Source of the DNA: Actinomycetota bacterium
Lineage (GTDB): Bacteria > Actinomycetota > Thermoleophilia > Solirubrobacterales > 70-9
Assembly: GCA_018268675.1 (NCBI GenBank)
Contig: JAFDWB010000077.1
Location: 62,001 to 126,000 of the forward strand
DNA length: 64,000 nt
Reading direction: 5' to 3'
Part shown: positions 1 through 64,000 of the stretch, piece after piece
How the letters are laid out: each line of letters begins with the position of its first letter
How positions within the stretch are numbered: position 1 is the stretch's first letter
Made by a program: the position numbers and the translations under genes
The notes under the pieces: model-generated
Told to the model about the DNA's origin: nothing
What the model saw: the letters and a program-made list of their open reading frames with translations, nothing else
Database searches by the model: none

Positions 1-560
1 TGCAGGGCGGCACCGCCGCGAGCCAGGAGGTGTTCATCGAACACGTCGGCATCCCGACCCTGGCGGCTATCCCGCCCGCGGTGCAGGCGCTCGTCGAGCT
101 CGGCATGCACCGCAAGGTCCAGTTGATCGTGTCCGGCGGGATCCGCTCCGGCGCCGATGTCGCCAAGGCGCTGGCACTGGGCGCCGACGCGGTCTCGATC
201 GGCGTCGCGGCGTTGATCGCGATCGGCGACAACGACCCGACGCTCGAAGCCGAGTACGAGAAGATCGGCTCGGCCGCCGGTTTCTACGACGACTGGCACG
301 AGGGCCGCGACCCGGCCGGGATCTTCACCCAGGACGAGGAGCTGGCGGCGCGGCTCGACCCCGAGCTCGGCGGCCGTCAGCTGGCCAACTACCTGCGCAC
401 CCTGGTGCAGGAGACGCAGACCTTGGCCCGCGCCTGCGGCAAGTCGCGGGTCCAGAACCTCGAGCCGGAGGATCTCGTCGCGTTGACGGTCGAGGCGGCG
501 GCGATGGCGCGGGTGCCGTTGGCCGGCACCGAATGGATCCCCGGCCAGGAGCGCTACTGA
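1..560 (+). CDS. Glutamate-synthase-like FMN protein (GlxD/MgsC type), C-terminal part
   Basis: The gene runs in from the left edge; about 185 residues are visible in the frame starting at base 3. They include GGTAAS, a VSGGIRSGADVAKALALGADAVSIG phosphate/FMN loop region (residues 30-65 of the visible part) and the ending AAAMARVPLAGTEWIPG, all typical of the large-subunit-like domain of the glutamate synthase family. In this family the FMN TIM barrel transfers ammonia or an amine to 2-oxoglutarate. The stop overlaps the soxD start (TGATG), so it is translated with the sox genes. Next to a sox/mgd set, such a protein is either GlxD or the MgsC subunit of N-methylglutamate synthase; the N-terminal part and the partner subunits lie outside the window, so I cannot choose. 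Confidence 0.8.
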   Translation, partial: QGGTAASQEVFIEHVGIPTLAAIPPAVQALVELGMHRKVQLIVSGGIRSGADVAKALALGADAVSIGVAALIAIGDNDPTLEAEYEKIGSAAGFYDDWHEGRDPAGIFTQDEELAARLDPELGGRQLANYLRTLVQETQTLARACGKSRVQNLEPEDLVALTVEAAAMARVPLAGTEWIPGQERY

Positions 561-862
561 TGTCCTACGTCCTGACCTGCCCCAACTGCGGGCCGCGCGA
601 GGTGACCGACTTCGGCTTCGGCGGCGAGGTGACGACGCGGCCGAGCGGACACCCCTCGCCGCGCGAGCTGAACACCTATATCTACTTCCGCCGCAACGTG
701 GCCGGTCCGCAGCGCGAGTGGTGGGTGCACCGCTCGGGGTGCGGCGCCTGGTTCCTTGCCGAACGCGACACCCGCACCAACGAGGTGAAGTGGACGGCGC
801 TGCCCGAGGACGCGCCGGGCGCGGCGACCCCCGATCCGGTCTCGAGCGGGGAGGCGAGATGA
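560..862 (+). CDS. soxD: Sarcosine oxidase / N-methylglutamate dehydrogenase delta subunit
   Basis: A 100-residue protein matching the small zinc-binding delta subunit of heterotetrameric sarcosine oxidase (MgdB in the N-methylglutamate pathway). The likely zinc ligands are visible: Cys7 and Cys10 (CPNC), His57 and Cys61 (WWVHRSGC). The subunit is structural and acts in the cytoplasm with SoxA, SoxB and SoxG. The ATG shares bases with the upstream stop, and the soxA ATG lies inside its own last codons, so it is translationally coupled on both sides. The length is normal for the family. The C-terminal 15 residues are Pro/Gly-rich and variable. Confidence 0.92.
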   Translation: MSYVLTCPNCGPREVTDFGFGGEVTTRPSGHPSPRELNTYIYFRRNVAGPQREWWVHRSGCGAWFLAERDTRTNEVKWTALPEDAPGAATPDPVSSGEAR

Positions 863-3735
863 CCGATTCAGCCCGCCTCGCGCCCACTGCGGGGCAGCGG
901 ATCGACCGTTCCCGCCCACTGCGCTTCAGCTTCGACGGCGACCAGGTTGACGGCTTCGACGGCGATACGATCGTCTCGGCGCTCTATGCGAGCGGTCGGC
1001 GCACCTTCTCGCGCAGCTTCAAGTACCACCGCCGCCGGGGCGAGCTTTGCGGCTGTGGCCAGTGCGCCAACTCGCTCTTCACCGTCGACGGCCATCCCGG
1101 CGTGCGCGGCTGTGGCGAGCCTTTGCGCGAGGGTATGGAGGTCACCCACCAGAACGCCTGGCCCTCGCTCGAGTTCGACGCGATGCGTGCCACCGACCTG
1201 GTCGGCGGCCCCTTCACCCCGCCCGGCTTCTACTACAAGACCTTCATCCGCCCGCGCAAGTTGTGGCCGGTCTACGAGAAAGTGCTGCGCCGCGCCGCCG
1301 GCCTCGGCAGGCTGGTCAGCCGCCAGGAGGAGCGCGAGTGGCGGACCGAATACCGCCGCCGCCACTGCGACGTACTGGTCGTCGGCGGCGGCGTCGCCGG
1401 ACTTTCGGCGGCGCTGCGGGCGGCCGAGCTGGGCGCCGACGTGGTCCTCTGCGACGAGGACTCGGAGCCCGGCGGCAGGCTCTTGATCGAAGGTCGCCAC
1501 GAGGAGGCGCGCGACCTCGCCGCCCGCTGCCGCGAGGCCGGGGTCGAGATCCTCTCCGGCGCCCCTGCCCTCGGCTTCTTCGATGAGCTCGTGCCGGTCT
1601 GGCAGGGCGACACGCTGCACCAGGTCCGTGCCGCTCGCCACGTCGCTGCGACCGGCTCGCTCGAGCAGCCGCTGATCTTCCCCGACAACGACCTGCCCGG
1701 CGTGATGCTGGCGACCGGGGCGCTCCGCCTAGCGGCCTTGCATGGTGTTCGCCCGGGGCAGCGCTGCGTGGTCGCCGGGGTCGACGACCGGGCGCTCGAG
1801 GCGGCCCTTGCCCTGCACCGGCTCGGCGTCACCGTCAGTGCCGTCGCCGACCTGCGCGAGGGGGCCGACGGCGAGGCGCAGGCGGAGCTCGAGGCGGCGG
1901 GCATCGAGCTGATCCGCGGCGCCATGCCGGTCCGCGCCGCCGGTCGCAAGGCGCTCGAGGGCGTCAGCCTCGCCTGCGTCGACGCAGGCGGCAGGGCGCT
2001 GGGTACGCCGCGCAAGCTCGCCTGCGACGTTCTCGCGGTCAGCGGGCCGCCCGCGCCGACCTCCTCGTTGCTGCTGCAGTCGGGTGTCCGCGCCCGCTTC
2101 GAGGAGTCCGCAGGCACCTTCCTGCCGGGCGAGGCGCCCCCGTCGATCGAACCCGCGGGCGCGGTTGCGGGTCACGAACGGGCCGAGCTCGCCCGCCTCT
2201 CGGGCAGCGTCGCCGGAGCCGCGGCTGCGCTCTCGCTCGGCTTCGGCGGGCAAACAGGGAGGAAGCTGATGGAGGAGGAGCGCGCGAGCCTCGGCGCCGC
2301 GACCGAGACTCCGAACCGGGCCAAGCCGCCGGCCCTCGCCACAGACGGCGCATCCGGCAAAGCCTTCGTCGACCTCGACGAGGACGTCACCGTGAAGGAC
2401 GTCCGCCACGCCGCCGCCGAGGGCTACGACTCGATCGAGCTCTCCAAGCGCTACACGACGGTGACCATGGGGCCGTCCCAGGGCCGCTTCTCCCAGCTCG
2501 CCGCGGTCCGCGCCCTCTCCGAGGCGACCGGCGCCGACCTCGGCGAGGTCGGGATGACGACCGCGCGCCCGCCCTGGACCACTGTGCCGATGGGCGTCCT
2601 CGCCGGACGCCCGTTCGAGCCCGCCCGCCGCTCGGCGATCCACGACCGCCATCGCGAGGCGGGCGCAAGCATCCGTTGGGCGGGCGACTGGCGCCGCGCC
2701 TACGACTATGGCGACGTCGAGGGCGAGGTGATGGCGGTCCACGAGGCGGCCGGCCTTATCGACGTCTCGACCCTCGGCAAGTTCATCGTCCGCGGCCCCG
2801 ACGCTGGCGAGCTGCTCGACCGCCTTTACCCGAACCGGATGTCGACGCTGAAGCCGGGCCGCGTCCGCTACGGGGTGCTGACCTCCGAGGCGGGGCGGAT
2901 CACCGACGACGGGACCGTCGGGTGCCTCGACGAGGAGACCTTCTACGTCACCACGACCTCGAGCGGCGCGGGCGCGGTCGAGCAGTGGTTCAGCTGGTGG
3001 ATGGCGAGCTGGCCGGAGCTCGACGTCGACCTCACCGACGTCACGCAGGGCCTCAGCGCGGTCAACCTGGCCGGGCCTGGCTCGCGCGAGATCCTCGCCG
3101 GGCTGACCGAAGCCGACGTCTCGGCAGAGGCGTTCGCCTATCTCGACGCGCGCGAGATGGAGGTCGCCGGGGTGGGCTGCCTGGCCCTGCGGATCGGCTT
3201 CGTCGGCGAGCTCGGCTACGAGCTCCACTGCCCGGCGCCGCAGGCGGCGGCGCTCTGGGACGCGATCGCCGCCGGCGGGGCGCGACCGTTCGGGCTCGAG
3301 CCGCAGCGGATCCTGCGCCTGCAGAAGATGCACATCCTGGTCGGCCAGGACACCGACTCGGAGATGACCCCCTACGGGGCGAACCTGGACTTCGCCGTCA
3401 AACTCGACAAGGAGCAGGACTTCATCGGCCGCTGGGCGCTCGAGCGCCAGGCCGAGGAGGCGCCGCCGCAGGCGCTGGTCGGCTTCACCTGCGAGGACGG
3501 CGCGGTGCCGACCGAGGGCGCCGCGGTGATCGACGCGGCGGGCAAGGTGCTCGGCCAGGTGACCAGCTCACGGCGGGCGCCGAAGCTCGGCCGCACGATC
3601 GGCCTCGCGATGGTCGACCCCTCGCTGGCCGAGGAAGGCGCCCGGATCACAATCTCCGACGCCGGCGCGCGTCTGTCGGCCGCGGTCACCCGGAAGCCCT
3701 TCTACGACCCCGACGGCGAGCTCTTGCGCTCATGA
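859..3735 (+). CDS. soxA: Sarcosine oxidase / N-methylglutamate dehydrogenase alpha subunit
   Basis: A 958-residue flavoprotein. In order it has a Fer2-like N-terminal domain (residues 20-95), a Rossmann dinucleotide site (VVGGGVAGL, near 172), the rest of the FAD/NAD module, and a C-terminal GcvT-like tetrahydrofolate domain starting near 590. The family oxidises an N-methyl amino acid and moves the methyl carbon to THF as 5,10-methylene-THF. Oddly, the Fer2-like domain keeps four cysteines (64, 66, 69, 85, around GELCGCGQC); classical sarcosine oxidase alpha chains have lost these, so this one could hold an iron-sulfur cluster and work as a dehydrogenase. The ATG start at 859 overlaps the end of soxD, and the gene ends in an ATGA overlap with soxG. 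Confidence 0.93.
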   Translation: MTDSARLAPTAGQRIDRSRPLRFSFDGDQVDGFDGDTIVSALYASGRRTFSRSFKYHRRRGELCGCGQCANSLFTVDGHPGVRGCGEPLREGMEVTHQNAWPSLEFDAMRATDLVGGPFTPPGFYYKTFIRPRKLWPVYEKVLRRAAGLGRLVSRQEEREWRTEYRRRHCDVLVVGGGVAGLSAALRAAELGADVVLCDEDSEPGGRLLIEGRHEEARDLAARCREAGVEILSGAPALGFFDELVPVWQGDTLHQVRAARHVAATGSLEQPLIFPDNDLPGVMLATGALRLAALHGVRPGQRCVVAGVDDRALEAALALHRLGVTVSAVADLREGADGEAQAELEAAGIELIRGAMPVRAAGRKALEGVSLACVDAGGRALGTPRKLACDVLAVSGPPAPTSSLLLQSGVRARFEESAGTFLPGEAPPSIEPAGAVAGHERAELARLSGSVAGAAAALSLGFGGQTGRKLMEEERASLGAATETPNRAKPPALATDGASGKAFVDLDEDVTVKDVRHAAAEGYDSIELSKRYTTVTMGPSQGRFSQLAAVRALSEATGADLGEVGMTTARPPWTTVPMGVLAGRPFEPARRSAIHDRHREAGASIRWAGDWRRAYDYGDVEGEVMAVHEAAGLIDVSTLGKFIVRGPDAGELLDRLYPNRMSTLKPGRVRYGVLTSEAGRITDDGTVGCLDEETFYVTTTSSGAGAVEQWFSWWMASWPELDVDLTDVTQGLSAVNLAGPGSREILAGLTEADVSAEAFAYLDAREMEVAGVGCLALRIGFVGELGYELHCPAPQAAALWDAIAAGGARPFGLEPQRILRLQKMHILVGQDTDSEMTPYGANLDFAVKLDKEQDFIGRWALERQAEEAPPQALVGFTCEDGAVPTEGAAVIDAAGKVLGQVTSSRRAPKLGRTIGLAMVDPSLAEEGARITISDAGARLSAAVTRKPFYDPDGELLRS

Positions 3736-4391
3736 GCCTCGACTTCCTGTCACCCCGACCCACCGCGCAGGCGCCTGCCCGCAGCCCGATGGTCCCCGGT
3801 GCGGCGCGGGCGGGCGCAGTCACCGAGATCCGCGACGGCTGGGAGGTGATCGCCTCCTTCGGCGACCCGGCCGGCGAGGCCGCCGCCTGCCGCGAGTCGG
3901 TCGGCTTCGCCGATGTGTCGCCGTTGCCCAAGGTCGAGGTCTTCGCCCGTCCGGGCGGCGAGTTCGTCGCCGGCACGGCGACCCGGGTCGGCGAGGGCTG
4001 GCGCTGCCCGGTCCGTCCCGAGCGCACGCTCCTCCTCGGCGAGGCCGTCACGGGTGCCGCCGGGATCACCGGTGTGCGGACCTGCGACCTCACCGGCACG
4101 CTCGCCGCCCTCGTCGTCGCCGGTCCCGCGGCGCGCGAGACCTTCGCCCGCTTCTGCGCCCTCGACCTGCGCGAGGCGGTGCTGCCGGTCGGCGGCTTCC
4201 GACCCGGCTCGGTCGCCCGCACCCCGGGCTTCCTCCTGCGCGATGACCGCGACCGCTTCCTCGTCCTCTTCGGCGCCGCCTTCTCCGAGTACGTCTGGGA
4301 GGTCGTCGCCGACGCTGCGGCGCGGCTCGGCGGGCGCCCGGTCGGCGCCGACTCTCTGCCCGCGACGAAGACGGAGGCGGCCCGTGCGTGA
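3732..4391 (+). CDS. soxG: Sarcosine oxidase / N-methylglutamate dehydrogenase gamma subunit
   Basis: A 219-residue protein in the position of SoxG (MgdD). Its sequence (an N-terminal proline-rich stretch, then a GcvT-like fold with TCDLTGTLAALVVAGPAARE) fits the poorly conserved gamma subunit, which packs against the GcvT part of SoxA. No catalytic residue is assigned to this subunit. It overlaps soxA by four bases (ATGA) and soxB by eight bases if the GTG at 4384 is used. Identification rests on the weak fold similarity plus the invariant D-A-G-B gene order, so the family is secure mainly through context. Confidence 0.87.
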   Translation: MSLDFLSPRPTAQAPARSPMVPGAARAGAVTEIRDGWEVIASFGDPAGEAAACRESVGFADVSPLPKVEVFARPGGEFVAGTATRVGEGWRCPVRPERTLLLGEAVTGAAGITGVRTCDLTGTLAALVVAGPAARETFARFCALDLREAVLPVGGFRPGSVARTPGFLLRDDRDRFLVLFGAAFSEYVWEVVADAAARLGGRPVGADSLPATKTEAARA

Positions 4392-5595
4392 CCTGTTCCG
4401 CAAGCGGCGGATGTGGAAGTTCAGCTCGGAGCTGAAGAAGCGCTACGACGTGGTGATCGTCGGCGGCGGTGCCCACGGCCTCGCCACCGCCCATTACCTC
4501 GCCAAGCACGGCGTCACCGACGTCGCGATCCTCGAGAAGGGCTACATCGGCTCCGGCGCCGCGGGCCGCAACACGACGATCCTGCGCTCCAACTACAAGA
4601 CGCCGGAGGGCGCCCGCTTCTACGACGCGAGCGTCAAGCTCTACGAAGGTCTCGCCACCGAGCTCGACTTCAACCTCCTCTTCAGCCAGTGCGGGCACCT
4701 CACCCTCGCCCACACCGACCGGGCGATGTTCGTGATGGCCAACCGGGCAGAGGTCAACCGGCTCGAAGGGATCGACTCGCGCCTGATCGGGCCCGACGAG
4801 GTGCAGGAGCTGGCGCCGAGCATGTACGTCGGTTCCGACACGACCTATCCGATCATGGGGGCGCTCTACCACCCGCCGGGAGGGATCATCCGCCACGACG
4901 CGGTCGTCTGGGGCTTCGCCCGCTCGGCCTGGGAGGCGGGAGTCGAGCTCCATCCCTACACCGAGGTGACCGGCCTGCGCCGCGAGGGCGACCGGATCAC
5001 CGGGGTCGAGACCGCCCAGGGCACGGTCGAGGCAGGGACCATCCTCAACTGCACCGCTGGCTGGTCGTCCCTCCTCTGCGACATGGCCGGCGTGCAGCTG
5101 CCGATCACCACTCACATCCTGCAGGCCTGCGTGACCGAGCCGGTCAAACGCTTCCTCGACGTGGTCGTCGTCTCCTCGCAGATGCACGTCTACATCAGCC
5201 AGTCCGACCGCGGCGAGTTCGTGATGGGCTCGGAGATCGAGCCTTGGACGACCTACCGGATGCAGAACACGCTGAACTTCCTCCAGGATCTGACCCGGCA
5301 CACGCTGGAGCTCTTCCCCCAGCTCGAGCGGGCCCGCCTGCTGCGCGCCTGGGCCGGCCTCTGTGACCTCAGCCCCGACTACAGCCCGATCCTCGGCCGG
5401 ACCGAGGTGGAGAACTTCCACGTCTCGGCGGGGTGGGGGACCTACGGGTTCAAGGCGGCGCCGATCGTCGGCAAGACGCTGGCCGAGCTGGTCGCCACCG
5501 GCCGCACCCCGGACCTGATCGCGCCCTTCGCGCTGGAGCGTTTCTACGAGGACCGGCTCGTCTCCGAGCTGGCCGCCGCCGCCGTCAGCCACTAA
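4384..5595 (+). CDS. soxB: Sarcosine oxidase / N-methylglutamate dehydrogenase beta subunit
   Basis: A 403-residue flavoprotein of the DadA/MSOX fold. It has an FAD Rossmann motif ([21 protein letters not shown], near residues 20-40) and the [11 protein letters not shown] motif with His171, the position that carries covalent FMN in known SoxB proteins. It is the amine-oxidising subunit. The GTG at 4384 overlaps soxG; an ATG at 4411 ([13 protein letters not shown]) is a second possible start and leaves the FAD fold intact. After the stop there is a short gap to purU. The substrate may be sarcosine, dimethylglycine or N-methylglutamate; sequence alone does not tell. Confidence 0.93.
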
Positions 5596-5617
5596 TCCGA
5601 CCGACCCAGGAGTCACC

Positions 5618-6520
5618 GTGAATACGACTGCCACGACTCTCCCCGCCCGTCAGGAGCCCACTCCGGAGACGGCACCGGTTCTGCGTCTGATCGTCACCTG
5701 TGAGGACCGCGCCGGGATCGTCTCGGCGATCGCTGGCTTTCTGGCAGGCGCCGGCGCCAACATCATCACCTCTGATCAGTTCTCGACCGACGGCGGTTCT
5801 GGACAGTTCTTCCTGCGGATGCAGTTCGAGCAGCCGGCCGGAAGCGACCGCGGCGAGTTGGAAGCACGGTTCGGCGAGGAGATCGGCGATCGGTTCGGGA
5901 TGGAGTGGAGGATGTGGGAGGCGGAACGGCCGAAGCGGGTGGCGATCCTGGTCTCGCGCTACGACCATTGCCTGCTCGACCTGCTCTGGCGATGGCGGCG
6001 GGGCGAGCTCGAGGCCGAGATCGGCCTCGTCGCATCCAATCACCCCGATCTTCGCGAAGCGGTCGAGTCGTTCGGTCTGCCCTACCACCACATCCCGGTG
6101 GCGAAAGACCGCAAGCCGGAGGCCGAGACGGCGCTCCTCGACGTGCTTAGGGACGACTTTGACCTGATCGTCCTCGCCCGCTACATGCAGATCGTCAGCG
6201 GCGACTTCCTCGAGCGGGTCGGCGCGCCGGTGATCAACATCCACCACAGCTTCCTGCCCGCGTTTGCCGGCGCCGGCCCCTACGAGCGGGCCAAGGAGCG
6301 GGGGGTGAAGTTGATCGGGGCCACCGCCCACTACGTCACCGAGGAGCTCGATGCCGGGCCGATCATCGAGCAGGACGTGATCCGCGTCGACCACGCCGAC
6401 TCGGCGGAGGAGCTGGAACGGCTCGGCGCCGACATCGAGCGCTCGGTACTTGCCCGGGCCGTGAAGTGGCACTGCGAAGACAGGGTGCTGCGCGACGGCA
6501 ACACGACCGTGGTCTTTTGA
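5618..6520 (+). CDS. purU: Formyltetrahydrofolate deformylase
   Basis: A 300-residue PurU: an N-terminal ACT domain (residues 20-95, beginning [21 protein letters not shown]) followed by a formyltransferase-type catalytic domain with [11 protein letters not shown] and ELDAGPII, which carry the Asn/His/Asp catalytic set. It hydrolyses 10-formyl-THF to formate and THF, releasing folate loaded by the upstream demethylase. The start is GTG at 5618 with CCCAGGAG about six bases before it. It sits 22 bases after soxB and 2 bases before folD, a common arrangement in sarcosine and glycine-betaine catabolic operons. Confidence 0.95.
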
Positions 6521-6522
6521 GC

Positions 6523-7419
6523 ATGGGGTTCTCGAACGTCTACGGGGTGCCCCGATGGGGACAACGCGACGACGTAGGTGCGGCCGTGATCGACGGCAAG
6601 GGGATCGCGGCCGAGATCCGCGCCGAGGTCGCGGCGCGGGTCGCGGCGATCGTCGCCGACGGTGGCCGCCCCCCGGCTCTGGCGACGATCCTCGTCGGCG
6701 AGGACCCGGCCTCGCAGGTGTACGTCGGCGCCAAGCACCGCGCCTGTGCGGAGGCAGGGATACGCTCGCTCGACGTCCGCGAGCCTGCCGACTGCGGCCG
6801 CGAGCGCCTCATCGAGGTGATCGCCGAGCTGAGTGCGGACCCTGAGGTCGACGGCATCCTCCTGCAACTGCCGCTCCCCGATCACCTTGACGGTGCGGAG
6901 TTCGTCGATCTCATCCCGCCCGCCAAGGACGTCGACGGACTGTCCACCGCGAGCACTGGAGCGCTCTGGAGGGGTCGTGGGGCGCTCGCTCCCTGCACCC
7001 CGAGCGGCGTGATGGAGCTGCTCGGGCGGATCCGGTTCGACGCAGCGGGGCGCAGAGCCGTGATCGTCGGTCGCTCGGAGTTGGTGGGCAAGCCGCTGGC
7101 AGCGATGCTGCTTGCGGCGAACGCGACGGTCACCATCTGCCACAGCCGCACCGTCGAGCTCGAGGCCACGTGCACAGAGGCCGATCTCCTGGTCGCCGCC
7201 GTTGGGAAGCCGGGGTTGATCGGCCCAGAACACGTGAAGCCGGGCGCCGTCGTCATCGATGTCGGCATCAACGGGCTCGGCGACGGGATCGCCGGGGATG
7301 TTGACTTCGAGCGGGTCGCTGGGAGGGCCGGAGCCATTACGCCGGTACCGGGGGGCGTCGGTCCTATGACGATCGCCTGCCTGCTACGAAACACCCTGCA
7401 GGCCGCATCCAGTCAGTGA
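6523..7419 (+). CDS. folD: Methylene-THF dehydrogenase / methenyl-THF cyclohydrolase
   Basis: A 298-residue FolD. Visible signatures are the YVGAKHRA catalytic Tyr/Lys region, GILLQLPLP, the APCTPSGVMELL segment and the NADP-binding VIVGRSELVGKPLA. It converts 5,10-methylene-THF to 10-formyl-THF, so SoxABDG, FolD and PurU form a complete route from N-methyl carbon to formate. The start at ATG 6523 follows purU by two bases but adds about 20 residues to the usual N-terminus; a GTG at 6586 (VIDGKGIAAEI) gives the family's normal length and is a serious alternative. This is probably a second, catabolic folD. Confidence 0.93.
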   Translation: MGFSNVYGVPRWGQRDDVGAAVIDGKGIAAEIRAEVAARVAAIVADGGRPPALATILVGEDPASQVYVGAKHRACAEAGIRSLDVREPADCGRERLIEVIAELSADPEVDGILLQLPLPDHLDGAEFVDLIPPAKDVDGLSTASTGALWRGRGALAPCTPSGVMELLGRIRFDAAGRRAVIVGRSELVGKPLAAMLLAANATVTICHSRTVELEATCTEADLLVAAVGKPGLIGPEHVKPGAVVIDVGINGLGDGIAGDVDFERVAGRAGAITPVPGGVGPMTIACLLRNTLQAASSQ

Positions 7420-7459
7420 CTTCCCGGCGGCATGGGCCGGGGATTGGCTGGACTGTCAT

Positions 7460-7492
7460 TTGACAAAAGGCCTTCGCAAGTGATTAAGTCAC
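7460..7492 (+). promoter_or_regulatory. Promoter with palindromic operator before the FAD oxidase
   Basis: A perfect -35 TTGACA (7460-7465), an 18-base spacer and a -10-like TTAAGT (7484-7489) are visible. The -10 lies inside GTGATTAAGTCAC (7480-7492), one of six related palindromes in the window. A second, degraded copy (GCAATTAAGTCGC, 7747-7759, 10 of 13 matches) lies just before the ribosome binding site of the gene at 7773. An operator over the -10 box suggests repression. Confidence 0.7.
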
Positions 7493-7516
7493 AGAATCAA
7501 CCTCTCCCTTCCCAGT

Positions 7517-7548
7517 GTCACGCGACGGGGTTGAATCCGTCGCGTGAC
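7517..7548 (+). other. Strong hairpin in the 353-base gap after folD
   Basis: A 12-base-pair stem (GTCACGCGACGG paired with CCGTCGCGTGAC) closes an 8-base loop. There is no U-run after it, so it is not a textbook intrinsic terminator. It lies downstream of the 7460 promoter, about 225 bases before the next start codon, and could be a folD terminator-like element or part of a regulatory leader. The rest of the gap 7549-7760 shows no gene or recognisable riboswitch. Confidence 0.6.
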
Positions 7549-7772
7549 CCTCACTCATTCAATGGGAGGTCCGGAGAAATCGAAAACCGTGTCGCATCGA
7601 TACTCCAGGGATGTAGCACTCCGTGAGGACTCCGGGGCGTTGATCAAGGCGAGTCTGACAGTTGTGAATCGTCGGAACGATGTTCTAGGACCGGGGCCGC
7701 AGAAATCGCGATATCCGCCCCGTCGAGCTCAAAGTCGATTGACACTGCAATTAAGTCGCAAAGGAGGATCCG

Positions 7773-8987
7773 ATGCCTGAGAGTGCCGAGATAGTCGTAA
7801 TCGGTGGAGGAATCGTTGGAGTCTGCACGGCATTGGAGCTTTGTCGGGCCGGCGCAAAAGACGTAGTGGTCTTGGATCGTGGCGAGCCAGGGGCAGCGAC
7901 GACCCAGGCGGGTGCGGGGTTCCTAGATCTCTGGGCAACCACGCAGGCCGGTGCGGAGCAGGAGGTCACGGTTGAGGAATACAGCGCCGACTTCTATGCC
8001 GAACTTGGCGCGCAGCATGACATCGACTACGTCCAGCGTGGCAACCTTTGGCTCGCACTGAGCGAGAAGGCTTGGGAGAAGAAACTGAGGCCTCTGCTTG
8101 AGCATCCCGCCACGTCCGGGGCGGAACGACTCACACCGAAGGAAGCCGCCGAGATCTGCGCGGTCGTGGAGGCCCAAGGACTATTTACTGCCGTCTACCA
8201 GCCGCGCGCGGCGCACATCTCGACGGCAGCCGCAGCGAAGGCGGTCGTCAAGGAAATCGAGACGTCGGGTGGTCGATTCGTCGGCAATCGCGAGGTAACC
8301 GGCATCGAGGTTGTCGGCGAACGGATCGCAGGAGTGACGACCTCCGCCGGAAGAATCAGAACCAATGCTGTCGTGGTGGCGGCCGGAGCATGGACCAATG
8401 CGGTCCTCGAGTCGGTAGGGGTCTGGGTTCCGATGGTCTCCCTGGCGGCAACCCGCTTCCTGACCGAGCCAGCGTCGATCCCAGTCGATATGCCGGGCGT
8501 ATTGGCCCCGGAGATGAGTGACCTTTATGTGCGTGAGTACGGCGGTGCCCTCTCGTGGGGGTGCCTTTACGAGTCTTCGCCCCGCTATGACTTCTCTTCT
8601 GGCTCGCCTTCAGCTCTAGACGGACCCAGCCCCAGCGGAGAAGCCGAGATGCTCTCTATCGCCGGTCAGTTAGGGGAAACGATTCCCTTGCTCGGGGTAC
8701 TTCCGCGAGTCGCCACGTTCACAGGATTTCCAGCACACACCCCGGACTACCGTGCGGTCATCGGACCTGTCACGGGCGTCGAAGGCCTTTGGCTTGCGGC
8801 TGGGGACAACTACGCCGGTGTCACCCACGGTCCCGGTTTCGGACGTCTTCTTGCCGATCGCATCATGGAACGTTCGTCCATCGCCGATGTCGAGCCATTT
8901 TCACTGGATCGCTTCGCCAAGGGGCTCTACTCCTCCAGCGCAGACGTACTTGCTGCACCGCTGGTGCAGTCCGCGGGGTGGGAGTGA
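7773..8987 (+). CDS. FAD-dependent amino acid / amine oxidoreductase (DadA/glycine oxidase family)
   Basis: A 404-residue DAO-fold enzyme with N-terminal EIVVIGGGIVGVCTALEL (FAD site, residues 6-23), a mid-protein RTNAVVVAAGAWTN segment and C-terminal GLWLAAGDNYAGVTHGPGFGRLLAD. The family removes hydride from the alpha carbon of amino acids or secondary amines to give an imine, which hydrolyses. The ATG has an excellent ribosome site (AAAGGAGG, 7760-7767). It is controlled by the 7460 promoter/operator, which places it in the same regulon as the iol-like operon. The substrate is unknown; its neighbours suggest an amine- or N-methyl-bearing compound. Base composition is visibly lower in GC than the flanking sox operon. 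Confidence 0.85.
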   Translation: MPESAEIVVIGGGIVGVCTALELCRAGAKDVVVLDRGEPGAATTQAGAGFLDLWATTQAGAEQEVTVEEYSADFYAELGAQHDIDYVQRGNLWLALSEKAWEKKLRPLLEHPATSGAERLTPKEAAEICAVVEAQGLFTAVYQPRAAHISTAAAAKAVVKEIETSGGRFVGNREVTGIEVVGERIAGVTTSAGRIRTNAVVVAAGAWTNAVLESVGVWVPMVSLAATRFLTEPASIPVDMPGVLAPEMSDLYVREYGGALSWGCLYESSPRYDFSSGSPSALDGPSPSGEAEMLSIAGQLGETIPLLGVLPRVATFTGFPAHTPDYRAVIGPVTGVEGLWLAAGDNYAGVTHGPGFGRLLADRIMERSSIADVEPFSLDRFAKGLYSSSADVLAAPLVQSAGWE

Positions 8988-8993
8988 GGCGCG

Positions 8994-9881
8994 CTAGCGG
9001 ACAAAAAGGTTCGTCGGACGTCCCGGCGTCACCCCTTCGATCGCGAGGAGTGAGCCAGCGAGGCTCTCTACGGCTAGCTGCTCAGGCGAAAGACGGTGTC
9101 GCGCGGAGGTCAGGTAGAGAACATCGAGATCGGCTCCGCCGAACCCGGGGCAGGTCGGGTTTGTCACTGGTAATGAAATGACGGTGTCGAGTTCAGCATC
9201 CGGGGTGTAGCGGTGGATCGCGCCGCCGCCGAATAGGGCCACCCAGATGCAACCTTCGGCGTCGACGGTCATCCCGTCCGGCAGACCGTCCGCTTCGGCG
9301 ACCTCAATAAATGGACGACGCTCCTCGATCTCTCCGCTCAGGGGATCGAAGTCAAAGACATCGATGCGCTGGGTCGTACTGTCGATGAAGTACATCAGCT
9401 GGCCCGAGGCGTTCCACGCAAGTCCGTTAGAGATGGTGGTGCCGTCGATAACCTTCGTCAGCTCACCATCTGGATCGAGGCGGTAGAGCGCCGCCTCCCC
9501 CGCTCGCCGCTGACGCGACATCGTTCCCGCCCAGAGGCGCCCTTGCGGATCGCAACGACAGTCGTTGAAGCGGTTCTCCTCGATGTGGGTCTCGACCTCG
9601 GCGAGCACGGTCTGCGCACCATCCTCGGACCTCAGGAGGAGCCGATGCTCCACGGCGAGGACGAATCCGCCGTCCCGACAGGGGACTGCTGCGCTTACTT
9701 CGCCGTCGGTCGAGAATGTCTCGCGCTCGCTGCTCCCGGGCCGCCAGAGGTGTACCAGGCCCGCTGTGATGTCGACGGTGATCAGGTGGCCGGAGCGCGG
9801 GTCCCAGGTGGTGCCCTCACCGAGGTGGTCAGGGTCTCGGCGAGCGATGCTAAGTGAATGCCTAAACTCTTGAGGGTACAT
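8994..9881 (-). CDS. SMP-30/gluconolactonase family protein
   Basis: A 295-residue six-bladed propeller protein: it has LGEGTTWDPRSGHLITVDI (residues 21-39), the ENRFNDCRCDPQGRLWAGTM segment with Asn/Asp metal ligands, ISNGLAWN, and DGMTVDAEGCIWVALFGGG. The family hydrolyses sugar lactones with a divalent metal in its central channel. The ATG at 9881 is only four bases from the operator at 9885-9897 and has no visible ribosome site, so the mRNA may be leaderless. It converges on the FAD oxidase (6 bases between the stop codons) and diverges from the SDR. A lactonase fits oxidation of a cyclic polyol or sugar by one of the dehydrogenases here. Confidence 0.88.
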   Translation of the reverse strand: MYPQEFRHSLSIARRDPDHLGEGTTWDPRSGHLITVDITAGLVHLWRPGSSERETFSTDGEVSAAVPCRDGGFVLAVEHRLLLRSEDGAQTVLAEVETHIEENRFNDCRCDPQGRLWAGTMSRQRRAGEAALYRLDPDGELTKVIDGTTISNGLAWNASGQLMYFIDSTTQRIDVFDFDPLSGEIEERRPFIEVAEADGLPDGMTVDAEGCIWVALFGGGAIHRYTPDAELDTVISLPVTNPTCPGFGGADLDVLYLTSARHRLSPEQLAVESLAGSLLAIEGVTPGRPTNLFVR

Positions 9882-9884
9882 TAA

Positions 9885-9897
9885 GTGATTAGATTAC
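9885..9897. promoter_or_regulatory. Operator between divergent SMP-30 and SDR genes
   Basis: GTGATTAGATTAC differs by one base from the perfect palindrome. On the plus strand it contains a TTAGAT -10-like box (9889-9894); on the minus strand TAATCT (9896-9891) could serve the SMP-30 gene. The 17-base string from 9881 recurs exactly at 31985. No good -35 box is seen at the usual distance, so expression may need an activator or be weak. Confidence 0.65.
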
Positions 9898-9918
9898 CCA
9901 AGATATGAGGGGGGAGCT

Positions 9919-10689
9919 TTGGAAGGGCTTAGGGAACAAATCGCGATCGTGACGGGTGGGTCCAGAGGCATCGGCCGGGCGATCGTCGAAACACTCGCAG
10001 CCGCGGGCGCGAACGTCATCTTCTGCGGACGCGACGCGACGGCAGGGCGGGATGCGGAGGCCGATCTGGCGGCGGTGGGCGAGGTTGGCTTCGTCACCGC
10101 CGACGTTTCATCGGAGACCGATTTGATCGGCGTCGTCGAGGCCTGTCGGGAGCGCTACGGCGTGCCTACGATCCTTGTCAACAACGCCGGGGTGAACGCC
10201 AACTTCGACGCGGTGGAGATGACCGAGTCGGAGTGGGACGCCTTCTTCGACATCGACCTGAAGGCCGCCTGGCTCGGTGCCAAACACGTCCTGGCGGGGA
10301 TGCAGGAGGCTGGCCGCGGCTCGATCGTGAACATCTCGTCGCTCCATGGCTTCGTGACCTTGGAGGGCTTCTTCCCCTATGCAGCGGCGAAGTCTGGGCT
10401 GGTCGGCCTGACCCGGAGCCTCGCTCTCGACTACGGACGCTTCGGCGTTCGGGTCAACTGCGTCGCCCCTGGGTTCATCAGGACGCGACTTGTACAGGAA
10501 AGCATCGACCGATCCGATGACCGCGAGGCGGCTGAGCAGGCGATGATCAAAGGGGTGGCGCTGGGCCGGATCGGCGATCCGATGGAGGTGGCCCGAACGG
10601 TCTGTTTCCTCGCCTCGTCGGAGAGCAGCTACGTCACCGGGGCATCCCTGCTCGTCGACGGCGGCCTAACCGCCCGTCGGGCGGGATAG
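9919..10689 (+). CDS. Short-chain dehydrogenase/reductase
   Basis: A 256-residue classical SDR with the NAD(P) motif VTGGSRGIG (residues 11-19), NNAGVNA, the catalytic serine in NISSLHG and the YAAAKSG tyrosine/lysine pair. It would oxidise a hydroxyl group or reduce a ketone in the pathway. The start is a TTG at 9919 behind a strong purine run (GAGGGGGGAG, 9907-9916); no better start precedes the Rossmann fold. It begins 21 bases after the operator at 9885-9897 and is followed 28 bases later by the GntR regulator, probably in one transcript. The exact substrate cannot be read from the sequence. Confidence 0.9.
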   Translation: MEGLREQIAIVTGGSRGIGRAIVETLAAAGANVIFCGRDATAGRDAEADLAAVGEVGFVTADVSSETDLIGVVEACRERYGVPTILVNNAGVNANFDAVEMTESEWDAFFDIDLKAAWLGAKHVLAGMQEAGRGSIVNISSLHGFVTLEGFFPYAAAKSGLVGLTRSLALDYGRFGVRVNCVAPGFIRTRLVQESIDRSDDREAAEQAMIKGVALGRIGDPMEVARTVCFLASSESSYVTGASLLVDGGLTARRAG

Positions 10690-10717
10690 GCTGGCCTGGG
10701 AGAAGTCAGATCATCTA

Positions 10718-11467
10718 ATGGCACGCAAGCACCGAGACGTATTAAGGATCCTGACCGCCGACATCGTCGCGGGCGTTCGGCCGACGGGCGAGATGCTGCC
10801 GAAAGAGGTAGATCTGGCCGGGGAGTTCGACGTCAGCCGGGGCGTCGCGCGAGAGACGATCCGGGCAATGGAGGAACGCGGTCTGATCACCGTCAAACAC
10901 GGGAAAGGCGCCACGGTCAATCCGCCCGAGTCATGGGATGTCTTCGATGCCGACGTGCTCGCCGCCACGCTGGAGACCGATCAGGGCGTCGAGGTGCTGA
11001 AGGAGTACCTCGAATGCCGGCGGATCCTCGAGGTCGAGGCGGCGGGACTGGCCGCCGAGCGGGCGACGAAGGCGGATCTCGAACGGCTGGCGGAGGCGAT
11101 GGGTCGGATGGAGGAGACCACGGCTCGGCCACCCGGCCATGCGGCCGAGGAGCTCTTCCATGAAGCCGACATCGCCTTCCACCAGGCGCTGATCGCCGCC
11201 ACCGGGAATCGTCCGCTGGCGAGCCTGGTCGAGCGCCTCCACTCGGCCCTTCTGGTGGCCCGGTATCCACTGGCCCGCCCGCAGTACCGGCTCGAGCGGG
11301 CGCTGCCCGAGCATCGGCGGATCTTCGACGCCATCTCTGCGGGCAACGAGAGGAAGGCGCGCGCGGCGATGAGCGACCATCTGGACACGGTCGGAGGCTA
11401 CCTCGACGAATATCGCCGGGGCCAGGGTCGCCGCCGCCGTCCCACTGTTGCTGCTGCGGGCCGCTGA
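10718..11467 (+). CDS. GntR-family transcriptional regulator with FCD domain
   Basis: A 249-residue regulator. Residues 5-68 form a GntR winged helix (LRILTADIVAGVRPTGEMLPKE...VSRGVARETIRAMEERGLITVKHGKGATV). Residues 90-230 form an FCD all-helical effector domain with the metal-binding Asp/His set in EADIAFHQALIAATGNRPL, LPEHRRIFDAI and MSDHLD. FCD regulators usually bind short palindromes and release DNA when an organic acid or sugar acid binds. It is the only catabolic-type regulator inside the cluster and so the best candidate for the six GTGAT-NNN-ATCAC sites. A degraded site (TCATCTAATGG, 10711-10721) overlaps its own start codon. Confidence 0.92.
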   Translation: MARKHRDVLRILTADIVAGVRPTGEMLPKEVDLAGEFDVSRGVARETIRAMEERGLITVKHGKGATVNPPESWDVFDADVLAATLETDQGVEVLKEYLECRRILEVEAAGLAAERATKADLERLAEAMGRMEETTARPPGHAAEELFHEADIAFHQALIAATGNRPLASLVERLHSALLVARYPLARPQYRLERALPEHRRIFDAISAGNERKARAAMSDHLDTVGGYLDEYRRGQGRRRRPTVAAAGR

Positions 11468-11527
11468 GCCGCTCCTAGGGCGCGTACGCCTTACTCCTCG
11501 TCGCCTAGGGGTAGGCCCTTGTCCTCC

Positions 11528-11561
11528 TTGCAATTCAAGTCATGTAGTGATTAGATCACTA
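11528..11561 (+). promoter_or_regulatory. Promoter with perfect operator before the nine-gene operon
   Basis: The -35 is TTGCAA (11528-11533), the spacer 17 bases and the -10 TTAGAT (11551-11556). The -10 is inside a 17-base palindrome, TAGTGAT-TAG-ATCACTA (11545-11561), the best copy in the window. The next gene's ATG begins at 11563, which is about where transcription should start, so this promoter probably makes a leaderless mRNA and is repressed when the palindrome is occupied. Confidence 0.75.
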
Positions 11562-11562
11562 T

Positions 11563-12612
11563 ATGTCCTCGGTCGAGATTTCCTCGGCTGGGCGTCGCGG
11601 GACCCGGGAGGTCCTCGTCACCTGGCCGGACTACGACGTCGATGGTGACGGCCTCGGAGCCTCGCTGGCGCAAGCCGGTCTGGCTGTGCGGCTGGAGCCG
11701 AAACGGGGCGCCCGGACTACCGCCGACATGCGTGGCTTCCTGACGGGTGTCGCTGCGGCGATCGTCAGCACCGACCCTTTCGACGCCGATCTCCTCGCCG
11801 ATTGCCGCGACCTGCGGGTGATCGCCCGGGTCGGGGTGGGGGTCGACTCGATCGATATCGACGCGGCGACGAAGTGTGGGGTGGCGGTCACCGTCACCCC
11901 CGGTGCCAACGAGGAGACGGTCGCCGACCACACCGTTGCGCTGATGCTTGCCGCGCTGCGTCGAATCTGTGAGCACGACGCCGGCGTGCGCCGCGGGGAG
12001 TGGAACCGGACCGGCGGCCACACCCCTTGGACCCTCCACGGCGCCACCGTCGGTCTGATCGGATTCGGCCGGATCGGTCGGCTCGTCGCCCGCCGCCTGC
12101 GTGGCTTCGACGTCGAGATACTGGTCGCCGACCCCGCCGCCACCTCTTCCAGTGAAGGCGTCGCGGTTCCGCTCGAGACGCTCCTTCGGCGCGCCACCGT
12201 CGTCTCGCTCCATGCTCCACTTCTTCCTCAGACCCACCACCTGATCGGTAGCGAACAGTTCGCCTTGATGCGACCCGAGGCCATTCTCGTAAACACCGCC
12301 CGCGGGCCGATCGTCGATGAAGCGGCGTTGCTCGCGGCCCTGGAGCAAGGGCGGATACAAGGCGCCGCGCTAGACGTCTTCGAGAGCGAGCCACCACGCC
12401 TGGACGACCTCGGTGCACGGCCGGACGTGGTCCTCAGTCCACACAACGCCGGCCTCAGCGTCGAATCGGTGGGCGAGATGACGCGCCGGGCGACGGCCTC
12501 GGTGATCGACGTCCTCTCCGGTCGCCGCCCCGCGGACCTCGCCAATCCAGAGGTGCTTGGGTCGATCGGCCTCGCCGAGCTCGGGTCCGACGGAGCGGGG
12601 ATCCATGGTTGA
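11563..12612 (+). CDS. D-isomer-specific 2-hydroxyacid dehydrogenase
   Basis: A 349-residue NAD-dependent dehydrogenase of the PGDH/FDH family. It has the NAD motif GLIGFGRIGRLVARRL (near residues 165-180) and the catalytic triad in NTARGPIVDE (Arg), DVFESEPP (Glu) and LSPHNAGLS (His). It would interconvert a 2-hydroxy and a 2-keto acid. The ATG at 11563 is one base after the operator palindrome; no other usual start exists before the first beta strand (EVLVTWPDYD), so the start is firm although there is no ribosome binding site. It is the first gene of a nine-gene operon and overlaps the aldolase by eight bases. Confidence 0.9.
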   Translation: MSSVEISSAGRRGTREVLVTWPDYDVDGDGLGASLAQAGLAVRLEPKRGARTTADMRGFLTGVAAAIVSTDPFDADLLADCRDLRVIARVGVGVDSIDIDAATKCGVAVTVTPGANEETVADHTVALMLAALRRICEHDAGVRRGEWNRTGGHTPWTLHGATVGLIGFGRIGRLVARRLRGFDVEILVADPAATSSSEGVAVPLETLLRRATVVSLHAPLLPQTHHLIGSEQFALMRPEAILVNTARGPIVDEAALLAALEQGRIQGAALDVFESEPPRLDDLGARPDVVLSPHNAGLSVESVGEMTRRATASVIDVLSGRRPADLANPEVLGSIGLAELGSDGAGIHG

Positions 12613-13375
12613 CCGGCTCCCCGACAAGCTCGCCGCGGGTCGCCGCCTGAGCGGTACGGTCCTCACCCTTCCCGGTCCCGCGGTCGCGGAGTTGCTCGCC
12701 GAGCCGTTCGACCTCGTCTGGATCGACCTCGAGCATGCGGCGCTCGGTCCGCGCGATGCCCAGGAGATGATCATCGGCGCACAGGCCGCCGGCGCGCTCG
12801 CCTTGGTGCGCCTGCCCGCCGATGCACATGGTCTCATCACGATGGTGCTCGACGCTGGGGCCGACGGGCTCGTGATCGCCGACGTCCGCGGTCCGGCCGA
12901 CGTGACGACGGCCGTCGCCCAGGCGACACACCCGCCAGCAGGTAGTCGAGGGTGGGGACCACGGCGTCTTGCTCTACGCAATCGCACCGCTGGCGCGCGC
13001 CCGGGCGCGCCTTCGATCTGGATCCAGATCGAGAGCCGGATAGCGGTCGAGCGGATCGCCGAGATCGTCGCCACGCCGGGCATCGAGGCGGTCTGCGTGG
13101 GCACCGCCGATCTCTCCTTCTCGCTCGGGGCGCCCCTGGACATGGCGGCCCCAGACCTTCTCGATGCACTCGAGCAGGTGGCGCAGGCCTGCGCCGACCA
13201 TGACGTCCACTTCGCCCTCGCGGGCAGCCTCGAGGCGGCTCCGACCGCGGCACTGCAGCGCGCCGCCGCCTTGATCCACGGGACCGACGCCAAGCTATGC
13301 GCCCAGGCGGTCGATTCGGCCGCGGCCTGGATGCGCGGAATCCTCGAACCAGAACAGGAGTCGTTCGGACGATGA
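12605..13375 (+). CDS. HpcH/HpaI family class II aldolase
   Basis: A 256-residue TIM-barrel aldolase of the 2,4-dihydroxyhept-2-ene-1,7-dioate aldolase family. Visible residues are the WIDLEHAALGPRDAQ motif (catalytic His), LVRLPA (substrate Arg), QIES (metal Glu) and VGTADLSFSLG (metal Asp). The enzymes split 4-hydroxy-2-keto acids, usually releasing pyruvate or another short keto acid. In this operon it could replace the IolC/IolJ kinase-aldolase half of inositol catabolism by cleaving an unphosphorylated intermediate; that is inference. The ATG at 12605 overlaps the previous gene, and its end overlaps the HisD-like gene by four bases. Confidence 0.9.
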   Translation: MVDRLPDKLAAGRRLSGTVLTLPGPAVAELLAEPFDLVWIDLEHAALGPRDAQEMIIGAQAAGALALVRLPADAHGLITMVLDAGADGLVIADVRGPADVTTAVAQATHPPAGSRGWGPRRLALRNRTAGARPGAPSIWIQIESRIAVERIAEIVATPGIEAVCVGTADLSFSLGAPLDMAAPDLLDALEQVAQACADHDVHFALAGSLEAAPTAALQRAAALIHGTDAKLCAQAVDSAAAWMRGILEPEQESFGR

Positions 13376-14661
13376 CCGAGTACCTCAAGCAGGCCCCGAT
13401 CTACAGCGCCCAGGTGACCGAAGACGTGCGGCGCACCGTGAGCGAGATGCTGAGCCGGATCGAACGCGAGGGGGAGATGGCGATCCGTGCCTACTCTCGC
13501 GAACTCGACGATTGGGATCCGCCCTCCTTCGTCGTCGGCGAAGACCAGATCCGGGAGGCCGAACGCGGGATCGACACCGAGCTCGCCGAACACGTCGCAT
13601 TCGCCCAGGCCCAGGTGCGCCGCTTCGCCACGGCTCAGCGCGAGTCGATGTCAGAGCTCGAGGTCGAAACGCTGCCCGGCGTGACGCTCGGCCACCGTCA
13701 CATCCCCGTGCAAACGGTCGGCTCCTACGTGCCCGGCGGCCGGTATCCGATGCTCGCCTCGGCCTTCATGACCGTCATCGTCCCCAAGGTCGCGGGGGTC
13801 GAGCGTGTGATCGCCTGCGCCCCGCCGCAGCGCAATCAGGGCATCCACCCGGTGATGTTGTACACGATGGCCACCTCCGGCGCTGACCATGTTATCTGTC
13901 TCGGCGGGGTGCAGGGGCTCGCTGCGATGGCCTTTGGGATCGAGGATCTTGAGCCCGCCGACATGATCGTCGGCGCCGGGAACGCGTACGTGGCCGAGGC
14001 GAAGCGGCAGCTTTTCGGCGAGGTCGGGATCGACCTGCTCGCCGGACCGACGGAGGTGGCGATCATCGCCGACGCCACCGCCGACGCCGAACTCGTCGCC
14101 GCCGATCTTCTCGGCCAGGCCGAGCACGGACCGACCTCTCCTGCGGTGCTTATCACCACCGATCGTGGCCTCGGCGAGGAGGTCATGGTGCAGGTCGACC
14201 GCCTGCTCGAGACGTGGCCGACCAGTGAGGTTGCTGGCGCGGCCTGGAAGGCGCACGGCTCGATTGCCGTCGTCGCCGATCGCTCCGCTGCCGTCGCCCT
14301 CTCCGACCAGATCGCGCCGGAGCACCTTGAGGTCCAAGTCGAGGAAGAGGAGTTGGACGACTATCTAGCCGAGCTGAAGAACTACGGCTCGCTGTTCCTC
14401 GGGCGACAGGCGACGGTGGCCTACGGCGACAAGGCCGTCGGCACCAACCACGTCCTACCGACGATGCGCGCCGCCCGCTACACCGGCGGCCTCTGGGTTG
14501 GCAAGTTCCTCAAGACCTGCACCTACCAGCGCCTGACCGAGGAGGGTACGCAGCGCGTCGCCCCGGCGGTGGCGGCGATCTCTCGCGCCGAGCATTTCGA
14601 GGGCCACGGACTGACCGCGACGATGCGCCTCGATCGGATCGAGACCGAGGTGGCGTCGTGA
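13372..14661 (+). CDS. HisD-like zinc NAD dehydrogenase (catabolic paralogue, HpsN-like)
   Basis: A 429-residue member of the histidinol dehydrogenase superfamily. The zinc and catalytic residues are present: Gln and His in GQAEHGP, the Glu-His pair in QIAPEHLEV, Asp in AYGDKAVGTNH and His in EGHGLTATMR. It lies in a catabolic operon with no other his gene, so it is not the biosynthetic HisD. Known catabolic paralogues such as HpsN oxidise a primary alcohol in two steps to a carboxylate. Here a cyclitol- or sugar-derived alcohol is more likely than a sulfonate because no sulfonate-cleaving gene is nearby. The ATG overlaps the aldolase stop by four bases. Confidence 0.88.
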   Translation: MTEYLKQAPIYSAQVTEDVRRTVSEMLSRIEREGEMAIRAYSRELDDWDPPSFVVGEDQIREAERGIDTELAEHVAFAQAQVRRFATAQRESMSELEVETLPGVTLGHRHIPVQTVGSYVPGGRYPMLASAFMTVIVPKVAGVERVIACAPPQRNQGIHPVMLYTMATSGADHVICLGGVQGLAAMAFGIEDLEPADMIVGAGNAYVAEAKRQLFGEVGIDLLAGPTEVAIIADATADAELVAADLLGQAEHGPTSPAVLITTDRGLGEEVMVQVDRLLETWPTSEVAGAAWKAHGSIAVVADRSAAVALSDQIAPEHLEVQVEEEELDDYLAELKNYGSLFLGRQATVAYGDKAVGTNHVLPTMRAARYTGGLWVGKFLKTCTYQRLTEEGTQRVAPAVAAISRAEHFEGHGLTATMRLDRIETEVAS

Positions 14662-15422
14662 GCTTCGGCGACTCCGATTTCCGGCTCGAGGACCGGACGA
14701 TCGCAGTGGTCGGCGCCGGCCGCGGCATCGGCGCCGGGGTTGCGGAGGCATGCGCCGCAGCGGGGGCGGAGCGGGTGGTCCTGCTAGGGCGGACCCAAAG
14801 CGATCTAGCTGCGGTCGCCGAGACGGTCGCCGAGCGGGGATCCGAGGCGCAGATCGCCGTTTGCGACGTCACCTCGACCGAATCGATCGTCAGCGCTTTC
14901 GAACAGTTCGAGCGGGTCGACGTGCTCGTCGAGGCGGCGGGCGCAAATCAGCCAGAGCCGTTTGTCGACGTCGACGAGGAAACCTTCGACCGCCTATTCG
15001 CCCTTAACGTGAGAGGCGTGTTCTTCACCGTACAGGCAGCGGTCAAGAAGATGCTCGCCGCCCAGCGCGGCGGCGTGGTCGTCATCGTCTCCTCGCAGAT
15101 GGGTCACGTCGGTGCCGCCAGCCGGAGCGTCTATTGCGCGAGCAAGCATGCGCTGGAGGGGCTTACGAAGGCGCTCGGCGTGGAGCTGGCCGTCGCCGGG
15201 ATCCGGGTCGTCACGGTCGCCCCGACCTTCGTCCGCACGGCGATGACCGCCGCGCAGCTGGACGATCCGGAGATCGGCGCCGAGCTTCTCGCCCAGATCC
15301 CACGGGGACGGTTTGGCGAGGTCGACGAGGTGGCTCGTGCGGTCGTTCTCGCCGCCTCCCCGGCGGCGTCGTTGATGACCGGCTCCAGCCTGATCCTCGA
15401 TGGGGGGTGGACCGCCCGATGA
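14658..15422 (+). CDS. Short-chain dehydrogenase/reductase
   Basis: A 254-residue classical SDR: IAVVGAGRGIGAGVAEA (cofactor site, residues 15-31), NVRGVFF, catalytic serine in VIVSSQMGH, and YCASKHALEG with the Tyr/Lys pair. It should act on a hydroxyl or ketone of the pathway intermediate, together with the HisD-like enzyme. The GTG start overlaps the previous stop (GTGA), and the next gene's ATG overlaps its own TGA. Cofactor preference is not clear. It is related only distantly to the SDR at 9919. Confidence 0.9.
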   Translation: MSFGDSDFRLEDRTIAVVGAGRGIGAGVAEACAAAGAERVVLLGRTQSDLAAVAETVAERGSEAQIAVCDVTSTESIVSAFEQFERVDVLVEAAGANQPEPFVDVDEETFDRLFALNVRGVFFTVQAAVKKMLAAQRGGVVVIVSSQMGHVGAASRSVYCASKHALEGLTKALGVELAVAGIRVVTVAPTFVRTAMTAAQLDDPEIGAELLAQIPRGRFGEVDEVARAVVLAASPAASLMTGSSLILDGGWTAR

Positions 15423-17332
15423 CGGACTCGACGGTCCGCCTGACGACGGCCCAGGCCCTGGTCCGCTTCCTGCAGGTCCAGTTCTCCGAGCGCGACGGCC
15501 AGACGCAACGGGCGATCCCGGCGATTTTCGGCATCTTCGGCCACGGCAACGTCCTCGGCGTCGGCCAGGCCGTCCAGCAGGAGGGGGCGGAGCTGCCGCT
15601 CTTCCAGCCGAAGAACGAGCAGTCGATGGTCCACACCGCCCTCGGCTACGCCAAGGCCAGCCGCCGCCTGGCGACGTTCGCCTGCTCGGCATCGATCGGG
15701 CCGGGTTCGACCAACCTCCTGACCGGTGCGGCGACCGCCACCACCAACCGGCTGCCGGTGCTCCTCCTGCCCAGCGACACCTTCGCTGGCCGGCGCCAGG
15801 GCGTCGTCCTGCAGCAGCTCGAGGGCGGCACGAGCGCGGACGAGTCGGTCAACGATGCCTTTCGCCCGCTGAGTCGCTTCTTCGATCGCGTCTCGCGGCC
15901 CGAGCAACTGCTGACCGCGCTGCCGCAGGCGATGCGGGTCCTCCTCGACCCGGCGGAGACGGGCGCGGTGACGATCTCGCTGCACCAAGATGTCCAGGGC
16001 GAGGCCTTCGACTTTCCTCGCGCCTTCTTCGAGCCGCGGACCTGGTCGGTCACCCGCCGCCCTCCTGCGGAGGCGGAGCTGGCCGCCGCGGTGCAGCTGA
16101 TCGAAGGTGCCCGGCGTCCGCTGATCATCGCCGGTGGCGGGGTCCGTTACTCGGCGGCCGAGGAGGCCCTGCACCGATTCGCCGAGCGTCACCAGATCCC
16201 GGTTGCTGAGACGTCGGCCGGCAAGGGTGCGCTCGCGGACTCGGAGGTGCTGCTTGGCGGAGTCGGCGTGAACGGGACCCCCGCTGCGGCGCGGATCGCC
16301 AATGAGTCCGATCTGGTCCTCTGCATCGGCACCAGGCTGAGCGACTTCACCACCGGATCCCAGTCGCTGTTCCAGGATCCGGAGGTCCGCTTCGTCGGTC
16401 TGAATGCCAATGCCACCGACGCTTACAAGCTCTCGGCGACGCCGCTGGTCGCCGACGCCCGCGCCGGAATCGAGGCGCTGGACGAGGCGCTAGGCGGCTG
16501 GCGCGCCGGGCCCGAGCAGTCGACCGAAGCAAGGGCGGCGACCGCGAGCTGGCGCGAGGAGCTTGGCGCACATCTCGCCGAAGACCCGAGCAAGGACGGG
16601 GCGATGCTCCAGGCCCAGGTACTGAAGGTGATCAACGACGAGACGCGGGCGGGGGACTGGGTCGTCGCCGCGGCGGGCTGGCAGCCCGGCGACCTGCTGA
16701 AGATGTGGGAGACGCCGCCGGGCAGCTTCACCCACATCGAGTTCGCCTTCTCCTGCATGGGTCATGAGATCCCCGCCGGGCTCGGCATCCGCCTGCGCGA
16801 GGGCGCCGATGGCGAGGTCTTCGTCGTGATCGGTGACGGGACCTACCTGATGCAGCCGACCGAGCTGGCCACGGCGGTGCAGGAGGGGCTGAAGCTGACC
16901 GTGGTCGTGCTCGACAACGGCGGCTACCAGTCGATCAACGCGCTCGCGGTCGGCAACACGGGGACCGGCGCCGGCAACGAGTTCCGCCGGCGCAGCGACG
17001 ACGGCAGACTGCCGACCGGTGAGCCGTTTGCGGTCGACTTCGTCGGCAACGCGGCCAGCATGGGCTGTCGCGCCGCGGCCGCCGGGTCGGCGGACGAGCT
17101 GGCCGCGGCCCTGCGCGAGGCGCGCGGAGGTGGGGAGACCACGGTGATCGTATGCAACACCCGCGGCGACGGCGCGCTGCCGCCGAGCGGGGTCTTCTGG
17201 GACCTCGGGGTACCCGAGATCGCGACCTCGGCGGAGACCGCGAAGCTGAGCGAGGAGCACCGCGCGCGCCGCGCCGCGCAGCGCAGTTACCTGCATCCAC
17301 CCCACGATCCGAAAGGAGGTCAGCACCGATGA
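15419..17332 (+). CDS. iolD: IolD-like ThDP-dependent trihydroxycyclohexanedione hydrolase
   Basis: A 637-residue thiamine-diphosphate enzyme of the usual IolD length. It opens with VRLTTAQALVRFLQVQFSERDG and FGIFGHGNV, has the ThDP-activating Glu67 in KNEQSMVHTALGYAK, and the cofactor motif GDGTYLM...LDNGGYQSIN (from residue 472). IolD hydrolyses the ring of 3D-(3,5/4)-trihydroxycyclohexane-1,2-dione to 5-deoxy-glucuronate, the ring-opening step of myo-inositol catabolism. Its presence is the strongest clue that the operon handles a cyclohexane polyol. The sequence differs from standard IolD around the cofactor motif, so the diketone substrate may be a variant. A ribosome site for the next gene (AAAGGAGGT) lies in its last codons. 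Confidence 0.82.
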   Translation: MTDSTVRLTTAQALVRFLQVQFSERDGQTQRAIPAIFGIFGHGNVLGVGQAVQQEGAELPLFQPKNEQSMVHTALGYAKASRRLATFACSASIGPGSTNLLTGAATATTNRLPVLLLPSDTFAGRRQGVVLQQLEGGTSADESVNDAFRPLSRFFDRVSRPEQLLTALPQAMRVLLDPAETGAVTISLHQDVQGEAFDFPRAFFEPRTWSVTRRPPAEAELAAAVQLIEGARRPLIIAGGGVRYSAAEEALHRFAERHQIPVAETSAGKGALADSEVLLGGVGVNGTPAAARIANESDLVLCIGTRLSDFTTGSQSLFQDPEVRFVGLNANATDAYKLSATPLVADARAGIEALDEALGGWRAGPEQSTEARAATASWREELGAHLAEDPSKDGAMLQAQVLKVINDETRAGDWVVAAAGWQPGDLLKMWETPPGSFTHIEFAFSCMGHEIPAGLGIRLREGADGEVFVVIGDGTYLMQPTELATAVQEGLKLTVVVLDNGGYQSINALAVGNTGTGAGNEFRRRSDDGRLPTGEPFAVDFVGNAASMGCRAAAAGSADELAAALREARGGGETTVIVCNTRGDGALPPSGVFWDLGVPEIATSAETAKLSEEHRARRAAQRSYLHPPHDPKGGQHR

Positions 17333-18213
17333 GGCTCGCCACCGGACCGGTGACCTGGGGCGTCGACTTCGCCGACGCCCCGAACAATCCGCCCTGGGGG
17401 CAAGTGCTCGACGAGATCGCGAGCTCCTCGCTCGACGCGCTTGAGCTCGGCCCGGTCGGCTACCTGCCCGAGGAGCCGGCGGCGCTCCGCGACGCGCTCG
17501 ACTCGCGTTCGCTCACCGCGGTCGGCTCGTTCATCTTCGACGACCTTCACGACCCGGCCGAGCTGGAGCGGGTGCTGGCGGCGGCGGAACGCGCTTCGGC
17601 GGCGATCGCGGCGGCGGGTGGCTCGGTGCTCGTGATCATCGACAGGCCCTCCGAGGAACGGGTGGCCACCGCCGGTCGCTCGGAGGCCGCACCGCGCCTC
17701 TCCCCGGCCCGATGGGCCGAGATGCTCGATGCGATCCGCGCGGTCGCCGAGACCGCCCGCGAGAATGGGCTGCGGCCGGCCGTCCACCCCCACGCGGGCG
17801 GCTACCTCGAGTTCGAGGACGAGCTGGAGCGCCTCCTCGCCGACACAGACCTCGATCTCTGTCTCGACACCGGGCACCTCGCCTATGCGGGCATCGACCC
17901 CGAGGCGGCGCTCGCCGACCACGCGGGGCGCCTGGTCCACCTCCACCTCAAGGACATCGACCGCGAGGTCATCGCCGACGTCCGCACCCGCGGCCTGACC
18001 TTTTGGCAGGCGATCGAGGCGGGTGTGTTCTGCCCGCTCGGTCAGGGCGTCGTCGACCTCGACGCGGTGCTGGCGACCCTCGAGCGGTGCGGGTACGACG
18101 GATTCGCGACGATCGAGCAGGACCGGGTGCCCGGCGTCGGGTCGCCGCTGGGTGATCTTGAGGCGAGCGTAGAGGTGATCGAGGCGGCGACGCGGCGGAG
18201 GTCCGGCCTTTGA
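17329..18213 (+). CDS. IolE-like sugar phosphate isomerase/epimerase TIM barrel
   Basis: A 294-residue xylose-isomerase-like TIM barrel. It starts ATGPVTWGVDFADAPNNPPWG and has the metal-binding segments AVHPHAGGYLEFEDEL, LCLDTGHLAYAGIDP and LVHLHLKDID, very like inosose dehydratase IolE, which removes water from 2-keto-myo-inositol. In the expected order Gfo/Idh oxidation, IolE dehydration, IolD hydrolysis, it supplies the middle step. Because the barrel family also includes epimerases and C-glycoside-cleaving enzymes, the exact reaction is open. The ATG is preceded by AAAGGAGGT in the end of iolD, and its stop overlaps the TTG of the next gene. Confidence 0.85.
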   Translation: MRLATGPVTWGVDFADAPNNPPWGQVLDEIASSSLDALELGPVGYLPEEPAALRDALDSRSLTAVGSFIFDDLHDPAELERVLAAAERASAAIAAAGGSVLVIIDRPSEERVATAGRSEAAPRLSPARWAEMLDAIRAVAETARENGLRPAVHPHAGGYLEFEDELERLLADTDLDLCLDTGHLAYAGIDPEAALADHAGRLVHLHLKDIDREVIADVRTRGLTFWQAIEAGVFCPLGQGVVDLDAVLATLERCGYDGFATIEQDRVPGVGSPLGDLEASVEVIEAATRRRSGL

Positions 18214-19325
18214 GCCAGGCGGAGACAACCCGCCGGATCGGCGTCGCCCTGCTCGGCAGCTCCTTCATGGGTCGGGCCCACTCACGCGGCCTCGACGCGG
18301 TCCGCACGCTCGAGGATCACCCGGCCGCCGTCCCGGCGCTTCGGGCGATCTGTGGCCGCGATCAGAAGAAGCTCGACGGCATGCGCGACCGCTACGGCTG
18401 GGAGCGGACGAGCACCGACTGGCGGGCGCTGGTCGAGGATCCGGAGATCGAGGTTTTCGACAACGCGGCGAGCAACCACCTGCACGCCGAGCCGACGATC
18501 GCCGCGGCGCGGGCAGGCAAGCACGTGATCTGCGAGAAGCCGCTCGGTCGCGACGCGGCCGAGACGCGGAAGATGTTGGAGGCGGTCGAGACCGCTGGCG
18601 TACTGCACATGTGCGCCTTCAACTACCGGTTCCTCCCCGCCATCCGATTCGCCAGGGAACTGATCGAGCGCGGCGACATCGGGGCGCCGCGCCAGTTCCG
18701 CTCGCGGTTCCTGCTCGGCTCGGGCGCCGTTCCCGGCGAGGCCGAGACCGCCTGGCGCCTGCGGCGCGAGACCGCAGGCAGCGGCGTCGTCGGCGATCTG
18801 CTCGCCCATCACGTCGACGTTGCCCGTTACCTGGTCGGCGAGTTCACGGCGGTCGGTGGCGCGACCCGGACCTGGGGGCCGCAGCGCGCCGGGGTCGAGG
18901 TCGACGTCGAGGATGCGGTGGTCGCCACGGTCGAGTTTGCGAGCGGCGCGATCGGCACGATGGAGGCGGCGCGGGTCCTTCCCGGGCAGGTGCTGGAGAG
19001 CGCGGTGGCGATCGACGGCTCGGAAGGCTCGGTCACCTTCGACGTCCGCTCGCCGAACGAGTTGACCTTCGCCGACGCACGGGGGTCGACTACGATCAGC
19101 GTCACCGCGCCCGAGCATCCGTTCGCCGAGCTGTGGTGGCCGCGCGGGCACGGGATCGGCTGGGGAGACAGCTTCAGCCATGAGCTGCGGCACTTCCTCG
19201 GTGCCGTCGCCGGGGCGTGGGAGGTCGCGCCCCACGGAGCGACGTTCCTCGACGGGTTGCGCTGCGCCGAGGTCTGCGACGCGGTTCTCGCCGCTGCGAC
19301 CTCGGGCCACCGCACGGAAATTTGA
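18210..19325 (+). CDS. Gfo/Idh/MocA family oxidoreductase (first copy)
   Basis: A 371-residue NAD(P) dehydrogenase. The N-terminal Rossmann fold reads IGVALLGSSFMGRAHSRGL; the EKPLGRD motif carries the catalytic lysine of the family, and a C-terminal alpha/beta domain (GDLLAHHVDVARYLVGEF) supplies the catalytic Asp/His region. Family members, including inositol 2-dehydrogenase IolG, oxidise a ring hydroxyl to a ketone. The start is TTG at 18210, overlapping the previous TGA; there is no closer ATG. It is followed 32 bases later by a second member of the same family, which suggests two ring oxidations or interconversion of two isomers. Confidence 0.88.
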   Translation: MSQAETTRRIGVALLGSSFMGRAHSRGLDAVRTLEDHPAAVPALRAICGRDQKKLDGMRDRYGWERTSTDWRALVEDPEIEVFDNAASNHLHAEPTIAAARAGKHVICEKPLGRDAAETRKMLEAVETAGVLHMCAFNYRFLPAIRFARELIERGDIGAPRQFRSRFLLGSGAVPGEAETAWRLRRETAGSGVVGDLLAHHVDVARYLVGEFTAVGGATRTWGPQRAGVEVDVEDAVVATVEFASGAIGTMEAARVLPGQVLESAVAIDGSEGSVTFDVRSPNELTFADARGSTTISVTAPEHPFAELWWPRGHGIGWGDSFSHELRHFLGAVAGAWEVAPHGATFLDGLRCAEVCDAVLAAATSGHRTEI

Positions 19326-19357
19326 CACCCAGCAGAAGAAGAACGGAGGAGGAGTAG

Positions 19358-20470
19358 ATGACGCGCTCGGGGAAGGTCCGGGTCGGGATCGTCGGCGCCG
19401 GCTACATCGCCCAGGTCCACAGCGCCGGGTACCGCTCGGTGGTCGGGACCTACGATGACGGGCCGGAGGGGGTCGACCTCGCGGTGGTCGCCGACGGCGC
19501 GGAGAATCGCGCCCAGGAGCTCTCCCGCGCGTGGGGCTGGGAGCGGGTCGAGACCGACTGGCGCCAGGTTACCCGGGCCGACGACGTCGACGTGGTCGAC
19601 GTCTCCGTCCCGAACGTCCTCCACGCCGAGATCGCGATCGACGCACTCGAGCACGGCAAGCACGTGATCTGCGAGAAGCCGCTTGCCCACGATCTGGAGA
19701 GCGCACTAGCGATGGCCGCGGTGGCGGAGCGCAGCGGCCGGCTCGCCCAGGTCTGCTTCTACTACCGCCTGTGGCCGGCGATCGCCTGGGCCCGGCAGCT
19801 GGTCGACGAAGGGGCCGTCGGCCGCCCGCAGCACTTCCGCGGCTGGCTTCTGCAGGACTATGCCGCCGACGCCGCCCTCGACCTCGGCTGGCGCGCCCGA
19901 CCGGCCGACGCCGGAGCCGGCGCGCTGGGTGACCTCGGCTCGCACATCATCGATATCGCCCGTCACCTCTGCGGCGACATCAGCCGGCTCTGCGCCAACT
20001 CGAGGACGATCGTCGATCGCCCGGGCGACACGAAGATCGACGATCTGATCTCGATCATGGTCGAGTTCGACAGCGCCGCCGGCGGCGTGCTGGAGGCAAG
20101 CTGGGCGCTCCGCGGCCACAAATGCGACCTCGGCTTCGACCTCGTCGGCGACGGCGGCGCGATCCGCTTCTCGTGGGAGCGCTCGAACGAGATCGAGGTC
20201 CTGCAGGGCGATCCCGCCGACCCGGCGAACGGCTTCCGGCGCGTCCTGATCGGCGGTGCCCAGCCCGATGTCTCGCGCTTCGTCGCCGTCTCCGGGCAGG
20301 GGGTCGGTTACCGCGACGCGTTCACGATCGGGCTCGGCCACGCCCTGCGCGGGATCGCCCGCGGCGATGCGGCCACTGAGCCGTCCTTCGCCGACGGCGC
20401 CGAGGTGAGCAGGGTGGTGGCTGCCGCCCTCGACTCGGCCGAGAGCGGCCGCTGGACCGCGGTGTCATGA
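19358..20470 (+). CDS. Gfo/Idh/MocA family oxidoreductase (second copy)
   Basis: A 370-residue dehydrogenase with VRVGIVGAGYIAQVHSAGY at the N-terminus, the catalytic EKPLAHD motif, and GALGDLGSHIIDIARHLCGD in the substrate domain. It is clearly paralogous to the preceding gene in fold but not a recent duplication. IolG/IolX/IolW-type activity on an inositol isomer or a keto-inositol is likely. It has its own ribosome site (ACGGAGGAG before ATG 19358), the only gap in this operon larger than a few bases, and ends in an overlap with the VOC gene. Confidence 0.88.
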   Translation: MTRSGKVRVGIVGAGYIAQVHSAGYRSVVGTYDDGPEGVDLAVVADGAENRAQELSRAWGWERVETDWRQVTRADDVDVVDVSVPNVLHAEIAIDALEHGKHVICEKPLAHDLESALAMAAVAERSGRLAQVCFYYRLWPAIAWARQLVDEGAVGRPQHFRGWLLQDYAADAALDLGWRARPADAGAGALGDLGSHIIDIARHLCGDISRLCANSRTIVDRPGDTKIDDLISIMVEFDSAAGGVLEASWALRGHKCDLGFDLVGDGGAIRFSWERSNEIEVLQGDPADPANGFRRVLIGGAQPDVSRFVAVSGQGVGYRDAFTIGLGHALRGIARGDAATEPSFADGAEVSRVVAAALDSAESGRWTAVS

Positions 20471-20961
20471 GCGGCGCGGTCCGCCTCGGCCACGTCGGGA
20501 TCACCGTGCCCGACGTCGATGCTGCAGCGACCTGGTACTCGCAGGTTTTCGGGTGGCCACTCCTGATGGGGCCGGTCGACGTTTCAAGCGCTCAGCCAGG
20601 TATGGCCGAGCAGCTGCGCCAGGTATTCGGCGAGGGGGACGTCGCCTTCCGCCAGGCCCACCTGGCGCTGCCGGGCGAGGTGACGCTAGAGCTGTTCGAG
20701 TTCCCGGCGCCGCGACCGGAGGCCGGGGGGCTCGATTTCCGTCGGATCGGTGTCTCCCATCTTTCCGTCGTCGTCGTCGAGATCGAGCGGACGGCGGAAC
20801 GGATCGCGGCGGCGGGCGGCACCCGGCGGACCGAGGTGTTGCCGATCTTCCCCGGCGAGCACTTTCTCTTCTGCTATTGCGGCGACCCGTTCGGCAACGC
20901 GATCGAGCTGACCACGCACCCGCACTCGGAGACGTTTAAGGGTCGCACTTCCTACACGTGA
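20467..20961 (+). CDS. VOC superfamily protein (glyoxalase/dioxygenase fold)
   Basis: A 164-residue protein with two beta-alpha-beta-beta-beta modules: LGHVGITVPDVDAAATWYSQVFGW at the start and ISHLSVVVVEIERTAERIAAAGG-like second half ending in YCGDPFGNAIELTTH. Metal-ligand positions (His in GHVGI, Glu in TLELFEF, His in VSHLSVV, Glu in AIELTTH) are all present, so it can bind a metal ion. VOC enzymes include epimerases, lyases and dioxygenases; the reaction here is unknown. It closes the nine-gene operon, and its stop is four bases before the next operator. Confidence 0.8.
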   Translation: MSGAVRLGHVGITVPDVDAAATWYSQVFGWPLLMGPVDVSSAQPGMAEQLRQVFGEGDVAFRQAHLALPGEVTLELFEFPAPRPEAGGLDFRRIGVSHLSVVVVEIERTAERIAAAGGTRRTEVLPIFPGEHFLFCYCGDPFGNAIELTTHPHSETFKGRTSYT

Positions 20962-20965
20962 TGTA

Positions 20966-20978
20966 ATGATATAATCAC
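20966..20978 (+). promoter_or_regulatory. Operator/-10 region before the GMC oxidoreductase
   Basis: ATGATATAATCAC matches the palindrome (TGAT-ATA-ATCA) and contains a perfect -10, TATAAT (20970-20975). The upstream sequence has no clear -35 at 17 bases. Transcription would begin near 20982, giving a leader of about 27 bases with GAAAGGAG before the ATG at 21009. Confidence 0.65.
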
Positions 20979-21008
20979 TAGCCACCTGGGGGACTGAAAG
21001 GAGAAACG

Positions 21009-22562
21009 ATGAGCGGCCAGGACCTGAGCGCAGACGTGATCATCATCGGTAGCGGTGCCGGCGCTGGGACGATGGCCTACGCCCTCAAAGACTCGGGTCT
21101 CGAGGTGTTGATCCTCGAGCGTGGTGACTTCCTGCCCGTCGAGGCGCAGAACTGGTCACCGGAGGACACGGTGGCTAAGTCCCGCTACAAGCCTGACGAG
21201 TACTGGGAACACAAGGGCAAGCGCTACCGCGGCTCGAACCATTACTACGTCGGCGGCATGACCAAGATGTTCGGCGCATGCTTGGCGCGTATGCGACCCT
21301 CCGATTTCGAAGAGTATGGTCTCGACGAGGGCCCATCGCCCGCCTGGCCAATCAGCTACGAGGATCTCGAGCCCTACTATGCGGCGGCTGAGAAGATTTG
21401 GGGCGTCAGGGGAAAAACGGGCGAGGATCCGATGGAACCACCTCGAAGCACACCATTTCCACATCTCGCGCTAGAGCATGAGCCGGAGGTCGAGCGTCTC
21501 GCGGCGCGCCTTCGGGATCAGGGTCTCAATCCCTACACTTTGCCGATGGGGGTCGATTATGGCGATGGCGGGGGCTGCGTGCGCTCCCGCTACTGCGATG
21601 GATTTTCCTGCCCATTGCACGCAAAGTGCGATGCAGACGTTCGATGCGTCAGGCCTGCGCTTGAGAGTCCGACCGTATCCATAGTTACCAACTGTCAGGC
21701 CGAGCGCTTGCTGACCGACCGCACCGGGAAGAGGGTTGTGGCCGTCGAGGTAAGACACCGAGGGGAGTTGAAGAAGGCGTCCGCGGATGCTTTCGTCGTC
21801 GGCGCGGGGGCGGCCAACAGTGCCGCACTCTTTCTACGGTCTGCTTCGAGTAGCCATCCGCTGGGGCTTGCGAACTCCTCAGATCAGCTGGGCAGGAACT
21901 ACATCCAGCACCGAGATTCTGCGTTGTCAGGGGTCGACCCGAGGCGACCCAACGAAACCTCGTTCCAAAAGACCCTCGGTCTTAACGACTTCTACCTCAG
22001 CGAGACGGGCGCGCATCGGCGGCTGGGCTCGCTTCAGACGACTGGGAAGGTGCTCCACGAGCACATCACCGGTTCCCTCCCTTGGGTTCCCAAATGGTTT
22101 GCTGAACGGGTGGCCTCCCGCTCGATCGACTGGTGGCTGATGACGGAGGATTGTCCACTCGAATCGAACCGTGTGGTGCTCTCTCCAGGCGGGGGGATCC
22201 GCTTGGAGTGGCAGCCCACGAGCATTCGCCGGCATCGCGAGCTGGTGAGAGAGGCGCGAAAGATGATGAGGCGTGCCGGTTACCCGCTGGTTGTCTGGAA
22301 ACACTTCGGCCTTGAGACGAATGCCCATCAGTCAGGAACCATGAGGATGGGAGCGGATCCAGACACTTCTGTTCTGGATCCATATTGCAGACCGCACGAG
22401 TTGGAAAACGTACACGTCGTGGACGCCGCCTTCCTGCCTTCATTGGGCGGCGGACCTGGCGGCCCAACCCTTACGATCGCCGCAATGGCGCTTCGCGTCG
22501 CGGAGAATTCGGAAATCCTGCCGAAAGTTAGGCCCGCCGACCGACTTCTGGAGAAAGAATGA
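21009..22562 (+). CDS. GMC family FAD oxidoreductase
   Basis: A 517-residue glucose-methanol-choline oxidoreductase of the bacterial sugar/polyol dehydrogenase branch. It has ADVIIIGSGAGAGTMAYAL (FAD site, residues 8-26), VGGMTKMFGA, and the C-terminal NAHQSGTMRMG with the catalytic His. The second catalytic position, normally Asn or His just before PTLTI, is Gly here (GGPGGPTLTIAAMA). The family oxidises an alcohol of a sugar, cyclitol or glycoside. It begins a two-gene unit with the cupin (ATGA overlap) under the 20966 operator. GC content falls visibly from this gene onward. Partner cytochrome or hitchhiker genes are not seen. Confidence 0.88.
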   Translation: MSGQDLSADVIIIGSGAGAGTMAYALKDSGLEVLILERGDFLPVEAQNWSPEDTVAKSRYKPDEYWEHKGKRYRGSNHYYVGGMTKMFGACLARMRPSDFEEYGLDEGPSPAWPISYEDLEPYYAAAEKIWGVRGKTGEDPMEPPRSTPFPHLALEHEPEVERLAARLRDQGLNPYTLPMGVDYGDGGGCVRSRYCDGFSCPLHAKCDADVRCVRPALESPTVSIVTNCQAERLLTDRTGKRVVAVEVRHRGELKKASADAFVVGAGAANSAALFLRSASSSHPLGLANSSDQLGRNYIQHRDSALSGVDPRRPNETSFQKTLGLNDFYLSETGAHRRLGSLQTTGKVLHEHITGSLPWVPKWFAERVASRSIDWWLMTEDCPLESNRVVLSPGGGIRLEWQPTSIRRHRELVREARKMMRRAGYPLVVWKHFGLETNAHQSGTMRMGADPDTSVLDPYCRPHELENVHVVDAAFLPSLGGGPGGPTLTIAAMALRVAENSEILPKVRPADRLLEKE

Positions 22563-22978
22563 GCCGGACGCCATCAACGTCACCCATAAAGTTGCCGGCA
22601 TCGGCAGCACGTCGTCGAATCGAGACGAATGACCGGGGGTTTGAGATCGGGGTGCTGGTCGACGCAGAGGTCCAGGGTTCGCCTCTCGTATTTGCGCTTG
22701 CCTGGATCAGACCGTCTACCGAACGCGTAAGCTGGACCGCAGACGATCACACCCACGAGACGTACTACGTCAAGAACGGCACGCTCCGCGTTACCTGGGA
22801 CGGGACCGACGCGGGCGCCGCGACGCTCGGACCGTCCGATTCGTTTTATTTTCCGCCCGGGCGGACCTATAGCGCCGAAAACGTAGGCGACGATGATGTA
22901 GCGCTCGTGTGGGCAATGACGCCCTCGCCAGCGACCTTCGCGCCATCGCCTTCTCGCGGGGTTGACCGCGCAGTCTGA
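22559..22978 (+). CDS. Small cupin-domain protein
   Basis: A 139-residue single-domain cupin. Residues 60-125 carry the fold: HTHETYYVKNGTLRVTW (first cupin motif with His/His/Glu), then SDSFYFPPGRTYSAENVGDDDVALVWAM (second motif, with the usual His replaced). Possible roles are isomerisation, ring or lactone handling, or ligand sensing. It overlaps the GMC gene by four bases and so should be made with it. The 409-base gap that follows (22979-23387) has no credible gene; it contains only the permease promoter near its right end. Confidence 0.75.
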   Translation: MSRTPSTSPIKLPASAARRRIETNDRGFEIGVLVDAEVQGSPLVFALAWIRPSTERVSWTADDHTHETYYVKNGTLRVTWDGTDAGAATLGPSDSFYFPPGRTYSAENVGDDDVALVWAMTPSPATFAPSPSRGVDRAV

Positions 22979-23315
22979 CGACGCGGCAAGCCACCAGCCG
23001 GCTCCTTGCGAACGATTGACTGCTCGGCGCAGATGGACGGCGCCAACCGAGACTGGCGCGGGCCAGTCCGAGGCGGGATTGAACAGGCGGTGGCGATGGT
23101 GCTTTTCGCCGAATGTGCAGGTGTCAAGCGGGGTCATCGCTGGTAAGACCCTCTCCGACAAGATCGGTCCTGTGGCGCCTTCCTGCGCTCTGGCTTCACG
23201 GGGCCCATCCCGCTGGGAGCTGACACCGCGACTGAACCCCTCTGAGAGGACTTGGCCTACGCGGACGCGAGCTCTTCGGCGTAACGCTGGCCGGAATGAA
23301 TCTTGGACCCAGGCC

Positions 23316-23347
23316 TTGACGGTCTAGGGATTATGTGATTAGATCAC
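23316..23347 (+). promoter_or_regulatory. Promoter with perfect operator before the APC permease
   Basis: The -35 is TTGACG (23316-23321), the spacer 17 bases and the -10 TTAGAT (23339-23344) within GTGATTAGATCAC (23335-23347). The geometry is the same as at 11528. Transcription should begin near 23351, giving a leader of about 37 bases with GAGGAGA before the GTG at 23388. Confidence 0.75.
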
Positions 23348-23387
23348 CCGGGTACTGGGTTACGAGGCAATCAATGAGGAGGAGATC

Positions 23388-25031
23388 GTGTCGACGACCG
23401 ACGCTACCCCTGCTGCAGAACCTGGCGGGGCCGGACCCGCAGGTAAGGCAGCCAGCTTCTATACGAGAAAGGCGACGGGCCTCGTCAGAGAGGGGTCGCT
23501 TCTCGAGATGATGGTGGTCAATGGTGCCGCCATTCAGGGAATCAGCCTGGGCCTGGCGGTCGGGTTCTTTTTTGCGGCGGTCGCATTCCCAGGCGCGAAC
23601 CTTGTGCTTGCGCTGTTGATAACGATCGGTCTGTCGCTCTTCGTCTGGGTTTCGTTCGCGCTTCTCGCGGTGGCGATGCCGAGGGCAGGGGGTGACTACC
23701 TATATGCGTCACGCATTCTGCACCCGATCGTGGGAATGGCCTCCAACGTTACGCTGTACTTCGGGACGATCATCACTCTGGGCGCCGCGTCGGCCTATTA
23801 CCTGGCAAACATCGGTTTGGGATCCGCCTTTGACACGATCGGATCGGTAACCGGAAACGAATGGTGGATCAATGCGGCGGCAACGGTAAATCAGCCGTCA
23901 TGGTCAATGTGGATAGCGCTTGGGGTTGGTGCCGTACTAACGATCTTGTCGATCTGGGGGACGAAGCACGCTCTAAAAGTGATCTTCATCGGTTACCTCA
24001 TCGCAATCGCTGGGCTCTTGGTTGCGACGCTTGCCATGCTATTCACGAGCCATGACAGCTTTATCAACTCGATAAATTCGTTCGCCGGACATGGCACCTA
24101 TGAAAAGACTGTCAGCGCTGGCCTCAAGGAAGGGCTCTACGGCAGCGGCTATTCGACGAGAAACACGATCGGCGCGATCTTCACGATGGAGTCGGTGGTC
24201 ACCGCCGCCTTCTTCAGCGTCTACCTCAACGGAGAGATGAAGGGCGCCGGGCAGCGCAAACGTCAGCTCTGGAGCATCGTCGGCGGTGGCCTATTTCAGG
24301 GCCTAGCGCTTCTGGTGTGCGGCGTCATCTTTCTCAGCACCGCAGGTGCTCACTTCTTCACCGCCGCAACCGGCGGTCTGTTTCCGGTCGAAAATGGCTC
24401 ATACTTCAGCCTCTTTTCGGCATTGGCGTCGGGCAGTACGGTCATTGCTGTGTTCATTGCTCTTGCGTTTCTCGGCGTGTTTCCCGCATTTCTATACGGG
24501 AACATGCAGATGGCACAACGGGCCCCGTTCGTGTGGGCGCTTGATGGTGTCGCGCCAAAGGCGCTGGCGAAAGTAAGTGACAGGACGCACACGCCCGAGC
24601 TTTCAATTGTCGTGGCGTTTGTGCTGTTTGCGGTGGGGGTCATTTGGTATCGGATCAATCCCAACATCCTTACGATCTTTACTTACGCCATCCTCTTCAC
24701 TGCAGTACCGATGCTGATTTGCGCTGTTTGCGGTGTCTTGCTTCCGTTCAGACGTCCTGACCTCTATCGAGGCACGCCTGCGGACTGGAAGGTATTCGGG
24801 ATGCCAGTGATCGTGCTGACTTCAATCTGCGCTGCGGCCTTCGAGGCTTTTGTCCTTGTGGTGATCATCCCCTTTCACGAAAATATCGGTATCGGGCACC
24901 CGTGGATCGCGTATGTGACGGTGGGAGTTGCACTCGGTATTGGCGCTGCTTGGTATTTGGTCGCCAAGGCGGTGCAGGCCCGTCGCGGGGTGGACTTGGA
25001 CCTCGCATACAAGACGATTCCGGCGGAGTGA
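23388..25031 (+). CDS. APC superfamily permease
   Basis: A 547-residue integral membrane protein with about 12-14 hydrophobic segments, beginning near residue 45, and the family's early GGDYLYASRILHPIVG consensus (substrate-binding TM3 region). APC permeases import amino acids, polyamines or related amines by proton or sodium symport. It is the only transporter in the regulon, so the nutrient is probably an amine-bearing compound. The start is GTG at 23388 behind GAGGAGA. It leads a four-gene operon (5, 8 and 0 bases to the following genes). Codon use is less GC-biased than in the iol-like operon. Confidence 0.88.
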   Translation: MSTTDATPAAEPGGAGPAGKAASFYTRKATGLVREGSLLEMMVVNGAAIQGISLGLAVGFFFAAVAFPGANLVLALLITIGLSLFVWVSFALLAVAMPRAGGDYLYASRILHPIVGMASNVTLYFGTIITLGAASAYYLANIGLGSAFDTIGSVTGNEWWINAAATVNQPSWSMWIALGVGAVLTILSIWGTKHALKVIFIGYLIAIAGLLVATLAMLFTSHDSFINSINSFAGHGTYEKTVSAGLKEGLYGSGYSTRNTIGAIFTMESVVTAAFFSVYLNGEMKGAGQRKRQLWSIVGGGLFQGLALLVCGVIFLSTAGAHFFTAATGGLFPVENGSYFSLFSALASGSTVIAVFIALAFLGVFPAFLYGNMQMAQRAPFVWALDGVAPKALAKVSDRTHTPELSIVVAFVLFAVGVIWYRINPNILTIFTYAILFTAVPMLICAVCGVLLPFRRPDLYRGTPADWKVFGMPVIVLTSICAAAFEAFVLVVIIPFHENIGIGHPWIAYVTVGVALGIGAAWYLVAKAVQARRGVDLDLAYKTIPAE

Positions 25032-25036
25032 GCAGT

Positions 25037-26041
25037 ATGGGTCTATTTTCGCGAAACGGGAAGCGCGCCTCGGGCGGGAGTAGGGCGAAGGACGGCACAC
25101 GTTTGTTCTTCGCCACGGACGTCCATGGCTCCGATGCATGCTTTCGGAAATTTCTCAATGCCGCCAAATTCTACGATGTGGGTCACCTCATCCTAGGCGG
25201 GGACATGACGGGCAAGATGCTCGTACCGATCGTCAGGCGCGGAGACGGCACGTTCGATGCGCGGTACGGCGAAGATGAGTTGAGAGGGATTTCGCAGAGC
25301 GAAATGACGGAGTTGAAGGACCGCATTCGGCGATTCGGCCACTATCCGGTTGTCGGCAGCGCAGACGAGCTGGCGGCATTGGAGATCGAGCAGGAACGGG
25401 ACCGAATGTTTCGTGAGGTGGTCACGCAGTCGATCGCCGATTGGGTCGCACTGGCTGAGGAACGTCTGCGCGGATCCGGCGTTCGCTGCTATATGGCTCC
25501 CGGAAACGACGACTTCCTGGAGATCGATTCGGCACTGGAAGGGTCGGACATCGTGGAGTTTGCGCAAGATAGGTGTATCTCTATCGATGAGAAGCACGAC
25601 ATGATCACCACCGGCTATTCGAATCGGACGCCGTGGGACACTGAGCGCGAGCTCGAGGAGCCGGACCTTCGAAGCCAGTTGGATCGTATGACCCAATCAG
25701 TTCGGGACCCAGACAATCTGATCGCAGTGATACATCCACCGCCCTTCGACACGGAGATCGACAAGGCCCCGAAGCTCGATGACGAACTAAAGGTGGAGAT
25801 GAAGCCCGGTGTCGGCGTGGTGACTGCGCCGGTTGGGTCGACGGCCGTGAGGGAGTTCATCTGCGATGTCCAACCTTTGCTGGCGCTCCACGGGCATGTC
25901 CACGAGGGGAAGGGGGAGCACCATCTTGGGCGTACGCTTTGCGTCAATCCCGGTAGCGAGTACACCCAGGGGGTCCTATCTGGGGCGATCATCGAACTCG
26001 GCGACGGGGAGATTCGCCGGCACCAGTTCGTAGCAGGATAG
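25037..26041 (+). CDS. Calcineurin-like metallophosphoesterase
   Basis: A 334-residue protein carrying the metallophosphoesterase signature in order: FFATDVHG (Asp, His; residues 25-32), LGGDMTG (Gly-Asp), APGNDD (a GNH variant), IHPPP and LHGHVHEG (His pair), plus a final NPGS. It should hydrolyse a phosphomono- or diester with two metal ions. The N-terminal 20 residues are basic and probably disordered. It lies 5 bases after the permease gene and 8 before the nucleotidyltransferase-like gene. A phosphodiesterase next to a nucleotidyltransferase inside a catabolic operon is unusual and might act on a nucleotidylated or phosphorylated substrate. Confidence 0.83.
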   Translation: MGLFSRNGKRASGGSRAKDGTRLFFATDVHGSDACFRKFLNAAKFYDVGHLILGGDMTGKMLVPIVRRGDGTFDARYGEDELRGISQSEMTELKDRIRRFGHYPVVGSADELAALEIEQERDRMFREVVTQSIADWVALAEERLRGSGVRCYMAPGNDDFLEIDSALEGSDIVEFAQDRCISIDEKHDMITTGYSNRTPWDTERELEEPDLRSQLDRMTQSVRDPDNLIAVIHPPPFDTEIDKAPKLDDELKVEMKPGVGVVTAPVGSTAVREFICDVQPLLALHGHVHEGKGEHHLGRTLCVNPGSEYTQGVLSGAIIELGDGEIRRHQFVAG

Positions 26042-26049
26042 AAGAGGCG

Positions 26050-26838
26050 ATGACGGAGATGTATTCCGAACGGGTCGAACCTGACCGAGTGGCAGTTCCC
26101 CTCATGGGAATGCCCGAGGAGGCGCTCCGAATCCTTGAAGCCGCTGCGGGCGCTGGCGTTCTCCTGCGGCTTCTTGGTGGGCTTGCGATCGAGCTGAGCA
26201 TGCCGGTTGGCGCTTCGCCATTCATTCCGCGACCCTACAAGGACATCGACTTCGCGACTGCAGATGGACAGAATCGCCGACTGCGGGAGCTTATGGCCGA
26301 GCTTGGCTATCAGGAGCCCGAGCAGTTCAATGCACTGAATGGCGGCCGGCGTCTCCTGTTCTTCGACGAACACCATGATCGGCAGATCGACGTCTTCGTC
26401 GGAGCGTTCGTCATGTGCCACGAAATTCAGCTCAAGGATAGGTTGAGCGTTCGTGCGAATACGATTCCTCTTGCAGAGCTGCTGCTCACCAAGCTGCAGA
26501 TCGTCGAGATGAATGAGAAGGATCAGGTTGATATCTACAACCTCCTCTACGAGCACGCACTGGGCGATTCCGATCCAGATGTGATCGACCAGGCGCGCAT
26601 CGCCGAGCTCTGTGCTGCGGACTGGGGCCTGTGGCGCACGACGACCCTCAACCTCGCCAAAGGCAGACATGCCCTTGCGCAGTTCAATATTCCGGATGAG
26701 GCCAGAGGCAAGATCGCGACTCGCCTTTCGTTACTTGAGCGGAGGATCGAAGAAGAGCCAAAGTCGAGGAAGTGGAAGATGCGGAACCGCGTGGGCGACC
26801 GGGTGAAGTGGTACGAGGAGCCAGAGGAGGTCCACTGA
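26050..26838 (+). CDS. Nucleotidyltransferase-fold protein
   Basis: A 262-residue protein with the nucleotidyltransferase pattern: LRLLGGLAIEL (Gly-Gly helix, residues 38-48), YKDIDFAT (Asp-x-Asp metal pair), and DRQIDVFV (third acidic residue). It is followed by LLLTKLQIVEMNEKDQVDIYNLL, a segment seen in AbiEii- and kanamycin-nucleotidyltransferase-like proteins. No HEPN or antitoxin partner is adjacent, so a toxin role is unlikely. It may nucleotidylate a small molecule or protein. It lies in the permease operon and abuts the CocE gene with no gap. The substrate is unknown. Confidence 0.7.
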   Translation: MTEMYSERVEPDRVAVPLMGMPEEALRILEAAAGAGVLLRLLGGLAIELSMPVGASPFIPRPYKDIDFATADGQNRRLRELMAELGYQEPEQFNALNGGRRLLFFDEHHDRQIDVFVGAFVMCHEIQLKDRLSVRANTIPLAELLLTKLQIVEMNEKDQVDIYNLLYEHALGDSDPDVIDQARIAELCAADWGLWRTTTLNLAKGRHALAQFNIPDEARGKIATRLSLLERRIEEEPKSRKWKMRNRVGDRVKWYEEPEEVH

Positions 26839-28566
26839 ATGGGATCCGACTCCGACACGGCCTTGGACCATAGCCCGGCTCGTGATGGGCGCTCTGCACC
26901 TCCGTCGATGGAAATCGACTTCGATGTCCCCGCTTTGATGCGTGACGGAACCACTTTGCGGGCCAACGTGTATCGACCGAGCGGTACCGGGCCTTTCCCT
27001 ACTTTGCTCACCAGGACGCCCTACGGGAAGGAATCTCTCGAGGTTGCCACGATGCTCGATCCGATCAAGGCGGCACGCGAGGGCTTCATGGTCATCGTTC
27101 AGGACACGCGCGGCAGATTCTCCTCCGATGGTGAATGGGAGCCGTTCCGGTTCGAGGGAGTCGATGGTTTCGACTCGGTCGAGTGGGCGGCTGGCCTACC
27201 ACTCTCGAACGGGAAGGTCGGCCTTTTCGGCGAGAGCTATCTCGGCAGCACCCAGTGGAGCGCAGCGATCGAACAGCCCCCGTCGCTCAAGGCGATCGCG
27301 CCTGCTCTGACCTGGGCCGACCCGATGGATGGACTCTTCGCCCGCGGAGGTGCGGTGGAGTTGGGCCTAACGATACCTTGGACGCTGGAAACCGGGCTCG
27401 ATTCCCTGGCTCGTTCCGAGGCGAGCGCAGAGGACACCGACCGGCTGATCGGAGCGGTGCTGGACGACTACGATGGCCTCGCCGCGGAGGGATATTGGGA
27501 GCTCCCTGTCGCCACCAACTCAATTCTTGAGCGGTATCGATTTCAGGAGTTGGGTGCGATAAAGGCTCTCGGAGAGCCAGGAGTGGCCGACTGGTGTCGG
27601 GTGGCTGGCCGATACGACAGGGTCGAGGTACCCAGCCTCCACATTGCCGGATGGTACGACGTCTTTCTCCAGGGCACCATCGACAACTTTCTCGGAATGG
27701 TAGGCACGGGACAAGAGTCCCGTCTGGTGGTCGGACCGTGGACTCACGGCCGATTCGCAGATCCCATCGGGGAGATCGCCTTCGGTGCGCGCGGCGCGCG
27801 GTACGAGGCGCCAAACAACCGGTGTGGCGATACCACCGATCTCCAGCTGGATTGGTTTCGGCGCCACCTCACCGAGCCCAAGGAGACATTGTCACTGCCC
27901 GACACCCAGGTGCGTCTGTTCGTCATGGGCCGCAACGAATGGCGTGACCTATCCGCGTGGCCGGATACTGGCAGCCAGGGGGAGCGATGGTTCTTGCACC
28001 ATGGCGGAGGTATCACGACTAGCCCACCTGAAAGCGCGGAGCCCCACTCGGAATACGTCTACGATCCAGGCGATCCGACACCAACGCTCGGTGGCCAGAT
28101 CTTGTTGGTTCCCGCGATCCCCGGAGGGCCGGTTGACCAAGGCTCCATCGAGGGTCGTGAGGACGTTTGTGTTTTCACGACGGCTCCCCTTGAGAGGGAC
28201 ATCGAGGTAACCGGCCGGGTGCGAGTCGTATTGCACGCCGTTAGTAGTGCCACGTCGACGGATTGGGTGGTGCGTCTTTGCGAGGTCTGGCCCGACGGAC
28301 GAGCATTCAATGTCTGTGACGGAATCCTACGAGTCTCCAGTGGGGCAGACTCCCTCAGGCGTCGAGAAATCGATCTCTGGTCGACCAGCAAGGTGTTCAA
28401 GGCAGGACGTCGGATCAGAGTGGATATCGCGAGCAGTTCGTTCCCTCGCTGGGATCGGAATTTGAACACCGGCGACCAAGGTTCCTCGATGTTCGTATCG
28501 GCGCGTCAGCGCATCTGCCACGACGTCGATCATCCCAGCTACATCGAGTTGCCTGTTACCTCATAG
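26839..28566 (+). CDS. CocE/NonD family serine hydrolase
   Basis: A 575-residue alpha/beta hydrolase of the cocaine esterase / X-Pro dipeptidyl-peptidase type. The catalytic serine is in GESYLGSTQW (near residue 138), the acid in AGWYDVFLQG and the histidine in VGPWTHGRF; a C-terminal jelly-roll domain follows (from about 370). The family cleaves acyl esters, amides or N-terminal dipeptides. No signal peptide is present, so it acts in the cytoplasm after uptake by the permease. It could remove an acyl or aminoacyl group from the imported compound. It is the last gene of the permease operon. Confidence 0.87.
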   Translation: MGSDSDTALDHSPARDGRSAPPSMEIDFDVPALMRDGTTLRANVYRPSGTGPFPTLLTRTPYGKESLEVATMLDPIKAAREGFMVIVQDTRGRFSSDGEWEPFRFEGVDGFDSVEWAAGLPLSNGKVGLFGESYLGSTQWSAAIEQPPSLKAIAPALTWADPMDGLFARGGAVELGLTIPWTLETGLDSLARSEASAEDTDRLIGAVLDDYDGLAAEGYWELPVATNSILERYRFQELGAIKALGEPGVADWCRVAGRYDRVEVPSLHIAGWYDVFLQGTIDNFLGMVGTGQESRLVVGPWTHGRFADPIGEIAFGARGARYEAPNNRCGDTTDLQLDWFRRHLTEPKETLSLPDTQVRLFVMGRNEWRDLSAWPDTGSQGERWFLHHGGGITTSPPESAEPHSEYVYDPGDPTPTLGGQILLVPAIPGGPVDQGSIEGREDVCVFTTAPLERDIEVTGRVRVVLHAVSSATSTDWVVRLCEVWPDGRAFNVCDGILRVSSGADSLRRREIDLWSTSKVFKAGRRIRVDIASSSFPRWDRNLNTGDQGSSMFVSARQRICHDVDHPSYIELPVTS

Positions 28567-28706
28567 TGCGTCCTATGGTCGGCGAAGCGTCGATCGGGTG
28601 CAGAGAAGCCAATCGAATGTCAAAGGGCGAGAATGGAAAATGCTGACGGCGTAAAGGTCGGGGGAAGCGTTCTCGGCTTGTGTGCGGGGCAATGGAAGAA
28701 GATCCG

Positions 28707-30311
28707 ATGCGGATTGGAGGGGCCAGCGCTGTGAATGGCGCCGATCGCTATGCAGACCTCCGCCGCTCCCACCGCTGGCAGGTACCCGAGCGCTACAACC
28801 TCGCCGCCGACGTCTGCGACAGGCACCCGGCTGATGTCCTGGCGATGCTCCACGAGAACTACGAAGGGGCTGTCCGTGAAGTCCTCTGGGGTGAGCTGCA
28901 GGCGCTCTCGAACCGGGCCGCCAACCTGCTCGCCGGGCTCGGCGTCGAGAAGGGCGACCGCGTCGCCGTCGTCCTGCCGCCGACCCCGGAGACCGCGGCG
29001 GTCTTCTTCGGCGTCTGGAAGCTCGGCGCGATCCTGCTCTCGATGTCGGTCCTCTACGGCGACGAGGGGATCGCCCACCGCATCGGTGACTCCGAACCGA
29101 AAGTGCTGGTTACGGACGCGGCGAACGCGGGTCGCTTCGAGGATCTGGAGGGGCCGCGGCTCGTGGTCCTGGATCCGCAGCTCCTGGCTGCCGAGTCCGA
29201 CCGTGCCGAGACCGCCGACACGTCCGCCGAGGACCCGGCCCAGCTCTACTACACCTCCGGCACCACCGGCCTCGCCAAGGGGATTGTCCACGCTCACCGC
29301 TATCTGCTCGCCCACAACGAGTTCGAGCTCTGCCACGACCTGAAGGCCGGGGAGCGCTTCCACGGCATGGGCGAGTGGGCCTGGGCGGCGGGGATCTGCC
29401 CTCTGCTCGGCCCCTGGCGACTCGGCGCCGTGCAGCTGGTCTACCAGCGCGAGGGCGGCTTCGACGCCCACAAACAGCTCGACTTCCTCTCCCGTCACGC
29501 GGCATCGAACGTCTTCGCCACCCCGACGGCGATCCGCTCGATGATGGGCATCGCGGACGCCCGGGAGCGCTACCCCCAGCGCTTCCGGGTCGTCTGCTCG
29601 GCCGGCGAGCCCCTCAACCCGGAGGCGATCCGCTGGTTCAGGGACCAGTACGACGTCACTGTGCTCGACTACTACGGGCTCACCGAGTCCTATCCGCTCT
29701 GCGGCAACTTCCCCTGGATGGAGGTCCGCGAGGGGTCGATGGGTAAACCGCTCCCCGGCTGGGACGTGCAGATCCTCGACGAGGACGAGAAACCGGTGGC
29801 CCAGGGAGAGCGCGGTGAGATCTGCCTCCGCGCCCGATCCAACCCTCACTACCCCTTGGGCTATTGGCGCCAGCCCGAGGCCTCCGAGGAGACCTTCGGC
29901 GGCGAGTGGTTCCACTCGAAGGATGCGGCCCGCGAAGACCCCGACGGCTACGTCTGGTATGAGGGGAGGGCCGACGACGTGATCATCGCCGCCGGCTACC
30001 GGATCGGCCCCTTCGAGGTCGAGTCAGTCTGCCTCGAGCATCCCGCCGTTGCCGAGGCTGCCGCCGTTGCCTCCCCCGACGAGCGCCGCGGCTCGGTGGT
30101 CAAGGCCTTCGTCGTCCTGGCCGAGGGCGCCGAATCCTCGGACGAGCTCGCCGACGAAATCAAGGCTTTCGTCCGCGACCGCCTCTCCGCCTACGCCTAT
30201 CCCCGCCGGATCGAGTTCGTCGACTCGCTGCCGAAGACTCTGACCGGCAAGATCCGGCGGATCGAGCTGCGCCAGCAGGAGGAGGCTCGTCACAAGGCAG
30301 GAACTGCCTAG
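28707..30311 (+). CDS. AMP-forming acyl-CoA synthetase (acetyl-CoA synthetase-like)
   Basis: A 534-residue ANL-family ligase. It has the P-loop [12 protein letters not shown], the YYGLTESYP motif, [17 protein letters not shown] (hinge) and [10 protein letters not shown] with the C-terminal catalytic lysine. It activates a carboxylic acid with ATP and CoA. Starts at ATG 28692, ATG 28707 or GTG 28731 are all possible; 28707 was chosen for the GAAGAAG preceding it. No operator was found in the 140-base upstream gap, so it may not belong to the regulon. The next ligase begins 4 bases after its stop. The acid substrate is not evident; short-chain or medium-chain acids are typical. Confidence 0.87.
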
Positions 30312-30315
30312 GCCG

Positions 30316-31938
30316 ATGGGTCCGGACGTCGCGCAGGCCGGCGGTCCCCTGGCGCCGTCGCTTCTCGAGGAGACGATCGGGGAGAACCTGCGGCGCACGG
30401 CCGCTCGTTGGCCCGGGCGCCCCGCTCTGGCCAGTCCGGGGCAGGGCATCCGTTGGTCCTACCGAGAGTTCGACGAGCAGGTCGACCGCCTCGCCTGCGG
30501 GCTGCTCGCCGCAGGGATCGCGAAGGGCGAGCGCGTCGGGATCTGGGCGCCAAACTGCGCCGAGTGGACGCTGGTCCAGTACGCGAGCGCCCGGATCGGA
30601 GCGATCCTCGTCAACCTGAATCCCGCCTACCGCGCGCACGAGCTCGCCTACGCGCTTCGCCAGTCGGGCACGACGCTCCTGGTCGCGGCAACCGAATTCA
30701 AGGGCGGCGACTATCGCTCGACCGTCGCCGAGGTGCGGGACGAATGCCCTCGACTGCAGAGTGCCGTGTTCCTCGGCGACCGGGAGTGGGACTCGCTCAC
30801 GGATGCCGAGACGGACCTCGATCTCCTCGACGAACGTGCCGGCGCGCTCTCCTCCGAGGATCCGATCGACATCCAGTACACCTCGGGCACCACCGGCGCA
30901 CCGAAGGGCGCGACGCTCAGCCACCGCAACATCCTGAACAACGGCTTCCTGGTCGGCGAGCTGCTCGGCTACAGCGAGGAGGACTCGATCTGCATCCCGG
31001 TGCCCTTCTACCACTGCTTCGGCATGGTGATGGGCAACCTCGCGGCGACCTCCCACGGCGCGTGCACGGTCATCCCGGCCCCTGGCTTCGACCCGGAGGC
31101 GACCCTCGCCGCGGTCGACGCCGAGGGCTGCACCTCCCTCTACGGCGTACCGACGATGTTCATCGCCGAGCTCGAGCACCCTCGGTTCGCCGAGTTCGAC
31201 CTCGCCGGCCTGCGGACCGGGGTGATGGCGGGTTCTCCCTGCCCGATCGAGGTCATGCGCCGCGTCGTCTCGGAGATGCACATGCCGGAGGTGTCCATCT
31301 GTTACGGGATGACCGAGACCTCGCCGGTCTCCACCCAGACCCGCCGCGACGACGACCTCGAGGTCCGGGTCAGCACGGTCGGTCGTCCGGTCCCGCACGT
31401 GGAGGTGAAGATCGTCGACCCCGAGAGCGGTCGGACGGTCGAGAGGGGCCGGCCGGGCGAGCTCTGCACGCGCGGCTACAGCGTGATGCTCGGCTATTGG
31501 GACGAGCCGGAGCTGACCGCCGAGGCGATCGACGGCGAGGGCTGGATGCACACCGGCGATCTCGCCACCATGGAGGCCGACGACAACTGCCGGATCGTCG
31601 GCCGCATCAAGGACATGGTCATCCGCGGCGGTGAGAACGTGTACCCCCGTGAGGTGGAGGAGTTCCTCTACGCGCACCCGGCGATCGCCGACGTGCAGAT
31701 CGTCGGGGTGCCCGACCCCCGGTACGGGGAGGAGCTCTGCGCCTGGGTTCTGGTCCGCGACGGTGCCTCGCTCACCGAGGAGGAGGTGCGTGAGCACTGC
31801 CGACGACAGCTCGCCCATTTCAAGGTGCCGCGATACGTCCTCTTCGTCGAGGAGTTCCCGATGACGGTCACCGGCAAGGTGCAGAAGTTCAGGATGCGGG
31901 AGCAGTCGGTGGACGCTTTGGGACTCACTACGGAGTAG
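30316..31938 (+). CDS. AMP-forming acyl-CoA synthetase (FadD-like)
   Basis: A 540-residue ANL ligase with [12 protein letters not shown] (P-loop), [10 protein letters not shown], the hinge region [23 protein letters not shown] and the catalytic lysine in [10 protein letters not shown]. Sequence features place it with FadD3/medium-chain acyl-CoA ligases. It forms a pair with the preceding ligase, and the two probably act on different acids of one pathway or on a broad range. Translation starts at ATG 30316. Only 50 bases separate its stop from an operator-like palindrome at 31989. Confidence 0.88.
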
Positions 31939-31988
31939 GCGCCAGGCCAATTCAATCCAGGCACCACGAGCGCATGAGCAGAAGTTAA

Positions 31989-32001
31989 GTGATTAGATTA
32001 C
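31989..32001. promoter_or_regulatory. Operator-like palindrome with no catabolic gene behind it
   Basis: GTGATTAGATTAC is identical to the copy at 9885, and the identity extends to 17 bases (31985-32001). It carries the TTAGAT -10-like box but no good -35. The next gene on the plus strand is a sigma factor of a different functional class (ATG 32124), so the site either controls that gene or has lost its original target. Confidence 0.55.
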
Positions 32002-32078
32002 TTGGGTAGAGCCTTTGAGTAGTCGGAGTCATGAGTCCTTCTACATGGGTCGGAGGCGGCGTGGCAGGTGCGCAGAAA

Positions 32079-32116
32079 ACGAGTGGGGGGACCACTTTGG
32101 TCCCGACTTCCCCTGT
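32079..32116 (+). promoter_or_regulatory. 38-base bipartite upstream element, copy 1
   Basis: A 20-base string (ACGAGTGGGGGGACCACTTT, 32079-32098) is followed by GTC after one base and by CCCCTGT (32110-32116) at a fixed distance. The same pattern occurs at 37449-37486. It includes the inverted repeat AGTGG/CCACT. Here it ends 7 bases before ATG 32124, which supports 32124 rather than 32031 as the start of the sigma gene. Confidence 0.6.
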
Positions 32117-32123
32117 AGAGGTA

Positions 32124-33500
32124 ATGAGTGCCTCTCGGAGCACCCCGGCCTTTGCCTCTTCCCAGATAGATCCCGGCAGCCTGCTCCGCAGCTTCGCCCG
32201 CGAGGGGGATCGGGGAGGCGCCCTCCGCGCACAGCTCGCCGACCAGTTCCCGACCCGATCCGCCGACCAGATCGAGGACGCCGTACAGCAGGCATGCCAG
32301 GCATTCCTCGAGGAGGGCGAGGGGATCTCGACGCCCGACCGCGCCTACCTCTGGCTCCGCACCGCCGCCTACCGGCACCTGATCCACGAGGTCAGGCGCG
32401 AGAACCGGATGGTGCCGGTCAATCCGACCGAAGGACCGATCGAGCACGCGGCGTCCGAGGATCCCGGCCCGGCGGCGGAACTGGTCGCGATCGAGGACGA
32501 CCGGGACCTGGCGATCCTGGTCGAGCAGGTGGCCGGCTCGCTGTCGGAGCGGCGCCGCCGGATCCTCGCGCTCTGGGCCATCGGCCTGAAGCGACCGGAG
32601 ATCGCCACCCGCCTCGGCGTGAGCGAGCGGTCCGTGAAGCGGGACCTGATCGCGATCATGGACGAGGCGCGGTCGGTGCTCTCCCGCGAGGTCGGCGGGG
32701 GTTGCCTGCAGGGCGAACCGCTCATCGCCCGCCTCATCTACGGGCTTGCCTCGGCTCCGGAGGCCGAGCAGGCACACCGCCATCTGCAGCGCTGTGGCCG
32801 ATGCACCGCCTTTGCCGAGCGGCTCGAAGCCTGGCAGTCGAAGGCCGGCGCGCTGCTGCCGGTGCCCGCCGTCGAAGCCGCGAGCCCCGGCGTGATCGAG
32901 CGGATCGCGGGTCGCGCCGGTCACGCGATCGGCTCGGCGAGGCGCCAGATCCTCGGTGGCGGCGCGCAGGTCAGGCAGCAGGCGGCCGCGACCTACACCC
33001 GCACCGTCGACCCGACCCCGCTGGCCGGGGTGCGACCGGGGGCGATCGCCGCAGTCGTCGCCGGCTGTCTGGCCGTCGGAGGCGGCGCCACCTACTGCGC
33101 CCAGAACGGTGCCGGTCCGCTGGGCCCGATCGCGGACCTCCTCGGCGGCCAGGAATCCACGCAGCAGGAAGCGCCGAAGCCACCGGAATCCGAAGAGCCG
33201 GCCGCGGAAGTCATGCCGCCGGCGCCGGTCGAATACCAGCCCGCGCCGGAAACGATCGATGAACCCGCCCCGCACCAGGAATCCGCTCCCGAACAGAAGA
33301 GCGAACCCGAACCGGTGGTCGAAGCCGAATCCGAACCGGAACCGGTGGCCGAAGAAGAAACGCCGGTCGAATCGAGCTTCGAACCGACCACTCCCGACTA
33401 TCCGACCGAAGCCGAACCCGAAGCGGCCTCGGCGCCGACCGTGAGCGCCGAACCGAAGGTCGTACCCGCCCACGAAGCCCCGCAGTTCGGAGGACCATGA
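32124..33500 (+). CDS. Sigma-70 family factor fused to anti-sigma-like zinc finger, TM helix and Pro/Glu tail
   Basis: A 458-residue protein. A region-2-like helix (DAVQQACQAFLEE...YLWLRTAAYRHLIHEV) occupies residues 40-95, and region 4 (LSERRRRILALWAIGLKRPEIATRLGVSERSVKRDL) about 145-180. A HxxxCxxC finger (HRHLQRCGRCTAF) resembling anti-sigma zf-HC2 domains lies near 220-232, followed by one membrane helix (GAIAAVVAGCLAVGGGATYC, near 300) and an extracytoplasmic Pro/Glu-rich tail. It appears to be a membrane-tethered sigma factor carrying its own sensor segment. The ATG at 32124 has AGAGGT before it; an upstream ATG at 32031 is possible but would overlap the shared 38-base element. It overlaps the next gene by four bases. 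Glutamate codons switch from GAG to GAA in the tail. Confidence 0.8.
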   Translation: MSASRSTPAFASSQIDPGSLLRSFAREGDRGGALRAQLADQFPTRSADQIEDAVQQACQAFLEEGEGISTPDRAYLWLRTAAYRHLIHEVRRENRMVPVNPTEGPIEHAASEDPGPAAELVAIEDDRDLAILVEQVAGSLSERRRRILALWAIGLKRPEIATRLGVSERSVKRDLIAIMDEARSVLSREVGGGCLQGEPLIARLIYGLASAPEAEQAHRHLQRCGRCTAFAERLEAWQSKAGALLPVPAVEAASPGVIERIAGRAGHAIGSARRQILGGGAQVRQQAAATYTRTVDPTPLAGVRPGAIAAVVAGCLAVGGGATYCAQNGAGPLGPIADLLGGQESTQQEAPKPPESEEPAAEVMPPAPVEYQPAPETIDEPAPHQESAPEQKSEPEPVVEAESEPEPVAEEETPVESSFEPTTPDYPTEAEPEAASAPTVSAEPKVVPAHEAPQFGGP

Positions 33501-35764
33501 CTTCCAGACACTCACACCGATCCGTCCCCGTACGACTGCTGGTCCTGCTCCTCGCTGTCCTCGCCCTCGGAGGTCCCGCGCTGGCGAACCCGCGGCCCGC
33601 GATCGCCGGCGAATTCACGATCTCGACCTGCCAGGCCAACGGCGAATATGCCTCCGGCGCGTTCGAGAACTTCGCCACCCGGGGGATGAAGTGGAGGCGG
33701 GCCTGCAACCCGCTCGGTCCCGGTCTGCGCGGGCTCGTCACCGCCAACGCCGCCGGCACCGGGCACGTCCCGGTCGGGTCGCAGTCGGCCTTCGTCCTCG
33801 AAGCGCCGCCCGAAACGACCTTCTCCGACCTGCACTGGTCGGGCTACGCGCACCGGCGCGACTGCCGCTACGCCCTGCAGCTCTACGCGGTGCGGCCGGA
33901 AGGCACGACGGTCCCGATCAAAAACGTCCGTGCCGATCGCGGCTGTCCCCGTCCCGACGAGGCACAGGCCTCTAGCTGGCCGAGACCGCGGGCGGTCGGC
34001 CTCGGCGGCGCCGCCAAGATCGTCCAGCGGGTGGTGTGCGTCGGCGCGCCGAAGGCCGAATACTGCTCGGCCAAGGGCCAGAACTACCTGCAGACCTTCA
34101 CCGCCGAAGCGACCGTCGTCGACGACGTGCCGCCGTCGGTCTCGATCACACCAGGTAGTCCGTTGGTCTCCGGGCAATGGGTGCGCGGGACCCAGACGGT
34201 CGGCTTCGAAGCCACCGACAACACCGGGATCAAGGAAGCGCACGCCCTCGTCGCCGGTGCGCCCGGCGAAGGCGAATCGCGCCAGTGCGACTACTCGCAG
34301 CGGATCCCCTGCCCGAGCGGCCCGGGCCAGGTCGTCCTCGACACCCAGCAGTTGTCGGAAGGCACCCAACAGCTCGCCGTCTCCGCGGTCGACGCGGCCG
34401 GCAACGCCGCCGAGTCGGCCCCGGTCACCGTCCACATCGACAACACCCCTCCCGGAGCGGTGCCGGTCTCGGTCGCCGGCGGCGACACGTGGCGAAACCG
34501 CGACGAATTCGACCTCGGCTGGACCAACCAGCCCGAACCCGACAGGGCGCCGATCACCGCCGCCCACTACAAGGTCTGCAGGGTCGGGACCCAGGAATGC
34601 GTCGCTGGCACCGACGCCTCCTCCTCGGTCTCGGCGATCGACGGGCTTACCGTCCCGGCCCCCGGGGAATGGGAAGCTCAGATGTGGCGCGAAGACGCCG
34701 CCGGAAACGTGCAGCCCGAAAACGCCTCGGTGGCGGTGCGCCTGCGCTACGACCCCGAACCGCCGACGCTCGGCTTCGAAGAAACCCAGGCCTCCGACCC
34801 CGACAGGGTCTCGGTCAAAGTGAACGACGCGATCTCTGGGGTCGCCGGGGGCGAAGTCGAGATCAGCAAGGTCGGCTCAGGCCAGTGGCAGGTACTGCCG
34901 AGCACGCTGGAAGGCGAACACCTGGTGTCGAGGATCGAAGACCAGGCGATGCCCGCGGGTGAATACCAGCTGCGCGCGAGCGCGAGCGACAGGGCCGGCA
35001 ACCTGGCCAGCACCGAATCGAAGATCGGCGGCGGTGAGATGCGGGTCACGCTGCCGTTGCGGACCCCGACCTCGCTCTCGGCCGGGATCCTCCACCGCCA
35101 CGAGGTGACGAGGACCGTCCACCGCAAGGGCAAGGCGAGGATCGTCAGGCGCGCGGTCACCGGCCTCGAACCGAAGGTCACCACTGAGGTCGGCAAGAAG
35201 ATCAGCCTCGCCGGCCGCCTCACCGACGCCGCGGGTGACGCGATCCCCGGGGCGACGGTGGAGGTCTACGCGACGCCTCCCGAAGAGGCCGAGGCACAGG
35301 TCGCGACCCTCACGACCGGTGCGAACGGAGGGTTCGCCTACGAAACGAAGGCGGCGACCTCGGCCGACCTGCGCTTCGCCTACGCCGGGACGGCGACGAC
35401 CCTGCCCGCGGAATCGGGCGCGGAACTCCTGGTCCACGGCCACTCGTCGCTGAAGGTCAACCACACCCACGTCCTGAACGGCCACGCGGTGGTCTTCTCG
35501 GGCCGGGTCGAGGGCCGCCCGCTGCCAGTGGCGGGGAAGCTGCTCGAGCTGCAGGTGCGCCTCTCCCACGAATGGTCGACTTTCCGCACCACGCGTAGCG
35601 CCGCGCACGGGACGTGGCGGATCCGCTACCCGTTCAAACGTACCTGCGGGAAGCAGACGTTCAGATTCCGCGTCCGCCTGCCGGCCGAAGCTGCCTGGCC
35701 CCTCCTCGCAGGCGAAAGTAATTCCGTCGACGTCCACGTGAGAGGGGCACCATGCTCGGGATAG
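33497..35764 (+). CDS. Secreted multi-domain Ig-like protein
   Basis: A 755-residue exported protein with an N-terminal signal (LLVLLLAVLALGGPALANP, residues 13-31). It then has a Cys-containing galactose-binding-like region (35-200) and several Ig/cadherin-like repeats (VDDVPPSVSITPG, DAAGNAAESAPVTVHIDNTPPG, DAAGNVQPENASVAVRL, ASDRAGNLAS). A carboxypeptidase-regulatory-like domain (GRLTDAAGDAIPGATVEVYATP) lies near 575. Such proteins are common on the surface of Solirubrobacterales; no enzymatic residues are visible. It is translationally coupled to the sigma gene (ATGA), which suggests the sigma factor and this surface protein belong together. Glu is mostly GAA, unlike cytoplasmic genes in the window. 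Confidence 0.8.
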   Translation: MTSRHSHRSVPVRLLVLLLAVLALGGPALANPRPAIAGEFTISTCQANGEYASGAFENFATRGMKWRRACNPLGPGLRGLVTANAAGTGHVPVGSQSAFVLEAPPETTFSDLHWSGYAHRRDCRYALQLYAVRPEGTTVPIKNVRADRGCPRPDEAQASSWPRPRAVGLGGAAKIVQRVVCVGAPKAEYCSAKGQNYLQTFTAEATVVDDVPPSVSITPGSPLVSGQWVRGTQTVGFEATDNTGIKEAHALVAGAPGEGESRQCDYSQRIPCPSGPGQVVLDTQQLSEGTQQLAVSAVDAAGNAAESAPVTVHIDNTPPGAVPVSVAGGDTWRNRDEFDLGWTNQPEPDRAPITAAHYKVCRVGTQECVAGTDASSSVSAIDGLTVPAPGEWEAQMWREDAAGNVQPENASVAVRLRYDPEPPTLGFEETQASDPDRVSVKVNDAISGVAGGEVEISKVGSGQWQVLPSTLEGEHLVSRIEDQAMPAGEYQLRASASDRAGNLASTESKIGGGEMRVTLPLRTPTSLSAGILHRHEVTRTVHRKGKARIVRRAVTGLEPKVTTEVGKKISLAGRLTDAAGDAIPGATVEVYATPPEEAEAQVATLTTGANGGFAYETKAATSADLRFAYAGTATTLPAESGAELLVHGHSSLKVNHTHVLNGHAVVFSGRVEGRPLPVAGKLLELQVRLSHEWSTFRTTRSAAHGTWRIRYPFKRTCGKQTFRFRVRLPAEAAWPLLAGESNSVDVHVRGAPCSG

Positions 35765-35795
35765 GTCCGGGCAACCGATTGAAGGAGGAAGAAAC

Positions 35796-36401
35796 ATGTC
35801 TAACGGCCTGACCAGGCACCTCACCTACGCCAACCTGATCGCGACGACGGCGCTCTTCATCGCGATCGGCGGCAGCTCCTACGCCGCGATCAAGATCTCC
35901 GGCCGCGACATCCGGCAGCACTCGATCGGCGCCGCCCAGATCAGGAAGAACTCGCTCGGCGGCGGCGTGATCAAGGAGTCGAAGCTCGGGACGGTACCGA
36001 AGGCCCGGGAAGCCGCCCGGCTCGACGGCGTCGGTGTCGAACGGCTGCTCGTGCGTTGTCCCGAAGGGACGATCGCGGCGGCCGACACCTGCATCGAAAC
36101 GCAGGCCCGTCCGCCAGCCTCGCTCCACAGCGCGATGCTCGAATGCGCTGCGACCGACAACCAGTCGGCCCTCGGTAGGCGTCTCCCTACCTACCAGGAG
36201 CTGGCGATGGCGCTGACCCACAACGAAATCACGCTGGCTCCGGGCGGCGAGTTGACCGGCGAAGTCTCCGCATCGACCACGACGCCCGGTGAGGTCGAAG
36301 CGATCTACGTGACCAGCGAAACCGGCGCGGTCGCGCTCACCCCCGACAACCCGGCCGGCGCCAAGTCCTACCGCTGCGTCGCGGACCCACTGAACAGATA
36401 G
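35796..36401 (+). CDS. Exported protein of the TYAN/GGSSYAA family
   Basis: A 201-residue protein whose N-terminus (LTRHLTYANLIATTALFIAIGGSSYA, residues 5-30) is a signal-like hydrophobic segment seen in many exported proteins of Thermoleophilia. A short repeat region with SGRDIRQHSIGAAQIRKNSLGGGVIKESKLG follows, as in the pectate-lyase-like or collagen-like surface proteins of the group, then a small C-terminal domain with paired cysteines (RCPEGTIAAADTC, LECAA, YRCVA). No function is assigned. It has a strong ribosome site (AAGGAGGAAG) and follows the previous gene by 31 bases. Confidence 0.75.
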   Translation: MSNGLTRHLTYANLIATTALFIAIGGSSYAAIKISGRDIRQHSIGAAQIRKNSLGGGVIKESKLGTVPKAREAARLDGVGVERLLVRCPEGTIAAADTCIETQARPPASLHSAMLECAATDNQSALGRRLPTYQELAMALTHNEITLAPGGELTGEVSASTTTPGEVEAIYVTSETGAVALTPDNPAGAKSYRCVADPLNR

Positions 36402-36424
36402 ACCGAACCGAGGAGGCAGGAACG

Positions 36425-37288
36425 ATGGCACCTTCGAAACACCACCCGCACTCGGCGCGAGTTCGTCGCCGACCTGCCCCCGGCCAATTGCGCATCCTGG
36501 CCGCCGCGCTCTGCCTGGTCCTCGCCTTCGCAAGCGTCGCACCCGCCTTCGCCCTCGCCCGCGAAGCCGATAGCGAAGGCGAAGGGAGTTCCGCGCCGGG
36601 GTCGATCCCCGGGCTCGAAGGCGGCGAACTCGGACCCGGCGGCGAAGAAACCGCGCTCGGGGAAGTCGCGATCGGGGTCGGCGAAGAAGCCGAAGAAGAA
36701 CCTCTTCCGCCGGAAGCCGAACCGGAACCTCCCATCACGGAACCTGTGCCGGAACCGGCGCCGGTGGAATCGCCGCCCGCCCCCGAACCGCCGGTCAGCG
36801 AAGCGCCGTCGGCGCCGCCCGCGCCGACCCCGGCACCGGTCTACGAAGAAGAATCGGGGCCGAGCTACGAAACGACGCCGCCTCCGAGCGGCGTGGTCGA
36901 AGGGGAAGCGTTGAGCGCGGCCGCCGCAGCACCGACTCCAGGTCGAAGTCGGCCGGACCGAGGCGGGTCCTCGACCGCCGCCGCGCCGACCTCCGAGGAG
37001 GCGCCCGCCCCGGAACCCGTCCCGCCACCCGAACCCGAAGCCGCGGCGCCCCCGCCCGCCACGCCGGTCGAACCCGAGCAGGCCCCCGGCAGCCTCCGGG
37101 GCCACGTTTCACACACCGTCCGCGCAGGGGAGTGCCTGTGGTCTATCGCCGAGGCGGTCCTCCCGCCCGGTGCCTCGGAGGAGCAGATCACCGTCGAGGT
37201 CGGAAGGCTCTGGCGCCTGAATGCCGGCCGCATCGGGACCGGCGACCCGAGCCTGATCCTGGTCGGGACCGTCCTGCGCCTGCACTGA
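36425..37288 (+). CDS. Exported Pro/Glu-rich protein with C-terminal LysM-like domain
   Basis: A 287-residue protein: a signal/TM segment (ILAAALCLVLAFASVAPAFAL, about 25-45), a long low-complexity Pro/Glu/Ala stretch (50-225), and a C-terminal LysM-like domain (HTVRAGECLWSIAEAVL...LWRLNAGRIG...ILVGTVLRL). LysM domains bind peptidoglycan glycans, so the protein probably spans the wall. It is preceded by GAGGAGGCAGG and lies 23 bases after the previous gene. Glutamate codons are GAA in the low-complexity stretch but mainly GAG in the LysM part. Confidence 0.78.
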   Translation: MAPSKHHPHSARVRRRPAPGQLRILAAALCLVLAFASVAPAFALAREADSEGEGSSAPGSIPGLEGGELGPGGEETALGEVAIGVGEEAEEEPLPPEAEPEPPITEPVPEPAPVESPPAPEPPVSEAPSAPPAPTPAPVYEEESGPSYETTPPPSGVVEGEALSAAAAAPTPGRSRPDRGGSSTAAAPTSEEAPAPEPVPPPEPEAAAPPPATPVEPEQAPGSLRGHVSHTVRAGECLWSIAEAVLPPGASEEQITVEVGRLWRLNAGRIGTGDPSLILVGTVLRLH

Positions 37289-37448
37289 GCCTGGCCCCGA
37301 AGGTGTGAGGCCGCGCGGCGCTCCCGGCCCCGCGGTACGTCATAGGGCGATTCGCGCCGCGCGGACCGGCGAGTTCGCCCGGGACCGTGAGGCCCTCCAC
37401 GAGGTGCTCCGGCGCCGGGCGATGGTTCGCCCGCGGCGGGTCCGGATG

Positions 37449-37486
37449 ACGAGTGGGGGGACCACTTTCGTCGTTCGCGCCCCTGT
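37449..37486 (+). promoter_or_regulatory. 38-base bipartite upstream element, copy 2
   Basis: The 20-base string at 37449-37468 is identical to that at 32079, followed at the same spacing by GTC and CCCCTGT (37480-37486). It ends 14 bases before ATG 37501. The rest of the 212-base gap after 37288 shows no gene. Confidence 0.6.
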
Positions 37487-37500
37487 TGTTCGGAACGACG

Positions 37501-37851
37501 ATGAACGAGCACCGCGACCACACCACACCCGACCGGCGCCGACCCGGCTGGGCGCTCTCCGAGGAGACCGTCGACACGCTCGTGGCGATGCTGCGGGTGT
37601 TGGCCGACCCGACCCGGATCAGGATGATCGAGGTGCTGAACGAACGCGGCAGGGCCACCGTCAGCGCTCTCACCGCCTGCCTGCCGCTGAGCCAGCAGGG
37701 CGTCTCCCACCAGCTGGGCGTCCTCCACCAGGCGGGGATCGTCCGCCGCCGGCGCGAGGGCGTCTGGGTGCAGTACGAGCTCTGCGACTGGACCGGCTGC
37801 TGGCTCCTCGAGCAGCTCGCCGCGGGTCTCGGCGCCGACGCCGACTCCTGA
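37501..37851 (+). CDS. ArsR-family winged-helix regulator
   Basis: A 116-residue HTH protein: VDTLVAMLRVLADPTRIRMIEVL (residues 24-46) starts the ArsR winged helix, then the recognition helix in LPLSQQGVSHQLGVLHQAGIV and the wing RRRREGVWVQYEL. The classical CVC metal motif of ArsR is absent (ACLPLSQQG instead), so metal sensing is doubtful; the Cys residues near the C-terminus (CDWTGCW) might still act as a sensor. ATG 37501 was chosen because an upstream GTG (37453) would lie inside the shared 38-base element. It precedes the conjugation operon by 199 bases and may regulate it. Confidence 0.82.
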   Translation: MNEHRDHTTPDRRRPGWALSEETVDTLVAMLRVLADPTRIRMIEVLNERGRATVSALTACLPLSQQGVSHQLGVLHQAGIVRRRREGVWVQYELCDWTGCWLLEQLAAGLGADADS

Positions 37852-37942
37852 GCGCCCGCGCCCCGGCCGGGCCCTTCGTCTTCCTCTGCCCTGGGTCACC
37901 GGGGCCGGCGGGCCCCGTCACCGGAGCCCACCCGCCCCGACA

Positions 37943-37968
37943 CACAAGCACTTGCTTGTCCGCTTGTG
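37943..37968. repeat. Nested inverted repeats before the conjugation operon
   Basis: CACAAGC (37943-37949) pairs with GCTTGT at 37954-37959 (loop ACTT) and again with GCTTGTG at 37962-37968. Three related half-sites within 26 bases, about 80 bases before the first transfer gene, could form an operator for the ArsR-type regulator or part of an origin of transfer. Nothing else is recognised in the gap 37852-38050. Confidence 0.4.
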
Positions 37969-38050
37969 ACCACTTCGCCTGCTCGCGCCCCTGTCTCTCC
38001 GAGCCCGCCAGAAGGCCGGCGCAAACGGACGAGACGGAGGTGGTCGAGAG

Positions 38051-38914
38051 GTGGCATACGGATTCGGATCTGAGGCCGGGAAAGGAGGAGGTGAGCGCCG
38101 CACCCTGTGGGCGGCGCTCCGCCCGGCGGGCAGGGTCGCGCTCTGGGCGCTCGTCGGCCTGCTGTTGATCCGCGGCGCGGCCGGCCTCCTCGGTCCCGGC
38201 GCCGAAGGGACCTCAACCGTGCGCCACCCCGCCGGCGGCGGCACCGGGCAGGCGGTCTCCGCCTTCGCGGTCCGCTTCGCCCGCGGCTACCTCGAAGACC
38301 CCTCGCAGAGGGCCCTCGCCCCGTTCCTCGCGACCGGGGCTCGAGTCGGCGAGGGCCGGCCGGCCTCCGGCGGGGCGGCCGGCGTCGCCCAGGCCGAGGT
38401 GGTGCGCTCCTCCGAACTCGGCGACGGACGCGAGATCGTCACCGTCGCCTGCGAGCTCCGCGACTCGCGCACCCTCTACCTCGCCGTCCCGATCGTCCGC
38501 CAGGGAGCGGGCGGGGTGGCGGCGTTGGGCGCGCCCTCCATCGTCGCGGTGCCGGCCGTGGCCGGGGACGACCCCGAGCGTCCCCGGCCGCCGGCCGGAT
38601 CCGGTGCGGCCGAGATCGAGGAACTGGTCAGGAGGTTCCTGCCCGCCTACCTCTCCGCCGGAGAGGAGTCAGAACTGCGCTACTACCTGGCGCCCGGTGC
38701 CGGCGTGGTGCCGCTCGGCGGGGCGCTGAAGCCGGCCGGCGTACCGACGGTCGACCAGCTCGGCGCCGGCGAAGGCCGCGAGCGCAGCCTGCTCGTCGCC
38801 GCCCGGGTCGAGGACCCGGCGGCCGGCGCGGCCTACCCGCTCGCCTATCGCCTCGAGGTGGTCGAGCGCGGCGGGCGCTGGTACGTCGCCTCGGTCGAGG
38901 GGGCGGTCGCGTGA
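38051..38914 (+). CDS. TcpC-like conjugal transfer membrane protein
   Basis: A 287-residue protein with one N-terminal membrane helix (VALWALVGLLLIRGAAGLL, about 30-48) and two NTF2-like extracytoplasmic domains (FAVRFARGYLEDPSQRALAPFL... and EELVRRFLPAYLSAGEESELRYYLAPG...). This is the layout of TcpC/Orf13 of Gram-positive conjugation systems, a VirB8-type scaffold. It uses a GTG start with GGAGG nine bases upstream and opens the transfer operon; its TGA overlaps the next GTG. Confidence 0.82.
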   Translation: MAYGFGSEAGKGGGERRTLWAALRPAGRVALWALVGLLLIRGAAGLLGPGAEGTSTVRHPAGGGTGQAVSAFAVRFARGYLEDPSQRALAPFLATGARVGEGRPASGGAAGVAQAEVVRSSELGDGREIVTVACELRDSRTLYLAVPIVRQGAGGVAALGAPSIVAVPAVAGDDPERPRPPAGSGAAEIEELVRRFLPAYLSAGEESELRYYLAPGAGVVPLGGALKPAGVPTVDQLGAGEGRERSLLVAARVEDPAAGAAYPLAYRLEVVERGGRWYVASVEGAVA

Positions 38915-39219
38915 GGCGGCGCCTGCGGATCGCCCTCCTCGCCGTCCTCGCCGCCGCGGCGCTCCTGCTGGCGCCCGCCGCGGCGCTGGCCGCGGGCGGC
39001 AACAACGTCGGCTCGAACCTCGCCGGCCTGCTGCGCGAATACGCCGGCGAGCTCTACACCGGGCTCGTCGCGGTGATCGGGCTGGTCTTCCTGATCAACC
39101 GGCGCTTCACCGAGCTGGTGATGTTCTTCTGCGCCGCGATCATCGTCGGCTGGCTCGTCTTCGCCCCCGGCCAGGTCGCCGAAGCGGCGAAGGCGATCGC
39201 CCACCAGGTGCTGCCATGA
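38911..39219 (+). CDS. Small two-helix membrane protein, pilin/VirB2-like
   Basis: A 102-residue protein with a signal-like helix (IALLAVLAAAALLLAPAAALA, residues 7-27) and two further hydrophobic segments (LYTGLVAVIGLVFLI and LVMFFCAAIIVGWLVFA). Position after the TcpC gene, size and topology fit a VirB2/TrbC-type or other small structural subunit of a Gram-positive type IV system. There is no catalytic motif. It overlaps its neighbours by four bases on both sides. Confidence 0.65.
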   Translation: MRRRLRIALLAVLAAAALLLAPAAALAAGGNNVGSNLAGLLREYAGELYTGLVAVIGLVFLINRRFTELVMFFCAAIIVGWLVFAPGQVAEAAKAIAHQVLP

Positions 39220-39923
39220 GCGGCGGCTACGAGCCGATCCGCTCCTACCAGCGGATCTTCTCCCCCGAGCGCCGCATCCACCAGGTCGAGGGCCGCCCGC
39301 TGCCGGTCCCGGGCGGGGTGCCCCTGCGCTGGCTCGGCTGGGCGGCGGCGACGCTGGTCGCGGTGCTGGTCCTCGGCTCGGGGTCGGTCCTCGTCCCGGT
39401 GGGCGCGGCGGCGGCGGCAGGGGCAGGCGGCCTCGCGATCGGTGATCGGACCGCCGGCCTCCTCGCCGCCGCCGCGGCGCTCGCCGGCACCTTCCTCGCC
39501 GGGGTCCTCCTCGGCGCGCTCGACTGGCCGCTGCGTCTGGTGGTGGTCCCGGCGGCGGTGGCGAGCATCGCCACGCAGGCGACCCCAGACGGCCGACGCC
39601 CGGAGCGCTTCGCGCTCTCCTGGGTCGCCCTGCGGCTGGCACCGAGGCGACGCTCGCTCGGGCGCGCCGTGCCGCTGGCGGGGCTCCCGCAGCTCCTCGC
39701 CGGCGAGCTCTGGGTCGCCTCCGACGAGGGCGGGCCGCGCCTGCGACGCGCCCGGATCGCCGGTCCGGCGGTCGTCTTCTTCGCCCGGCCGATGCGACTC
39801 CGCGGCGGGCTGCCCGGCCGTCGCCGCCTCGTCGCCCGGGAGCCGGGGCGGCTCACCCGCCGCTCCTCGACGTGGCGGCGGGTCATGGTGCCCGACGGCC
39901 GGCGGCTCGAGGTGCGCCCGTGA
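39216..39923 (+). CDS. TcpE/PrgI-like conjugal transfer protein
   Basis: A 235-residue protein with two closely spaced hydrophobic regions (LGWAAATLVAVLVLGSGSVL and the Ala-rich segment to FLAGVLLGALDWPLRLVVV, residues 40-105) and a basic C-terminal half with a conserved YQRIFSPERRIHQVEG N-terminus. TcpE/PrgI proteins sit next to the VirB4 ATPase gene and correspond to VirB3. Position (directly before the ATPase) and topology support this. It overlaps both neighbours by four bases. Confidence 0.72.
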   Translation: MSGGYEPIRSYQRIFSPERRIHQVEGRPLPVPGGVPLRWLGWAAATLVAVLVLGSGSVLVPVGAAAAAGAGGLAIGDRTAGLLAAAAALAGTFLAGVLLGALDWPLRLVVVPAAVASIATQATPDGRRPERFALSWVALRLAPRRRSLGRAVPLAGLPQLLAGELWVASDEGGPRLRRARIAGPAVVFFARPMRLRGGLPGRRRLVAREPGRLTRRSSTWRRVMVPDGRRLEVRP

Positions 39924-41779
39924 TCCGCTTCCCGCTGCGCTACGCGCGCGCCAACCTGCTGATCGGGCCTGGAGGGGAGGCGGCGGCGCTCTACCGCGCC
40001 GAGACCCTCTCCTACCCACACCTTCCCGTCGCCGAGAAGTGGGCGCTCCTCCACCGCCTCGAGCGCCTTCTCGCGGTCGTCGGCGCCGACCTCTCGATCT
40101 GGCGGGTCGCCCGCTCCTATCCGGCCGACCGCCACGCGGCCGAGCTCGCCTGGCTCGCCGACGCCCGCCACGCCGAGGAGGGACGCTGGCGCGCCTACCT
40201 CGAGGGCCAGGAGGAGCGCCTCGCGGCGCTCGACTACCACGTCCCGGAGGTCTACCTGGCGATCTCGCTGGCCGGCCCGCGCCGCGGCGGCGGTCCGCTC
40301 CGCTCGCTCGACCGGGCGCGGCGGCGGGCGGAGGAGCTGGCGGGCGTCGGCGCGGCGCGGCCGATCTCGGGCGCCGAGCTCGACGCCCTGGCCGAGGCCG
40401 AGCGGCGGGCCTACGAGCGGGCCGCCTCCGTCCTCGCCCTGCGTCGCGCGACGACCGCCGAGCTGCAGTGGCTGCTCCGCCGCGCCGCCTGCCGCGGGGT
40501 CGCCGAGCCGGTGGCCGAGGGGAGCTGGGAGCCCGACGCGCTGATCGTCGAGGGCGATGAGGGGGAGGTCTCCTATGAGCCGCTCGAGGCCGATCTCTGG
40601 CGCCTCGCCAACGCCCCGATGCGCGAGGAGACCGGCCGGCCGCCCTCGCTCCTGGTCGAGTCCGAGGAGGGCGACTCCCACCAGGCCTTCCTCTGCCTCG
40701 GCTCGCTCGCCGAGGAGGCGGAGTTCCCCGGCGCCGCCGAGCTCCTCTTCGCGCCGCTCGAAGGCGTCGGGCCGGTCGACGCAGTCCTCCACGCCGACCT
40801 GGTCGGAAACCGCGAGGCGCTTGCGCAGGTGCGCCGCCGGATCCTCGACGCCGAGCACTCTTATAGAGAGCAGCTCACCGGCTCCGCGGCGGGCCCCGAC
40901 CGCCGCGCCGGCGAGGACCGCGAGCTGGCCCGCGAGTACGAGGCGATCCTCTCCTCGGTCGCGCGGCCGCCGATGCTCCGCGCCTCGATCTCGCTGGCGG
41001 TCGCCGCCGCCGACGCAGAGACGCTCGAGGCGCGGGTGACGGCGCTCCGCGAGCGCTTCGGCGAGGTCCGCCTGCACCGCCCGCGCGGCCTCCAGCACGC
41101 CCTCTTCGCCGAGCACCTGCCGCGGCCCGACGGCGGCGCGGTCGCCGACTACCGCCAGCAGATGACCACCGAGCAGGTGGCGGCGATGGTGCCGGTCGCG
41201 ACGGCCGAGGTCGGCTCGGCGGGCGGCGTCTACCTCGGCTACGACCCGACCGCGGGGCGACCGGTCCGCTACGACCCGACCGAGGCGCCGCGCGACTCAC
41301 GGCCCTCGGCGGTCCTGATCGCGGGCACCCTCGGCTCGGGCAAGACGATCGCCGCCGAGGCGATCGCCCACGCGGCGCTCCTGCGCGGCTCGCAGGTGAT
41401 CGACCTCGACCCGAAGCCCGACCACCGACTGTTCGAGCTGCCGGAGCTGGAGGGCGAGGCGGAGCTGCTCGAGCTCTCCGCCGACCCGGCGCACCGCGGC
41501 AGGCTCGACCCGCTGCGGATCGGGCTGCCCGAGCTGCGCGAGGAACTCGCCTCCAGCTACCTGCTCGAGCTGCTGCGCGACCCACCGCCCTCCTGGGAGG
41601 TGGCGATCGACCGGGCGGTCCGCGACGCGGTCCGCGCCGGCGAGGAGAGCCTCGGCGGGGTGGTCGCGCGCCTGCGCGAGGCCGAGGCGCCGGGGGCCCG
41701 CGACGCCGCCGAGGCCCTCGAGGTGATCGCCGACTTCGGCCTCGCCCGGCTCGGCTTCTCCGAGAGGGAGGCGGCCTGA
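39920..41779 (+). CDS. VirB4-like conjugation ATPase, N-terminal part with Walker A
   Basis: A 619-residue protein. The N-terminal 430 residues resemble the VirB4/TcpF cradle domain, and the Walker A motif ILIAGTLGSGKTIAAEAIAH lies near residue 470, followed by VIDLDPKPDH. It stops before the Walker B region, which is encoded by the next ORF in another frame. Together the two proteins would give about 801 residues, the normal VirB4 length. The stop and next start are joined as TGATG. VirB4 proteins power pilus assembly and substrate transfer at the membrane. The start is GTG at 39920. Confidence 0.85.
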   Translation: MIRFPLRYARANLLIGPGGEAAALYRAETLSYPHLPVAEKWALLHRLERLLAVVGADLSIWRVARSYPADRHAAELAWLADARHAEEGRWRAYLEGQEERLAALDYHVPEVYLAISLAGPRRGGGPLRSLDRARRRAEELAGVGAARPISGAELDALAEAERRAYERAASVLALRRATTAELQWLLRRAACRGVAEPVAEGSWEPDALIVEGDEGEVSYEPLEADLWRLANAPMREETGRPPSLLVESEEGDSHQAFLCLGSLAEEAEFPGAAELLFAPLEGVGPVDAVLHADLVGNREALAQVRRRILDAEHSYREQLTGSAAGPDRRAGEDRELAREYEAILSSVARPPMLRASISLAVAAADAETLEARVTALRERFGEVRLHRPRGLQHALFAEHLPRPDGGAVADYRQQMTTEQVAAMVPVATAEVGSAGGVYLGYDPTAGRPVRYDPTEAPRDSRPSAVLIAGTLGSGKTIAAEAIAHAALLRGSQVIDLDPKPDHRLFELPELEGEAELLELSADPAHRGRLDPLRIGLPELREELASSYLLELLRDPPPSWEVAIDRAVRDAVRAGEESLGGVVARLREAEAPGARDAAEALEVIADFGLARLGFSEREAA

Positions 41780-42327
41780 TGGACGGGCCCTCGCTGATCA
41801 CGATCCGCACCCCGGGCCTCGTCCTGCCCGAGCCGGGCACCGAGCGCGCCGCCTACACCCGCACCGAGCGCGTCTCGGTCGCCACCCTGGCGCTGGTCGC
41901 GGCGCTCGCCCTGCGACTGATCTCCGGCGACCGCTCCCGCCACAAGCTGGTCCTCCTCGACGAGGCCTGGGCGCTCTTCGCCTCCTCTCAGGGCCGGGCC
42001 CTGCTGAACCGCCTGGTCCGGCTCGGCCGCGCCTTCAACGCGACGATCCTGCTGGTCACCCAGCGGGTCGAGGACCTGGGCGAGCTGTCCCAGCTGGTCG
42101 GCGTCGTCTGCCTCTTCGGCCAGGACTCGGTCCGCGCGGCCGCGGCCGGGATCGAGGCGATCGGCCTCGATCCCGAGGAGGGCGGCCTCGCCCGACGGAT
42201 GACCGAGTTCCGCCGCGGGCGCTGCCTGATGCGCGACCTCGAGGGCCGGGTCGGCGAGGTCCAGGTCGACCCCTCGCCCGAGCTCCTCGAGGCCCTCGAC
42301 ACCACGCCGGGGGAGGCGGGGCGATGA
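41779..42327 (+). CDS. VirB4-like conjugation ATPase, C-terminal part with Walker B
   Basis: A 182-residue protein that continues the previous one: it begins DGPSLITIRTPGLVLPEPG, then has the Walker B motif RHKLVLLDEAWALFASSQG and the following ATILLVTQRVEDLG segment of VirB4 ATPases. Without the Walker A half it cannot hydrolyse ATP. It is either a genuine split subunit made by TGATG coupling or the result of a frameshift near 41770. Both ORFs are otherwise clean, and the downstream overlap with the next gene is intact. Confidence 0.8.
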   Translation: MDGPSLITIRTPGLVLPEPGTERAAYTRTERVSVATLALVAALALRLISGDRSRHKLVLLDEAWALFASSQGRALLNRLVRLGRAFNATILLVTQRVEDLGELSQLVGVVCLFGQDSVRAAAAGIEAIGLDPEEGGLARRMTEFRRGRCLMRDLEGRVGEVQVDPSPELLEALDTTPGEAGR

Positions 42328-44570
42328 GGGCGCGACTGCGGCGCCTCGGCTCGCGACGGGTGCTCTGGACGCTCGGCCTGGCGGCCTTGTTCGTGCTGCT
42401 CGCGAGCCCGCCCGCCCGTGCCGACATCTGGGCCAACGTCGGCCCCGCCTCGCCCCTGGGTGGCCTCGCGGGCCGGTATCCGCTCGGCAACTACGCGCTC
42501 GACGAGCACTTCACCGCGATCTCGGCGGGCGTCTTCGAAGGCGTCGACGTCTCCGGCCTGCTGCCGATGATCGCCTACTTCTTCGCCGACCTCCTCTGGC
42601 AGGGGACCGCCTGGCTCGCCGACGTCCTGATCGAACTCTTCGGCTTCGCCTTCTCGCTCGACCTCCTGAACGGCTCGGGGGCGACGGGCGGCGCCGGGGC
42701 GCTCGGCCCGGTCTCGCGCGCGATCCACTCGATCTACGCCGATGTCTTCGGCGGCCCCTGGATGATCGCCGCGGTCTCGGTCGCCGGCGGCTGGGCGACG
42801 TGGAGGGCGCTGGTGCAGCGGCGCTACGCCGAGACCGCCGGGCAGCTCGCGCTCTCGCTGATCTACGTCATCGCGGCCCTCTTCTTCGTCTGGCAGCCCG
42901 CCCAGACGATCGGCGTCGCCTCGCAGTGGACGAACTCGATGTCGGGGGCGTTCCTCTCGATCGCCAAGGACGGCGAGCCGGCCTCACAGGAAGAAGCGAA
43001 GGAAGCCGGGGCCGACCAGCTCTTCGGGCTGCTCGTGGCACAGCCGTGGGCGGTGCTCGAGTTCGGCGGGCTCGACCACTGCGTCAGGACGGGCTCGGGA
43101 TCGGAAGGCTCGGAACCCGAATCGGTGGCGGTGCAGCCGCTGCCCGCGTCGGCGGCGCGTGGCCTCGAATCCGGGCAGGAGGTCAGCGCAGGCGGCAAGA
43201 CGTGCGTCGACAACCTGAAGAAGTACGGCGACCACTTCCTGCGCTTCGCCTCCGGCTCGGATGAACGGAACGAAGAGTTCGAAGCCCTGCAGAAGGGTGA
43301 CGCCTCGAAGCTCCCGGGCGCCGATCCCTCCAAGGCGAAGGGCGACTACCGGCTCTCAGCCGTCGACGAGCCCGCCGCGGCGGCGATGGAAAAGGAAGGC
43401 CAGTACCAGCGCCTGCTGGTCGCGGTCGTCGTCTTCGTCTGCGAGCTCGGCGCCTTCTGCCTATTGGGCGCGCTCTCGATCGGGGTGATCACCGCGCAGG
43501 TGTTGCTGCTCCTGCTGCTGGCCTTCTCGCCGGTGGCGCTGGTCGCCGCGGTGATCCCCGGGCGGGGGCATCAGTTCTTCAAGGGCTGGCTCTCGAAGCT
43601 CGCCGGCTTCCTCTTGCGCAAGGCCGCCTACTCGCTCGTCCTGGCGATCCTCCTCGCCGTCTGCGCGGCGATCTCGGCGGCGACCTCCGAGCTCGGCTGG
43701 CTCTTCTCCTTCGGCTTGCAGTGCGCCTTCTTCTGGGCGGTCTTCCTGCAACGCCGGGCGCTGACCGATGGCCTGGTCGGCACGGTGACCGGACCGGGCG
43801 TCCCGGGGTCGGGCAGGGCGCTCGACCTGATCGCCCTCTACGCGGGCGCCCGGCTCGGGACGCGCGAGGCGGCCCGGCCAGTCCGCGCCGCAGGCCGCGG
43901 CGCCTCCCGGACCGCCCGGCGGATCGCCGGACGGCGGGGCGATCGCCACGGGCGGGTCGCGCCGACGCGGGTCCGCGACGTGCCGCTCGGCGGGGTGCGA
44001 CGGCGCCAGGACGGTGCCGGCCACAAGGAGGACCGCGAGGCCGAGGGGCGCCGTGGGCGCCGACCGGGGGGACGGCGCGACCCCGGAGGCGAGCCGCATG
44101 GTCGCGAGCAGCGGGCCGGCGGAGATCGCGAGCCTGCACGGCAGGACCGCCGGGAGGCGGCGAGCGAGGGCGCCCGATCCGAGGCGAAGGAGTCCACGGC
44201 CGCGGAGACGAAGGAGGCGGCGCGCCCGGATCGCCGGCCCGACGGAGGTCGGGAGAAATCGGTCGGCGGGCCTCCGTCGCGCGCACCCGAGGGCACCGAG
44301 GAATCGAAAGGGCCGACGCGACCCGCCACGTCACGCGGAGGTAAGCCGCCCGCAGCCAGGCCCGGCACGGAGCCGCGGCCCGGGGCCGAGGACCTCTCCG
44401 ACCGGCTCCGCGCCGACCGTGAGCGGGCCGAGGCCGCACGCCGCGCCGCCCGCGAGCGGGCCGCGAAGGGCGCCGCGGGGTCCACGGACCCGAAGCCCTC
44501 GCCGCCGGCGCCGCCTCGGCCGAAAGGACCGGGGCGTTCGCGCCCCGACGACGGGGGAGGCGACAAGTGA
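42324..44570 (+). CDS. TrbL/VirB6-like polytopic conjugation protein
   Basis: A 748-residue protein: signal-like helix (LWTLGLAALFVLLASPPARA, 13-32), about six further membrane helices (for example LLVAVVVFVCELGAFCLLGAL and VITAQVLLLLLLAFSPVALVAAVI) and a soluble loop at 215-350 with two cysteines. The C-terminal 250 residues are a highly charged Arg/Glu/Pro region that is probably disordered and cytoplasmic. TrbL/VirB6 proteins form the inner-membrane channel. Glu codons in the extracytoplasmic loop are mostly GAA, whereas the rest prefers GAG. It overlaps both neighbours by four bases. Confidence 0.8.
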   Translation: MRARLRRLGSRRVLWTLGLAALFVLLASPPARADIWANVGPASPLGGLAGRYPLGNYALDEHFTAISAGVFEGVDVSGLLPMIAYFFADLLWQGTAWLADVLIELFGFAFSLDLLNGSGATGGAGALGPVSRAIHSIYADVFGGPWMIAAVSVAGGWATWRALVQRRYAETAGQLALSLIYVIAALFFVWQPAQTIGVASQWTNSMSGAFLSIAKDGEPASQEEAKEAGADQLFGLLVAQPWAVLEFGGLDHCVRTGSGSEGSEPESVAVQPLPASAARGLESGQEVSAGGKTCVDNLKKYGDHFLRFASGSDERNEEFEALQKGDASKLPGADPSKAKGDYRLSAVDEPAAAAMEKEGQYQRLLVAVVVFVCELGAFCLLGALSIGVITAQVLLLLLLAFSPVALVAAVIPGRGHQFFKGWLSKLAGFLLRKAAYSLVLAILLAVCAAISAATSELGWLFSFGLQCAFFWAVFLQRRALTDGLVGTVTGPGVPGSGRALDLIALYAGARLGTREAARPVRAAGRGASRTARRIAGRRGDRHGRVAPTRVRDVPLGGVRRRQDGAGHKEDREAEGRRGRRPGGRRDPGGEPHGREQRAGGDREPARQDRREAASEGARSEAKESTAAETKEAARPDRRPDGGREKSVGGPPSRAPEGTEESKGPTRPATSRGGKPPAARPGTEPRPGAEDLSDRLRADRERAEAARRAARERAAKGAAGSTDPKPSPPAPPRPKGPGRSRPDDGGGDK

Positions 44571-45733
44571 GCGTCCGACTGCGCTCACCCTGGCCGTTCG
44601 CGGTCGCCGGCGCCGGGGCGGCCGCGATCGCCCTCGTGGTCGCCTCGCTGATGGCGCTCTTCGGCGCGGGCATCGGCTGCATGGGCGGGGGCGGAACCAC
44701 GGCCGGTCGGGCGTCGGTGGACACGGCAGCCCACGAGATCCCCGCCGCCCGCCTGCACATATATATGGAGGCCGGGGCGCGCTTCGACATCTCCTGGCCC
44801 TTCCTCGCCTCGATCGGCGTGCAGGAGTGCGGTCCCGACGGCCACTGCGGCGTCGCCCCCTCCGGTTGCGCGGGGGCGATGGAGATCGCCTACGTGCGGG
44901 GCTCGGAATGCAGCCCCGACCCCTCGGTGCCGACGATCTGGGAAACCTTCCGCGTCGACGGCGACGGCGACGGGAAGGCGAGCATCCTCGACCCCGCCGA
45001 CTCGATCTTCACCGCGGCCCGGATCCTCCGCCAGGACATGGGCGCGCCTCCCGCGGGCGGCTCCTATCACGGCTACTACGAGGCGGCCTGCCACTACTAC
45101 GGGGCCTGCGCCGACGGGATCGTCGACTACGCGCACGAGGTGATGGCGCGGGCGGTGAGCTTCGGCTTCGGCCACGAAGCAAATGGGCCCGCGGAGGCTC
45201 CGGCGCCGGCCGGGCCGAGCTGCGAAGGGGGCGGGATCGCCGACGGCGGCGGTGCCTCCGCCCAGGCCATCGTCCGCATCGCCCGCGGCCAGCTCGGCAC
45301 CCCCGAGGTGCCCCTCGGCTCCAACTGCACGAAGTACGGGCCGTGCGAGGAGTGGTGCGCGCTCTTCGTCGCCTGGGTCTGGCAGCGCGCCGGGATCGCG
45401 ATGGCGGGCGGCACCGCGCCGTATGCCTACTCGGGCACGATCGGCGAATGGGCCGAGGCCCACGGCGGCCGGGTGCTGCCGCCGGGCGCGACGCCCTCTC
45501 CAGGTGACGCCGTCCTCTTCGGCTGGGGGCCGAGGAGGAGCGAACACGTGGCGATCGTCGAATCGGTCTTCGGCACCGAGATCACGACGATCGACGGCAA
45601 CTACGGCGACCGCGTTTCCCGGGTCGGGCCGTTCCTGCCGGCCCTGGCGGTCGCCGACGGCGAGCCCGCGCCGATCTACGGCTACGCCGAACCTCCCGGC
45701 CTCGGCACGGAAGGGGGCGGCGGCGGTGGTTGA
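44567..45733 (+). CDS. Conjugal cell-wall hydrolase with SLT and CHAP domains
   Basis: A 388-residue protein. A membrane anchor (FAVAGAGAAAIALVVASLMALFG, 11-33) is followed by a lysozyme/soluble lytic transglycosylase-like domain (WPFLASIGVQECG...SGCAGAMEI, 75-190) and a C-terminal CHAP amidase/endopeptidase domain with catalytic Cys in CEEWCALFVAWVWQRAG and His in SEHVAIVESV, then IDGNYGDRV. TcpG-type enzymes of this layout open the peptidoglycan for the mating channel. The domain order matches Gram-positive conjugative elements. It overlaps the preceding gene by four bases. Confidence 0.87.
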   Translation: MSVRLRSPWPFAVAGAGAAAIALVVASLMALFGAGIGCMGGGGTTAGRASVDTAAHEIPAARLHIYMEAGARFDISWPFLASIGVQECGPDGHCGVAPSGCAGAMEIAYVRGSECSPDPSVPTIWETFRVDGDGDGKASILDPADSIFTAARILRQDMGAPPAGGSYHGYYEAACHYYGACADGIVDYAHEVMARAVSFGFGHEANGPAEAPAPAGPSCEGGGIADGGGASAQAIVRIARGQLGTPEVPLGSNCTKYGPCEEWCALFVAWVWQRAGIAMAGGTAPYAYSGTIGEWAEAHGGRVLPPGATPSPGDAVLFGWGPRRSEHVAIVESVFGTEITTIDGNYGDRVSRVGPFLPALAVADGEPAPIYGYAEPPGLGTEGGGGGG

Positions 45734-46229
45734 GCGACTGCGCGCCCTCCTCGATCGCCCCATGGACCCGGCCCTCGTGCGCGCGATCCTCCTCCTGGCC
45801 TGCTCGGTCAGCGCCGGCCTGGCGGTCCTGGTGGTGCTCGGCGCGCTCGGTCACGGCGCCCCGTCCTCCGGGTCGCCCGACCCCGCCGCAGGGCAGGTCC
45901 GGTCGGTGCCGACCGGACCTGCCGCCGAACCCCGACAGCCGCTCGCCAGAGACCGAGGCCAGGATCCCCAGGACCGTCCCGGCGCACCGGCACACCGGCG
46001 CGCCGATCGTGAGCTCGCCGGTCATCGCGCCCTGCAGCACGTCCCCTGGCGCGAAGACGGCGTCGTGATCGATCTCGTCGGGGCCCGGGGCCGCCGGGCG
46101 GTGCTCGAGGTGAAGGCGCCGAGCATCGCCGGCGCGCGCCGCGGCTACCGGGCGTTCCTGCGTCGCTACAACGACGACGGGCACGCCTACCTGCCCCGCC
46201 TCGAGGCCACCGGAGGCGAGGATGGCTGA
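45726..46229 (+). CDS. Single-helix membrane protein of the transfer operon
   Basis: A 167-residue protein that I do not recognise. One membrane helix (ILLLACSVSAGLAVLVVLGAL, about 20-40) is followed by a basic Pro-rich linker and a small C-terminal domain (VPWREDGVVIDLVGARGRRAVLEVKAPSIAGARRGYRAFL). The VLEVKAPS strand recalls nuclease or binding folds, but no motif is complete. The GTG at 45726 overlaps the wall hydrolase; an ATG at 45762 is an alternative. Its tight packing in the operon suggests a role in transfer. Confidence 0.6.
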   Translation: MVERLRALLDRPMDPALVRAILLLACSVSAGLAVLVVLGALGHGAPSSGSPDPAAGQVRSVPTGPAAEPRQPLARDRGQDPQDRPGAPAHRRADRELAGHRALQHVPWREDGVVIDLVGARGRRAVLEVKAPSIAGARRGYRAFLRRYNDDGHAYLPRLEATGGEDG

Positions 46230-47496
46230 GGGGCGACGCGGCGACCAGCCGCGCCCGAAGATCGCGCAGAGCGTCGACGTGGTGTGCGGGGACGCGCTCG
46301 AGGTCCTCTCCGGGCTCCCGGACGGGCTCGCCCAGACATGCGTCACCAGCCCGCCCTACTGGGGGCTCCGCGACTACGGCGTGCGCCCGCGTGTCTGGGA
46401 CGGGGAACCGGATTGCCGACATCGATGGGAGGGGTCGCCCGACGCGCAGGGCGGTGCCACCTGCCGACGCTGCGATGCCTGGAAGGGCTGTCTCGGCCTC
46501 GAGCCCGAGCCGGACCTGTATGTCGAGCACCTCGTCGCGGTGATGCGCGAGGTGAGGAGGGTCCTGCGCGAGGACGGAACGCTCTGGCTGGTCCTCGGCG
46601 ACACCTTCGCCGCCCCACGCACCCGTCAGGTCCCCGACGCCCTCTGCGGCGAGCGGAGCGCCGGCCTCTGGAAGAGCGTCCCGGCGGGGCTGAAGCCGAA
46701 GGACCTGATCGGCATCCCCTGGCGGGTCGCCTTCGCCCTGCAGGCGGACGGCTGGTGGCTTCGCTCCGACATCGTCTGGCAGAAGCCGAACGCGATGCCG
46801 GAGTCGATCCGCGACCGTCCGACCCGCTCCCACGAGTTCGTCTTCCTCCTCTCGAGGAGCCGGCGCTACTTCTACGACGACTTCGCGGTACGCGAACCCG
46901 ACCGGGGCAGGCCCTCGGGGACCGGCTACCGACGGGCGGAGCGCCTCAGCTACGGCGGTCGCGGCCAGGACCGTCCGTGGTTGGGGGGCGGCGGGCGCAA
47001 CCGCCGCAGCGTCTGGACGATCCCGACGCAGTGCTTCAAGGGCGAGCACTTCGCGACCTTCCCGGAGGCGCTCGCCGAGGTCTGCGTGCTCGCCGGCTCC
47101 TCGCCGGTCGCCTGCAGGCACTGCGGGACGCCCTGGCGGCGGATCGTCTCCTCGCGTCGCCTCCTCGACGGGCGCCGCGAGCTCAAGGGAGGCTGGACGC
47201 ACCCCGGACACCACGGGCGCAGCGGCCGCTCGCCGCTCCCCACCGGCTACGGCCAACGGCGGGTCAAGGTCGAGCGGGAGACGACCGGCTGGGAGCCGTG
47301 CTGCGATCACGATGCCCCCGGTGGCCGCTGCACGGTCCTCGACCCCTTCGCCGGGGCGGGTACCACCGGGCTCCTCGCCGCCCGCCACGGCCGTGACTTC
47401 CTCGGCATCGAGCTGTCGGGGCGCTACGCCCGAATGGCCCGCAGACGGGTGCGCGAGCACCGGGGCACCCGCCCGTCGGGAAGGGCGCGGCGATGA
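46222..47496 (+). CDS. Site-specific DNA methyltransferase (TSPPYW type)
   Basis: A 424-residue amino-methyltransferase. The order is catalytic motif first (CVTSPPYWGLRDYG, near residue 41) and AdoMet motif last (VLDPFAGAGTTGLLAA, near 375), the beta-class layout; the Ser-Pro-Pro-Tyr core is common in N4-cytosine but also in some N6-adenine enzymes. Cys pairs (CRHRWEG, CRRCDAW, CRHCGTPW) suggest zinc binding. No restriction endonuclease gene is adjacent, so it is an orphan enzyme, perhaps for host-restriction evasion or control of the element. It overlaps both neighbours. Confidence 0.87.
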   Translation: MAEGRRGDQPRPKIAQSVDVVCGDALEVLSGLPDGLAQTCVTSPPYWGLRDYGVRPRVWDGEPDCRHRWEGSPDAQGGATCRRCDAWKGCLGLEPEPDLYVEHLVAVMREVRRVLREDGTLWLVLGDTFAAPRTRQVPDALCGERSAGLWKSVPAGLKPKDLIGIPWRVAFALQADGWWLRSDIVWQKPNAMPESIRDRPTRSHEFVFLLSRSRRYFYDDFAVREPDRGRPSGTGYRRAERLSYGGRGQDRPWLGGGGRNRRSVWTIPTQCFKGEHFATFPEALAEVCVLAGSSPVACRHCGTPWRRIVSSRRLLDGRRELKGGWTHPGHHGRSGRSPLPTGYGQRRVKVERETTGWEPCCDHDAPGGRCTVLDPFAGAGTTGLLAARHGRDFLGIELSGRYARMARRRVREHRGTRPSGRARR

Positions 47497-47678
47497 GCGG
47501 GCGGAGAGACAGCGCGACGGGGGCCTTCGCGCCGCCGTTCGACCCGCCGCTCGTCCCCGGGCTCGACTCGCCGCTCGCGTGCGTCCTTCGCGGTAGGGCC
47601 GGCTCTCCGCATGGGAGCGCCGATCGCCGCCTCGCCGATCCGCCGACATCTCCCCCTCCTCGTGAGGCCCTCTCGTGA
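47493..47678 (+). CDS. Possible 61-residue protein between methyltransferase and coupling protein
   Basis: A short ORF fills the space between two well-supported genes with ATGA and GTGA overlaps at its two ends, the same packing as in the rest of the operon. The product (SGRRDSATGAFAPPFDPPL... ending PPPREALS) is Pro/Arg-rich, without a recognisable domain or membrane segment. Its only support is the overlap geometry; without it the gap would be 178 bases, unique in this operon. Confidence 0.42.
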   Translation: MSGRRDSATGAFAPPFDPPLVPGLDSPLACVLRGRAGSPHGSADRRLADPPTSPPPREALS

Positions 47679-50314
47679 ACCGCAAGCTCGAGCCCTCCGA
47701 TCCGCGGCCGATGCTCGCGCTCCTCGCGGTGGCCGGCGCCTACGGCCTCTGGCGACTGCTCTCGAACCTCGAGCCCCTGGCGGTCCTCTCCGCGATCCGC
47801 TCCGTCGCGCCCCTCGGACTCGGCGCCCTCGCCATCGCCACCGCGCCGGCTACGCACCGCCTCATCGCCACCCGCCGGACGCTGCGCTCGCGCCGGGCGA
47901 CCGCGATCGTGCCGGCCGACGAGTTCGACGCCGACCACCAGGCGGTGCTCCGCTTCGCGGCCCTGCTCGCCGCGACCGAGCGCCGGATCGGCGGCTGGGT
48001 CGACCGCGGGGCGACCGCGATCCGGATCACGCTGACCGGCGACCCCGACGGCCGCCTGGTCTACCTGCTCGAGGCGCCCGAGCGGATGACCGGTGCCCTG
48101 CGCGCCGCGCTTGAGGGCTTCGACGGGGTCGAGCTGCGCCCGCCCGAGGAGGTCCTCGCCGACGTCGAGGAGGAGGTCGAGGGCGATGATCGACGGCCCA
48201 CGGTGCTCCGCACCGAGCTGGTGCCGGCGCGGCCGAGCGTCGAGCCGCTTGCGCGGCCGGAGCTGAGGCCCGATCCGCTCCGGCCCTTCGCCGCGGCGAT
48301 CGGCTCGCTCGGCCCCGGCGGGAAGGCGAGCGTCTGCGTCGACCTGCTGCCGGTGAGCGGATGGCGAGCCGCACGTCTTCATCGTCGTCTGCGCCGACAG
48401 GCGAGGCGCATCCACGGCGGGCGCCGCGGGAGCGACCTCTCCCGGATCCTCTCGGGCGAGGGGCGCTCCCCCGGTCGACCCGATCCAGAGGAGCAGCTGG
48501 CCCGCCGCGAGTCGTCGCGGGCGCTCGACGCGAAGCTCCGTGACGCCGGCGAGCTCTTCGACGCCCAGATCCTCCTGCGCTGCGAGGCACCGACGAGGGG
48601 GCGGGCGCAGGCGGGGACGAAGGCGCTCCTCGCCGCCTTCCGACCGCTCGCCGACCGCAACCACCTGCGCGCCTCGGGACTCTCCCTCTTCGGCCTCGCC
48701 TTCCTCGGCTCCGACCTCCCGTTACGTCGAGGGCGCTTCGACCGTCGTCTCGAGACCGGGCTCTTCCGCCCGGCGAGGAGGATGAGCCTGACCGCCCGCG
48801 AGCTGGCCGGATTCCTGAAGCCGCCGACCGTCCACTGCGGACCGCGGCACGTCCTGCGCTCCGGCGCCCTGCTCTCGCCGCCGCCTCCGCTCGAGACCTT
48901 CGAGGAGGAGCGCGCCGACCTGATCCCGCTCGGGCGGGTCGGCGGGGAGGAGGGCGAGCGGATCGTCGGGGTGCCGGTCTCAGACACCTTCTTCACCTAC
49001 CTCGCCGGACGCTCGCGCTACGGCAAGACCGAGCTCGCGATCACCCAGTTCGCCCACCTGGTCCGCTCGGGCCACGGCGGCTTCTTCCTCGACCCCCACG
49101 GCGACGGGATCGAGCGGCTCGAGCCCTACCTCGCCGAGGCCGACGCGGAAGGGCGGGTGGTGCGGATCTTCCTCGGCCCCGGCAGCTCGCCGGCGGAGCT
49201 GCCGGGCTGGAACCTCTTCGACCTCGGGGGCGACGGGGGAGCGGCCGAGCGCCGGGTCGAGGCCGTCGTCGACGCCTTCGCCTCGGCGCTCGAGTGGGGG
49301 GAGCGCTCGACCCGGGCGATCAACCTGACCACCCAGGCCGCCGCGGCACTCGCGGTGGTCGCCAGGGAGCTGGGCGACCCCGACCTGGCGCCGACGATCT
49401 TCCAGATCCCGACCCTGCTCGGTGACGAGGAGTGGCGGCAGGCGGTGCTGCCGTTCCTGCCGAACGCCTCGCGGCGCTTCTGGACCGAGCGCTTCCCGCT
49501 CCTCTCGGCCGAGGCGATCACGCCGATCACCAACATGGTCGACCGCCTCCGCGCCTCGAGCGCGTTCGCCACCCTGCTCGGCCGCAGCCGCAGCACCTAC
49601 AGCGCCCGCGAGGCGATGGACGGGGGCAAGATCGTCCTCGCCTACACCGGCGCCGGCGGGACCCGCGAGCGCCTGGTCGCGAACCTCCTCCTCTTCGACG
49701 CCCTCCACACCGCGCTCGGCCGCGGCGACCTGCCGCCCGCGAAGCGCCGACTCTTCTGGCTCCTCCTCGACGAGGTGCAGACCTACGACGGCGCCGCCTC
49801 GCCGATCCTCGCGGGCCTGCTCGAGGTGGGTGCCAAATTCGGGGTCCGCGCCGCGCTCCTGAACCAGAACCCCGAGCGGCTCTCGCCGCGGACCCTGAAC
49901 GCCCTGCTGACCAACCGCTCCCACCTGCTGGCGAGCGCGCTGAACTCCCACGCCGCCGGTCTGATCACGCGGGAGTGGGGAGGGGAGCCCTCGCCGGAGG
50001 CGCTGACCCGGATGGAGCGCTTCCGCTTCGTCGCCCAGGTCACCTTCGAGCGCAGGCTGAGCGCCCCCTTCGCGCTCGGCGGCCTGCGCCTCGAGGATGC
50101 CCTCGGGAAGCCGGCGTCGTGCGAGGGCCGCGGGCACCGACGTGTCGCCGGCGGGGAGGAGCCCGAGAACGAGGTGCTCGCCCACCTGGAGACGCTCGAC
50201 GACCGAATCCGCGCCCGACTCGAGGGCAAGAAGGGCACCGGCCACACCGAGGGCCGAAAGCATTCGTCCCGCTCACGCGGCCCGGCGCGGGCGGCACGGA
50301 GGGACCGTCGATGA
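47675..50314 (+). CDS. Type IV coupling protein (VirD4/TraG-like ATPase)
   Basis: An 879-residue protein: two hydrophobic segments near the N-terminus (residues 13-60), then a long alpha/beta region, and an ATPase domain with Walker A in YLAGRSRYGKTELAI (near 445), FFLDPHGDG, and Walker B in LFWLLLDEVQTYDG (near 697), plus LNQNPERL. The coupling protein brings the DNA-relaxase complex to the channel. It is long because of a divergent N-terminal half seen in actinobacterial elements. The start is GTG at 47675, and it overlaps the replication-relaxation gene by four bases. Confidence 0.84.
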   Translation: MNRKLEPSDPRPMLALLAVAGAYGLWRLLSNLEPLAVLSAIRSVAPLGLGALAIATAPATHRLIATRRTLRSRRATAIVPADEFDADHQAVLRFAALLAATERRIGGWVDRGATAIRITLTGDPDGRLVYLLEAPERMTGALRAALEGFDGVELRPPEEVLADVEEEVEGDDRRPTVLRTELVPARPSVEPLARPELRPDPLRPFAAAIGSLGPGGKASVCVDLLPVSGWRAARLHRRLRRQARRIHGGRRGSDLSRILSGEGRSPGRPDPEEQLARRESSRALDAKLRDAGELFDAQILLRCEAPTRGRAQAGTKALLAAFRPLADRNHLRASGLSLFGLAFLGSDLPLRRGRFDRRLETGLFRPARRMSLTARELAGFLKPPTVHCGPRHVLRSGALLSPPPPLETFEEERADLIPLGRVGGEEGERIVGVPVSDTFFTYLAGRSRYGKTELAITQFAHLVRSGHGGFFLDPHGDGIERLEPYLAEADAEGRVVRIFLGPGSSPAELPGWNLFDLGGDGGAAERRVEAVVDAFASALEWGERSTRAINLTTQAAAALAVVARELGDPDLAPTIFQIPTLLGDEEWRQAVLPFLPNASRRFWTERFPLLSAEAITPITNMVDRLRASSAFATLLGRSRSTYSAREAMDGGKIVLAYTGAGGTRERLVANLLLFDALHTALGRGDLPPAKRRLFWLLLDEVQTYDGAASPILAGLLEVGAKFGVRAALLNQNPERLSPRTLNALLTNRSHLLASALNSHAAGLITREWGGEPSPEALTRMERFRFVAQVTFERRLSAPFALGGLRLEDALGKPASCEGRGHRRVAGGEEPENEVLAHLETLDDRIRARLEGKKGTGHTEGRKHSSRSRGPARAARRDRR

Positions 50315-51174
50315 GTCCCGGCCTGCCGCTCCTCACCACCGAGATCCTCGCCTCGCTGGCCGAGCATCGGGTGCTCTCGACGCCCCAGGTCCGCACGATC
50401 CACCTCCCGGGCCGCGGCCTGCGCCGCACCCAGCAGGTGCTGGCCCGCCTGGCGCGGGCCGGGCTGATCGACGCCGTCGCGAGCAACGGCGCGGGCGTCC
50501 CGCGGCGCCTCTGGTTCGCGACGGAGCGGGGCGCCCGGATCGCGCTCGAGGTCGGGGCCCTGGAGGCGATGCCGCGCCTCACCGACGCCGAGTCCGCCGC
50601 CGGTCCCCTGCAGGCACACACCCTCGCCGTCAACGAGGCGGCGATCGCCTTCCTCGAGGCGGCGCGGGAGCGCGGCGAGGACTTCGGCCCGCTGTCGTGG
50701 CGCCACGAGGTGCCGTTCAGGCTCGGGCCGACGAGGAAGGCCGGCTCGCTCTTCGCCGACGCGGTCCTCACCTATCTGCGCCTGACCGAGACCGAGCTGG
50801 TGGTCGAGCAACGCCTCCTCGAGCTGGACCGCGCCACCCTCCCGGTCGACCGGCTCGCCGCCGAGCTCGCCCGTTACGGGCGCCTGCTGCGCGCCGAGGA
50901 CGGCCGCGGACGCCGTGTCTGGGAGACACGCTTCCCGTCCTTCCCACCGGTGATCTGCGTCCTCGCGGGCGCGAGCCACGCCGTGCTCGAGCGCCGCCGC
51001 GACGCCACGGTCGCTGTCCTGGCCGGCGACCCGCGGATCGAGGGGGTCTCGATCCGCCTCTGCCTCGCCGAGAACCTGACCGCACGGGGACCGTTCGCGC
51101 CGATCTTCACCGACGTCGCGGATCCGGGGCAGCCCGTCGACTGGCTGGTGTCCGACGAGGAGCTCGGTCGATGA
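50311..51174 (+). CDS. Replication-relaxation family protein
   Basis: A 287-residue protein with an N-terminal winged helix (LLTTEILASLAEHRVLSTPQVRTIHLP...RTQQVLARLARAGLID, residues 6-55) and a C-terminal alpha/beta region of the nuclease-like type (LFADAVLTYLRL...ELVVEQRLLELDRATLPV). Proteins of this family accompany the coupling gene in actinobacterial elements and are thought to take part in DNA processing. As no classical relaxase is present in the window, this is the best candidate for nicking or relaxosome function, which is inference. It overlaps both neighbours. Confidence 0.75.
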   Translation: MSPGLPLLTTEILASLAEHRVLSTPQVRTIHLPGRGLRRTQQVLARLARAGLIDAVASNGAGVPRRLWFATERGARIALEVGALEAMPRLTDAESAAGPLQAHTLAVNEAAIAFLEAARERGEDFGPLSWRHEVPFRLGPTRKAGSLFADAVLTYLRLTETELVVEQRLLELDRATLPVDRLAAELARYGRLLRAEDGRGRRVWETRFPSFPPVICVLAGASHAVLERRRDATVAVLAGDPRIEGVSIRLCLAENLTARGPFAPIFTDVADPGQPVDWLVSDEELGR

Positions 51175-52283
51175 CCGCGAAGGCGAAAGGCACGCGGAAG
51201 GTCTCCACGACCCCGAGACCTCGCCGGGCGTCCCGCCGCCCCGAGAGCCGGCTGCTCCAGGGCGACTGCCTCGAGGTGCTGGGGAACCTCGAGGCCGCGA
51301 GCGTCGACGCGATCGTCACCGACCCGCCCTACGGGATCGGCTTCCAGCACGAGCGCTGGGACGGGACCGCGCTGCGAGAGGCGGCCGCGCGCGCGGGGCG
51401 CGACCGGCTGACGCCCAATCAGGCCTTCGAGGTCTGGTGCCGCCTCTGGGGCGAGGCCTGCCTGCGGGTGCTGAAGCCCGGCGGTCACCTCCTCGCCTTC
51501 GGATCGCCGCGGACGGTCCACCGGCTCGAGTGCGGGATCGAGGACGCGGGGTTCGAGATCCGCGACCGGCTGATGTGGCTCTACGGCGAGGGGATGCCGA
51601 AGTCGCGGCGCTACCGCGGAGGCCGCGCGACCTGCCTGAAGCCCGCATACGAGCCGATCGTCCTGGCGCGCAGGCCGCTGGCCGGGACGACCGAGGAGAC
51701 GATCGACCGGTTCGGCACCGGCGCACTACACATGGAGGGCTGTCGGGTCGAGGGCCGCCACCCCGCCAACGTGATCCTCGAGCACGAGCCTGGGTGCCGG
51801 GCGGAGGGGTGTGCGCCGGGCTGCACCGCGGCGGCCGTCGACGACTGCGCCGGTCGGAGTCGCCGGGGCGGGTCGAAGACGATCGCTCCGAGCCGCTTCC
51901 TCTACTGCCCGAAGGCGAGCCGCTCGGAGCGCGACGCCGGCTGCGAGGCGCTGCCCGCGCGCCGGCTCGACCTCTTCCCGCAGGCCCAGGACAAGGCCCC
52001 GGCGCGGGCGCGGAACCCCCACCCGACCGTGAAGCCGCTCGAGCTGATGAGGTGGCTGGTGCGGCTGGCGTGTCCGCCGGACGGCCTCGTCCTCGACCCG
52101 ACCGCGGGCTCGGGGACGACCGGGGCCGCGGCGGCGCTCGAGGGACGGCGCTTCTGCGGCATCGAGCTGGAGCCCGCCTACCTGGAGATCGCCGAGGCTC
52201 GCATCGCCCACTGGGGCGGCGAGGCCCGAGAGGGCGTGTCGAGTGAGGCGCGCCGCGCCCCTTTAGGGAGGCGGCGCCGGTGA
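51171..52283 (+). CDS. Site-specific DNA methyltransferase (TDPPYG type)
   Basis: A 370-residue amino-methyltransferase: motif IV AIVTDPPYGIGF (near residue 47) comes before motif I VLDPTAGSGTTGAAAAL (near 305), and HPTVKPLELM is present, as in N6-adenine beta-class enzymes. A Cys/His-rich insert (CRAEGCAPGC) lies in the middle. It is unrelated in detail to the methyltransferase at 46222, and again no restriction partner is adjacent. It overlaps the replication-relaxation gene by four bases and the HTH gene by four. Confidence 0.88.
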   Translation: MTAKAKGTRKVSTTPRPRRASRRPESRLLQGDCLEVLGNLEAASVDAIVTDPPYGIGFQHERWDGTALREAAARAGRDRLTPNQAFEVWCRLWGEACLRVLKPGGHLLAFGSPRTVHRLECGIEDAGFEIRDRLMWLYGEGMPKSRRYRGGRATCLKPAYEPIVLARRPLAGTTEETIDRFGTGALHMEGCRVEGRHPANVILEHEPGCRAEGCAPGCTAAAVDDCAGRSRRGGSKTIAPSRFLYCPKASRSERDAGCEALPARRLDLFPQAQDKAPARARNPHPTVKPLELMRWLVRLACPPDGLVLDPTAGSGTTGAAAALEGRRFCGIELEPAYLEIAEARIAHWGGEAREGVSSEARRAPLGRRRR

Positions 52284-52717
52284 GCGGGCCGCCGACACAG
52301 GAGGCCGGTGAGCTGCGCCTCGCGCCGGAGTCGATCGAGGCGCTGGCCGGCCGGATCGCGGAGATCCTCGCCGACGCGACGCCTTCGAAACGGTCGGGGC
52401 TGTTGAGCGCCGAGGAGGTCGCGCGCTGGTGGGGGATCGGCAGGCGCTGGGTCTACGAACACGCCGACGAGCTGGGCGCCCGTCGGCTCGGGGCGGGCCC
52501 TCGGCCGCGCCTCCGCTTCGATCCCGAGGAGGTCGCCGCGCGCCTCGGCTCGCCCGGCGAGGGCGGCCGATCGGAGCCGATCGGAGGCGACTGCGGAGAC
52601 GACTCGCTTTCCTCGCGGGACAGAGCTAACGTCGTCCGGCAACGAAGAAGACGGCCGGGGGCGACGCCACTGAAACGCGCCCCCGACCCGGCGCCGGACA
52701 GGCGGCACTTCCGGTGA
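52280..52717 (+). CDS. Excisionase-like helix-turn-helix protein
   Basis: A 145-residue protein. Residues 40-90 (LLSAEEVARWWGIGRRWVYEHADELGARRLGAGPRPRLRFDPEEV) form a MerR/excisionase-type HTH of the kind used by recombination directionality factors. The rest is low complexity and basic. It is the last gene of the transfer operon, 66 bases before the integrase, which fits a role in excision. Its C-terminal coding part overlaps a promoter-like sequence (52601-52636) similar to one at 55561. Confidence 0.75.
   Translation: MSGPPTQEAGELRLAPESIEALAGRIAEILADATPSKRSGLLSAEEVARWWGIGRRWVYEHADELGARRLGAGPRPRLRFDPEEVAARLGSPGEGGRSEPIGGDCGDDSLSSRDRANVVRQRRRRPGATPLKRAPDPAPDRRHFR
52601..52636 (+). promoter_or_regulatory. 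Promoter-like repeat before the integrase
   Basis: The pattern CTTTCCTC-GCGGGA-CAGAGCTAAC-GTCGTC closely resembles 55561-55598 (ACTTGACTTCCTC, GCGGGCAGAGGTAAC, CGTCGTC). In each case the next gene without an overlap starts shortly downstream (52784 and 55628). They may be paired promoters or operators controlling integrase and accessory genes. Confidence 0.4.
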
Positions 52718-52783
52718 GGCTACTCGCAGAGGGCCCCCGCGCTGCTGCCTGCCCGCCCGGCCGCCGGGGGTCAGGAGTCGGAT

Positions 52784-54415
52784 GTGAGCGGTAGGAAGGA
52801 AGGCGAGGTCCTCGAGGTCCACCAGAGGCGCGGACGGACCTACACGCTGCGCTTCCTCGCCTACGGCGAGCGCCGGTACCTGACGCTCGGCTGCGAGACC
52901 GAAGGCTGGGACCGCGGCCGGGCCGAGGAGGAATTGGCGAACATCCTCGCCGACGTGCGGCGCGGGATCTGGGTCCCCCCGGCGAGGCGCCGCCCCGCCC
53001 GCGGCGACTCGCAGACGGCCGGGGCGCCGAAGGAGATCCCGCTCTTCGGCCCCTTCGCCGCCGGGATCGTCGCGGCGCGCAGGGGCCAGGTCTCGGCCGA
53101 CATGACGCGCCTCGAAGAATGGGCGCTCTCCCATCTCAACCCGTCCTTCGCCGAGTGGCCGGTCCCCGAGATCGACGCCGAGGCGATCGACGAGTACCGC
53201 GTCCTCAAGGTGCGCGAATCCGAGGAAAGGGCGGCCGCGATCGAGCGCGGGAGGCCATGGCGGAACGACCACGGCCAGGCGCTGCGGCCGCTCTCGCCGC
53301 GGACGATCAACTCGACCATCGACCACCTGCAGCGGTGGCTCGGCGTCGCCCTCGACTACCGCCTCGTGACCGAGAACGCTGCCGCCGGGAAGAGGCGACG
53401 GCTGAAGGTGCCGCCGATCCGGCCGGTCTACCTCGACTCGGCCACGCAGATCGAGGCGATCCTCGAGGCGGGCGCGGAGCTCGACCGCGAACCGGGCAGC
53501 CGCTGCTCGGACCGCGAGGCGGTCCTCGCCACCCTCGTCCTCGCCGGACCGCGGGCGATCGAGCTCTGCCACCTCCTCTGGCGCGACATCGACCTCGCGA
53601 ACTCGCGCATCCACATCGGCCGCTCGAAGACCCAGGCCGGGCTGCGGGAGGTCTCGATACCCCCGCTCCTGCGCGACGTCCTCGCCGCCCACAAAGCCCG
53701 CGCCTACCGCGGCGACCCCGACGGCCTCGTCTTCCCGAACACCCGGGGCGCCCGTCGCAACAAGGACACCCTGCGCGGCGGCGTGATCCTGGCGGCCTTC
53801 AAGCGCGCCGACGAGATCCTCGCGCGGCGCGGCCAGGTGCCGCTGCCGAAGGGGCTGACCGCCCACAAGCTCCGCCACACCTTCGCCTCGATCCTCGTCG
53901 CCTGCGGCACCGACCCGAACTCGCTGATGGCCCAGCTCGGCCACACCGACCCGAAATTCACCCTGCGCGTCTACACGCATCTGATGGCCCGCTCGCCCGA
54001 GGAGCGCTCGCGGCTGAAGGCGCTTGTGCGGGGCGAGCGGGTGGTCGCGGTGGAGGCGCCCGGGCCGCGGCCGCTCGAGCTGGATGCCTACGAGCGCCCG
54101 ATCCTGCGGGCGCTGGCCGAGCGCGGCGGCAGGGCGCGGCGGCGCGAGGTGCTGGCCGCGGTCGGCGAGGAGCTGGCCTCGCGCCACACCCAGGTCGACC
54201 TCGAGACGCTGCCCGGCGGGGAACCGCGCTGGAAGCCACGACTCGGCAAGGCGCGCCAGCGGCTCGTCGTCCGCGGCCAGCTCGCCCGCACGCCGCGCTG
54301 CGCGGAGTGGGAGCTGACCGATCGCGGCTGGGCGAAGGCGCCGTCCGTCGCGTCCCGGCGGCGCGGCGCGAGCGCCGCCCGGGACGCGGACCGCGAGCAG
54401 GCGGCGGTCGCATGA
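52784..54415 (+). CDS. Tyrosine recombinase (integrase) with C-terminal Mrr_N-like winged helix
   Basis: A 543-residue integrase. A small N-terminal domain (residues 10-60), a core-binding domain (80-200) and the catalytic domain (210-400) are present, with Arg in LAGPRAIELCHLLW, Lys in RSKTQAG, the HKLRHTFASIL box, LGHTDPKFT and the nucleophile in VYTHLM. After about residue 425 an extra winged helix (YERPILRALAERGGRARRREVL...RWKPRLGKARQRLVVRG) follows, matching the Mrr N-terminal domain. It catalyses integration and excision of the element. The start is GTG at 52784. The next gene overlaps by four bases, unusual for an integrase. Confidence 0.9.
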   Translation: MSGRKEGEVLEVHQRRGRTYTLRFLAYGERRYLTLGCETEGWDRGRAEEELANILADVRRGIWVPPARRRPARGDSQTAGAPKEIPLFGPFAAGIVAARRGQVSADMTRLEEWALSHLNPSFAEWPVPEIDAEAIDEYRVLKVRESEERAAAIERGRPWRNDHGQALRPLSPRTINSTIDHLQRWLGVALDYRLVTENAAAGKRRRLKVPPIRPVYLDSATQIEAILEAGAELDREPGSRCSDREAVLATLVLAGPRAIELCHLLWRDIDLANSRIHIGRSKTQAGLREVSIPPLLRDVLAAHKARAYRGDPDGLVFPNTRGARRNKDTLRGGVILAAFKRADEILARRGQVPLPKGLTAHKLRHTFASILVACGTDPNSLMAQLGHTDPKFTLRVYTHLMARSPEERSRLKALVRGERVVAVEAPGPRPLELDAYERPILRALAERGGRARRREVLAAVGEELASRHTQVDLETLPGGEPRWKPRLGKARQRLVVRGQLARTPRCAEWELTDRGWAKAPSVASRRRGASAARDADREQAAVA

Positions 54416-54705
54416 CCGGCGGGGCGGAGGTGCGCCGGATCGGCGCCGAGGACACGATCCCGGTCGCGGTCCTGCGCGACTTCCTCCTGGCCGCCCTGCG
54501 ACACGACGCGATCCACGACGTGCTGTTCGAGCGGATGGACTTCCACGCCGCCCGCCGTCAGCTGGACGCCGAGGGCCTGGCCGCGGTGCTGCCCGAGCTG
54601 ATCGGGGACGTGCTCGCGGTCGCCTCGAAGGAGGACTGGGTCGCCCTTGCGGAGGGCCTGATCGACGCCTACGACGACGCGGCGGGAGAGGAGGCCGGCC
54701 GATGA
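54412..54705 (+). CDS. Small helical protein, paralogue of the N-terminus of 55628
   Basis: A 97-residue acidic, helical protein (VLRDFLLAALRHDAIHDVLF ... LPELIGDVLAVASKEDWVALAEGLIDAY). I do not recognise the family. The whole length aligns with the first 80 residues of the protein at 55628 (RRFLARALADDAVADEVNDAVF ... DADADDWRALAAGLIGEA), so the two share a domain. It is coupled to the integrase and to the next gene by four-base overlaps, which suggests a role in integration control. Confidence 0.65.
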   Translation: MTGGAEVRRIGAEDTIPVAVLRDFLLAALRHDAIHDVLFERMDFHAARRQLDAEGLAAVLPELIGDVLAVASKEDWVALAEGLIDAYDDAAGEEAGR

Positions 54706-55238
54706 CCCCGTCCTGGATCGAGATCGACGACGAGGTGCTGGCAGAGATCCAGGCCCGCGCCACCGCCTTCGTCGACAGCCCCAACGACGCCCTCCGTGAC
54801 GTCTTCGGCCTCGCGCCCGGCGAGCGCCCGACCTGCGCCCCGGTCCCTCGCGCCGACGCCCCGCGGACGAGGTCGGCGCCTCCTGCCGCCGGGCTGCCGC
54901 GGGCGCGCAGCGGCGAGATCCTCTCGATGGAGGACTATGAGCTGCCGCTCCTGCGTGCCCTCGCCGCCCAGGGCGGCTCGGCACCGAGGTCGACGGTGGT
55001 CGAGGCGGTGGAGGAGATGCTGGGCGAGCGGCTGACGGCGATCGACCGAGGGCGCCTGCAGAACGACGAGGTGCGCTGGGAGAACCGACTCGGCTTCGCC
55101 CGCCTGCGGGCGATCGAGCGGGGCGAGTTACGGGGCGACTCACGAAGGGGGATCTGGGAGATGACCGAGGCGGGGGCCGAGCGGCTGGCGCGGGCCGATG
55201 CCGAGGAGGCCGATCACGAGGGAGGGGTGCCGCGATGA
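54702..55238 (+). CDS. SeqA-N-like ribbon-helix-helix protein with Mrr_N-like winged helix
   Basis: A 178-residue putative DNA-binding protein. Its N-terminus (WIEIDDEVLAEIQARATAFVDSPNDALRDVFGL, residues 5-37) matches the SeqA N-terminal ribbon-helix-helix pattern. Residues 78-165 (YELPLLRALAAQGGSAPRSTVVEAV...RWENRLGFARLRAIERGEL...WEMTEAGAERL) match the Mrr_N winged helix and align well with the tail of the integrase encoded just upstream. It could compete with or guide the integrase on DNA. It overlaps both neighbours. Confidence 0.7.
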   Translation: MTPSWIEIDDEVLAEIQARATAFVDSPNDALRDVFGLAPGERPTCAPVPRADAPRTRSAPPAAGLPRARSGEILSMEDYELPLLRALAAQGGSAPRSTVVEAVEEMLGERLTAIDRGRLQNDEVRWENRLGFARLRAIERGELRGDSRRGIWEMTEAGAERLARADAEEADHEGGVPR

Positions 55239-55525
55239 TCCTCGAAGCGCTGGCGGTCCTGGCGCTCGCCGCCGTCGGGGTCTACGCCCTCGGCGGTCTC
55301 CTCCTGCGCATGGCCGGGCTCCTCACCATCCTCGCCGGGCTCGGCGCCACGGCCCTCGGAGGCGGCGCGACCGGCCTCCTCGTCGCCGCCCTCGGCATCC
55401 CGCTATGGCTACTCGGACGCTGGGTCTACGGCGCCCGACACGGCGCCTATCGGAGCCCCCTGGCCGGGCTTCTCCTGGGCCTGGCGCCCGCCCGGCTCGA
55501 CCCGGTCCGGCGGCGGAGAGGGTGA
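55235..55525 (+). CDS. Small hydrophobic membrane protein
   Basis: A 96-residue protein with two or three hydrophobic segments (ILEALAVLALAAVGVYALGGLLL, LLTILAGLGATALGGGATGLLVAALGIPLWLLG) and a basic C-terminal end. There is no recognisable family. It overlaps the preceding gene by four bases and ends the integrase operon. Confidence 0.6.
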   Translation: MILEALAVLALAAVGVYALGGLLLRMAGLLTILAGLGATALGGGATGLLVAALGIPLWLLGRWVYGARHGAYRSPLAGLLLGLAPARLDPVRRRRG

Positions 55526-55560
55526 GCGGGCCGAGCCCGTCATCCGCGCACATCGCCGCG

Positions 55561-55615
55561 ACTTGACTTCCTCCGGCGGGCAGAGGTAACACGTCGTCGT
55601 CCTGATTATTAAGGA
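55561..55615 (+). promoter_or_regulatory. Promoter-like repeat and ribosome site before 55628
   Basis: A -35-like TTGACT (55563-55568) and TAACAC (55587-55592, 18-base spacer) lie in a sequence resembling 52601-52636. A consensus AAGGAGG (55609-55615) follows. This is the only clear new promoter between the integrase operon and the 55628 genes. Confidence 0.5.
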
Positions 55616-55627
55616 GGCTAGACAGCA

Positions 55628-56251
55628 ATGAGCACCACCACCCAGATGACCAAAACGGACGCCGCCCCGATCCGGCGCTTCCTCGCGCGGGCGCTCGCCG
55701 ACGACGCGGTCGCCGACGAGGTGAACGACGCGGTCTTCGCGAGCGTCGTCGAGGGAGACGGCGATCCGGCGGCCCTGGCCGAGAAGTTGCCCGCCTGCAT
55801 CCGCCGGGCGCTCGACGACGCTGACGCCGACGACTGGCGGGCGCTCGCGGCCGGGCTGATCGGCGAGGCGCGCGAAATGGAGGACGAGGCCGAGGAAAGG
55901 CGGCCCCTCCGGTTCATCGACCATCACCGCCAGCGCTACGCGGGGAAGGTGCCGATCCCAGAGGAGGGCGAGTTCATCATCGGCTCGCAACTGGAGGACG
56001 GGAGCCTCGGCGAGGACGGGGAATTCAGGGTCACCCTGGTCGGCCTCGGCTGCGGACGTCGCTGGGCCCTCCATCCCCATCTGGAGGCCTTCGGCGACGG
56101 CCGTGGGGCGCTGCGTCGTGCGATCGACGGGGGCCTCCTCGAGGCGATCGCGCGGCCCGTTGCCGGTCGCGAGGAGTTCGCCAGAAGGCTGCTGGCGATC
56201 GGGATGGTCGACGGCTCCGACGAGCCGCTGCCGCAGGGCGAGGGATCGTGA
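55628..56251 (+). CDS. Accessory protein sharing a helical domain with 54412
   Basis: A 207-residue protein in two parts. Residues 12-85 form the helical domain shared with the protein at 54412. Residues 95-200 (FIDHHRQRYAGKVPIPEEGEFIIGSQL...FRVTLVGLGCGRRWALHPHLEAF) form a mixed alpha/beta region of unknown type. It has a consensus ribosome site and overlaps the next gene by four bases. Its place inside the element, away from transfer genes, suggests a regulatory, maintenance or host-interaction role; none can be assigned. Confidence 0.62.
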   Translation: MSTTTQMTKTDAAPIRRFLARALADDAVADEVNDAVFASVVEGDGDPAALAEKLPACIRRALDDADADDWRALAAGLIGEAREMEDEAEERRPLRFIDHHRQRYAGKVPIPEEGEFIIGSQLEDGSLGEDGEFRVTLVGLGCGRRWALHPHLEAFGDGRGALRRAIDGGLLEAIARPVAGREEFARRLLAIGMVDGSDEPLPQGEGS

Positions 56252-56844
56252 GCGGTCCCGTGTCGGCCGCTCGCGAGATCGTCGTCTACGTGCCCGCCGG
56301 GGGCCATCCGGCCACGGCGGGGATCGTCCGGGGATCGGCGATCGTCGGCCTGCCCGACCCCGGCTCGGAGGAGGTGAGGATCCACTTCGAGGGCGCGCTC
56401 TACGGGCAGAGCGGGATGGCGACGCTCGCCGACCGAGCCGTACATGCCTGCGGCCGACTGCGCGAGCGCTACCCAACCGTGGCGAAGAGGGTGGTCCCAC
56501 GCGCCGCCCTGGTCGTCGTCGGCACCCTCGACGAGACGGGAGGCCGGATCATCCTCACCGGCGAGCAGTCGGCCGCCGTCGTCGCCACCTGGCTCGGCCT
56601 GCCGGTACTCGATCCCGCCGAGCTTCGGCGCTCCGCCCTGCCGACGGTCGACGCGGCCGAACTCGCGGCGCGCCTGGCGCCCGAGGTCAAGGTCGCCGTG
56701 AACCGCGATCTCGCCGGGGCGCTGATCGGGCGCGCAGGTCTCCGCCGTGAGGACGATGCTTGGGTCGCGGGTGACGGCAGGCGAACCTCGGCCATCGGCG
56801 AGGCGCTGATCTGGGCTCTGGTGGCGATCGCCGCCGAGGGCTGA
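56248..56844 (+). CDS. Hypothetical protein
   Basis: A 198-residue protein with no family that I recognise. It begins EIVVYVPAGGHPATAGIVRGSAIVGLPD and contains a strand-rich core (ALVVVGTLDETGGRIILTG) and a helical C-terminus. No signal, membrane segment or catalytic motif stands out. The GTG start overlaps the previous stop (GTGA), so the two are co-translated. It converges with the 2H phosphoesterase gene 21 bases later. Confidence 0.58.
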   Translation: MSGPVSAAREIVVYVPAGGHPATAGIVRGSAIVGLPDPGSEEVRIHFEGALYGQSGMATLADRAVHACGRLRERYPTVAKRVVPRAALVVVGTLDETGGRIILTGEQSAAVVATWLGLPVLDPAELRRSALPTVDAAELAARLAPEVKVAVNRDLAGALIGRAGLRREDDAWVAGDGRRTSAIGEALIWALVAIAAEG

Positions 56845-56865
56845 CGCCGCGATCCGGACAGGAGT

Positions 56866-57351
56866 TCACGACAGCGTCCGGAGCCTGACCTCGGCGTCTC
56901 CGGTCATCCGGGCGAGGATCAGGCCCTGTGCCTCGCAGGCGATCGGCATGGCGCCTGCGAACGCCTCCTCGACCTCGGCCAGTCTCCCTCGGTCCCCTCC
57001 GCGGCACACGGTCAGGTGGAGCCGCCAATTCTCGTCGACGGCATCCGGGGTGCCGACGGCGCCCATGATGCTCGCCCGCCAGCGCAGGAGCTCGCCCTCG
57101 TCCTCGGGGAAGAGGCAGACGGCGTCGCCGAGCGTCCCGACGTGGTCGAGCACGAACCGGGTCCCGCGGATCGCGGCGGCCAGTCCCTCGAGGGCGCGCA
57201 CCGGGAGCGCCACCGACAACGTCCACGGACCGCCGATGGTGATGTGGGGCGGGATACCGTGGGACGCGGAGCGGTCGCCGTCGTATCGGAACGGCTCGAC
57301 CGCGGCCTCCACCTCGGCCACAGGCATCAAGATCGACTGGAATCGACGCAT
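56866..57351 (-). CDS. 2'-5' RNA ligase / 2H phosphoesterase family protein
   Basis: A 161-residue protein with the two His-x-Thr motifs that define the 2H superfamily, PPHITIGG (near residue 35) and LHLTVCR (near 112). These enzymes hydrolyse 2',5' or cyclic phosphodiester bonds in small nucleotides or RNA ends. ATG 57351 gives MRRFQSILMPV at the N-terminus; a GTG at 57378 would add nine residues. It is divergent from the XRE gene, with a palindrome between them. In a mobile element such an enzyme might remove RNA ends or a cyclic nucleotide signal, which is speculative. Confidence 0.8.
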   Translation of the reverse strand: MRRFQSILMPVAEVEAAVEPFRYDGDRSASHGIPPHITIGGPWTLSVALPVRALEGLAAAIRGTRFVLDHVGTLGDAVCLFPEDEGELLRWRASIMGAVGTPDAVDENWRLHLTVCRGGDRGRLAEVEEAFAGAMPIACEAQGLILARMTGDAEVRLRTLS

Positions 57352-57503
57352 CACTCCCGGCGACCCGATGGTAGCCACCTTGCCAGGTCGGTCGGCTCCA
57401 GGACGAAGGCGGTCGGGGGGGCCGTGCTCAGATCGAGACCTCGGCGACCGCGGCCTGAGACCCGGGACGGCGCACGATCAGGAGGACACCGACTTGGCGC
57501 GAT

Positions 57504-57521
57504 AGTTCGCCCACGGACTAA
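57504..57521. promoter_or_regulatory. Operator-like palindrome upstream of the XRE gene
   Basis: TAGTTCG-CCCA-CGGACTA is an inverted repeat with one mismatch, in the divergent gap between the 2H gene and the XRE gene. A related palindrome occurs on the other side of the XRE gene at 57841-57860. Confidence 0.5.
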
Positions 57522-57557
57522 AGTTTTCGGCCTCGCGCGGGGAGGCTGCCGGATGGC

Positions 57558-57818
57558 ATGGCCCCCCGCCGGAAGAAAAAACCGCTGTCCGCCGAACACG
57601 CGGCGCTCGGCAGAGCCGTCGTCGAGCTGCGGGAGGAGGCCGGCCTGACCCAGGAGCAGCTGGCCGAACGGATGGGGACCACTTTCACGAGGGTCGGTCT
57701 CCTCGAGCGCGGCGAGACGGACCCGAAGTTCACGACGCTCCGAAGACTCGCCCGCGGGCTCGACGTCAAGCTGACGAAGCTGGCCGGCCGGATCGAACGC
57801 CACTCCGGGGAGGCCTAG
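57558..57818 (+). CDS. XRE-family helix-turn-helix regulator
   Basis: An 86-residue protein consisting of a basic N-terminal arm (PRRKKKPLS) and a single Cro/CI-type HTH (LGRAVVELREEAGLTQEQLAERMGTTFTRVGLLERGETDPKFTTLRRLARGLDV, residues 17-70). It is likely a local regulator of the element. Related palindromes flank the gene at 57504 and 57841 and may be its operators. The ATG at 57558 has GGAGG 17 bases upstream and no better ribosome site. Confidence 0.85.
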   Translation: MAPRRKKKPLSAEHAALGRAVVELREEAGLTQEQLAERMGTTFTRVGLLERGETDPKFTTLRRLARGLDVKLTKLAGRIERHSGEA

Positions 57819-57840
57819 GGGGAGCGTCCTCGAACCGTCG

Positions 57841-57860
57841 ATAGTCCGTGTAGGAACTAT
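57841..57860. promoter_or_regulatory. Operator-like palindrome downstream of the XRE gene
   Basis: ATAGTCC-GTGTA-GGAACTAT shares the TAGT(T/C)C half-site with 57504-57521. It is followed by a TATGCT box but no recognisable gene on the plus strand. Confidence 0.45.
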
Positions 57861-57910
57861 TGCGGTATGCTGGCGGTCGCAGGTCGCCTCCCGCCCCCCG
57901 AGCGGTCGAC

Positions 57911-57950
57911 GGGCCCCGCCAGGAGCGACGATCGGCTCCTGGCGGGCCCC
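57911..57950. terminator. Strong hairpin between convergent genes
   Basis: A GC-rich inverted repeat (CCGCCAGGAGC pairing with GCTCCTGGCGG, with flanking GGGC/GCCC) lies just beyond the 3' end of the minus-strand winged-helix gene and after the XRE gene. It has no U-run but is placed as a bidirectional terminator. Confidence 0.6.
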
Positions 57951-57956
57951 TCCCGC

Positions 57957-58445
57957 TCAGCCGGTCCTCACGGCGTAGCGACGTGGCTTCTCGCTGACGC
58001 GGTCCACTTCCTCGCGCGAGGCGAGGCGCTCGAGGCAATTCCCGACCGCACCGTTGCTCCTGCGGAGTCCGGCGGCCACGGCGCCAGGGGTGAACGGCGC
58101 CCCGTCGGGGTGATCGCGCATGAAGCCGACGACGAGCCCGTCGAGCTCGCCCGGGCGGAGGCGGGCCGGTCTGGAGGCTGCCCGCCCCGTCGCCGGCTCG
58201 GGTCCCGGCCCGGTCCCGTCCTCTTCCTCCCCGACGATCAGCGAGTAGCGGTCCGGCAGCTTCCGCCCGCCGTCACGACCGCCGGCGTAGCGCTGGACCC
58301 TGCCGTCCGCGATCAGGGCGGCGAGGTACTTGTGGGCGGTGCTGCGCCCGACGCCGACCACGCCTGCGACCTCCTCGACGGTCGCTTTCGGCGACGCGCG
58401 CAGTGCCTCGATCGCCTTCTCTCGTCTGGGGTTCTCGTTGCTCAT
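57957..58445 (-). CDS. Two-module winged-helix DNA-binding protein
   Basis: A 162-residue protein with an N-terminal helix-turn-helix (RREKAIEALRASPKATVEEVAGVVGVGRSTAHKYLAALIADGRV, residues 6-50), an acidic Pro-rich linker (75-100) and a second winged helix (LVVGFMRDHPDGAPFTPGAVAAGLRRSNGAVGNCLERLASREEV, 103-147). ATG 58445 is chosen because AGGAG stands upstream at good spacing. It is the last gene of the element before the tRNA and probably regulates element genes. Confidence 0.78.
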   Translation of the reverse strand: MSNENPRREKAIEALRASPKATVEEVAGVVGVGRSTAHKYLAALIADGRVQRYAGGRDGGRKLPDRYSLIVGEEEDGTGPGPEPATGRAASRPARLRPGELDGLVVGFMRDHPDGAPFTPGAVAAGLRRSNGAVGNCLERLASREEVDRVSEKPRRYAVRTG

Positions 58446-58690
58446 CTTCTGTACTCCTCTCGTTCGAGGCACGGGACTGCACCCGGCTCCGCGCAGCGAT
58501 CAGCGCCCCACCTGTCGCCACAGGCGGGCACGTCGCGGGCGGCAGCGAAGGCGCTCGGCTCCGGTGCCGACCCCGGGGACTCACAGCCTCCGGGGCCCTG
58601 TTCGTCTTGCACGGCGAACGTAGCTCCGGCGCCTCACGAAAGCGAGTCGGAATCGGCCTCAAACCGCGCCGATCCGGTCATATCGCCGTG

Positions 58691-58714
58691 TTTTCAGGCA
58701 GTACTGCCTGAAAA
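58691..58714. repeat. Perfect 24-base palindrome near the tRNA-proximal end
   Basis: TTTTCAGGCAGT is followed directly by its reverse complement, with no spacer. It lies in the 342-base gap 58446-58787, which has no gene, 74 bases from the tRNA. It could be a regulator site, a terminator, or a recombination-arm site for the integrase. A T-arm-like GACGGTTCGAAATCGTC (58732-58748) follows. Confidence 0.6.
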
Positions 58715-58787
58715 TGGGGGCCTCGGAGGCGACGGTTCGAAATCGTCCTCGCCGTCGAGGTGGCCGCTTTGCAGGGGTTTCCCGGAA

Positions 58788-58859
58788 TGGGCACGGCTGG
58801 TTTCGAACCAGCGACCTCTCGCGTGTGAAGCGAGCGCTCTCCCACTGAGCTACGCGCCC
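58788..58859 (-). tRNA. tRNA-Val (anticodon CAC)
   Basis: A complete 72-base cloverleaf on the minus strand: acceptor GGGCGCG/CGTGCCC with discriminator A (58788), D-arm GCTC/GAGC, anticodon stem CTCGC/GCGAG with loop TTCACAC (anticodon CAC at 58827-58825), and T-arm GCTGG-TTCGAAA-CCAGC. No CCA is encoded. The 3' end faces the integrated element, so this gene is the likely attachment site. Confidence 0.95.
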
Positions 58860-59042
58860 GGGACGGGCAGTTTACGCCGCCGGGGTGGGTGGGGGCGTCC
58901 AGGTGGATCGCGCGTGGGCTGGACGGCGGCGTCAGATAAGCGTCCAGAAAAGTAGGTACGTGGGTTGAGAATATTGAGTAATCCGCGTAGAACGGCCGAG
59001 AAAGTCCGTGCGTTTTTTTGTTTTCGTTACGAAAGGAGAATC

Positions 59043-60095
59043 GTGTCTAATTCGCTCAGGAGTCGCATTCGCCAGGCCTTTCTGCTGGGGTGCGCATCGG
59101 GAGCGGCCCTACTAGTTCTCGCTGTCGGCCAGGCGTCTGCCGCCACCTATCCGGGCGGAGGCAGCACGTTTACCGGCAGCGCGGAAGGGTGGACCGCGGT
59201 CGTCAAATGCAGCGTTCCGGCCCCACTATGCACGGCGACCGGCAGCTATGACGGTACTGCCGGGAACCCGTCGGGATCCCTCTCGAACAAAACCGAAATG
59301 CTCGTCGGCGCGCTGGGGCTGATCACCAGCGAAGTCGTCGACACCTCTCCCACGTTCACCGTCGGTGAAAGCGGGGCGGCGACGCTCGGCCTCCAGCGCG
59401 AGTTCGAGGTCTCCGAACTCCTCTCGCTGACCTCGGGGGTGGAATACACCGTGAACCTGGTCGACAAGTCGAACGGGACCAAGCAGAAAGCGTTCTCCGA
59501 GACGGTCGAAGGCCCGTCCGCCTTCACCGCCAAGCAGGGCCCCGTGGCGTTGGTGGCAGGTCACAGCTACGCGATCGAAGTTGCCGCGACGGTCAAATCC
59601 AACCTGGCCAACCTCGGCCTGTTCGGCAGCACCGAGTTCCGGATCGACAACGTCGCGCTGACCGGCTCCGCGAGCGGCGGTGGCTCCGGCGGCAGTGGCG
59701 GGGGAAGCGGCGGCGGTGGCGGCGAAGGGGGCGAAGGCGTCGGCGGTTCGGGCGGCATCTCCAACTCGCGCCTCGAAAGCCTGGTCAAGTCGCAGGGCCT
59801 CGTCGGCCCGGCCGTGCTGAAGGGCAGCATGCTGACCGTCAAGGCCAGGTGTCCGTCCCAGGTCGGGACCACCTGCACGATCTCCCTGCAGGGCCTCCTG
59901 AGCCGCAAGAAGGTGGCGACGACCGGCCGCAAGGCGAGGGTGAAGGCGGGCAAGACGAAGAGCGTCGCGCTCACGGTCAAGCCGGCCGCGCGCAAGTCGG
60001 TGCAGTCGAAGTCGAAGCTCCTGTTCAAGGTGACGGTCAAGGCCGGTAAGGCCAAGACGACCGTCTACAAGCCGTTGAAGCTGGTCCGCAAGTAG
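59043..60095 (+). CDS. Secreted protein with Gly-rich linker and Lys-rich C-terminal domain
   Basis: A 350-residue exported protein: signal peptide (FLLGCASGAALLVLAVGQASAA, about 13-34), a beta-rich domain (35-215) with a galactose-binding or choice-of-anchor look, a Gly/Ser linker (218-245), and a C-terminal domain with many Lys residues (VKAGKTKSVALTVKPAARKSVQ). The C-terminal pattern is common in surface proteins of this group. GTG 59043 was chosen for the ribosome site AAAGGAG. The function is unknown. It lies outside the element on the far side of the tRNA. Confidence 0.78.
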   Translation: MSNSLRSRIRQAFLLGCASGAALLVLAVGQASAATYPGGGSTFTGSAEGWTAVVKCSVPAPLCTATGSYDGTAGNPSGSLSNKTEMLVGALGLITSEVVDTSPTFTVGESGAATLGLQREFEVSELLSLTSGVEYTVNLVDKSNGTKQKAFSETVEGPSAFTAKQGPVALVAGHSYAIEVAATVKSNLANLGLFGSTEFRIDNVALTGSASGGGSGGSGGGSGGGGGEGGEGVGGSGGISNSRLESLVKSQGLVGPAVLKGSMLTVKARCPSQVGTTCTISLQGLLSRKKVATTGRKARVKAGKTKSVALTVKPAARKSVQSKSKLLFKVTVKAGKAKTTVYKPLKLVRK

Positions 60096-60107
60096 GTCGC
60101 GACCCCG

Positions 60108-61361
60108 CTACCCCGCGGGCTGCGGCCGGACGACGGGCTCTCCTCCGAGCGGAGGGGAGCCCGTGTCCGGGTCTTCCTCGACGTCGGTCCCGCGGTCGGC
60201 CTCCTCGTGGCGTCGCAACGCCAGCGCGACGAAGGGGAAGACGAGCGTCGAGAGCATCGCCGCGCCGACCAGCCCGGCCGCGGTCGAGGCCCGCATGTGC
60301 CCGCTCTCCCGCGCAAGGGTCGTGATCGCGACGACCAGCGGCAGCTCCGTCGCACAGTAGAAGGCGAGCGCGGCGCGGTCGCGGGCCCCGAGCACGCCGC
60401 GGTAGAGCAGCATCGCGGGCACCCCGCGGACGACCAGGAAGAGCCCGAAGAAGAGCGCCAGCTTGGCGATCGCGCCGAGCGAGCCGAGCGCCGCGAGGTC
60501 GAACTCGATCCCGCTGGTGACGAAGAAGAAGGGCACGAAGAAGCCGAACCCGACCGCGGTCAGCTTCGACTCGAAGACGCGCAGCTCGTGCCCCTTCAGC
60601 GCCAGCCGCACGATCATCCCGGCGACGAAGCCGCCGAGCAGGAGGTCGAGGCCGAGCTTCGAGGCGAGGAAGACGAGGCCGAAGACCAGCACCACGGTGA
60701 GGCGCACGGCGAGCTGGCTCGAGGCCTCGAAGGTGCGCTCGAGCATCGGCCAGCCGCGCCAGGCCCAGCGGATCGAGCCGAGCGCCAGCACCAGCGCCAG
60801 GCCGACGAAGGCGAGCAGGATCAGGGACTCGTGGAACGGGTTCTCGGTCGAGAGGACCAGCGTCACCAGCAGGATCGGCCCGAACTCGCCTACCCCGCCC
60901 GCCGCCAGCAGGTAGGTGCCGAAGCGCGTCTTCATCTCGCCGTTGTCGCGCAGGATCGGGATCAGCGTGCCGATCGCGGTCGTCGCCATCGCCGAGCCGG
61001 TGTAGAGGTAGGAGACGACGATCCCGGCCGCGGCGAGGAGCCCGCCGAGCCCGTAGGCGAGCGCCACCGAGAGCAGCCAGCCCCAGGCGCCGAGCTTCAT
61101 CGGCTTCCCCTTGATGCGCTCGAAGTCGATCTCGTAGCCGGCGAAGAAGAAGAGCATCCCGAGGCCGAGGTTGGAGAAGAATTCGATGAAGCGGTCGGAG
61201 TGGGCGAGGCCGAGGACGTGCGGGCCGACCACGATCCCGAGCATCAGCTCGAGCACGACGACCGGTGGCGCGAGGCGCTTGGGGACGACCGCGACGGTGA
61301 GCGCGGAGATCGCCGCCACGACCACGATGACGAAGAAGGATGCGGTGTCGACGTCGATCAT
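60108..61361 (-). CDS. Cation:proton antiporter (CPA2 family)
   Basis: A 417-residue membrane protein with about 12 helices, starting FFVIVVVAAISALTVAVVP. The conserved discontinuous-helix region FFAGYEIDFERIKGKP and the GEFGPILLVTLVLS segment are typical of Kef/NhaP-like CPA2 exchangers. It would exchange Na+ or K+ for protons and help with pH or salt balance. A short acidic C-terminal tail (residues 385-417) lacks a TrkA-type regulatory domain. It converges with the secreted-protein gene (12 bases) and diverges from the SRP RNA. Confidence 0.9.
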   Translation of the reverse strand: MIDVDTASFFVIVVVAAISALTVAVVPKRLAPPVVVLELMLGIVVGPHVLGLAHSDRFIEFFSNLGLGMLFFFAGYEIDFERIKGKPMKLGAWGWLLSVALAYGLGGLLAAAGIVVSYLYTGSAMATTAIGTLIPILRDNGEMKTRFGTYLLAAGGVGEFGPILLVTLVLSTENPFHESLILLAFVGLALVLALGSIRWAWRGWPMLERTFEASSQLAVRLTVVLVFGLVFLASKLGLDLLLGGFVAGMIVRLALKGHELRVFESKLTAVGFGFFVPFFFVTSGIEFDLAALGSLGAIAKLALFFGLFLVVRGVPAMLLYRGVLGARDRAALAFYCATELPLVVAITTLARESGHMRASTAAGLVGAAMLSTLVFPFVALALRRHEEADRGTDVEEDPDTGSPPLGGEPVVRPQPAG

Positions 61362-61516
61362 CGCGGCCGGATCCTATGTCGGAGCTGTAGGGTTGTGGAC
61401 GGACCGTGCTAGGCGGGGAATCAGCGGTGCCCTATAACCCGCAATCCGCTCTAGCGGGGCCGACTACCGTTCCGAGGGACTGACCGTCGGGGTCAGTACG
61501 TCGCGGCGGCGTTGAC

Positions 61517-61612
61517 GGCCGGGTCCCGCGCGACGTGGGCACGCGAACCAGGTCAGGTCCGGAAGGAAGCAGCCTTAAGCGGATGCCGCGGGTGCCGCGG
61601 GGAAGCCCGGCC
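61517..61612 (+). ncRNA. ffs: Signal recognition particle RNA (4.5S type)
   Basis: The universally conserved SRP apical sequence GGTCAGGTCCGGAAGGAAGC (61551-61570) followed by AGCC is present. Flanking sequence folds into one long hairpin: GGCCGGG (61517-61523) pairs with CCCGGCC (61606-61612), with CCCGCGCG/CGCGGG segments between. The size of about 96 bases fits the small bacterial form. Proximity to dnaX is the normal context. The ends may be a few bases longer on each side. Confidence 0.93.
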
Positions 61613-61704
61613 CGAGCCATAAACGACGGACACGCCCGGTGACCAGATCTCGAAGGCGGGTGCACGGTCCACTTTTTCGCCCTCCCGAGGGCCGGCGGGG
61701 ATGG

Positions 61705-61768
61705 CGCCTCGGACGGTTGGTGAGTTGACCCCCGCAGGGTGTGGTCAACTCACCAACCGTCCGAGGCG
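61705..61768. repeat. 26-base-pair perfect hairpin
   Basis: GCCTCGGACGGTTGGTGAGT and following bases (61705-61730) pair without mismatch with 61743-61768, leaving a 12-base loop. Its left arm is related to the hairpin at 61899. It is too long for a normal terminator and has no U-run. Confidence 0.85.
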
Positions 61769-61816
61769 GTTTCAGGGATGGGACGGGGTTCGGGGAGCCT
61801 TGCGCGGGCCGTCCAA

Positions 61817-61864
61817 GTTGACGGGCCGAAACCGGACTATCTGACGGGCTTTCGGCCCATCAAC
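61817..61864. repeat. Palindromic repeat, intergenic copy
   Basis: The 15-base arms GTTGACGGGCCGAAA and TTTCGGCCCATCAAC flank 18 bases. An inverted copy about 85 percent identical lies at 63054-63102 inside a gene. Read on the plus strand this copy would encode KPDYLTGFRPIN, almost the same peptide as the intragenic copy. Confidence 0.75.
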
Positions 61865-61898
61865 GTCAGCGGGCGCGGTGGCCCGTGGGCGGCTCGGA

Positions 61899-61944
61899 CG
61901 CTTGGTGAGTTGAGGGCGCCAGGGGACACACAACTCAGCAAGCG
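61899..61944. repeat. Second hairpin related to 61705
   Basis: CGCTTGGTGAGTTG (61899-61912) pairs with CAACTCAGCAAGCG (61931-61944) with one mismatch and an 18-base loop. The left arm and its upstream bases (CTCGGACG) match the left arm of the hairpin at 61705, so the two are diverged copies. Confidence 0.7.
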
Positions 61945-62007
61945 GTGGGGACCCTGCGCACGGAAGCGTGACTTCTCCCGCCTTCCGTCACTCCTTCCCA
62001 CCTCACA

Positions 62008-62067
62008 AGAGCCGCGGATGCCGGGCCGACCTCAGCCTGCCCGGGTCGGATCGGCATCCGCGGCTCT
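62008..62067. repeat. Third large hairpin
   Basis: AGAGCCGCGGATGCC (62008-62022) pairs perfectly with GGCATCCGCGGCTCT (62053-62067); CCGACC/GGTCGG extends the pairing inside. It lies about 60 bases beyond the 3' end of the membrane-protein gene and may terminate its transcript. The gap 61680-62129 holds this, the two related hairpins and the repeat at 61817, and no credible gene. Confidence 0.7.
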
Positions 62068-62129
62068 CGCAGGCGCCTCGCGTCCACCGCAGGCCCTCCG
62101 TCCCTTGGCCGTCCCACACCACGCCCGCC

Positions 62130-63683
62130 TCAACCTTCGCAGCGGCTGTAGACGATCCAGCTCTCGTTGCGGGCGACCTCGTGGAAGCCCTGCGGCGGGT
62201 GGAGGTTGTGGAACTTGGTCTTGTCGTTCGGGTCGAGGATGTAGTTGTGGATCACGAAGGCGCTCGCGGGCTGGACCCAGTAGCCGATTTCGCCGAGCTT
62301 CCGCTTTTCTTCGCCGGAGACCGCCTCGCTGGCGCTGACGATGTCGGTCGGCTTGACGTCGAGGCCGAAGGCGAGGCGCGGCACGGCGCGGTGATTGGGG
62401 ACCGCGATCGGGCCGCACGCCGGTGAGAAGGCGCCTGCGTCGACGAGTGCGGTGAGGTCGTTCTCGATCGTGCCCTGGTCGGTGAGGTCGGTGTGGACCT
62501 GGCGGTCGAGGCTCCACTGGTTCGGCAGCCAGATGATCACCATCGCGAGGACGATCCCGGCGAAGACCTGCCAGCGCCGCCGCCACGGGTTGCCGCGGTC
62601 GAGGAAGCGCCAGCCGAGCAGGGAGAGCGCGAAGAAGATCGAGAGGATCGCGCTCGCGAGCATCGTGTAGCGGGCGATGATCGCCAGGCCCGCGGTGGCG
62701 AGGACGGCGAAGGCGAGCAGCGCGAGGACGACCGCGGCGAAGCCGAGCGCGGCGCGGCGCGGCAGCAGGAAGATGCCGAGCAGGAGCCCGCCGAAGCCGC
62801 CGATCATCCCCGGCCACTGCATGATTTCGCCGAGCCGGCGCGGCCCGTAGAGGACGAGGTCGACCGGCCCCGTCTGGCGCTGCAGGGTTTCGACCGTCTT
62901 CTGCGTGCCGGTCAGGGAGTAGAGCGGGTTGCCGGTCGTGATCGCGTCGAAGAGGACCCAGATGATGAGCCCGCCGAGGGCCAGCAGTCCGAGCCAGGCG
63001 AGCTCGCGGTTCGAACGCTCGCCGCGCCACCCCACTTCCCAGCCGAACACCGTGTTGATGGGCCGAAAACCCGTCATATGGTCAGGTTTTCGGCCCGTCG
63101 ACGTGGTAGCGCCGGCCCGGCGGACGTCGAACGCCAGCCACAGCCAGTAGGCGATCGCGAAGCCCCAGGCCTCGGGGCGCAGGAGGCCCGCCGGGACCAG
63201 CAGGGCGAGCACCGGCCAGCCGGCACGCGGCCTCCGCGCCTCGATGTAGAGGGCGCCGAGGCAGAGGGCGATGTAGGGGAGGTCGACGTAGGCGCGCAGC
63301 CCGTTGGAGAGGAACGGCGCCCGGGTGAGGACGATCGCGGCGGCCACGATCCCGACCCATTTGTCGAACCAGACCGTCCCCAGGCGGTAGACGAAGTAGG
63401 CGATCAGGCCGAGGGAGACGTAGGCCAAGACCATGATCACGGTGATCGGCGCTTCCCCGAACGGCGAGGCGAGGAGGCCGATGAAGTCGGTCAGCGGGTG
63501 GGGCGTGGGGGGCAGGGCGGCGCCGTAGTCGGGGCTCATCCCGTGCGCCAGTTCGCGTCCCCAGACGAGCGCGTAGATCGTGTCGTAGTTGGGGAAGCCG
63601 ACCGGGAAGACGATCAGCAGCGCCGCGGTGACGGCGGCAACCCACGCCGCCGGCGTGAGCCACTTGCGGAGGCTCGGTGGCAC
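62130..63683 (-). CDS. Polytopic glycosyltransferase-like membrane protein (GT39/GT87-like)
   Basis: A 517-residue membrane protein with about ten hydrophobic helices (first: [20 protein letters not shown]) and an early extracytoplasmic loop ([23 protein letters not shown]) like that of polyprenyl-phosphate-dependent glycosyltransferases, where the acidic residues are catalytic. A soluble C-terminal domain follows residue 400. A 16-residue stretch ([16 protein letters not shown]) in a loop between helices is encoded by a palindromic repeat inserted in frame. The start is ATG 63683. Its true substrate is unknown; glycosylation of wall or lipid is probable. Confidence 0.78.
63054..63102. repeat. 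Palindromic repeat, intragenic copy
   Basis: A 49-base copy (arms GTTGATGGGCCGAAA and TTTCGGCCCGTCGAC) lies within the membrane-protein gene. It keeps the reading frame and adds about 16 residues to a loop. It is an inverted copy of 61817-61864. Confidence 0.78.
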
Positions 63684-63750
63684 CGCGGCAACCTACCGAG
63701 CGGGCCTGAAGGGCGCCTCCGGACCGTGGATACACTGGCTGGACGCCCTC

Positions 63751-64000
63751 ATGAGCACCGAGTCCACGTCCCTTTACCGCCGCCACCGCCCCGGCTCGTT
63801 CGACGAGGTGGTCGGGCAGGCCCACGTCGTCCGCACGCTGCGCAACGCGGTGGAGCAGGACAAGGTCCACCACGCCTACCTGTTCGTCGGCTCGCGCGGG
63901 ACCGGCAAGACGTCGATGGCGAAGATCCTCGCCCGCTCGCTGAACTGCGAACGGGGCGGGCCGACCGTGACGCCGTGCGGGGAATGCCAGTCGTGCGTGA
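63751..64000 (+). CDS. dnaX: DNA polymerase III subunit gamma/tau, N-terminal part
   Basis: The first 83 residues are visible before the right edge. [28 protein letters not shown] is the standard opening; the Walker A motif [18 protein letters not shown] follows, and [17 protein letters not shown] contains the zinc-binding cysteines. The clamp-loader ATPase loads the beta clamp for replication. The ATG at 63751 lacks a visible ribosome site; a TACACT box (63731-63736) is about 15 bases upstream, so a very short leader is possible. Divergent from the membrane-protein gene. Confidence 0.95.

Follow-up and report, generated by a model that had tools for sequence, protein, structure and literature searches.

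A conserved operon with IolD and an HpcH-family aldolase in place of the inositol kinase half suggests an unphosphorylated route of cyclitol catabolism

The window, a stretch of 64,000 nucleotides from an Actinomycetota bacterium of the Solirubrobacterales, contains at positions 11563-20961 a single plus-strand operon of nine genes. Assignment of protein families with Pfam and NCBIfam revealed, in order, a D-2-hydroxyacid dehydrogenase (DHD, 11563..12612), an HpcH/HpaI class II aldolase (12605..13375), a HisD-like dehydrogenase (13372..14661), an SDR dehydrogenase (SDR2, 14658..15422), the ThDP-dependent cyclic dione hydrolase IolD (15419..17332), an IolE-like TIM-barrel protein and putative inosose dehydratase (17329..18213), whose nearest solved structures are IolE, two Gfo/Idh/MocA dehydrogenases (GFO1, 18210..19325, and GFO2, 19358..20470) and a VOC protein (20467..20961). 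Stops and starts overlap at every junction except that between GFO1 and GFO2, where there is a 32-bp gap. All nine genes were found at the coordinates given by a first-pass annotation of this DNA, and both its IolD-like, IolE-like and two IolG-like genes and its grouping of HpcH, DHD, HisD-like, SDR and VOC proteins in one coupled operon are confirmed.

The operon is preceded by a minus-strand gene for a putative lactonase of the SMP-30/gluconolactonase family (8994..9881; Pfam SGL, 276 bits) and by plus-strand genes for a further SDR dehydrogenase (SDR1, 9919..10689; Pfam) and a GntR/FCD transcriptional regulator (10718..11467; Pfam GntR and FCD). The palindrome TAGTGATtagATCACTA is located 5' of both this operon and the next one, and recurs at related operons. 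The first copy, TAGTGATTAGATCACTA (11545..11561), lies directly 5' of DHD and is a putative operator of the GntR/FCD regulator; the second operator-like palindrome, TAATGATATAATCACTA (20964..20980), lies 5' of a plus-strand gene for a GMC oxidoreductase resembling FAD sugar/polyol dehydrogenases (21009..22562). Similar palindromes stand ahead of related operons at loci L008, L022, L010, L056 and L058. The GMC gene, whose product is closest to FAD glucose/fructose dehydrogenases, is found in this window only among the variant loci described below, and is overlapped by a plus-strand gene for a small protein (22559..22978) that was called cupin-like by eye only and has no Pfam match at 1e-10. A third palindrome, with three mismatches, is present at 31987, 5' of a 489-aa open reading frame with no Pfam match.

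A canonical iol cluster would be expected to encode IolB and IolC, and IolJ or DUF2090 as phospho-aldolase. In the whole genome from which the window derives (97% complete), no IolB, no DUF2090 and no member of the class II FBP aldolase family (IolJ) was found, and no IolC above the cut-off. The earlier claim that iolB, iolC, iolJ and iolA are absent holds genome-wide for the first three, whereas iolA is lacking from the operon only, as two MMSDH/IolA-type dehydrogenases over the cut-off are encoded elsewhere in the genome. The complete iolBCJA set that had been named as refuting a replaced kinase half was not found. The genome also encodes a glycerate kinase.

IolD scores 774 bits against the curated equivalog cut-off of 715 (TIGR04377) and retains 119 of the 126 residues that are invariant in IolB/C-linked IolD proteins. 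Tyr453 is replaced by His, changing the motif MGYE to MGHE, and the same replacement is found in 11 of the 12 proteins from loci of the window's kind (type I) but in none of the 47 IolB/C-linked proteins and none of the four from a second kind of locus (type II). The substitution could leave room for a non-standard cyclitol or another dione. The IolE-like protein lies below its cut-off (157 bits against 290, TIGR04379). However, within the same class the IolE proteins encoded in IolB/IolC clusters likewise reach only 112-158 bits; the low score is therefore read as a lineage effect and was dropped as a sign of new function. GFO1 and GFO2 both score under the IolG cut-off, the nearest relatives of GFO2 being levoglucosan and scyllo-inositol/L-glucose dehydrogenases.

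Residues in the replacement enzymes were assessed against solved relatives found by sequence. The catalytic Arg/Glu/His set of DHD is retained in the loci aligned, as are the class II His, Arg and metal-binding Glu and Asp of HpcH across 12 aligned loci. The window HpcH is the only close HpcH homologue found in its genome and is related, with low identity, to the hydroxyketoacid aldolase SwHKA (PDB code 6r62), whose metal binds hydroxypyruvate. For the HisD-like protein the best solved relative is HpsN, a sulfopropanediol 3-dehydrogenase; the zinc and catalytic residues (Glu318, His319 and Asp352 of CpHpsN) are kept in all seven homologues compared, and the sulfonate-recognising His126 of the GRYxH motif is Met in all seven, including that of Sinorhizobium fredii NGR234, which marks them as a subfamily.

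Locus maps built from tblastn placed DHD/HpcH beside 14 of 68 IolD loci and IolB/IolC beside 47, with none having both (Fisher p = 9e-10, for loci that are related and not independent). DHD occurs in 13 of the 14 variant loci and HpcH in 12, as compared with 0 of 47 IolB/IolC loci in each case; HpcH is absent near IolD in L022, and in G274 (L056) an HpcH homologue lies ∼10 kb from IolD. SMP-30 (8/14 against 0/47), SDR1 (9/14 against 3/47) and the GntR/FCD regulator (8/14 against 0/47) follow the same division, and SDR2 accompanies the HisD-like gene in seven variant loci. HisD-like, SDR2 and SMP-30 are confined to type I loci; type II loci have an aldehyde dehydrogenase where type I has HisD/SDR/SMP-30. 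The variant gene set, which the first-pass annotation had proposed to seek in other genomes, recurs far above chance, in Solirubrobacterales, Dactylosporangium and plasmids of S. fredii NGR234 (pNGR234b) and Rhizobium. The NGR234 plasmid carries a GFO1 homologue, and the Rhizobium plasmid locus includes a VOC gene; in Rhizobium the SMP-30 gene stands immediately 3' of IolD. Moreover, the DHD/HpcH and IolB/IolC modules swap inside one IolD clade, suggesting that both act on an identical ring-opening product. With the phosphorylated half absent genome-wide and the replacement set conserved in two phyla, the earlier proposal of a replaced kinase half and unphosphorylated aldol cleavage is well supported. 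The swap is also seen in further soil actinobacteria and, on plasmids, in root-nodule bacteria, and therefore appears to be a second cyclitol route, one without phosphorylation.

From the gene content, the exclusion of the two modules, their conservation, the residues and the operator, we infer a substrate, an order of steps after IolD and a set of products, and give about even chances to a conserved kinase-free operon for inositol-type cyclitols that proceeds through an aldarate, DHD and HpcH to hydroxypyruvate and malonate semialdehyde. The Gfo/Idh dehydrogenases, perhaps with the GMC enzyme, would generate an inosose, the IolE-like protein would dehydrate it, and IolD would open the cyclic dione by hydrolysis, giving 5-deoxyglucuronate or a closely related compound. 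At this point the canonical steps (isomerisation by IolB, phosphorylation by IolC and an aldol cleavage that yields DHAP) would give way to oxidation of the aldehyde end to an aldarate. In type I, including the window, this oxidation may fall to SDR1 and the SMP-30 lactonase, to the HisD-like enzyme, or to both; in type II it may fall to the aldehyde dehydrogenase. Glucuronate catabolism is known to reach an aldarate by means of an SDR-type dehydrogenase and a lactonase (PMC9007349). HisD-like/SDR2 and SDR1/SMP-30 look redundant for one oxidation, and one or both of these pairs probably have another role. DHD would oxidise the D-2-hydroxyl to a 2-keto-3,4-dihydroxyadipate-type acid which HpcH, by analogy with its solved relative, may cleave to hydroxypyruvate and malonate semialdehyde. 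The former would be reduced to glycerate and phosphorylated, and the latter converted to acetyl-CoA by the IolA/MMSDH enzymes encoded elsewhere.

In an alternative reading, the substrate of type I operons would be another cyclitol, either a substituted one (a hydroxymethyl-, carboxy- or amino-cyclitol) or a different stereoisomer, with IolD opening a non-standard dione and HisD-like and SDR2 oxidising an extra primary alcohol or inverting a centre before HpcH cleavage. The His of the MGHE motif and the restriction of HisD-like, SDR2 and SMP-30 to type I are both consistent with such a substrate, as are the genes close to IolD in L057 (DHQ-synthase-like and aminotransferase) and in L058 (a DegT aminotransferase). 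However, the remainder of IolD is conserved as in the standard enzyme, the IolE-like and Gfo/Idh proteins are of inositol type and most loci have no such aminotransferases, leaving this the less probable reading. Equally tentative is its extension to a second kinase-free route across Actinomycetota and Rhizobiaceae plasmids, in which type I would use the altered-motif IolD and the new HisD-like enzyme on a cyclitol other than myo-inositol and type II an aldehyde dehydrogenase, with HpcH releasing hydroxypyruvate and malonate semialdehyde as the last step of both. An amino-cyclitol is possible for some members, given aminotransferase genes near L057, L058 and L023. For the window itself, the first-pass annotation had proposed an amino- or N-methyl-cyclitol, with the adjacent amine oxidase and sarcosine/one-carbon operon stripping an N-methyl group; this is unsupported and improbable, as none of the 13 other variant loci has sarcosine oxidase, PurU, FolD, the amine oxidase or the APC permease, no operator copy was found near the N-demethylation operon or these other neighbours in the window, and several relatives have sugar-type ABC importers instead.

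It is just as doubtful that an ordinary inositol pathway operates in which unrelated or overlooked genes provide the isomerase, kinase and aldolase in trans, leaving DHD and HpcH to another pathway. IolB is present elsewhere in three variant genomes (G154, G308 and G372), and a small loss is possible in a genome that is 97% complete; but IolB is missing altogether from eight variant genomes, on which ground IolB in trans was rejected, the window genome lacks DUF2090 and class II FBP aldolase, and DHD and HpcH, coupled in the operon, are found in none of the 47 IolB/C loci. Least likely by some way is a sulfosugar or DHPS pathway (HpsN-type HisD, SDR, lactonase and HpcH aldolase) retaining IolD as a relic. 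HpsN is nearest to the HisD-like protein, the SDR, lactonase, aldolase and aldehyde-oxidising enzymes resemble sulfo-Entner-Doudoroff genes, and HisD/SDR2 of NGR234 lie near a transhydrogenase, as at other hisD-SDR loci. Nevertheless, IolD is intact and conserved, and this pathway was rejected for the missing sulfonate-recognising His126.

No description of the variant (IolD with HpcH, HisD or SMP-30; fates of 5-deoxyglucuronate; deoxyglucarate) was found in the open-access papers searched. The capacity to use inositol is commonly called from iolB, iolC, iolD and iolE, and a published rule defines an iol catabolic cluster as three of iolB, C, D and E within 10 kb (PMC9430895); such a survey would miss the variant and score these organisms as inositol non-users. 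If confirmed, the kinase-free operon would add a new unphosphorylated branch downstream of IolD, give hydroxypyruvate-type HpcH aldolases a natural role and establish a new subfamily of HisD. The proposal is directly testable in S. fredii NGR234, a tractable symbiont with the variant set on pNGR234b.

Among known systems, the window HpcH shares the class II fold and catalytic residues of SwHKA, and the HisD-like protein the zinc and catalytic residues of HpsN, differing at the Met in place of His126. A passage in PMC12632266 cites the oxidative inositol pathway of Thermotoga maritima. The oxidative glucuronate pathway (uronate dehydrogenase, aldarolactonase and a GarL-type HpcH aldolase) has in common with the variant an SDR and a lactonase leading to an aldarate, followed by HpcH-family retro-aldol cleavage; in contrast, the variant would start from a ring-opened cyclitol and shows no aldarate dehydratase, the 2-keto acid arising by DHD oxidation. 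The T. maritima route (IolG/M/N/O), said to have been described by Rodionova in 2013, reportedly bypasses 2-deoxy-5-ketogluconate kinase, as the variant does, but by diketo-inositol hydrolysis and 5-keto-L-gluconate epimerisation, and unlike the variant has neither IolD nor HpcH cleavage. With the canonical myo-inositol pathway (IolG-E-D-B-C-J-A) the variant shares the upper half, namely IolD over its cut-off with IolE-like and IolG-like proteins, and probably malonate semialdehyde as one product. It differs in that DHD, HpcH, HisD-like, SDR and SMP-30 proteins stand in for IolB, IolC, IolJ and DUF2090, and cleavage is expected to proceed with no phosphorylated intermediate before it.

Nine genes, all confirmed as real, occupy 11563-20961 on the + strand and encode (Pfam and NCBIfam) a D-2-hydroxyacid dehydrogenase (DHD), an HpcH/HpaI aldolase, a HisD-like protein, an SDR (SDR2), IolD (774 bits against an NCBIfam cut-off of 715), an IolE-like protein, two Gfo/Idh/MocA proteins (GFO1 and GFO2) and a VOC protein. 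Stop and start codons overlap at every junction but one: the two Gfo/Idh genes are 32 bp apart.

IolD relatives were drawn from GTDB species genomes, 399 genomes of the class, 396 of the phylum and plasmids. Their loci were mapped in tblastn searches whose queries were the window proteins plus reference IolB, IolC and IolA sequences that NCBIfam had identified. Of 68 IolD loci, 14 carry DHD and/or HpcH (variant loci), 47 carry IolB and/or IolC (IolB/C loci), seven carry neither (several of these on short contigs) and none carries both; for this exclusion Fisher p = 9e-10, which is indicative only, as the loci are related to each other. None of the 47 IolB/C loci has DHD, HpcH, the HisD-like protein, SDR2, SMP-30 or the GntR regulator; each of these six occurs in 7 to 13 of the 14 variants. 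The variant loci fall into two types: type I (the window, L008, L010, L022, L056-L059, NGR234 and Rhizobium), with SMP-30, SDR, HisD-like and GntR genes in varying combinations, and type II (L060, L061, L063 and L117), with a lactaldehyde-dehydrogenase-like ALDH. In L060 and L063 the cluster adjoins a gene for a GH4 family glycosidase and one for an AP_endonuc_2 protein, a different TIM-barrel that is a possible replacement for IolE.

The first-pass annotation had proposed that the kinase half of the inositol pathway is replaced, and this is upheld both by the exclusion and by the window genome (4.2 Mb, 97% complete), which as a whole contains no IolB, nothing above cut-off for IolC, no DUF2090 and nothing from the class II FBP aldolase family. 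The genome does encode two IolA/MMSDH-type dehydrogenases that score above cut-off, both outside the operon. IolB is wholly absent from eight variant genomes, and in three others (G154, G308 and G372) it is present together with another inositol gene set. In the IolD tree, the 11 variant loci known at that stage all fall within one 15-member clade (SH-aLRT 100), completed by two truncated loci and by L062 and L064, which carry IolB/IolC instead. The two modules thus substitute for each other on one IolD lineage; this is to be expected, at least for the type II lineage, if one ring-opening product feeds both. A GH4 glycosidase also lies close by in these two natural module swaps. No description of an IolD/DHD/HpcH pathway was found in the open-access papers searched; a large survey required three or more of iolB, iolC, iolD and iolE before it counted an inositol cluster (PMC9430895), a rule that excludes variant clusters of this kind.

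Immediately before DHD, at 11545-11561, is the perfect palindrome TAGTGATTAGATCACTA, a putative operator. The window contains three matches at ≤3 mismatches, against 0.24 expected. One, with a single mismatch (20964-20980), precedes the GMC gene (21009-22562, +), so that GMC and its small partner share a putative regulon with the operon. The third (31987-32003, three mismatches) stands directly before two ORFs, one of 489 aa (32031-33500) that has no Pfam match and one of 755 aa that contains a bacterial Ig-like domain. Similar sites occur in L008, L022, L010, L056 and L058 ahead of SMP-30/SDR1, DHD, HisD-like, IolD or GntR genes.

Beside the cluster, at 4426-8987, is a one-carbon operon encoding a sarcosine-oxidase-type FAD enzyme, PurU, FolD and a second FAD amine oxidase. 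It is absent from the other variant loci and has no palindrome copy within the window at ≤3 mismatches, and so falls outside the putative regulon. The suggestion of an N-methyl- or amino-cyclitol substrate, drawn from such neighbours, therefore loses its support. Elsewhere, a DHQ-synthase-like gene and a class III aminotransferase lie directly 3' of a type I IolD and DHD (L057/L119, G352), which suggests a cluster for (amino)cyclitol synthesis or breakdown; a DegT/StrS-family aminotransferase (13937-15301 of L058) sits inside a variant cluster between SDR1 and GntR, and L023 also has an aminotransferase. Because of these genes, substituted cyclitols are possible substrates for some members. 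On Sinorhizobium fredii NGR234 plasmid pNGR234b and one conjugative Rhizobium plasmid, IolD is followed by SMP-30, with SDR1, Gfo/Idh, IolE-like, DHD and HpcH genes, HisD and SDR2 farther along, and sugar-type ABC-binding proteins and LacI regulators in attendance. On the boldest reading, the variant may be a route, shared across phyla, that acts on some cyclitol other than myo-inositol.

Of 126 residues that never vary in IolB/C-linked IolD, the window protein retains 119. In the SCMGYE motif, Tyr is replaced by His in 11/12 type I IolD, and in 0/47 IolB/C-linked and 0/4 type II proteins; this motif, located ahead of GDG within the ThDP-binding domain, lines up with 'MGH' of BbmA and so may be close to the substrate. 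DHD retains its Arg/Glu/His set, and its solved relatives include 2-ketogluconate reductase and glyoxylate/hydroxypyruvate reductases. HpcH retains His, Arg and the metal-binding Glu and Asp, and is related to solved class II aldolases, among them SwHKA, which has metal-bound hydroxypyruvate. The HisD-like protein scores 412 bits to HpsN versus 266 bits to histidinol dehydrogenases; His126, the mark of HpsN, is Met in 7/7 homologues, NGR234 included, and counterparts of Glu318, His319, Asp352 and Lys353 are kept. Judged by sequence, it is a distinct subfamily. The best solved relatives of the IolE-like protein are IolE, and its low score is matched by IolE of IolB/C clusters in the same class. 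GFO2 is closest to levoglucosan and scyllo-inositol/L-glucose dehydrogenases, and GMC to FAD glucose and fructose dehydrogenases.

5-Deoxyglucuronate is an α-hydroxy aldehyde able to cyclise, and could be oxidised to 5-deoxyglucarate by SDR and the SMP-30 lactonase, by the HisD-like enzyme (through the second half of HisD chemistry) or by ALDH. The hydroxyl beside the new carboxylate is D-configured, like that at C2 of gluconate, so 5-deoxyglucarate would suit a D-2-hydroxyacid dehydrogenase. DHD would then yield 2-keto-3,4-dihydroxyadipate, a compound that the class II HpcH aldolase would split into hydroxypyruvate and malonate semialdehyde. The window genome encodes a glycerate kinase which, with MMSDH, could process these products further. 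The proposed pairing of SDR and SMP-30 lactonase resembles glucuronate catabolism, where oxidation is carried out by uronate dehydrogenase and a lactonase (PMC9007349).

What the first reader, a model, noticed from the sequence alone, without database searches (positions are those of the whole stretch)
61817..63102. A palindromic repeat that inserts in frame into a protein
Two inverted copies about 85 percent identical (61817-61864 and 63054-63102) have 15-base arms and a tRNA-free hairpin form. The second copy adds about 16 residues (containing [12 protein letters not shown]) to a loop of a membrane protein. The intergenic copy would encode KPDYLTGFRPIN; two of the four codon differences are synonymous, and the encoded peptide seems conserved. 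This recalls the palindromic elements of Rickettsia that insert in genes, but in an actinobacterium.
Basis: partly seen in the sequence, partly recalled or inferred. Interest (0 to 1): 0.65.

Follow-up and report, generated by a model that had tools for sequence, protein, structure and literature searches.

The report
Hairpin DNA rewritten inside protein genes
A 49-base hairpin repeat has spread to about sixty places in this actinobacterium, some of them in frame inside core enzyme genes, and related species keep it at the same places but with each genome's own middle sequence.

Summary
The two window copies are real members of a dispersed palindrome family: GTYGAY-GGGCCGAAAA-core17-TTTTCGGCCC-RTCRAC. 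The host genome has 62 copies (reversed control 0). It is confined almost entirely to one Thermoleophilia genus (8 of 399 class genomes match), named members being Solirubrobacterales MAGs. Copies lie at gene 3' ends (66 convergent, 59 tandem, 4 divergent), and 12 of 62 host copies lie in frame in ORFs, including PurQ, LeuRS, NuoG, DnaE2 and PabAB. Orthologues without the insert exist for PurQ and LeuRS.

At 15 orthologous sites shared by species, arms are 97% alike, but the 17-base core is only as alike as random copies (0.375 vs 0.381). In 38 of 41 cases the core best matches another copy of its own genome, not its orthologue. Sites look old; contents turn over within each genome.

It works like Rickettsia palindromic elements and intragenic REPs, but lacks the REP tag and any Y1/RAYT transposase (0 of 12 genomes). 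My preferred mechanism, copy-to-copy core replacement, is inferred. The peptide itself is not what is conserved.

The parts
61817..61864 (+). Intergenic copy 1 of the palindrome (48 nt; one A lost from the left arm; core type CCGGACTATCTGACGGG)
   Evidence: family
63054..63102 (-). Copy 2 (49 nt), in frame inside the membrane-protein gene; encodes ...[17 protein letters not shown]...
63060..63069 (+). Conserved arm GGGCCGAAAA of copy 2
   Evidence: arm positions 95-100% conserved over 149 copies
63070..63086 (+). 17-base core of copy 2, the part that is lineage-specific at orthologous sites
63087..63096 (+). Conserved arm TTTTCGGCCC of copy 2
62130..63683 (-). Host gene: 517-aa multi-pass membrane protein without a Pfam match; the insert lies in a loop between hydrophobic segments
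61696..62066 (.). Composite intergenic repeat that carries copy 1 in its middle; related composites elsewhere in the genome
61705..61768 (+). Perfect 26-bp-arm hairpin within the composite repeat
   Evidence: I2
62008..62067 (+). 24-bp-arm hairpin (92%) at the other end of the composite repeat
   Evidence: I3

Best explanation
A non-autonomous, REP/RPE-like palindromic repeat. Long ago it settled at gene 3' ends and, where frame and loop tolerance allowed, inside protein genes. Its sites are then inherited, but its sequence is repeatedly overwritten from other copies in the same genome. The step I think most likely is this: replication stalls at the hairpin, the nascent 3' end in one conserved arm re-primes on the same arm of another copy, copies that copy's 17-base core and returns through the opposite arm (template switching, or short gene conversion). 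Core length is nearly constant, so the reading frame survives. Shown: the family, its positions, in-frame insertion, absence in some orthologues, no locus memory of the core, same-genome similarity. Inferred: that sites are ancestral rather than re-targeted, and the template-switch mechanism.
For: 62 copies in the host, reversed control 0. 42 orthologous pairs at 15 loci among six copy-rich genomes: arms 0.976, core 0.375; randomly drawn copies of the same genomes give 0.982 and 0.381+-0.025. Within-genome core identity is 0.70 against 0.48 between genomes; label permutation gave a largest difference of 0.023 against 0.218 observed. 38 of 41 site-matched copies have a closer core in their own genome than in any orthologue, 2 the reverse, 1 tie; with one random copy on each side, own wins 77%, orthologue 17%. 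Same frame at every shared coding site examined and at least one identical boundary in most sets. DnaE2: 5 of the 6 copy-rich genomes have the insert and the sixth (G008) keeps GATGTTGATGGGC, which I read as an in-frame deletion scar. Core pairing persists with several pair types. Several unrelated core types coexist in one genome, which argues for copying rather than selection for one optimum.
Against: The outer hexamers also show no significant locus memory (0.863 vs 0.837, 21% of null draws as high), so re-insertion at fixed sites is not excluded. Presence is patchy: PurQ has it in G000, G006, G011 and G010 but not G003, G007, G008, which needs several losses. The membrane loop carries unrelated palindromes or a tRNA piece in G009, G005 and G008, and the DnaE2 site another hairpin in G009, which suggests permissive sites hit more than once. 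No replacement event was observed directly. The orthologous sets came mostly from loci fetched because they hold copies.
Confidence: 0.55

Rival explanations
1. Recurrent targeted insertion: an unidentified trans-acting enzyme inserts (and excises) the palindrome repeatedly at the same permissive or sequence-preferred sites, so that each genome's sites carry its currently active type.
For: No locus memory in core, arms or hexamers; the same loops hold unrelated palindromes in other lineages; patchy presence in PurQ and LeuRS.
Against: No Y1/RAYT transposase in any of 12 genus genomes. Of the 106 exact arms in the host genome (100 listed), none belongs to a longer element with the arms as terminal repeats; the unpaired arms looked at are degenerate palindromes. 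No common target motif was seen in empty alleles. A partial remnant rather than clean excision in G008 DnaE2.
Confidence: 0.27
2. Selection alone: each copy mutates independently towards a lineage-specific recognition sequence of a DNA- or RNA-binding protein.
For: Same-genome similarity of cores and maintained pairing.
Against: The host genome holds at least three unrelated core types at once, G008 also several; changing many core bases symmetrically at ~15 shared sites in parallel is implausible (inference).
Confidence: 0.06
3. Ordinary transcription terminators or REP-type mRNA 3'-end stabilisers that occasionally fall into genes.
For: 66 convergent, 59 tandem and only 4 divergent among 129 intergenic copies with both neighbours called; the element's TGA is the stop codon of a flanking gene in 20 of 146.
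Against: No T-run follows the stem (consensus RTCAAC); in-frame copies in core genes; does not account for core turnover. May be a secondary effect rather than a competing origin.
Confidence: 0.1

Closest known systems
Rickettsia palindromic elements (RPE; Ogata et al. 2000 and 2002, seen here only as cited in passages of PMC10969869 and PMC3733652)
   Same: Palindromic, dispersed, inserted in frame in many unrelated, often metabolic, genes.
   Different: Here 49 nt instead of ~150 nt, an actinobacterium, no shown sequence relation, and conserved arms with genome-specific cores at orthologous sites.
GTAG- and CGTC-tagged REPs (Di Nocera et al. 2013, PMC3733652; abstract, sections 6 and 15, part 1 of section 17 and found passages read)
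   Same: Short palindromes between convergent or tandem genes, supplying stop codons, with intragenic copies including dnaE2 and tRNA synthetases; that paper reports different REPs at about the same site of recB in two Xanthomonas species.
   Different: No unpaired GTAG or CGTC tag, stem longer than the 5-13 bp given there, no Y1 transposase in the genus.
REPINs with RAYT transposases (PLoS Genet 2011, PMC3116915; passages read)
   Same: Genome-wide populations of hairpin-forming sequences.
   Different: No RAYT; single palindrome rather than a pair of REPs.
E. coli REP 'evolution by gene conversion?' (Higgins et al. 1988; seen only as a reference in PMC3733652)
   Same: Gene conversion proposed for dispersed palindromes.
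   Different: Here the inference rests on orthologous, in-frame sites whose cores match the rest of their own genome.

Membership tests
REP / REPIN | Short palindrome in many copies, mostly at gene 3' ends | tested here: met
   62 copies; 125 of 129 not divergent
REP / REPIN | Unpaired GTAG or CGTC tag at one end | tested here: not met
   Base profile of 149 copies shows paired GTYGAY/RTCRAC ends
REP / REPIN | RAYT (Y1) transposase in the genome | tested here: not met
   PF01797 in 0 of 12 genus genomes, control positive in 5 of 14; the genomes are incomplete
Rickettsia palindromic elements | In-frame palindromic inserts in unrelated genes | tested here: met
Rickettsia palindromic elements | Element length about 150 bp | tested here: not met
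   49 nt; RPE length from a PMC10969869 passage
Rickettsia palindromic elements | Sequence homology to an RPE family | not tested
   No RPE sequences were fetched
MITE of an insertion sequence | Parent IS with the same terminal repeats | tested here: not met
   Own genome only: no widely spaced arm pair among the 100 of 106 arms listed; three unpaired arms were degenerate copies
MITE of an insertion sequence | Target-site duplication | tested here: inconclusive
   Flanking AT is common at both ends, but AT is self-complementary, so duplication and palindrome extension cannot be told apart
Intrinsic terminator | T-run after the stem | tested here: not met
   Consensus after the stem is RTCAAC

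The most novel reading that the evidence does not exclude
An intragenomic find-and-replace: hairpin sites are inherited across species, while a copying process acting between the conserved arms overwrites their cores genome-wide, so that the same 5-6 residues in many unrelated housekeeping proteins (PurQ, LeuRS, DnaE2 and others) are rewritten to each lineage's own version.
Probability: 0.4. Interest if true: 0.82.

Novelty: new variant of a known kind. Interest (0 to 1): 0.64.

Why it matters
In-frame palindromic inserts are a known oddity of Rickettsia and of some REPs. Here is a family in a distant phylum, with no transposase found, in which the same protein site can be compared across up to six species. 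It makes a long-standing question testable with sequence alone: whether short dispersed palindromes move, or are homogenised in place by gene conversion. It also shows core enzymes carrying the same foreign insert, with content set by the genome and not by the protein.

Tried and rejected
Rejected: (1) Y1/RAYT mobilisation: no PF01797 in 12 genomes. (2) Reverse-transcriptase-driven copying: PF00078 in only 2 of 12 genomes, not in the host. (3) MITE with a parent IS: single-arm search. (4) A known structured RNA: Rfam found only SRP RNA at its curated thresholds. (5) Peptide-level conservation: three frames, arms as conserved outside genes. (6) Chance: controls. (7) Integron attC-like sites were considered from memory and dropped, because the end motifs run the opposite way; this was not tested by a tool.

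Led nowhere: no target site could be defined; empty PurQ alleles share the GAYGGG of a native Asp-Gly turn with the element end, which could be microhomology, a scar or coincidence. An inverted-repeat scan of L152, L236, L150 and L148 missed the long G009 hairpin because of its gap limit; folding found it.

Limits: the gene caller was home-made (trained on 132 long ORFs). Rows dropped before counts: three chance pattern hits (L064:4095, L071:2063, window:12304) were removed, and L001's ORF is doubtful because the insert lies upstream of the likely start. Six of the in-ORF copies were fetched by protein search, so 43 of 189 overstates the rate; the host figure (12 of 62 after the window chance hit is removed; the 12 include the doubtful L001) is fairer. 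All genomes with many copies that have names are MAGs; the others are unnamed. Two orthologous sets that reach outside the six copy-rich genomes, and members in G010, were left out of the 42 pairs.

Full report
OBSERVATION. Both palindromes exist as described. Copy 1 (61817-61864) is intergenic; copy 2 (63054-63102, minus) lies in frame in a 517-aa membrane protein gene (62130-63683, minus). They differ by five substitutions and one gap over 49 columns. The pattern GGGCCGAAA-N19-TTTCGGCCC with up to three mismatches is expected 0.04 times in shuffled windows.

FAMILY. In the host genome (4.2 Mb, 95 contigs) a slightly longer pattern occurs 62 times, its reversed control 0 times. The profile of 149 copies gives GTYGAY-GGGCCGAAAA-N17-TTTTCGGCCC-RTCRAC, with arms 95-100% conserved and a variable core. 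Over 187 copies the core positions remain mostly paired, with exchanges among C-G, G-C, T-A and A-T: 0.769 paired against 0.712 when 3' halves are dealt anew within genomes, 0 of 500 as high.

DISTRIBUTION. Of 61 genomes (the host and 60 relatives), 16 have a match, the abundant ones all in the same genus: G006 111, G011 88, G000 63, G003 52, G007 44, G008 37, G010 10. With broader arms G010 has 35 copies, of a type GGGCCGATTT...AAATCGGCCC. Across 399 genomes of the class, 8 match: 7 of the 10 sampled members of this genus and one of a sister genus (2 copies). Nearly all listed stretches are Solirubrobacterales or Actinomycetota MAGs 70-9, SZAS-9, SZAS-14, SZAS-15 and RYN_247; single hits in an Arthrobacter and a deltaproteobacterial MAG were not followed. 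Copy-rich genomes form a clade on a three-protein tree.

POSITION. In six copy-rich genomes, 189 pattern hits were placed with a simple gene caller: 146 intergenic, 43 within ORFs. Of the 129 intergenic hits with both neighbours called, 66 are between convergent, 59 between tandem and 4 between divergent genes. In 20 of 146 the element's own TGA is the stop codon of a neighbour. Many intergenic copies in the host lie in the middle of composite repeats of about 400 bp with other hairpins, as copy 1 does.

IN-FRAME COPIES. Three of the 43 are chance hits and one (L001) is doubtful. Host proteins with an insert include PurQ, leucyl-tRNA synthetase, a NuoG-like NADH dehydrogenase, a PabA-PabB-like fusion (two inserts), a DnaE2-like polymerase, a hydantoinase, a GT87 protein and a GH15-like protein (the exact gene names are my reading of the domain matches). 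In other genomes: a Mur ligase, an acyl-CoA carboxylase part, an FAD oxidase and glycosyltransferases. Frames are 0 (29), 1 (7) and 2 (7).

ORTHOLOGUES. PurQ: insert in G000, G006, G011 and G010, none in the other eight genomes (G001 has a loop of similar length without the palindrome). LeuRS linker: insert in G000, G006, G008 and G011, none in eight. DnaE2: insert in G000, G003, G006, G007 and G011; G008 keeps only GATGTTGATGGGC, in frame, which I read as a deletion scar; G002 and G004 are short; G009 has an unrelated hairpin; in G001 and G010 only the distant paralogue was found. PabAB: one site in G000 and G008 but not G010, another in all three. Membrane protein of the window: palindrome in G000, G003, G006 and G007, the GATTT form in G010, a diverged form in G001; G008 has a tRNA-Val-like piece, G009 a nested hairpin, G005 an imperfect palindrome, and G002, G004 and G011 short loops. 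Two orthologous copies are shared with a different genus of the family (G026 with G006; G019 with G000).

SITES OLD, CONTENTS NEW. For the 15 loci with members in two or more of the six copy-rich genomes (42 pairs), arms are 0.976 identical but cores only 0.375, the same as copies drawn at random from the two genomes (0.381, sd 0.025). Outer hexamers are 0.863 against 0.837 (21% of draws as high). When the better of two orientations is taken, the core figures are 0.44 orthologous and 0.47 random cross-genome. Flanking DNA of the same loci is typically 70-90% identical. Cores are alike within a genome (0.697) and less so between genomes (0.479); G011 is nearly uniform (24 of 30 identical), while G000 and G008 hold several types. 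In 38 of 41 cases a copy at a shared site has a closer core elsewhere in its own genome than in any orthologue; own genomes offer more candidates, but with one random copy on each side own wins 77% to 17%. A shared site by independent untargeted insertion is very unlikely given ~60 copies in 4 Mb (inference). So either the sites are ancestral and their contents are replaced, or the element is repeatedly targeted to the same sites.

MECHANISM. I favour replacement in place, by template switching or short gene conversion between the conserved arms. It explains conserved arms, nearly constant length, kept frames, mixed core orientation and several core types per genome. It is inferred. Targeted re-insertion by an unknown enzyme is the main rival: no Y1 transposase, no parent IS seen in the host and no reverse transcriptase in 10 of 12 genomes, but these searches do not cover every enzyme. 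That other lineages hold unrelated palindromes in the same loops shows that the loops are permissive and weakens the ancestral reading somewhat.

KNOWN KINDS. The element works like Rickettsia palindromic elements and intragenic REPs. Di Nocera et al. (PMC3733652) report REPs near 3' ends, supplying stop codons and lying in dnaE2 and tRNA synthetase genes. It is not filed as a REP because the tag and the transposase were tested and not found, nor as an RPE because of its length and the untested homology. Searches for Solirubrobacterales with 'palindromic', for REPs with Actinobacteria and 'intragenic' and for concerted evolution of such repeats gave no report of this family in their listings from the held open-access library; much literature is outside it.

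Noticed in passing
window 61404-61667 (+): Bacterial large SRP RNA (Rfam RF01854, 162 bits), directly upstream of the composite repeat that carries copy 1.
   Followed up: no
window 61696-62066; also L002, L020, L027, L163, L183: A family of composite intergenic repeats of roughly 400 bp with several hairpins and the 49-nt palindrome in the middle; at least two subfamilies in the host genome.
   Followed up: partly
L148 2434-2511 (-), genome G008: ARAGORN calls a tRNA-Val (cac) in the region of the membrane-protein gene where relatives carry the palindrome; the sequence looks like the 3' part of a tRNA joined to the ORF, in frame.
   Followed up: partly
L242 797, L243 1501, L244 1501 (genome G009): Another palindrome: conserved inner hairpin AAAAGCCGGCCT..AGGCCGGCTTTT with outer arms that differ in every copy yet pair almost perfectly; one of the three copies is in frame in the same membrane-protein loop.
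   Followed up: partly
genus genomes G000-G011: Copy number goes with genome size within the genus: 3.8-4.7 Mb genomes have 37-111 copies, 2.4-2.9 Mb genomes 0-10 (one 3.4 Mb genome has 1).
   Followed up: no
L044 1501 (G026) with L077 1431 (G006); L042 1501 (G019) with L005 1501 (G000): Copies at orthologous places in two different genera of the family, one pair in frame inside a membrane protein.
   Followed up: partly
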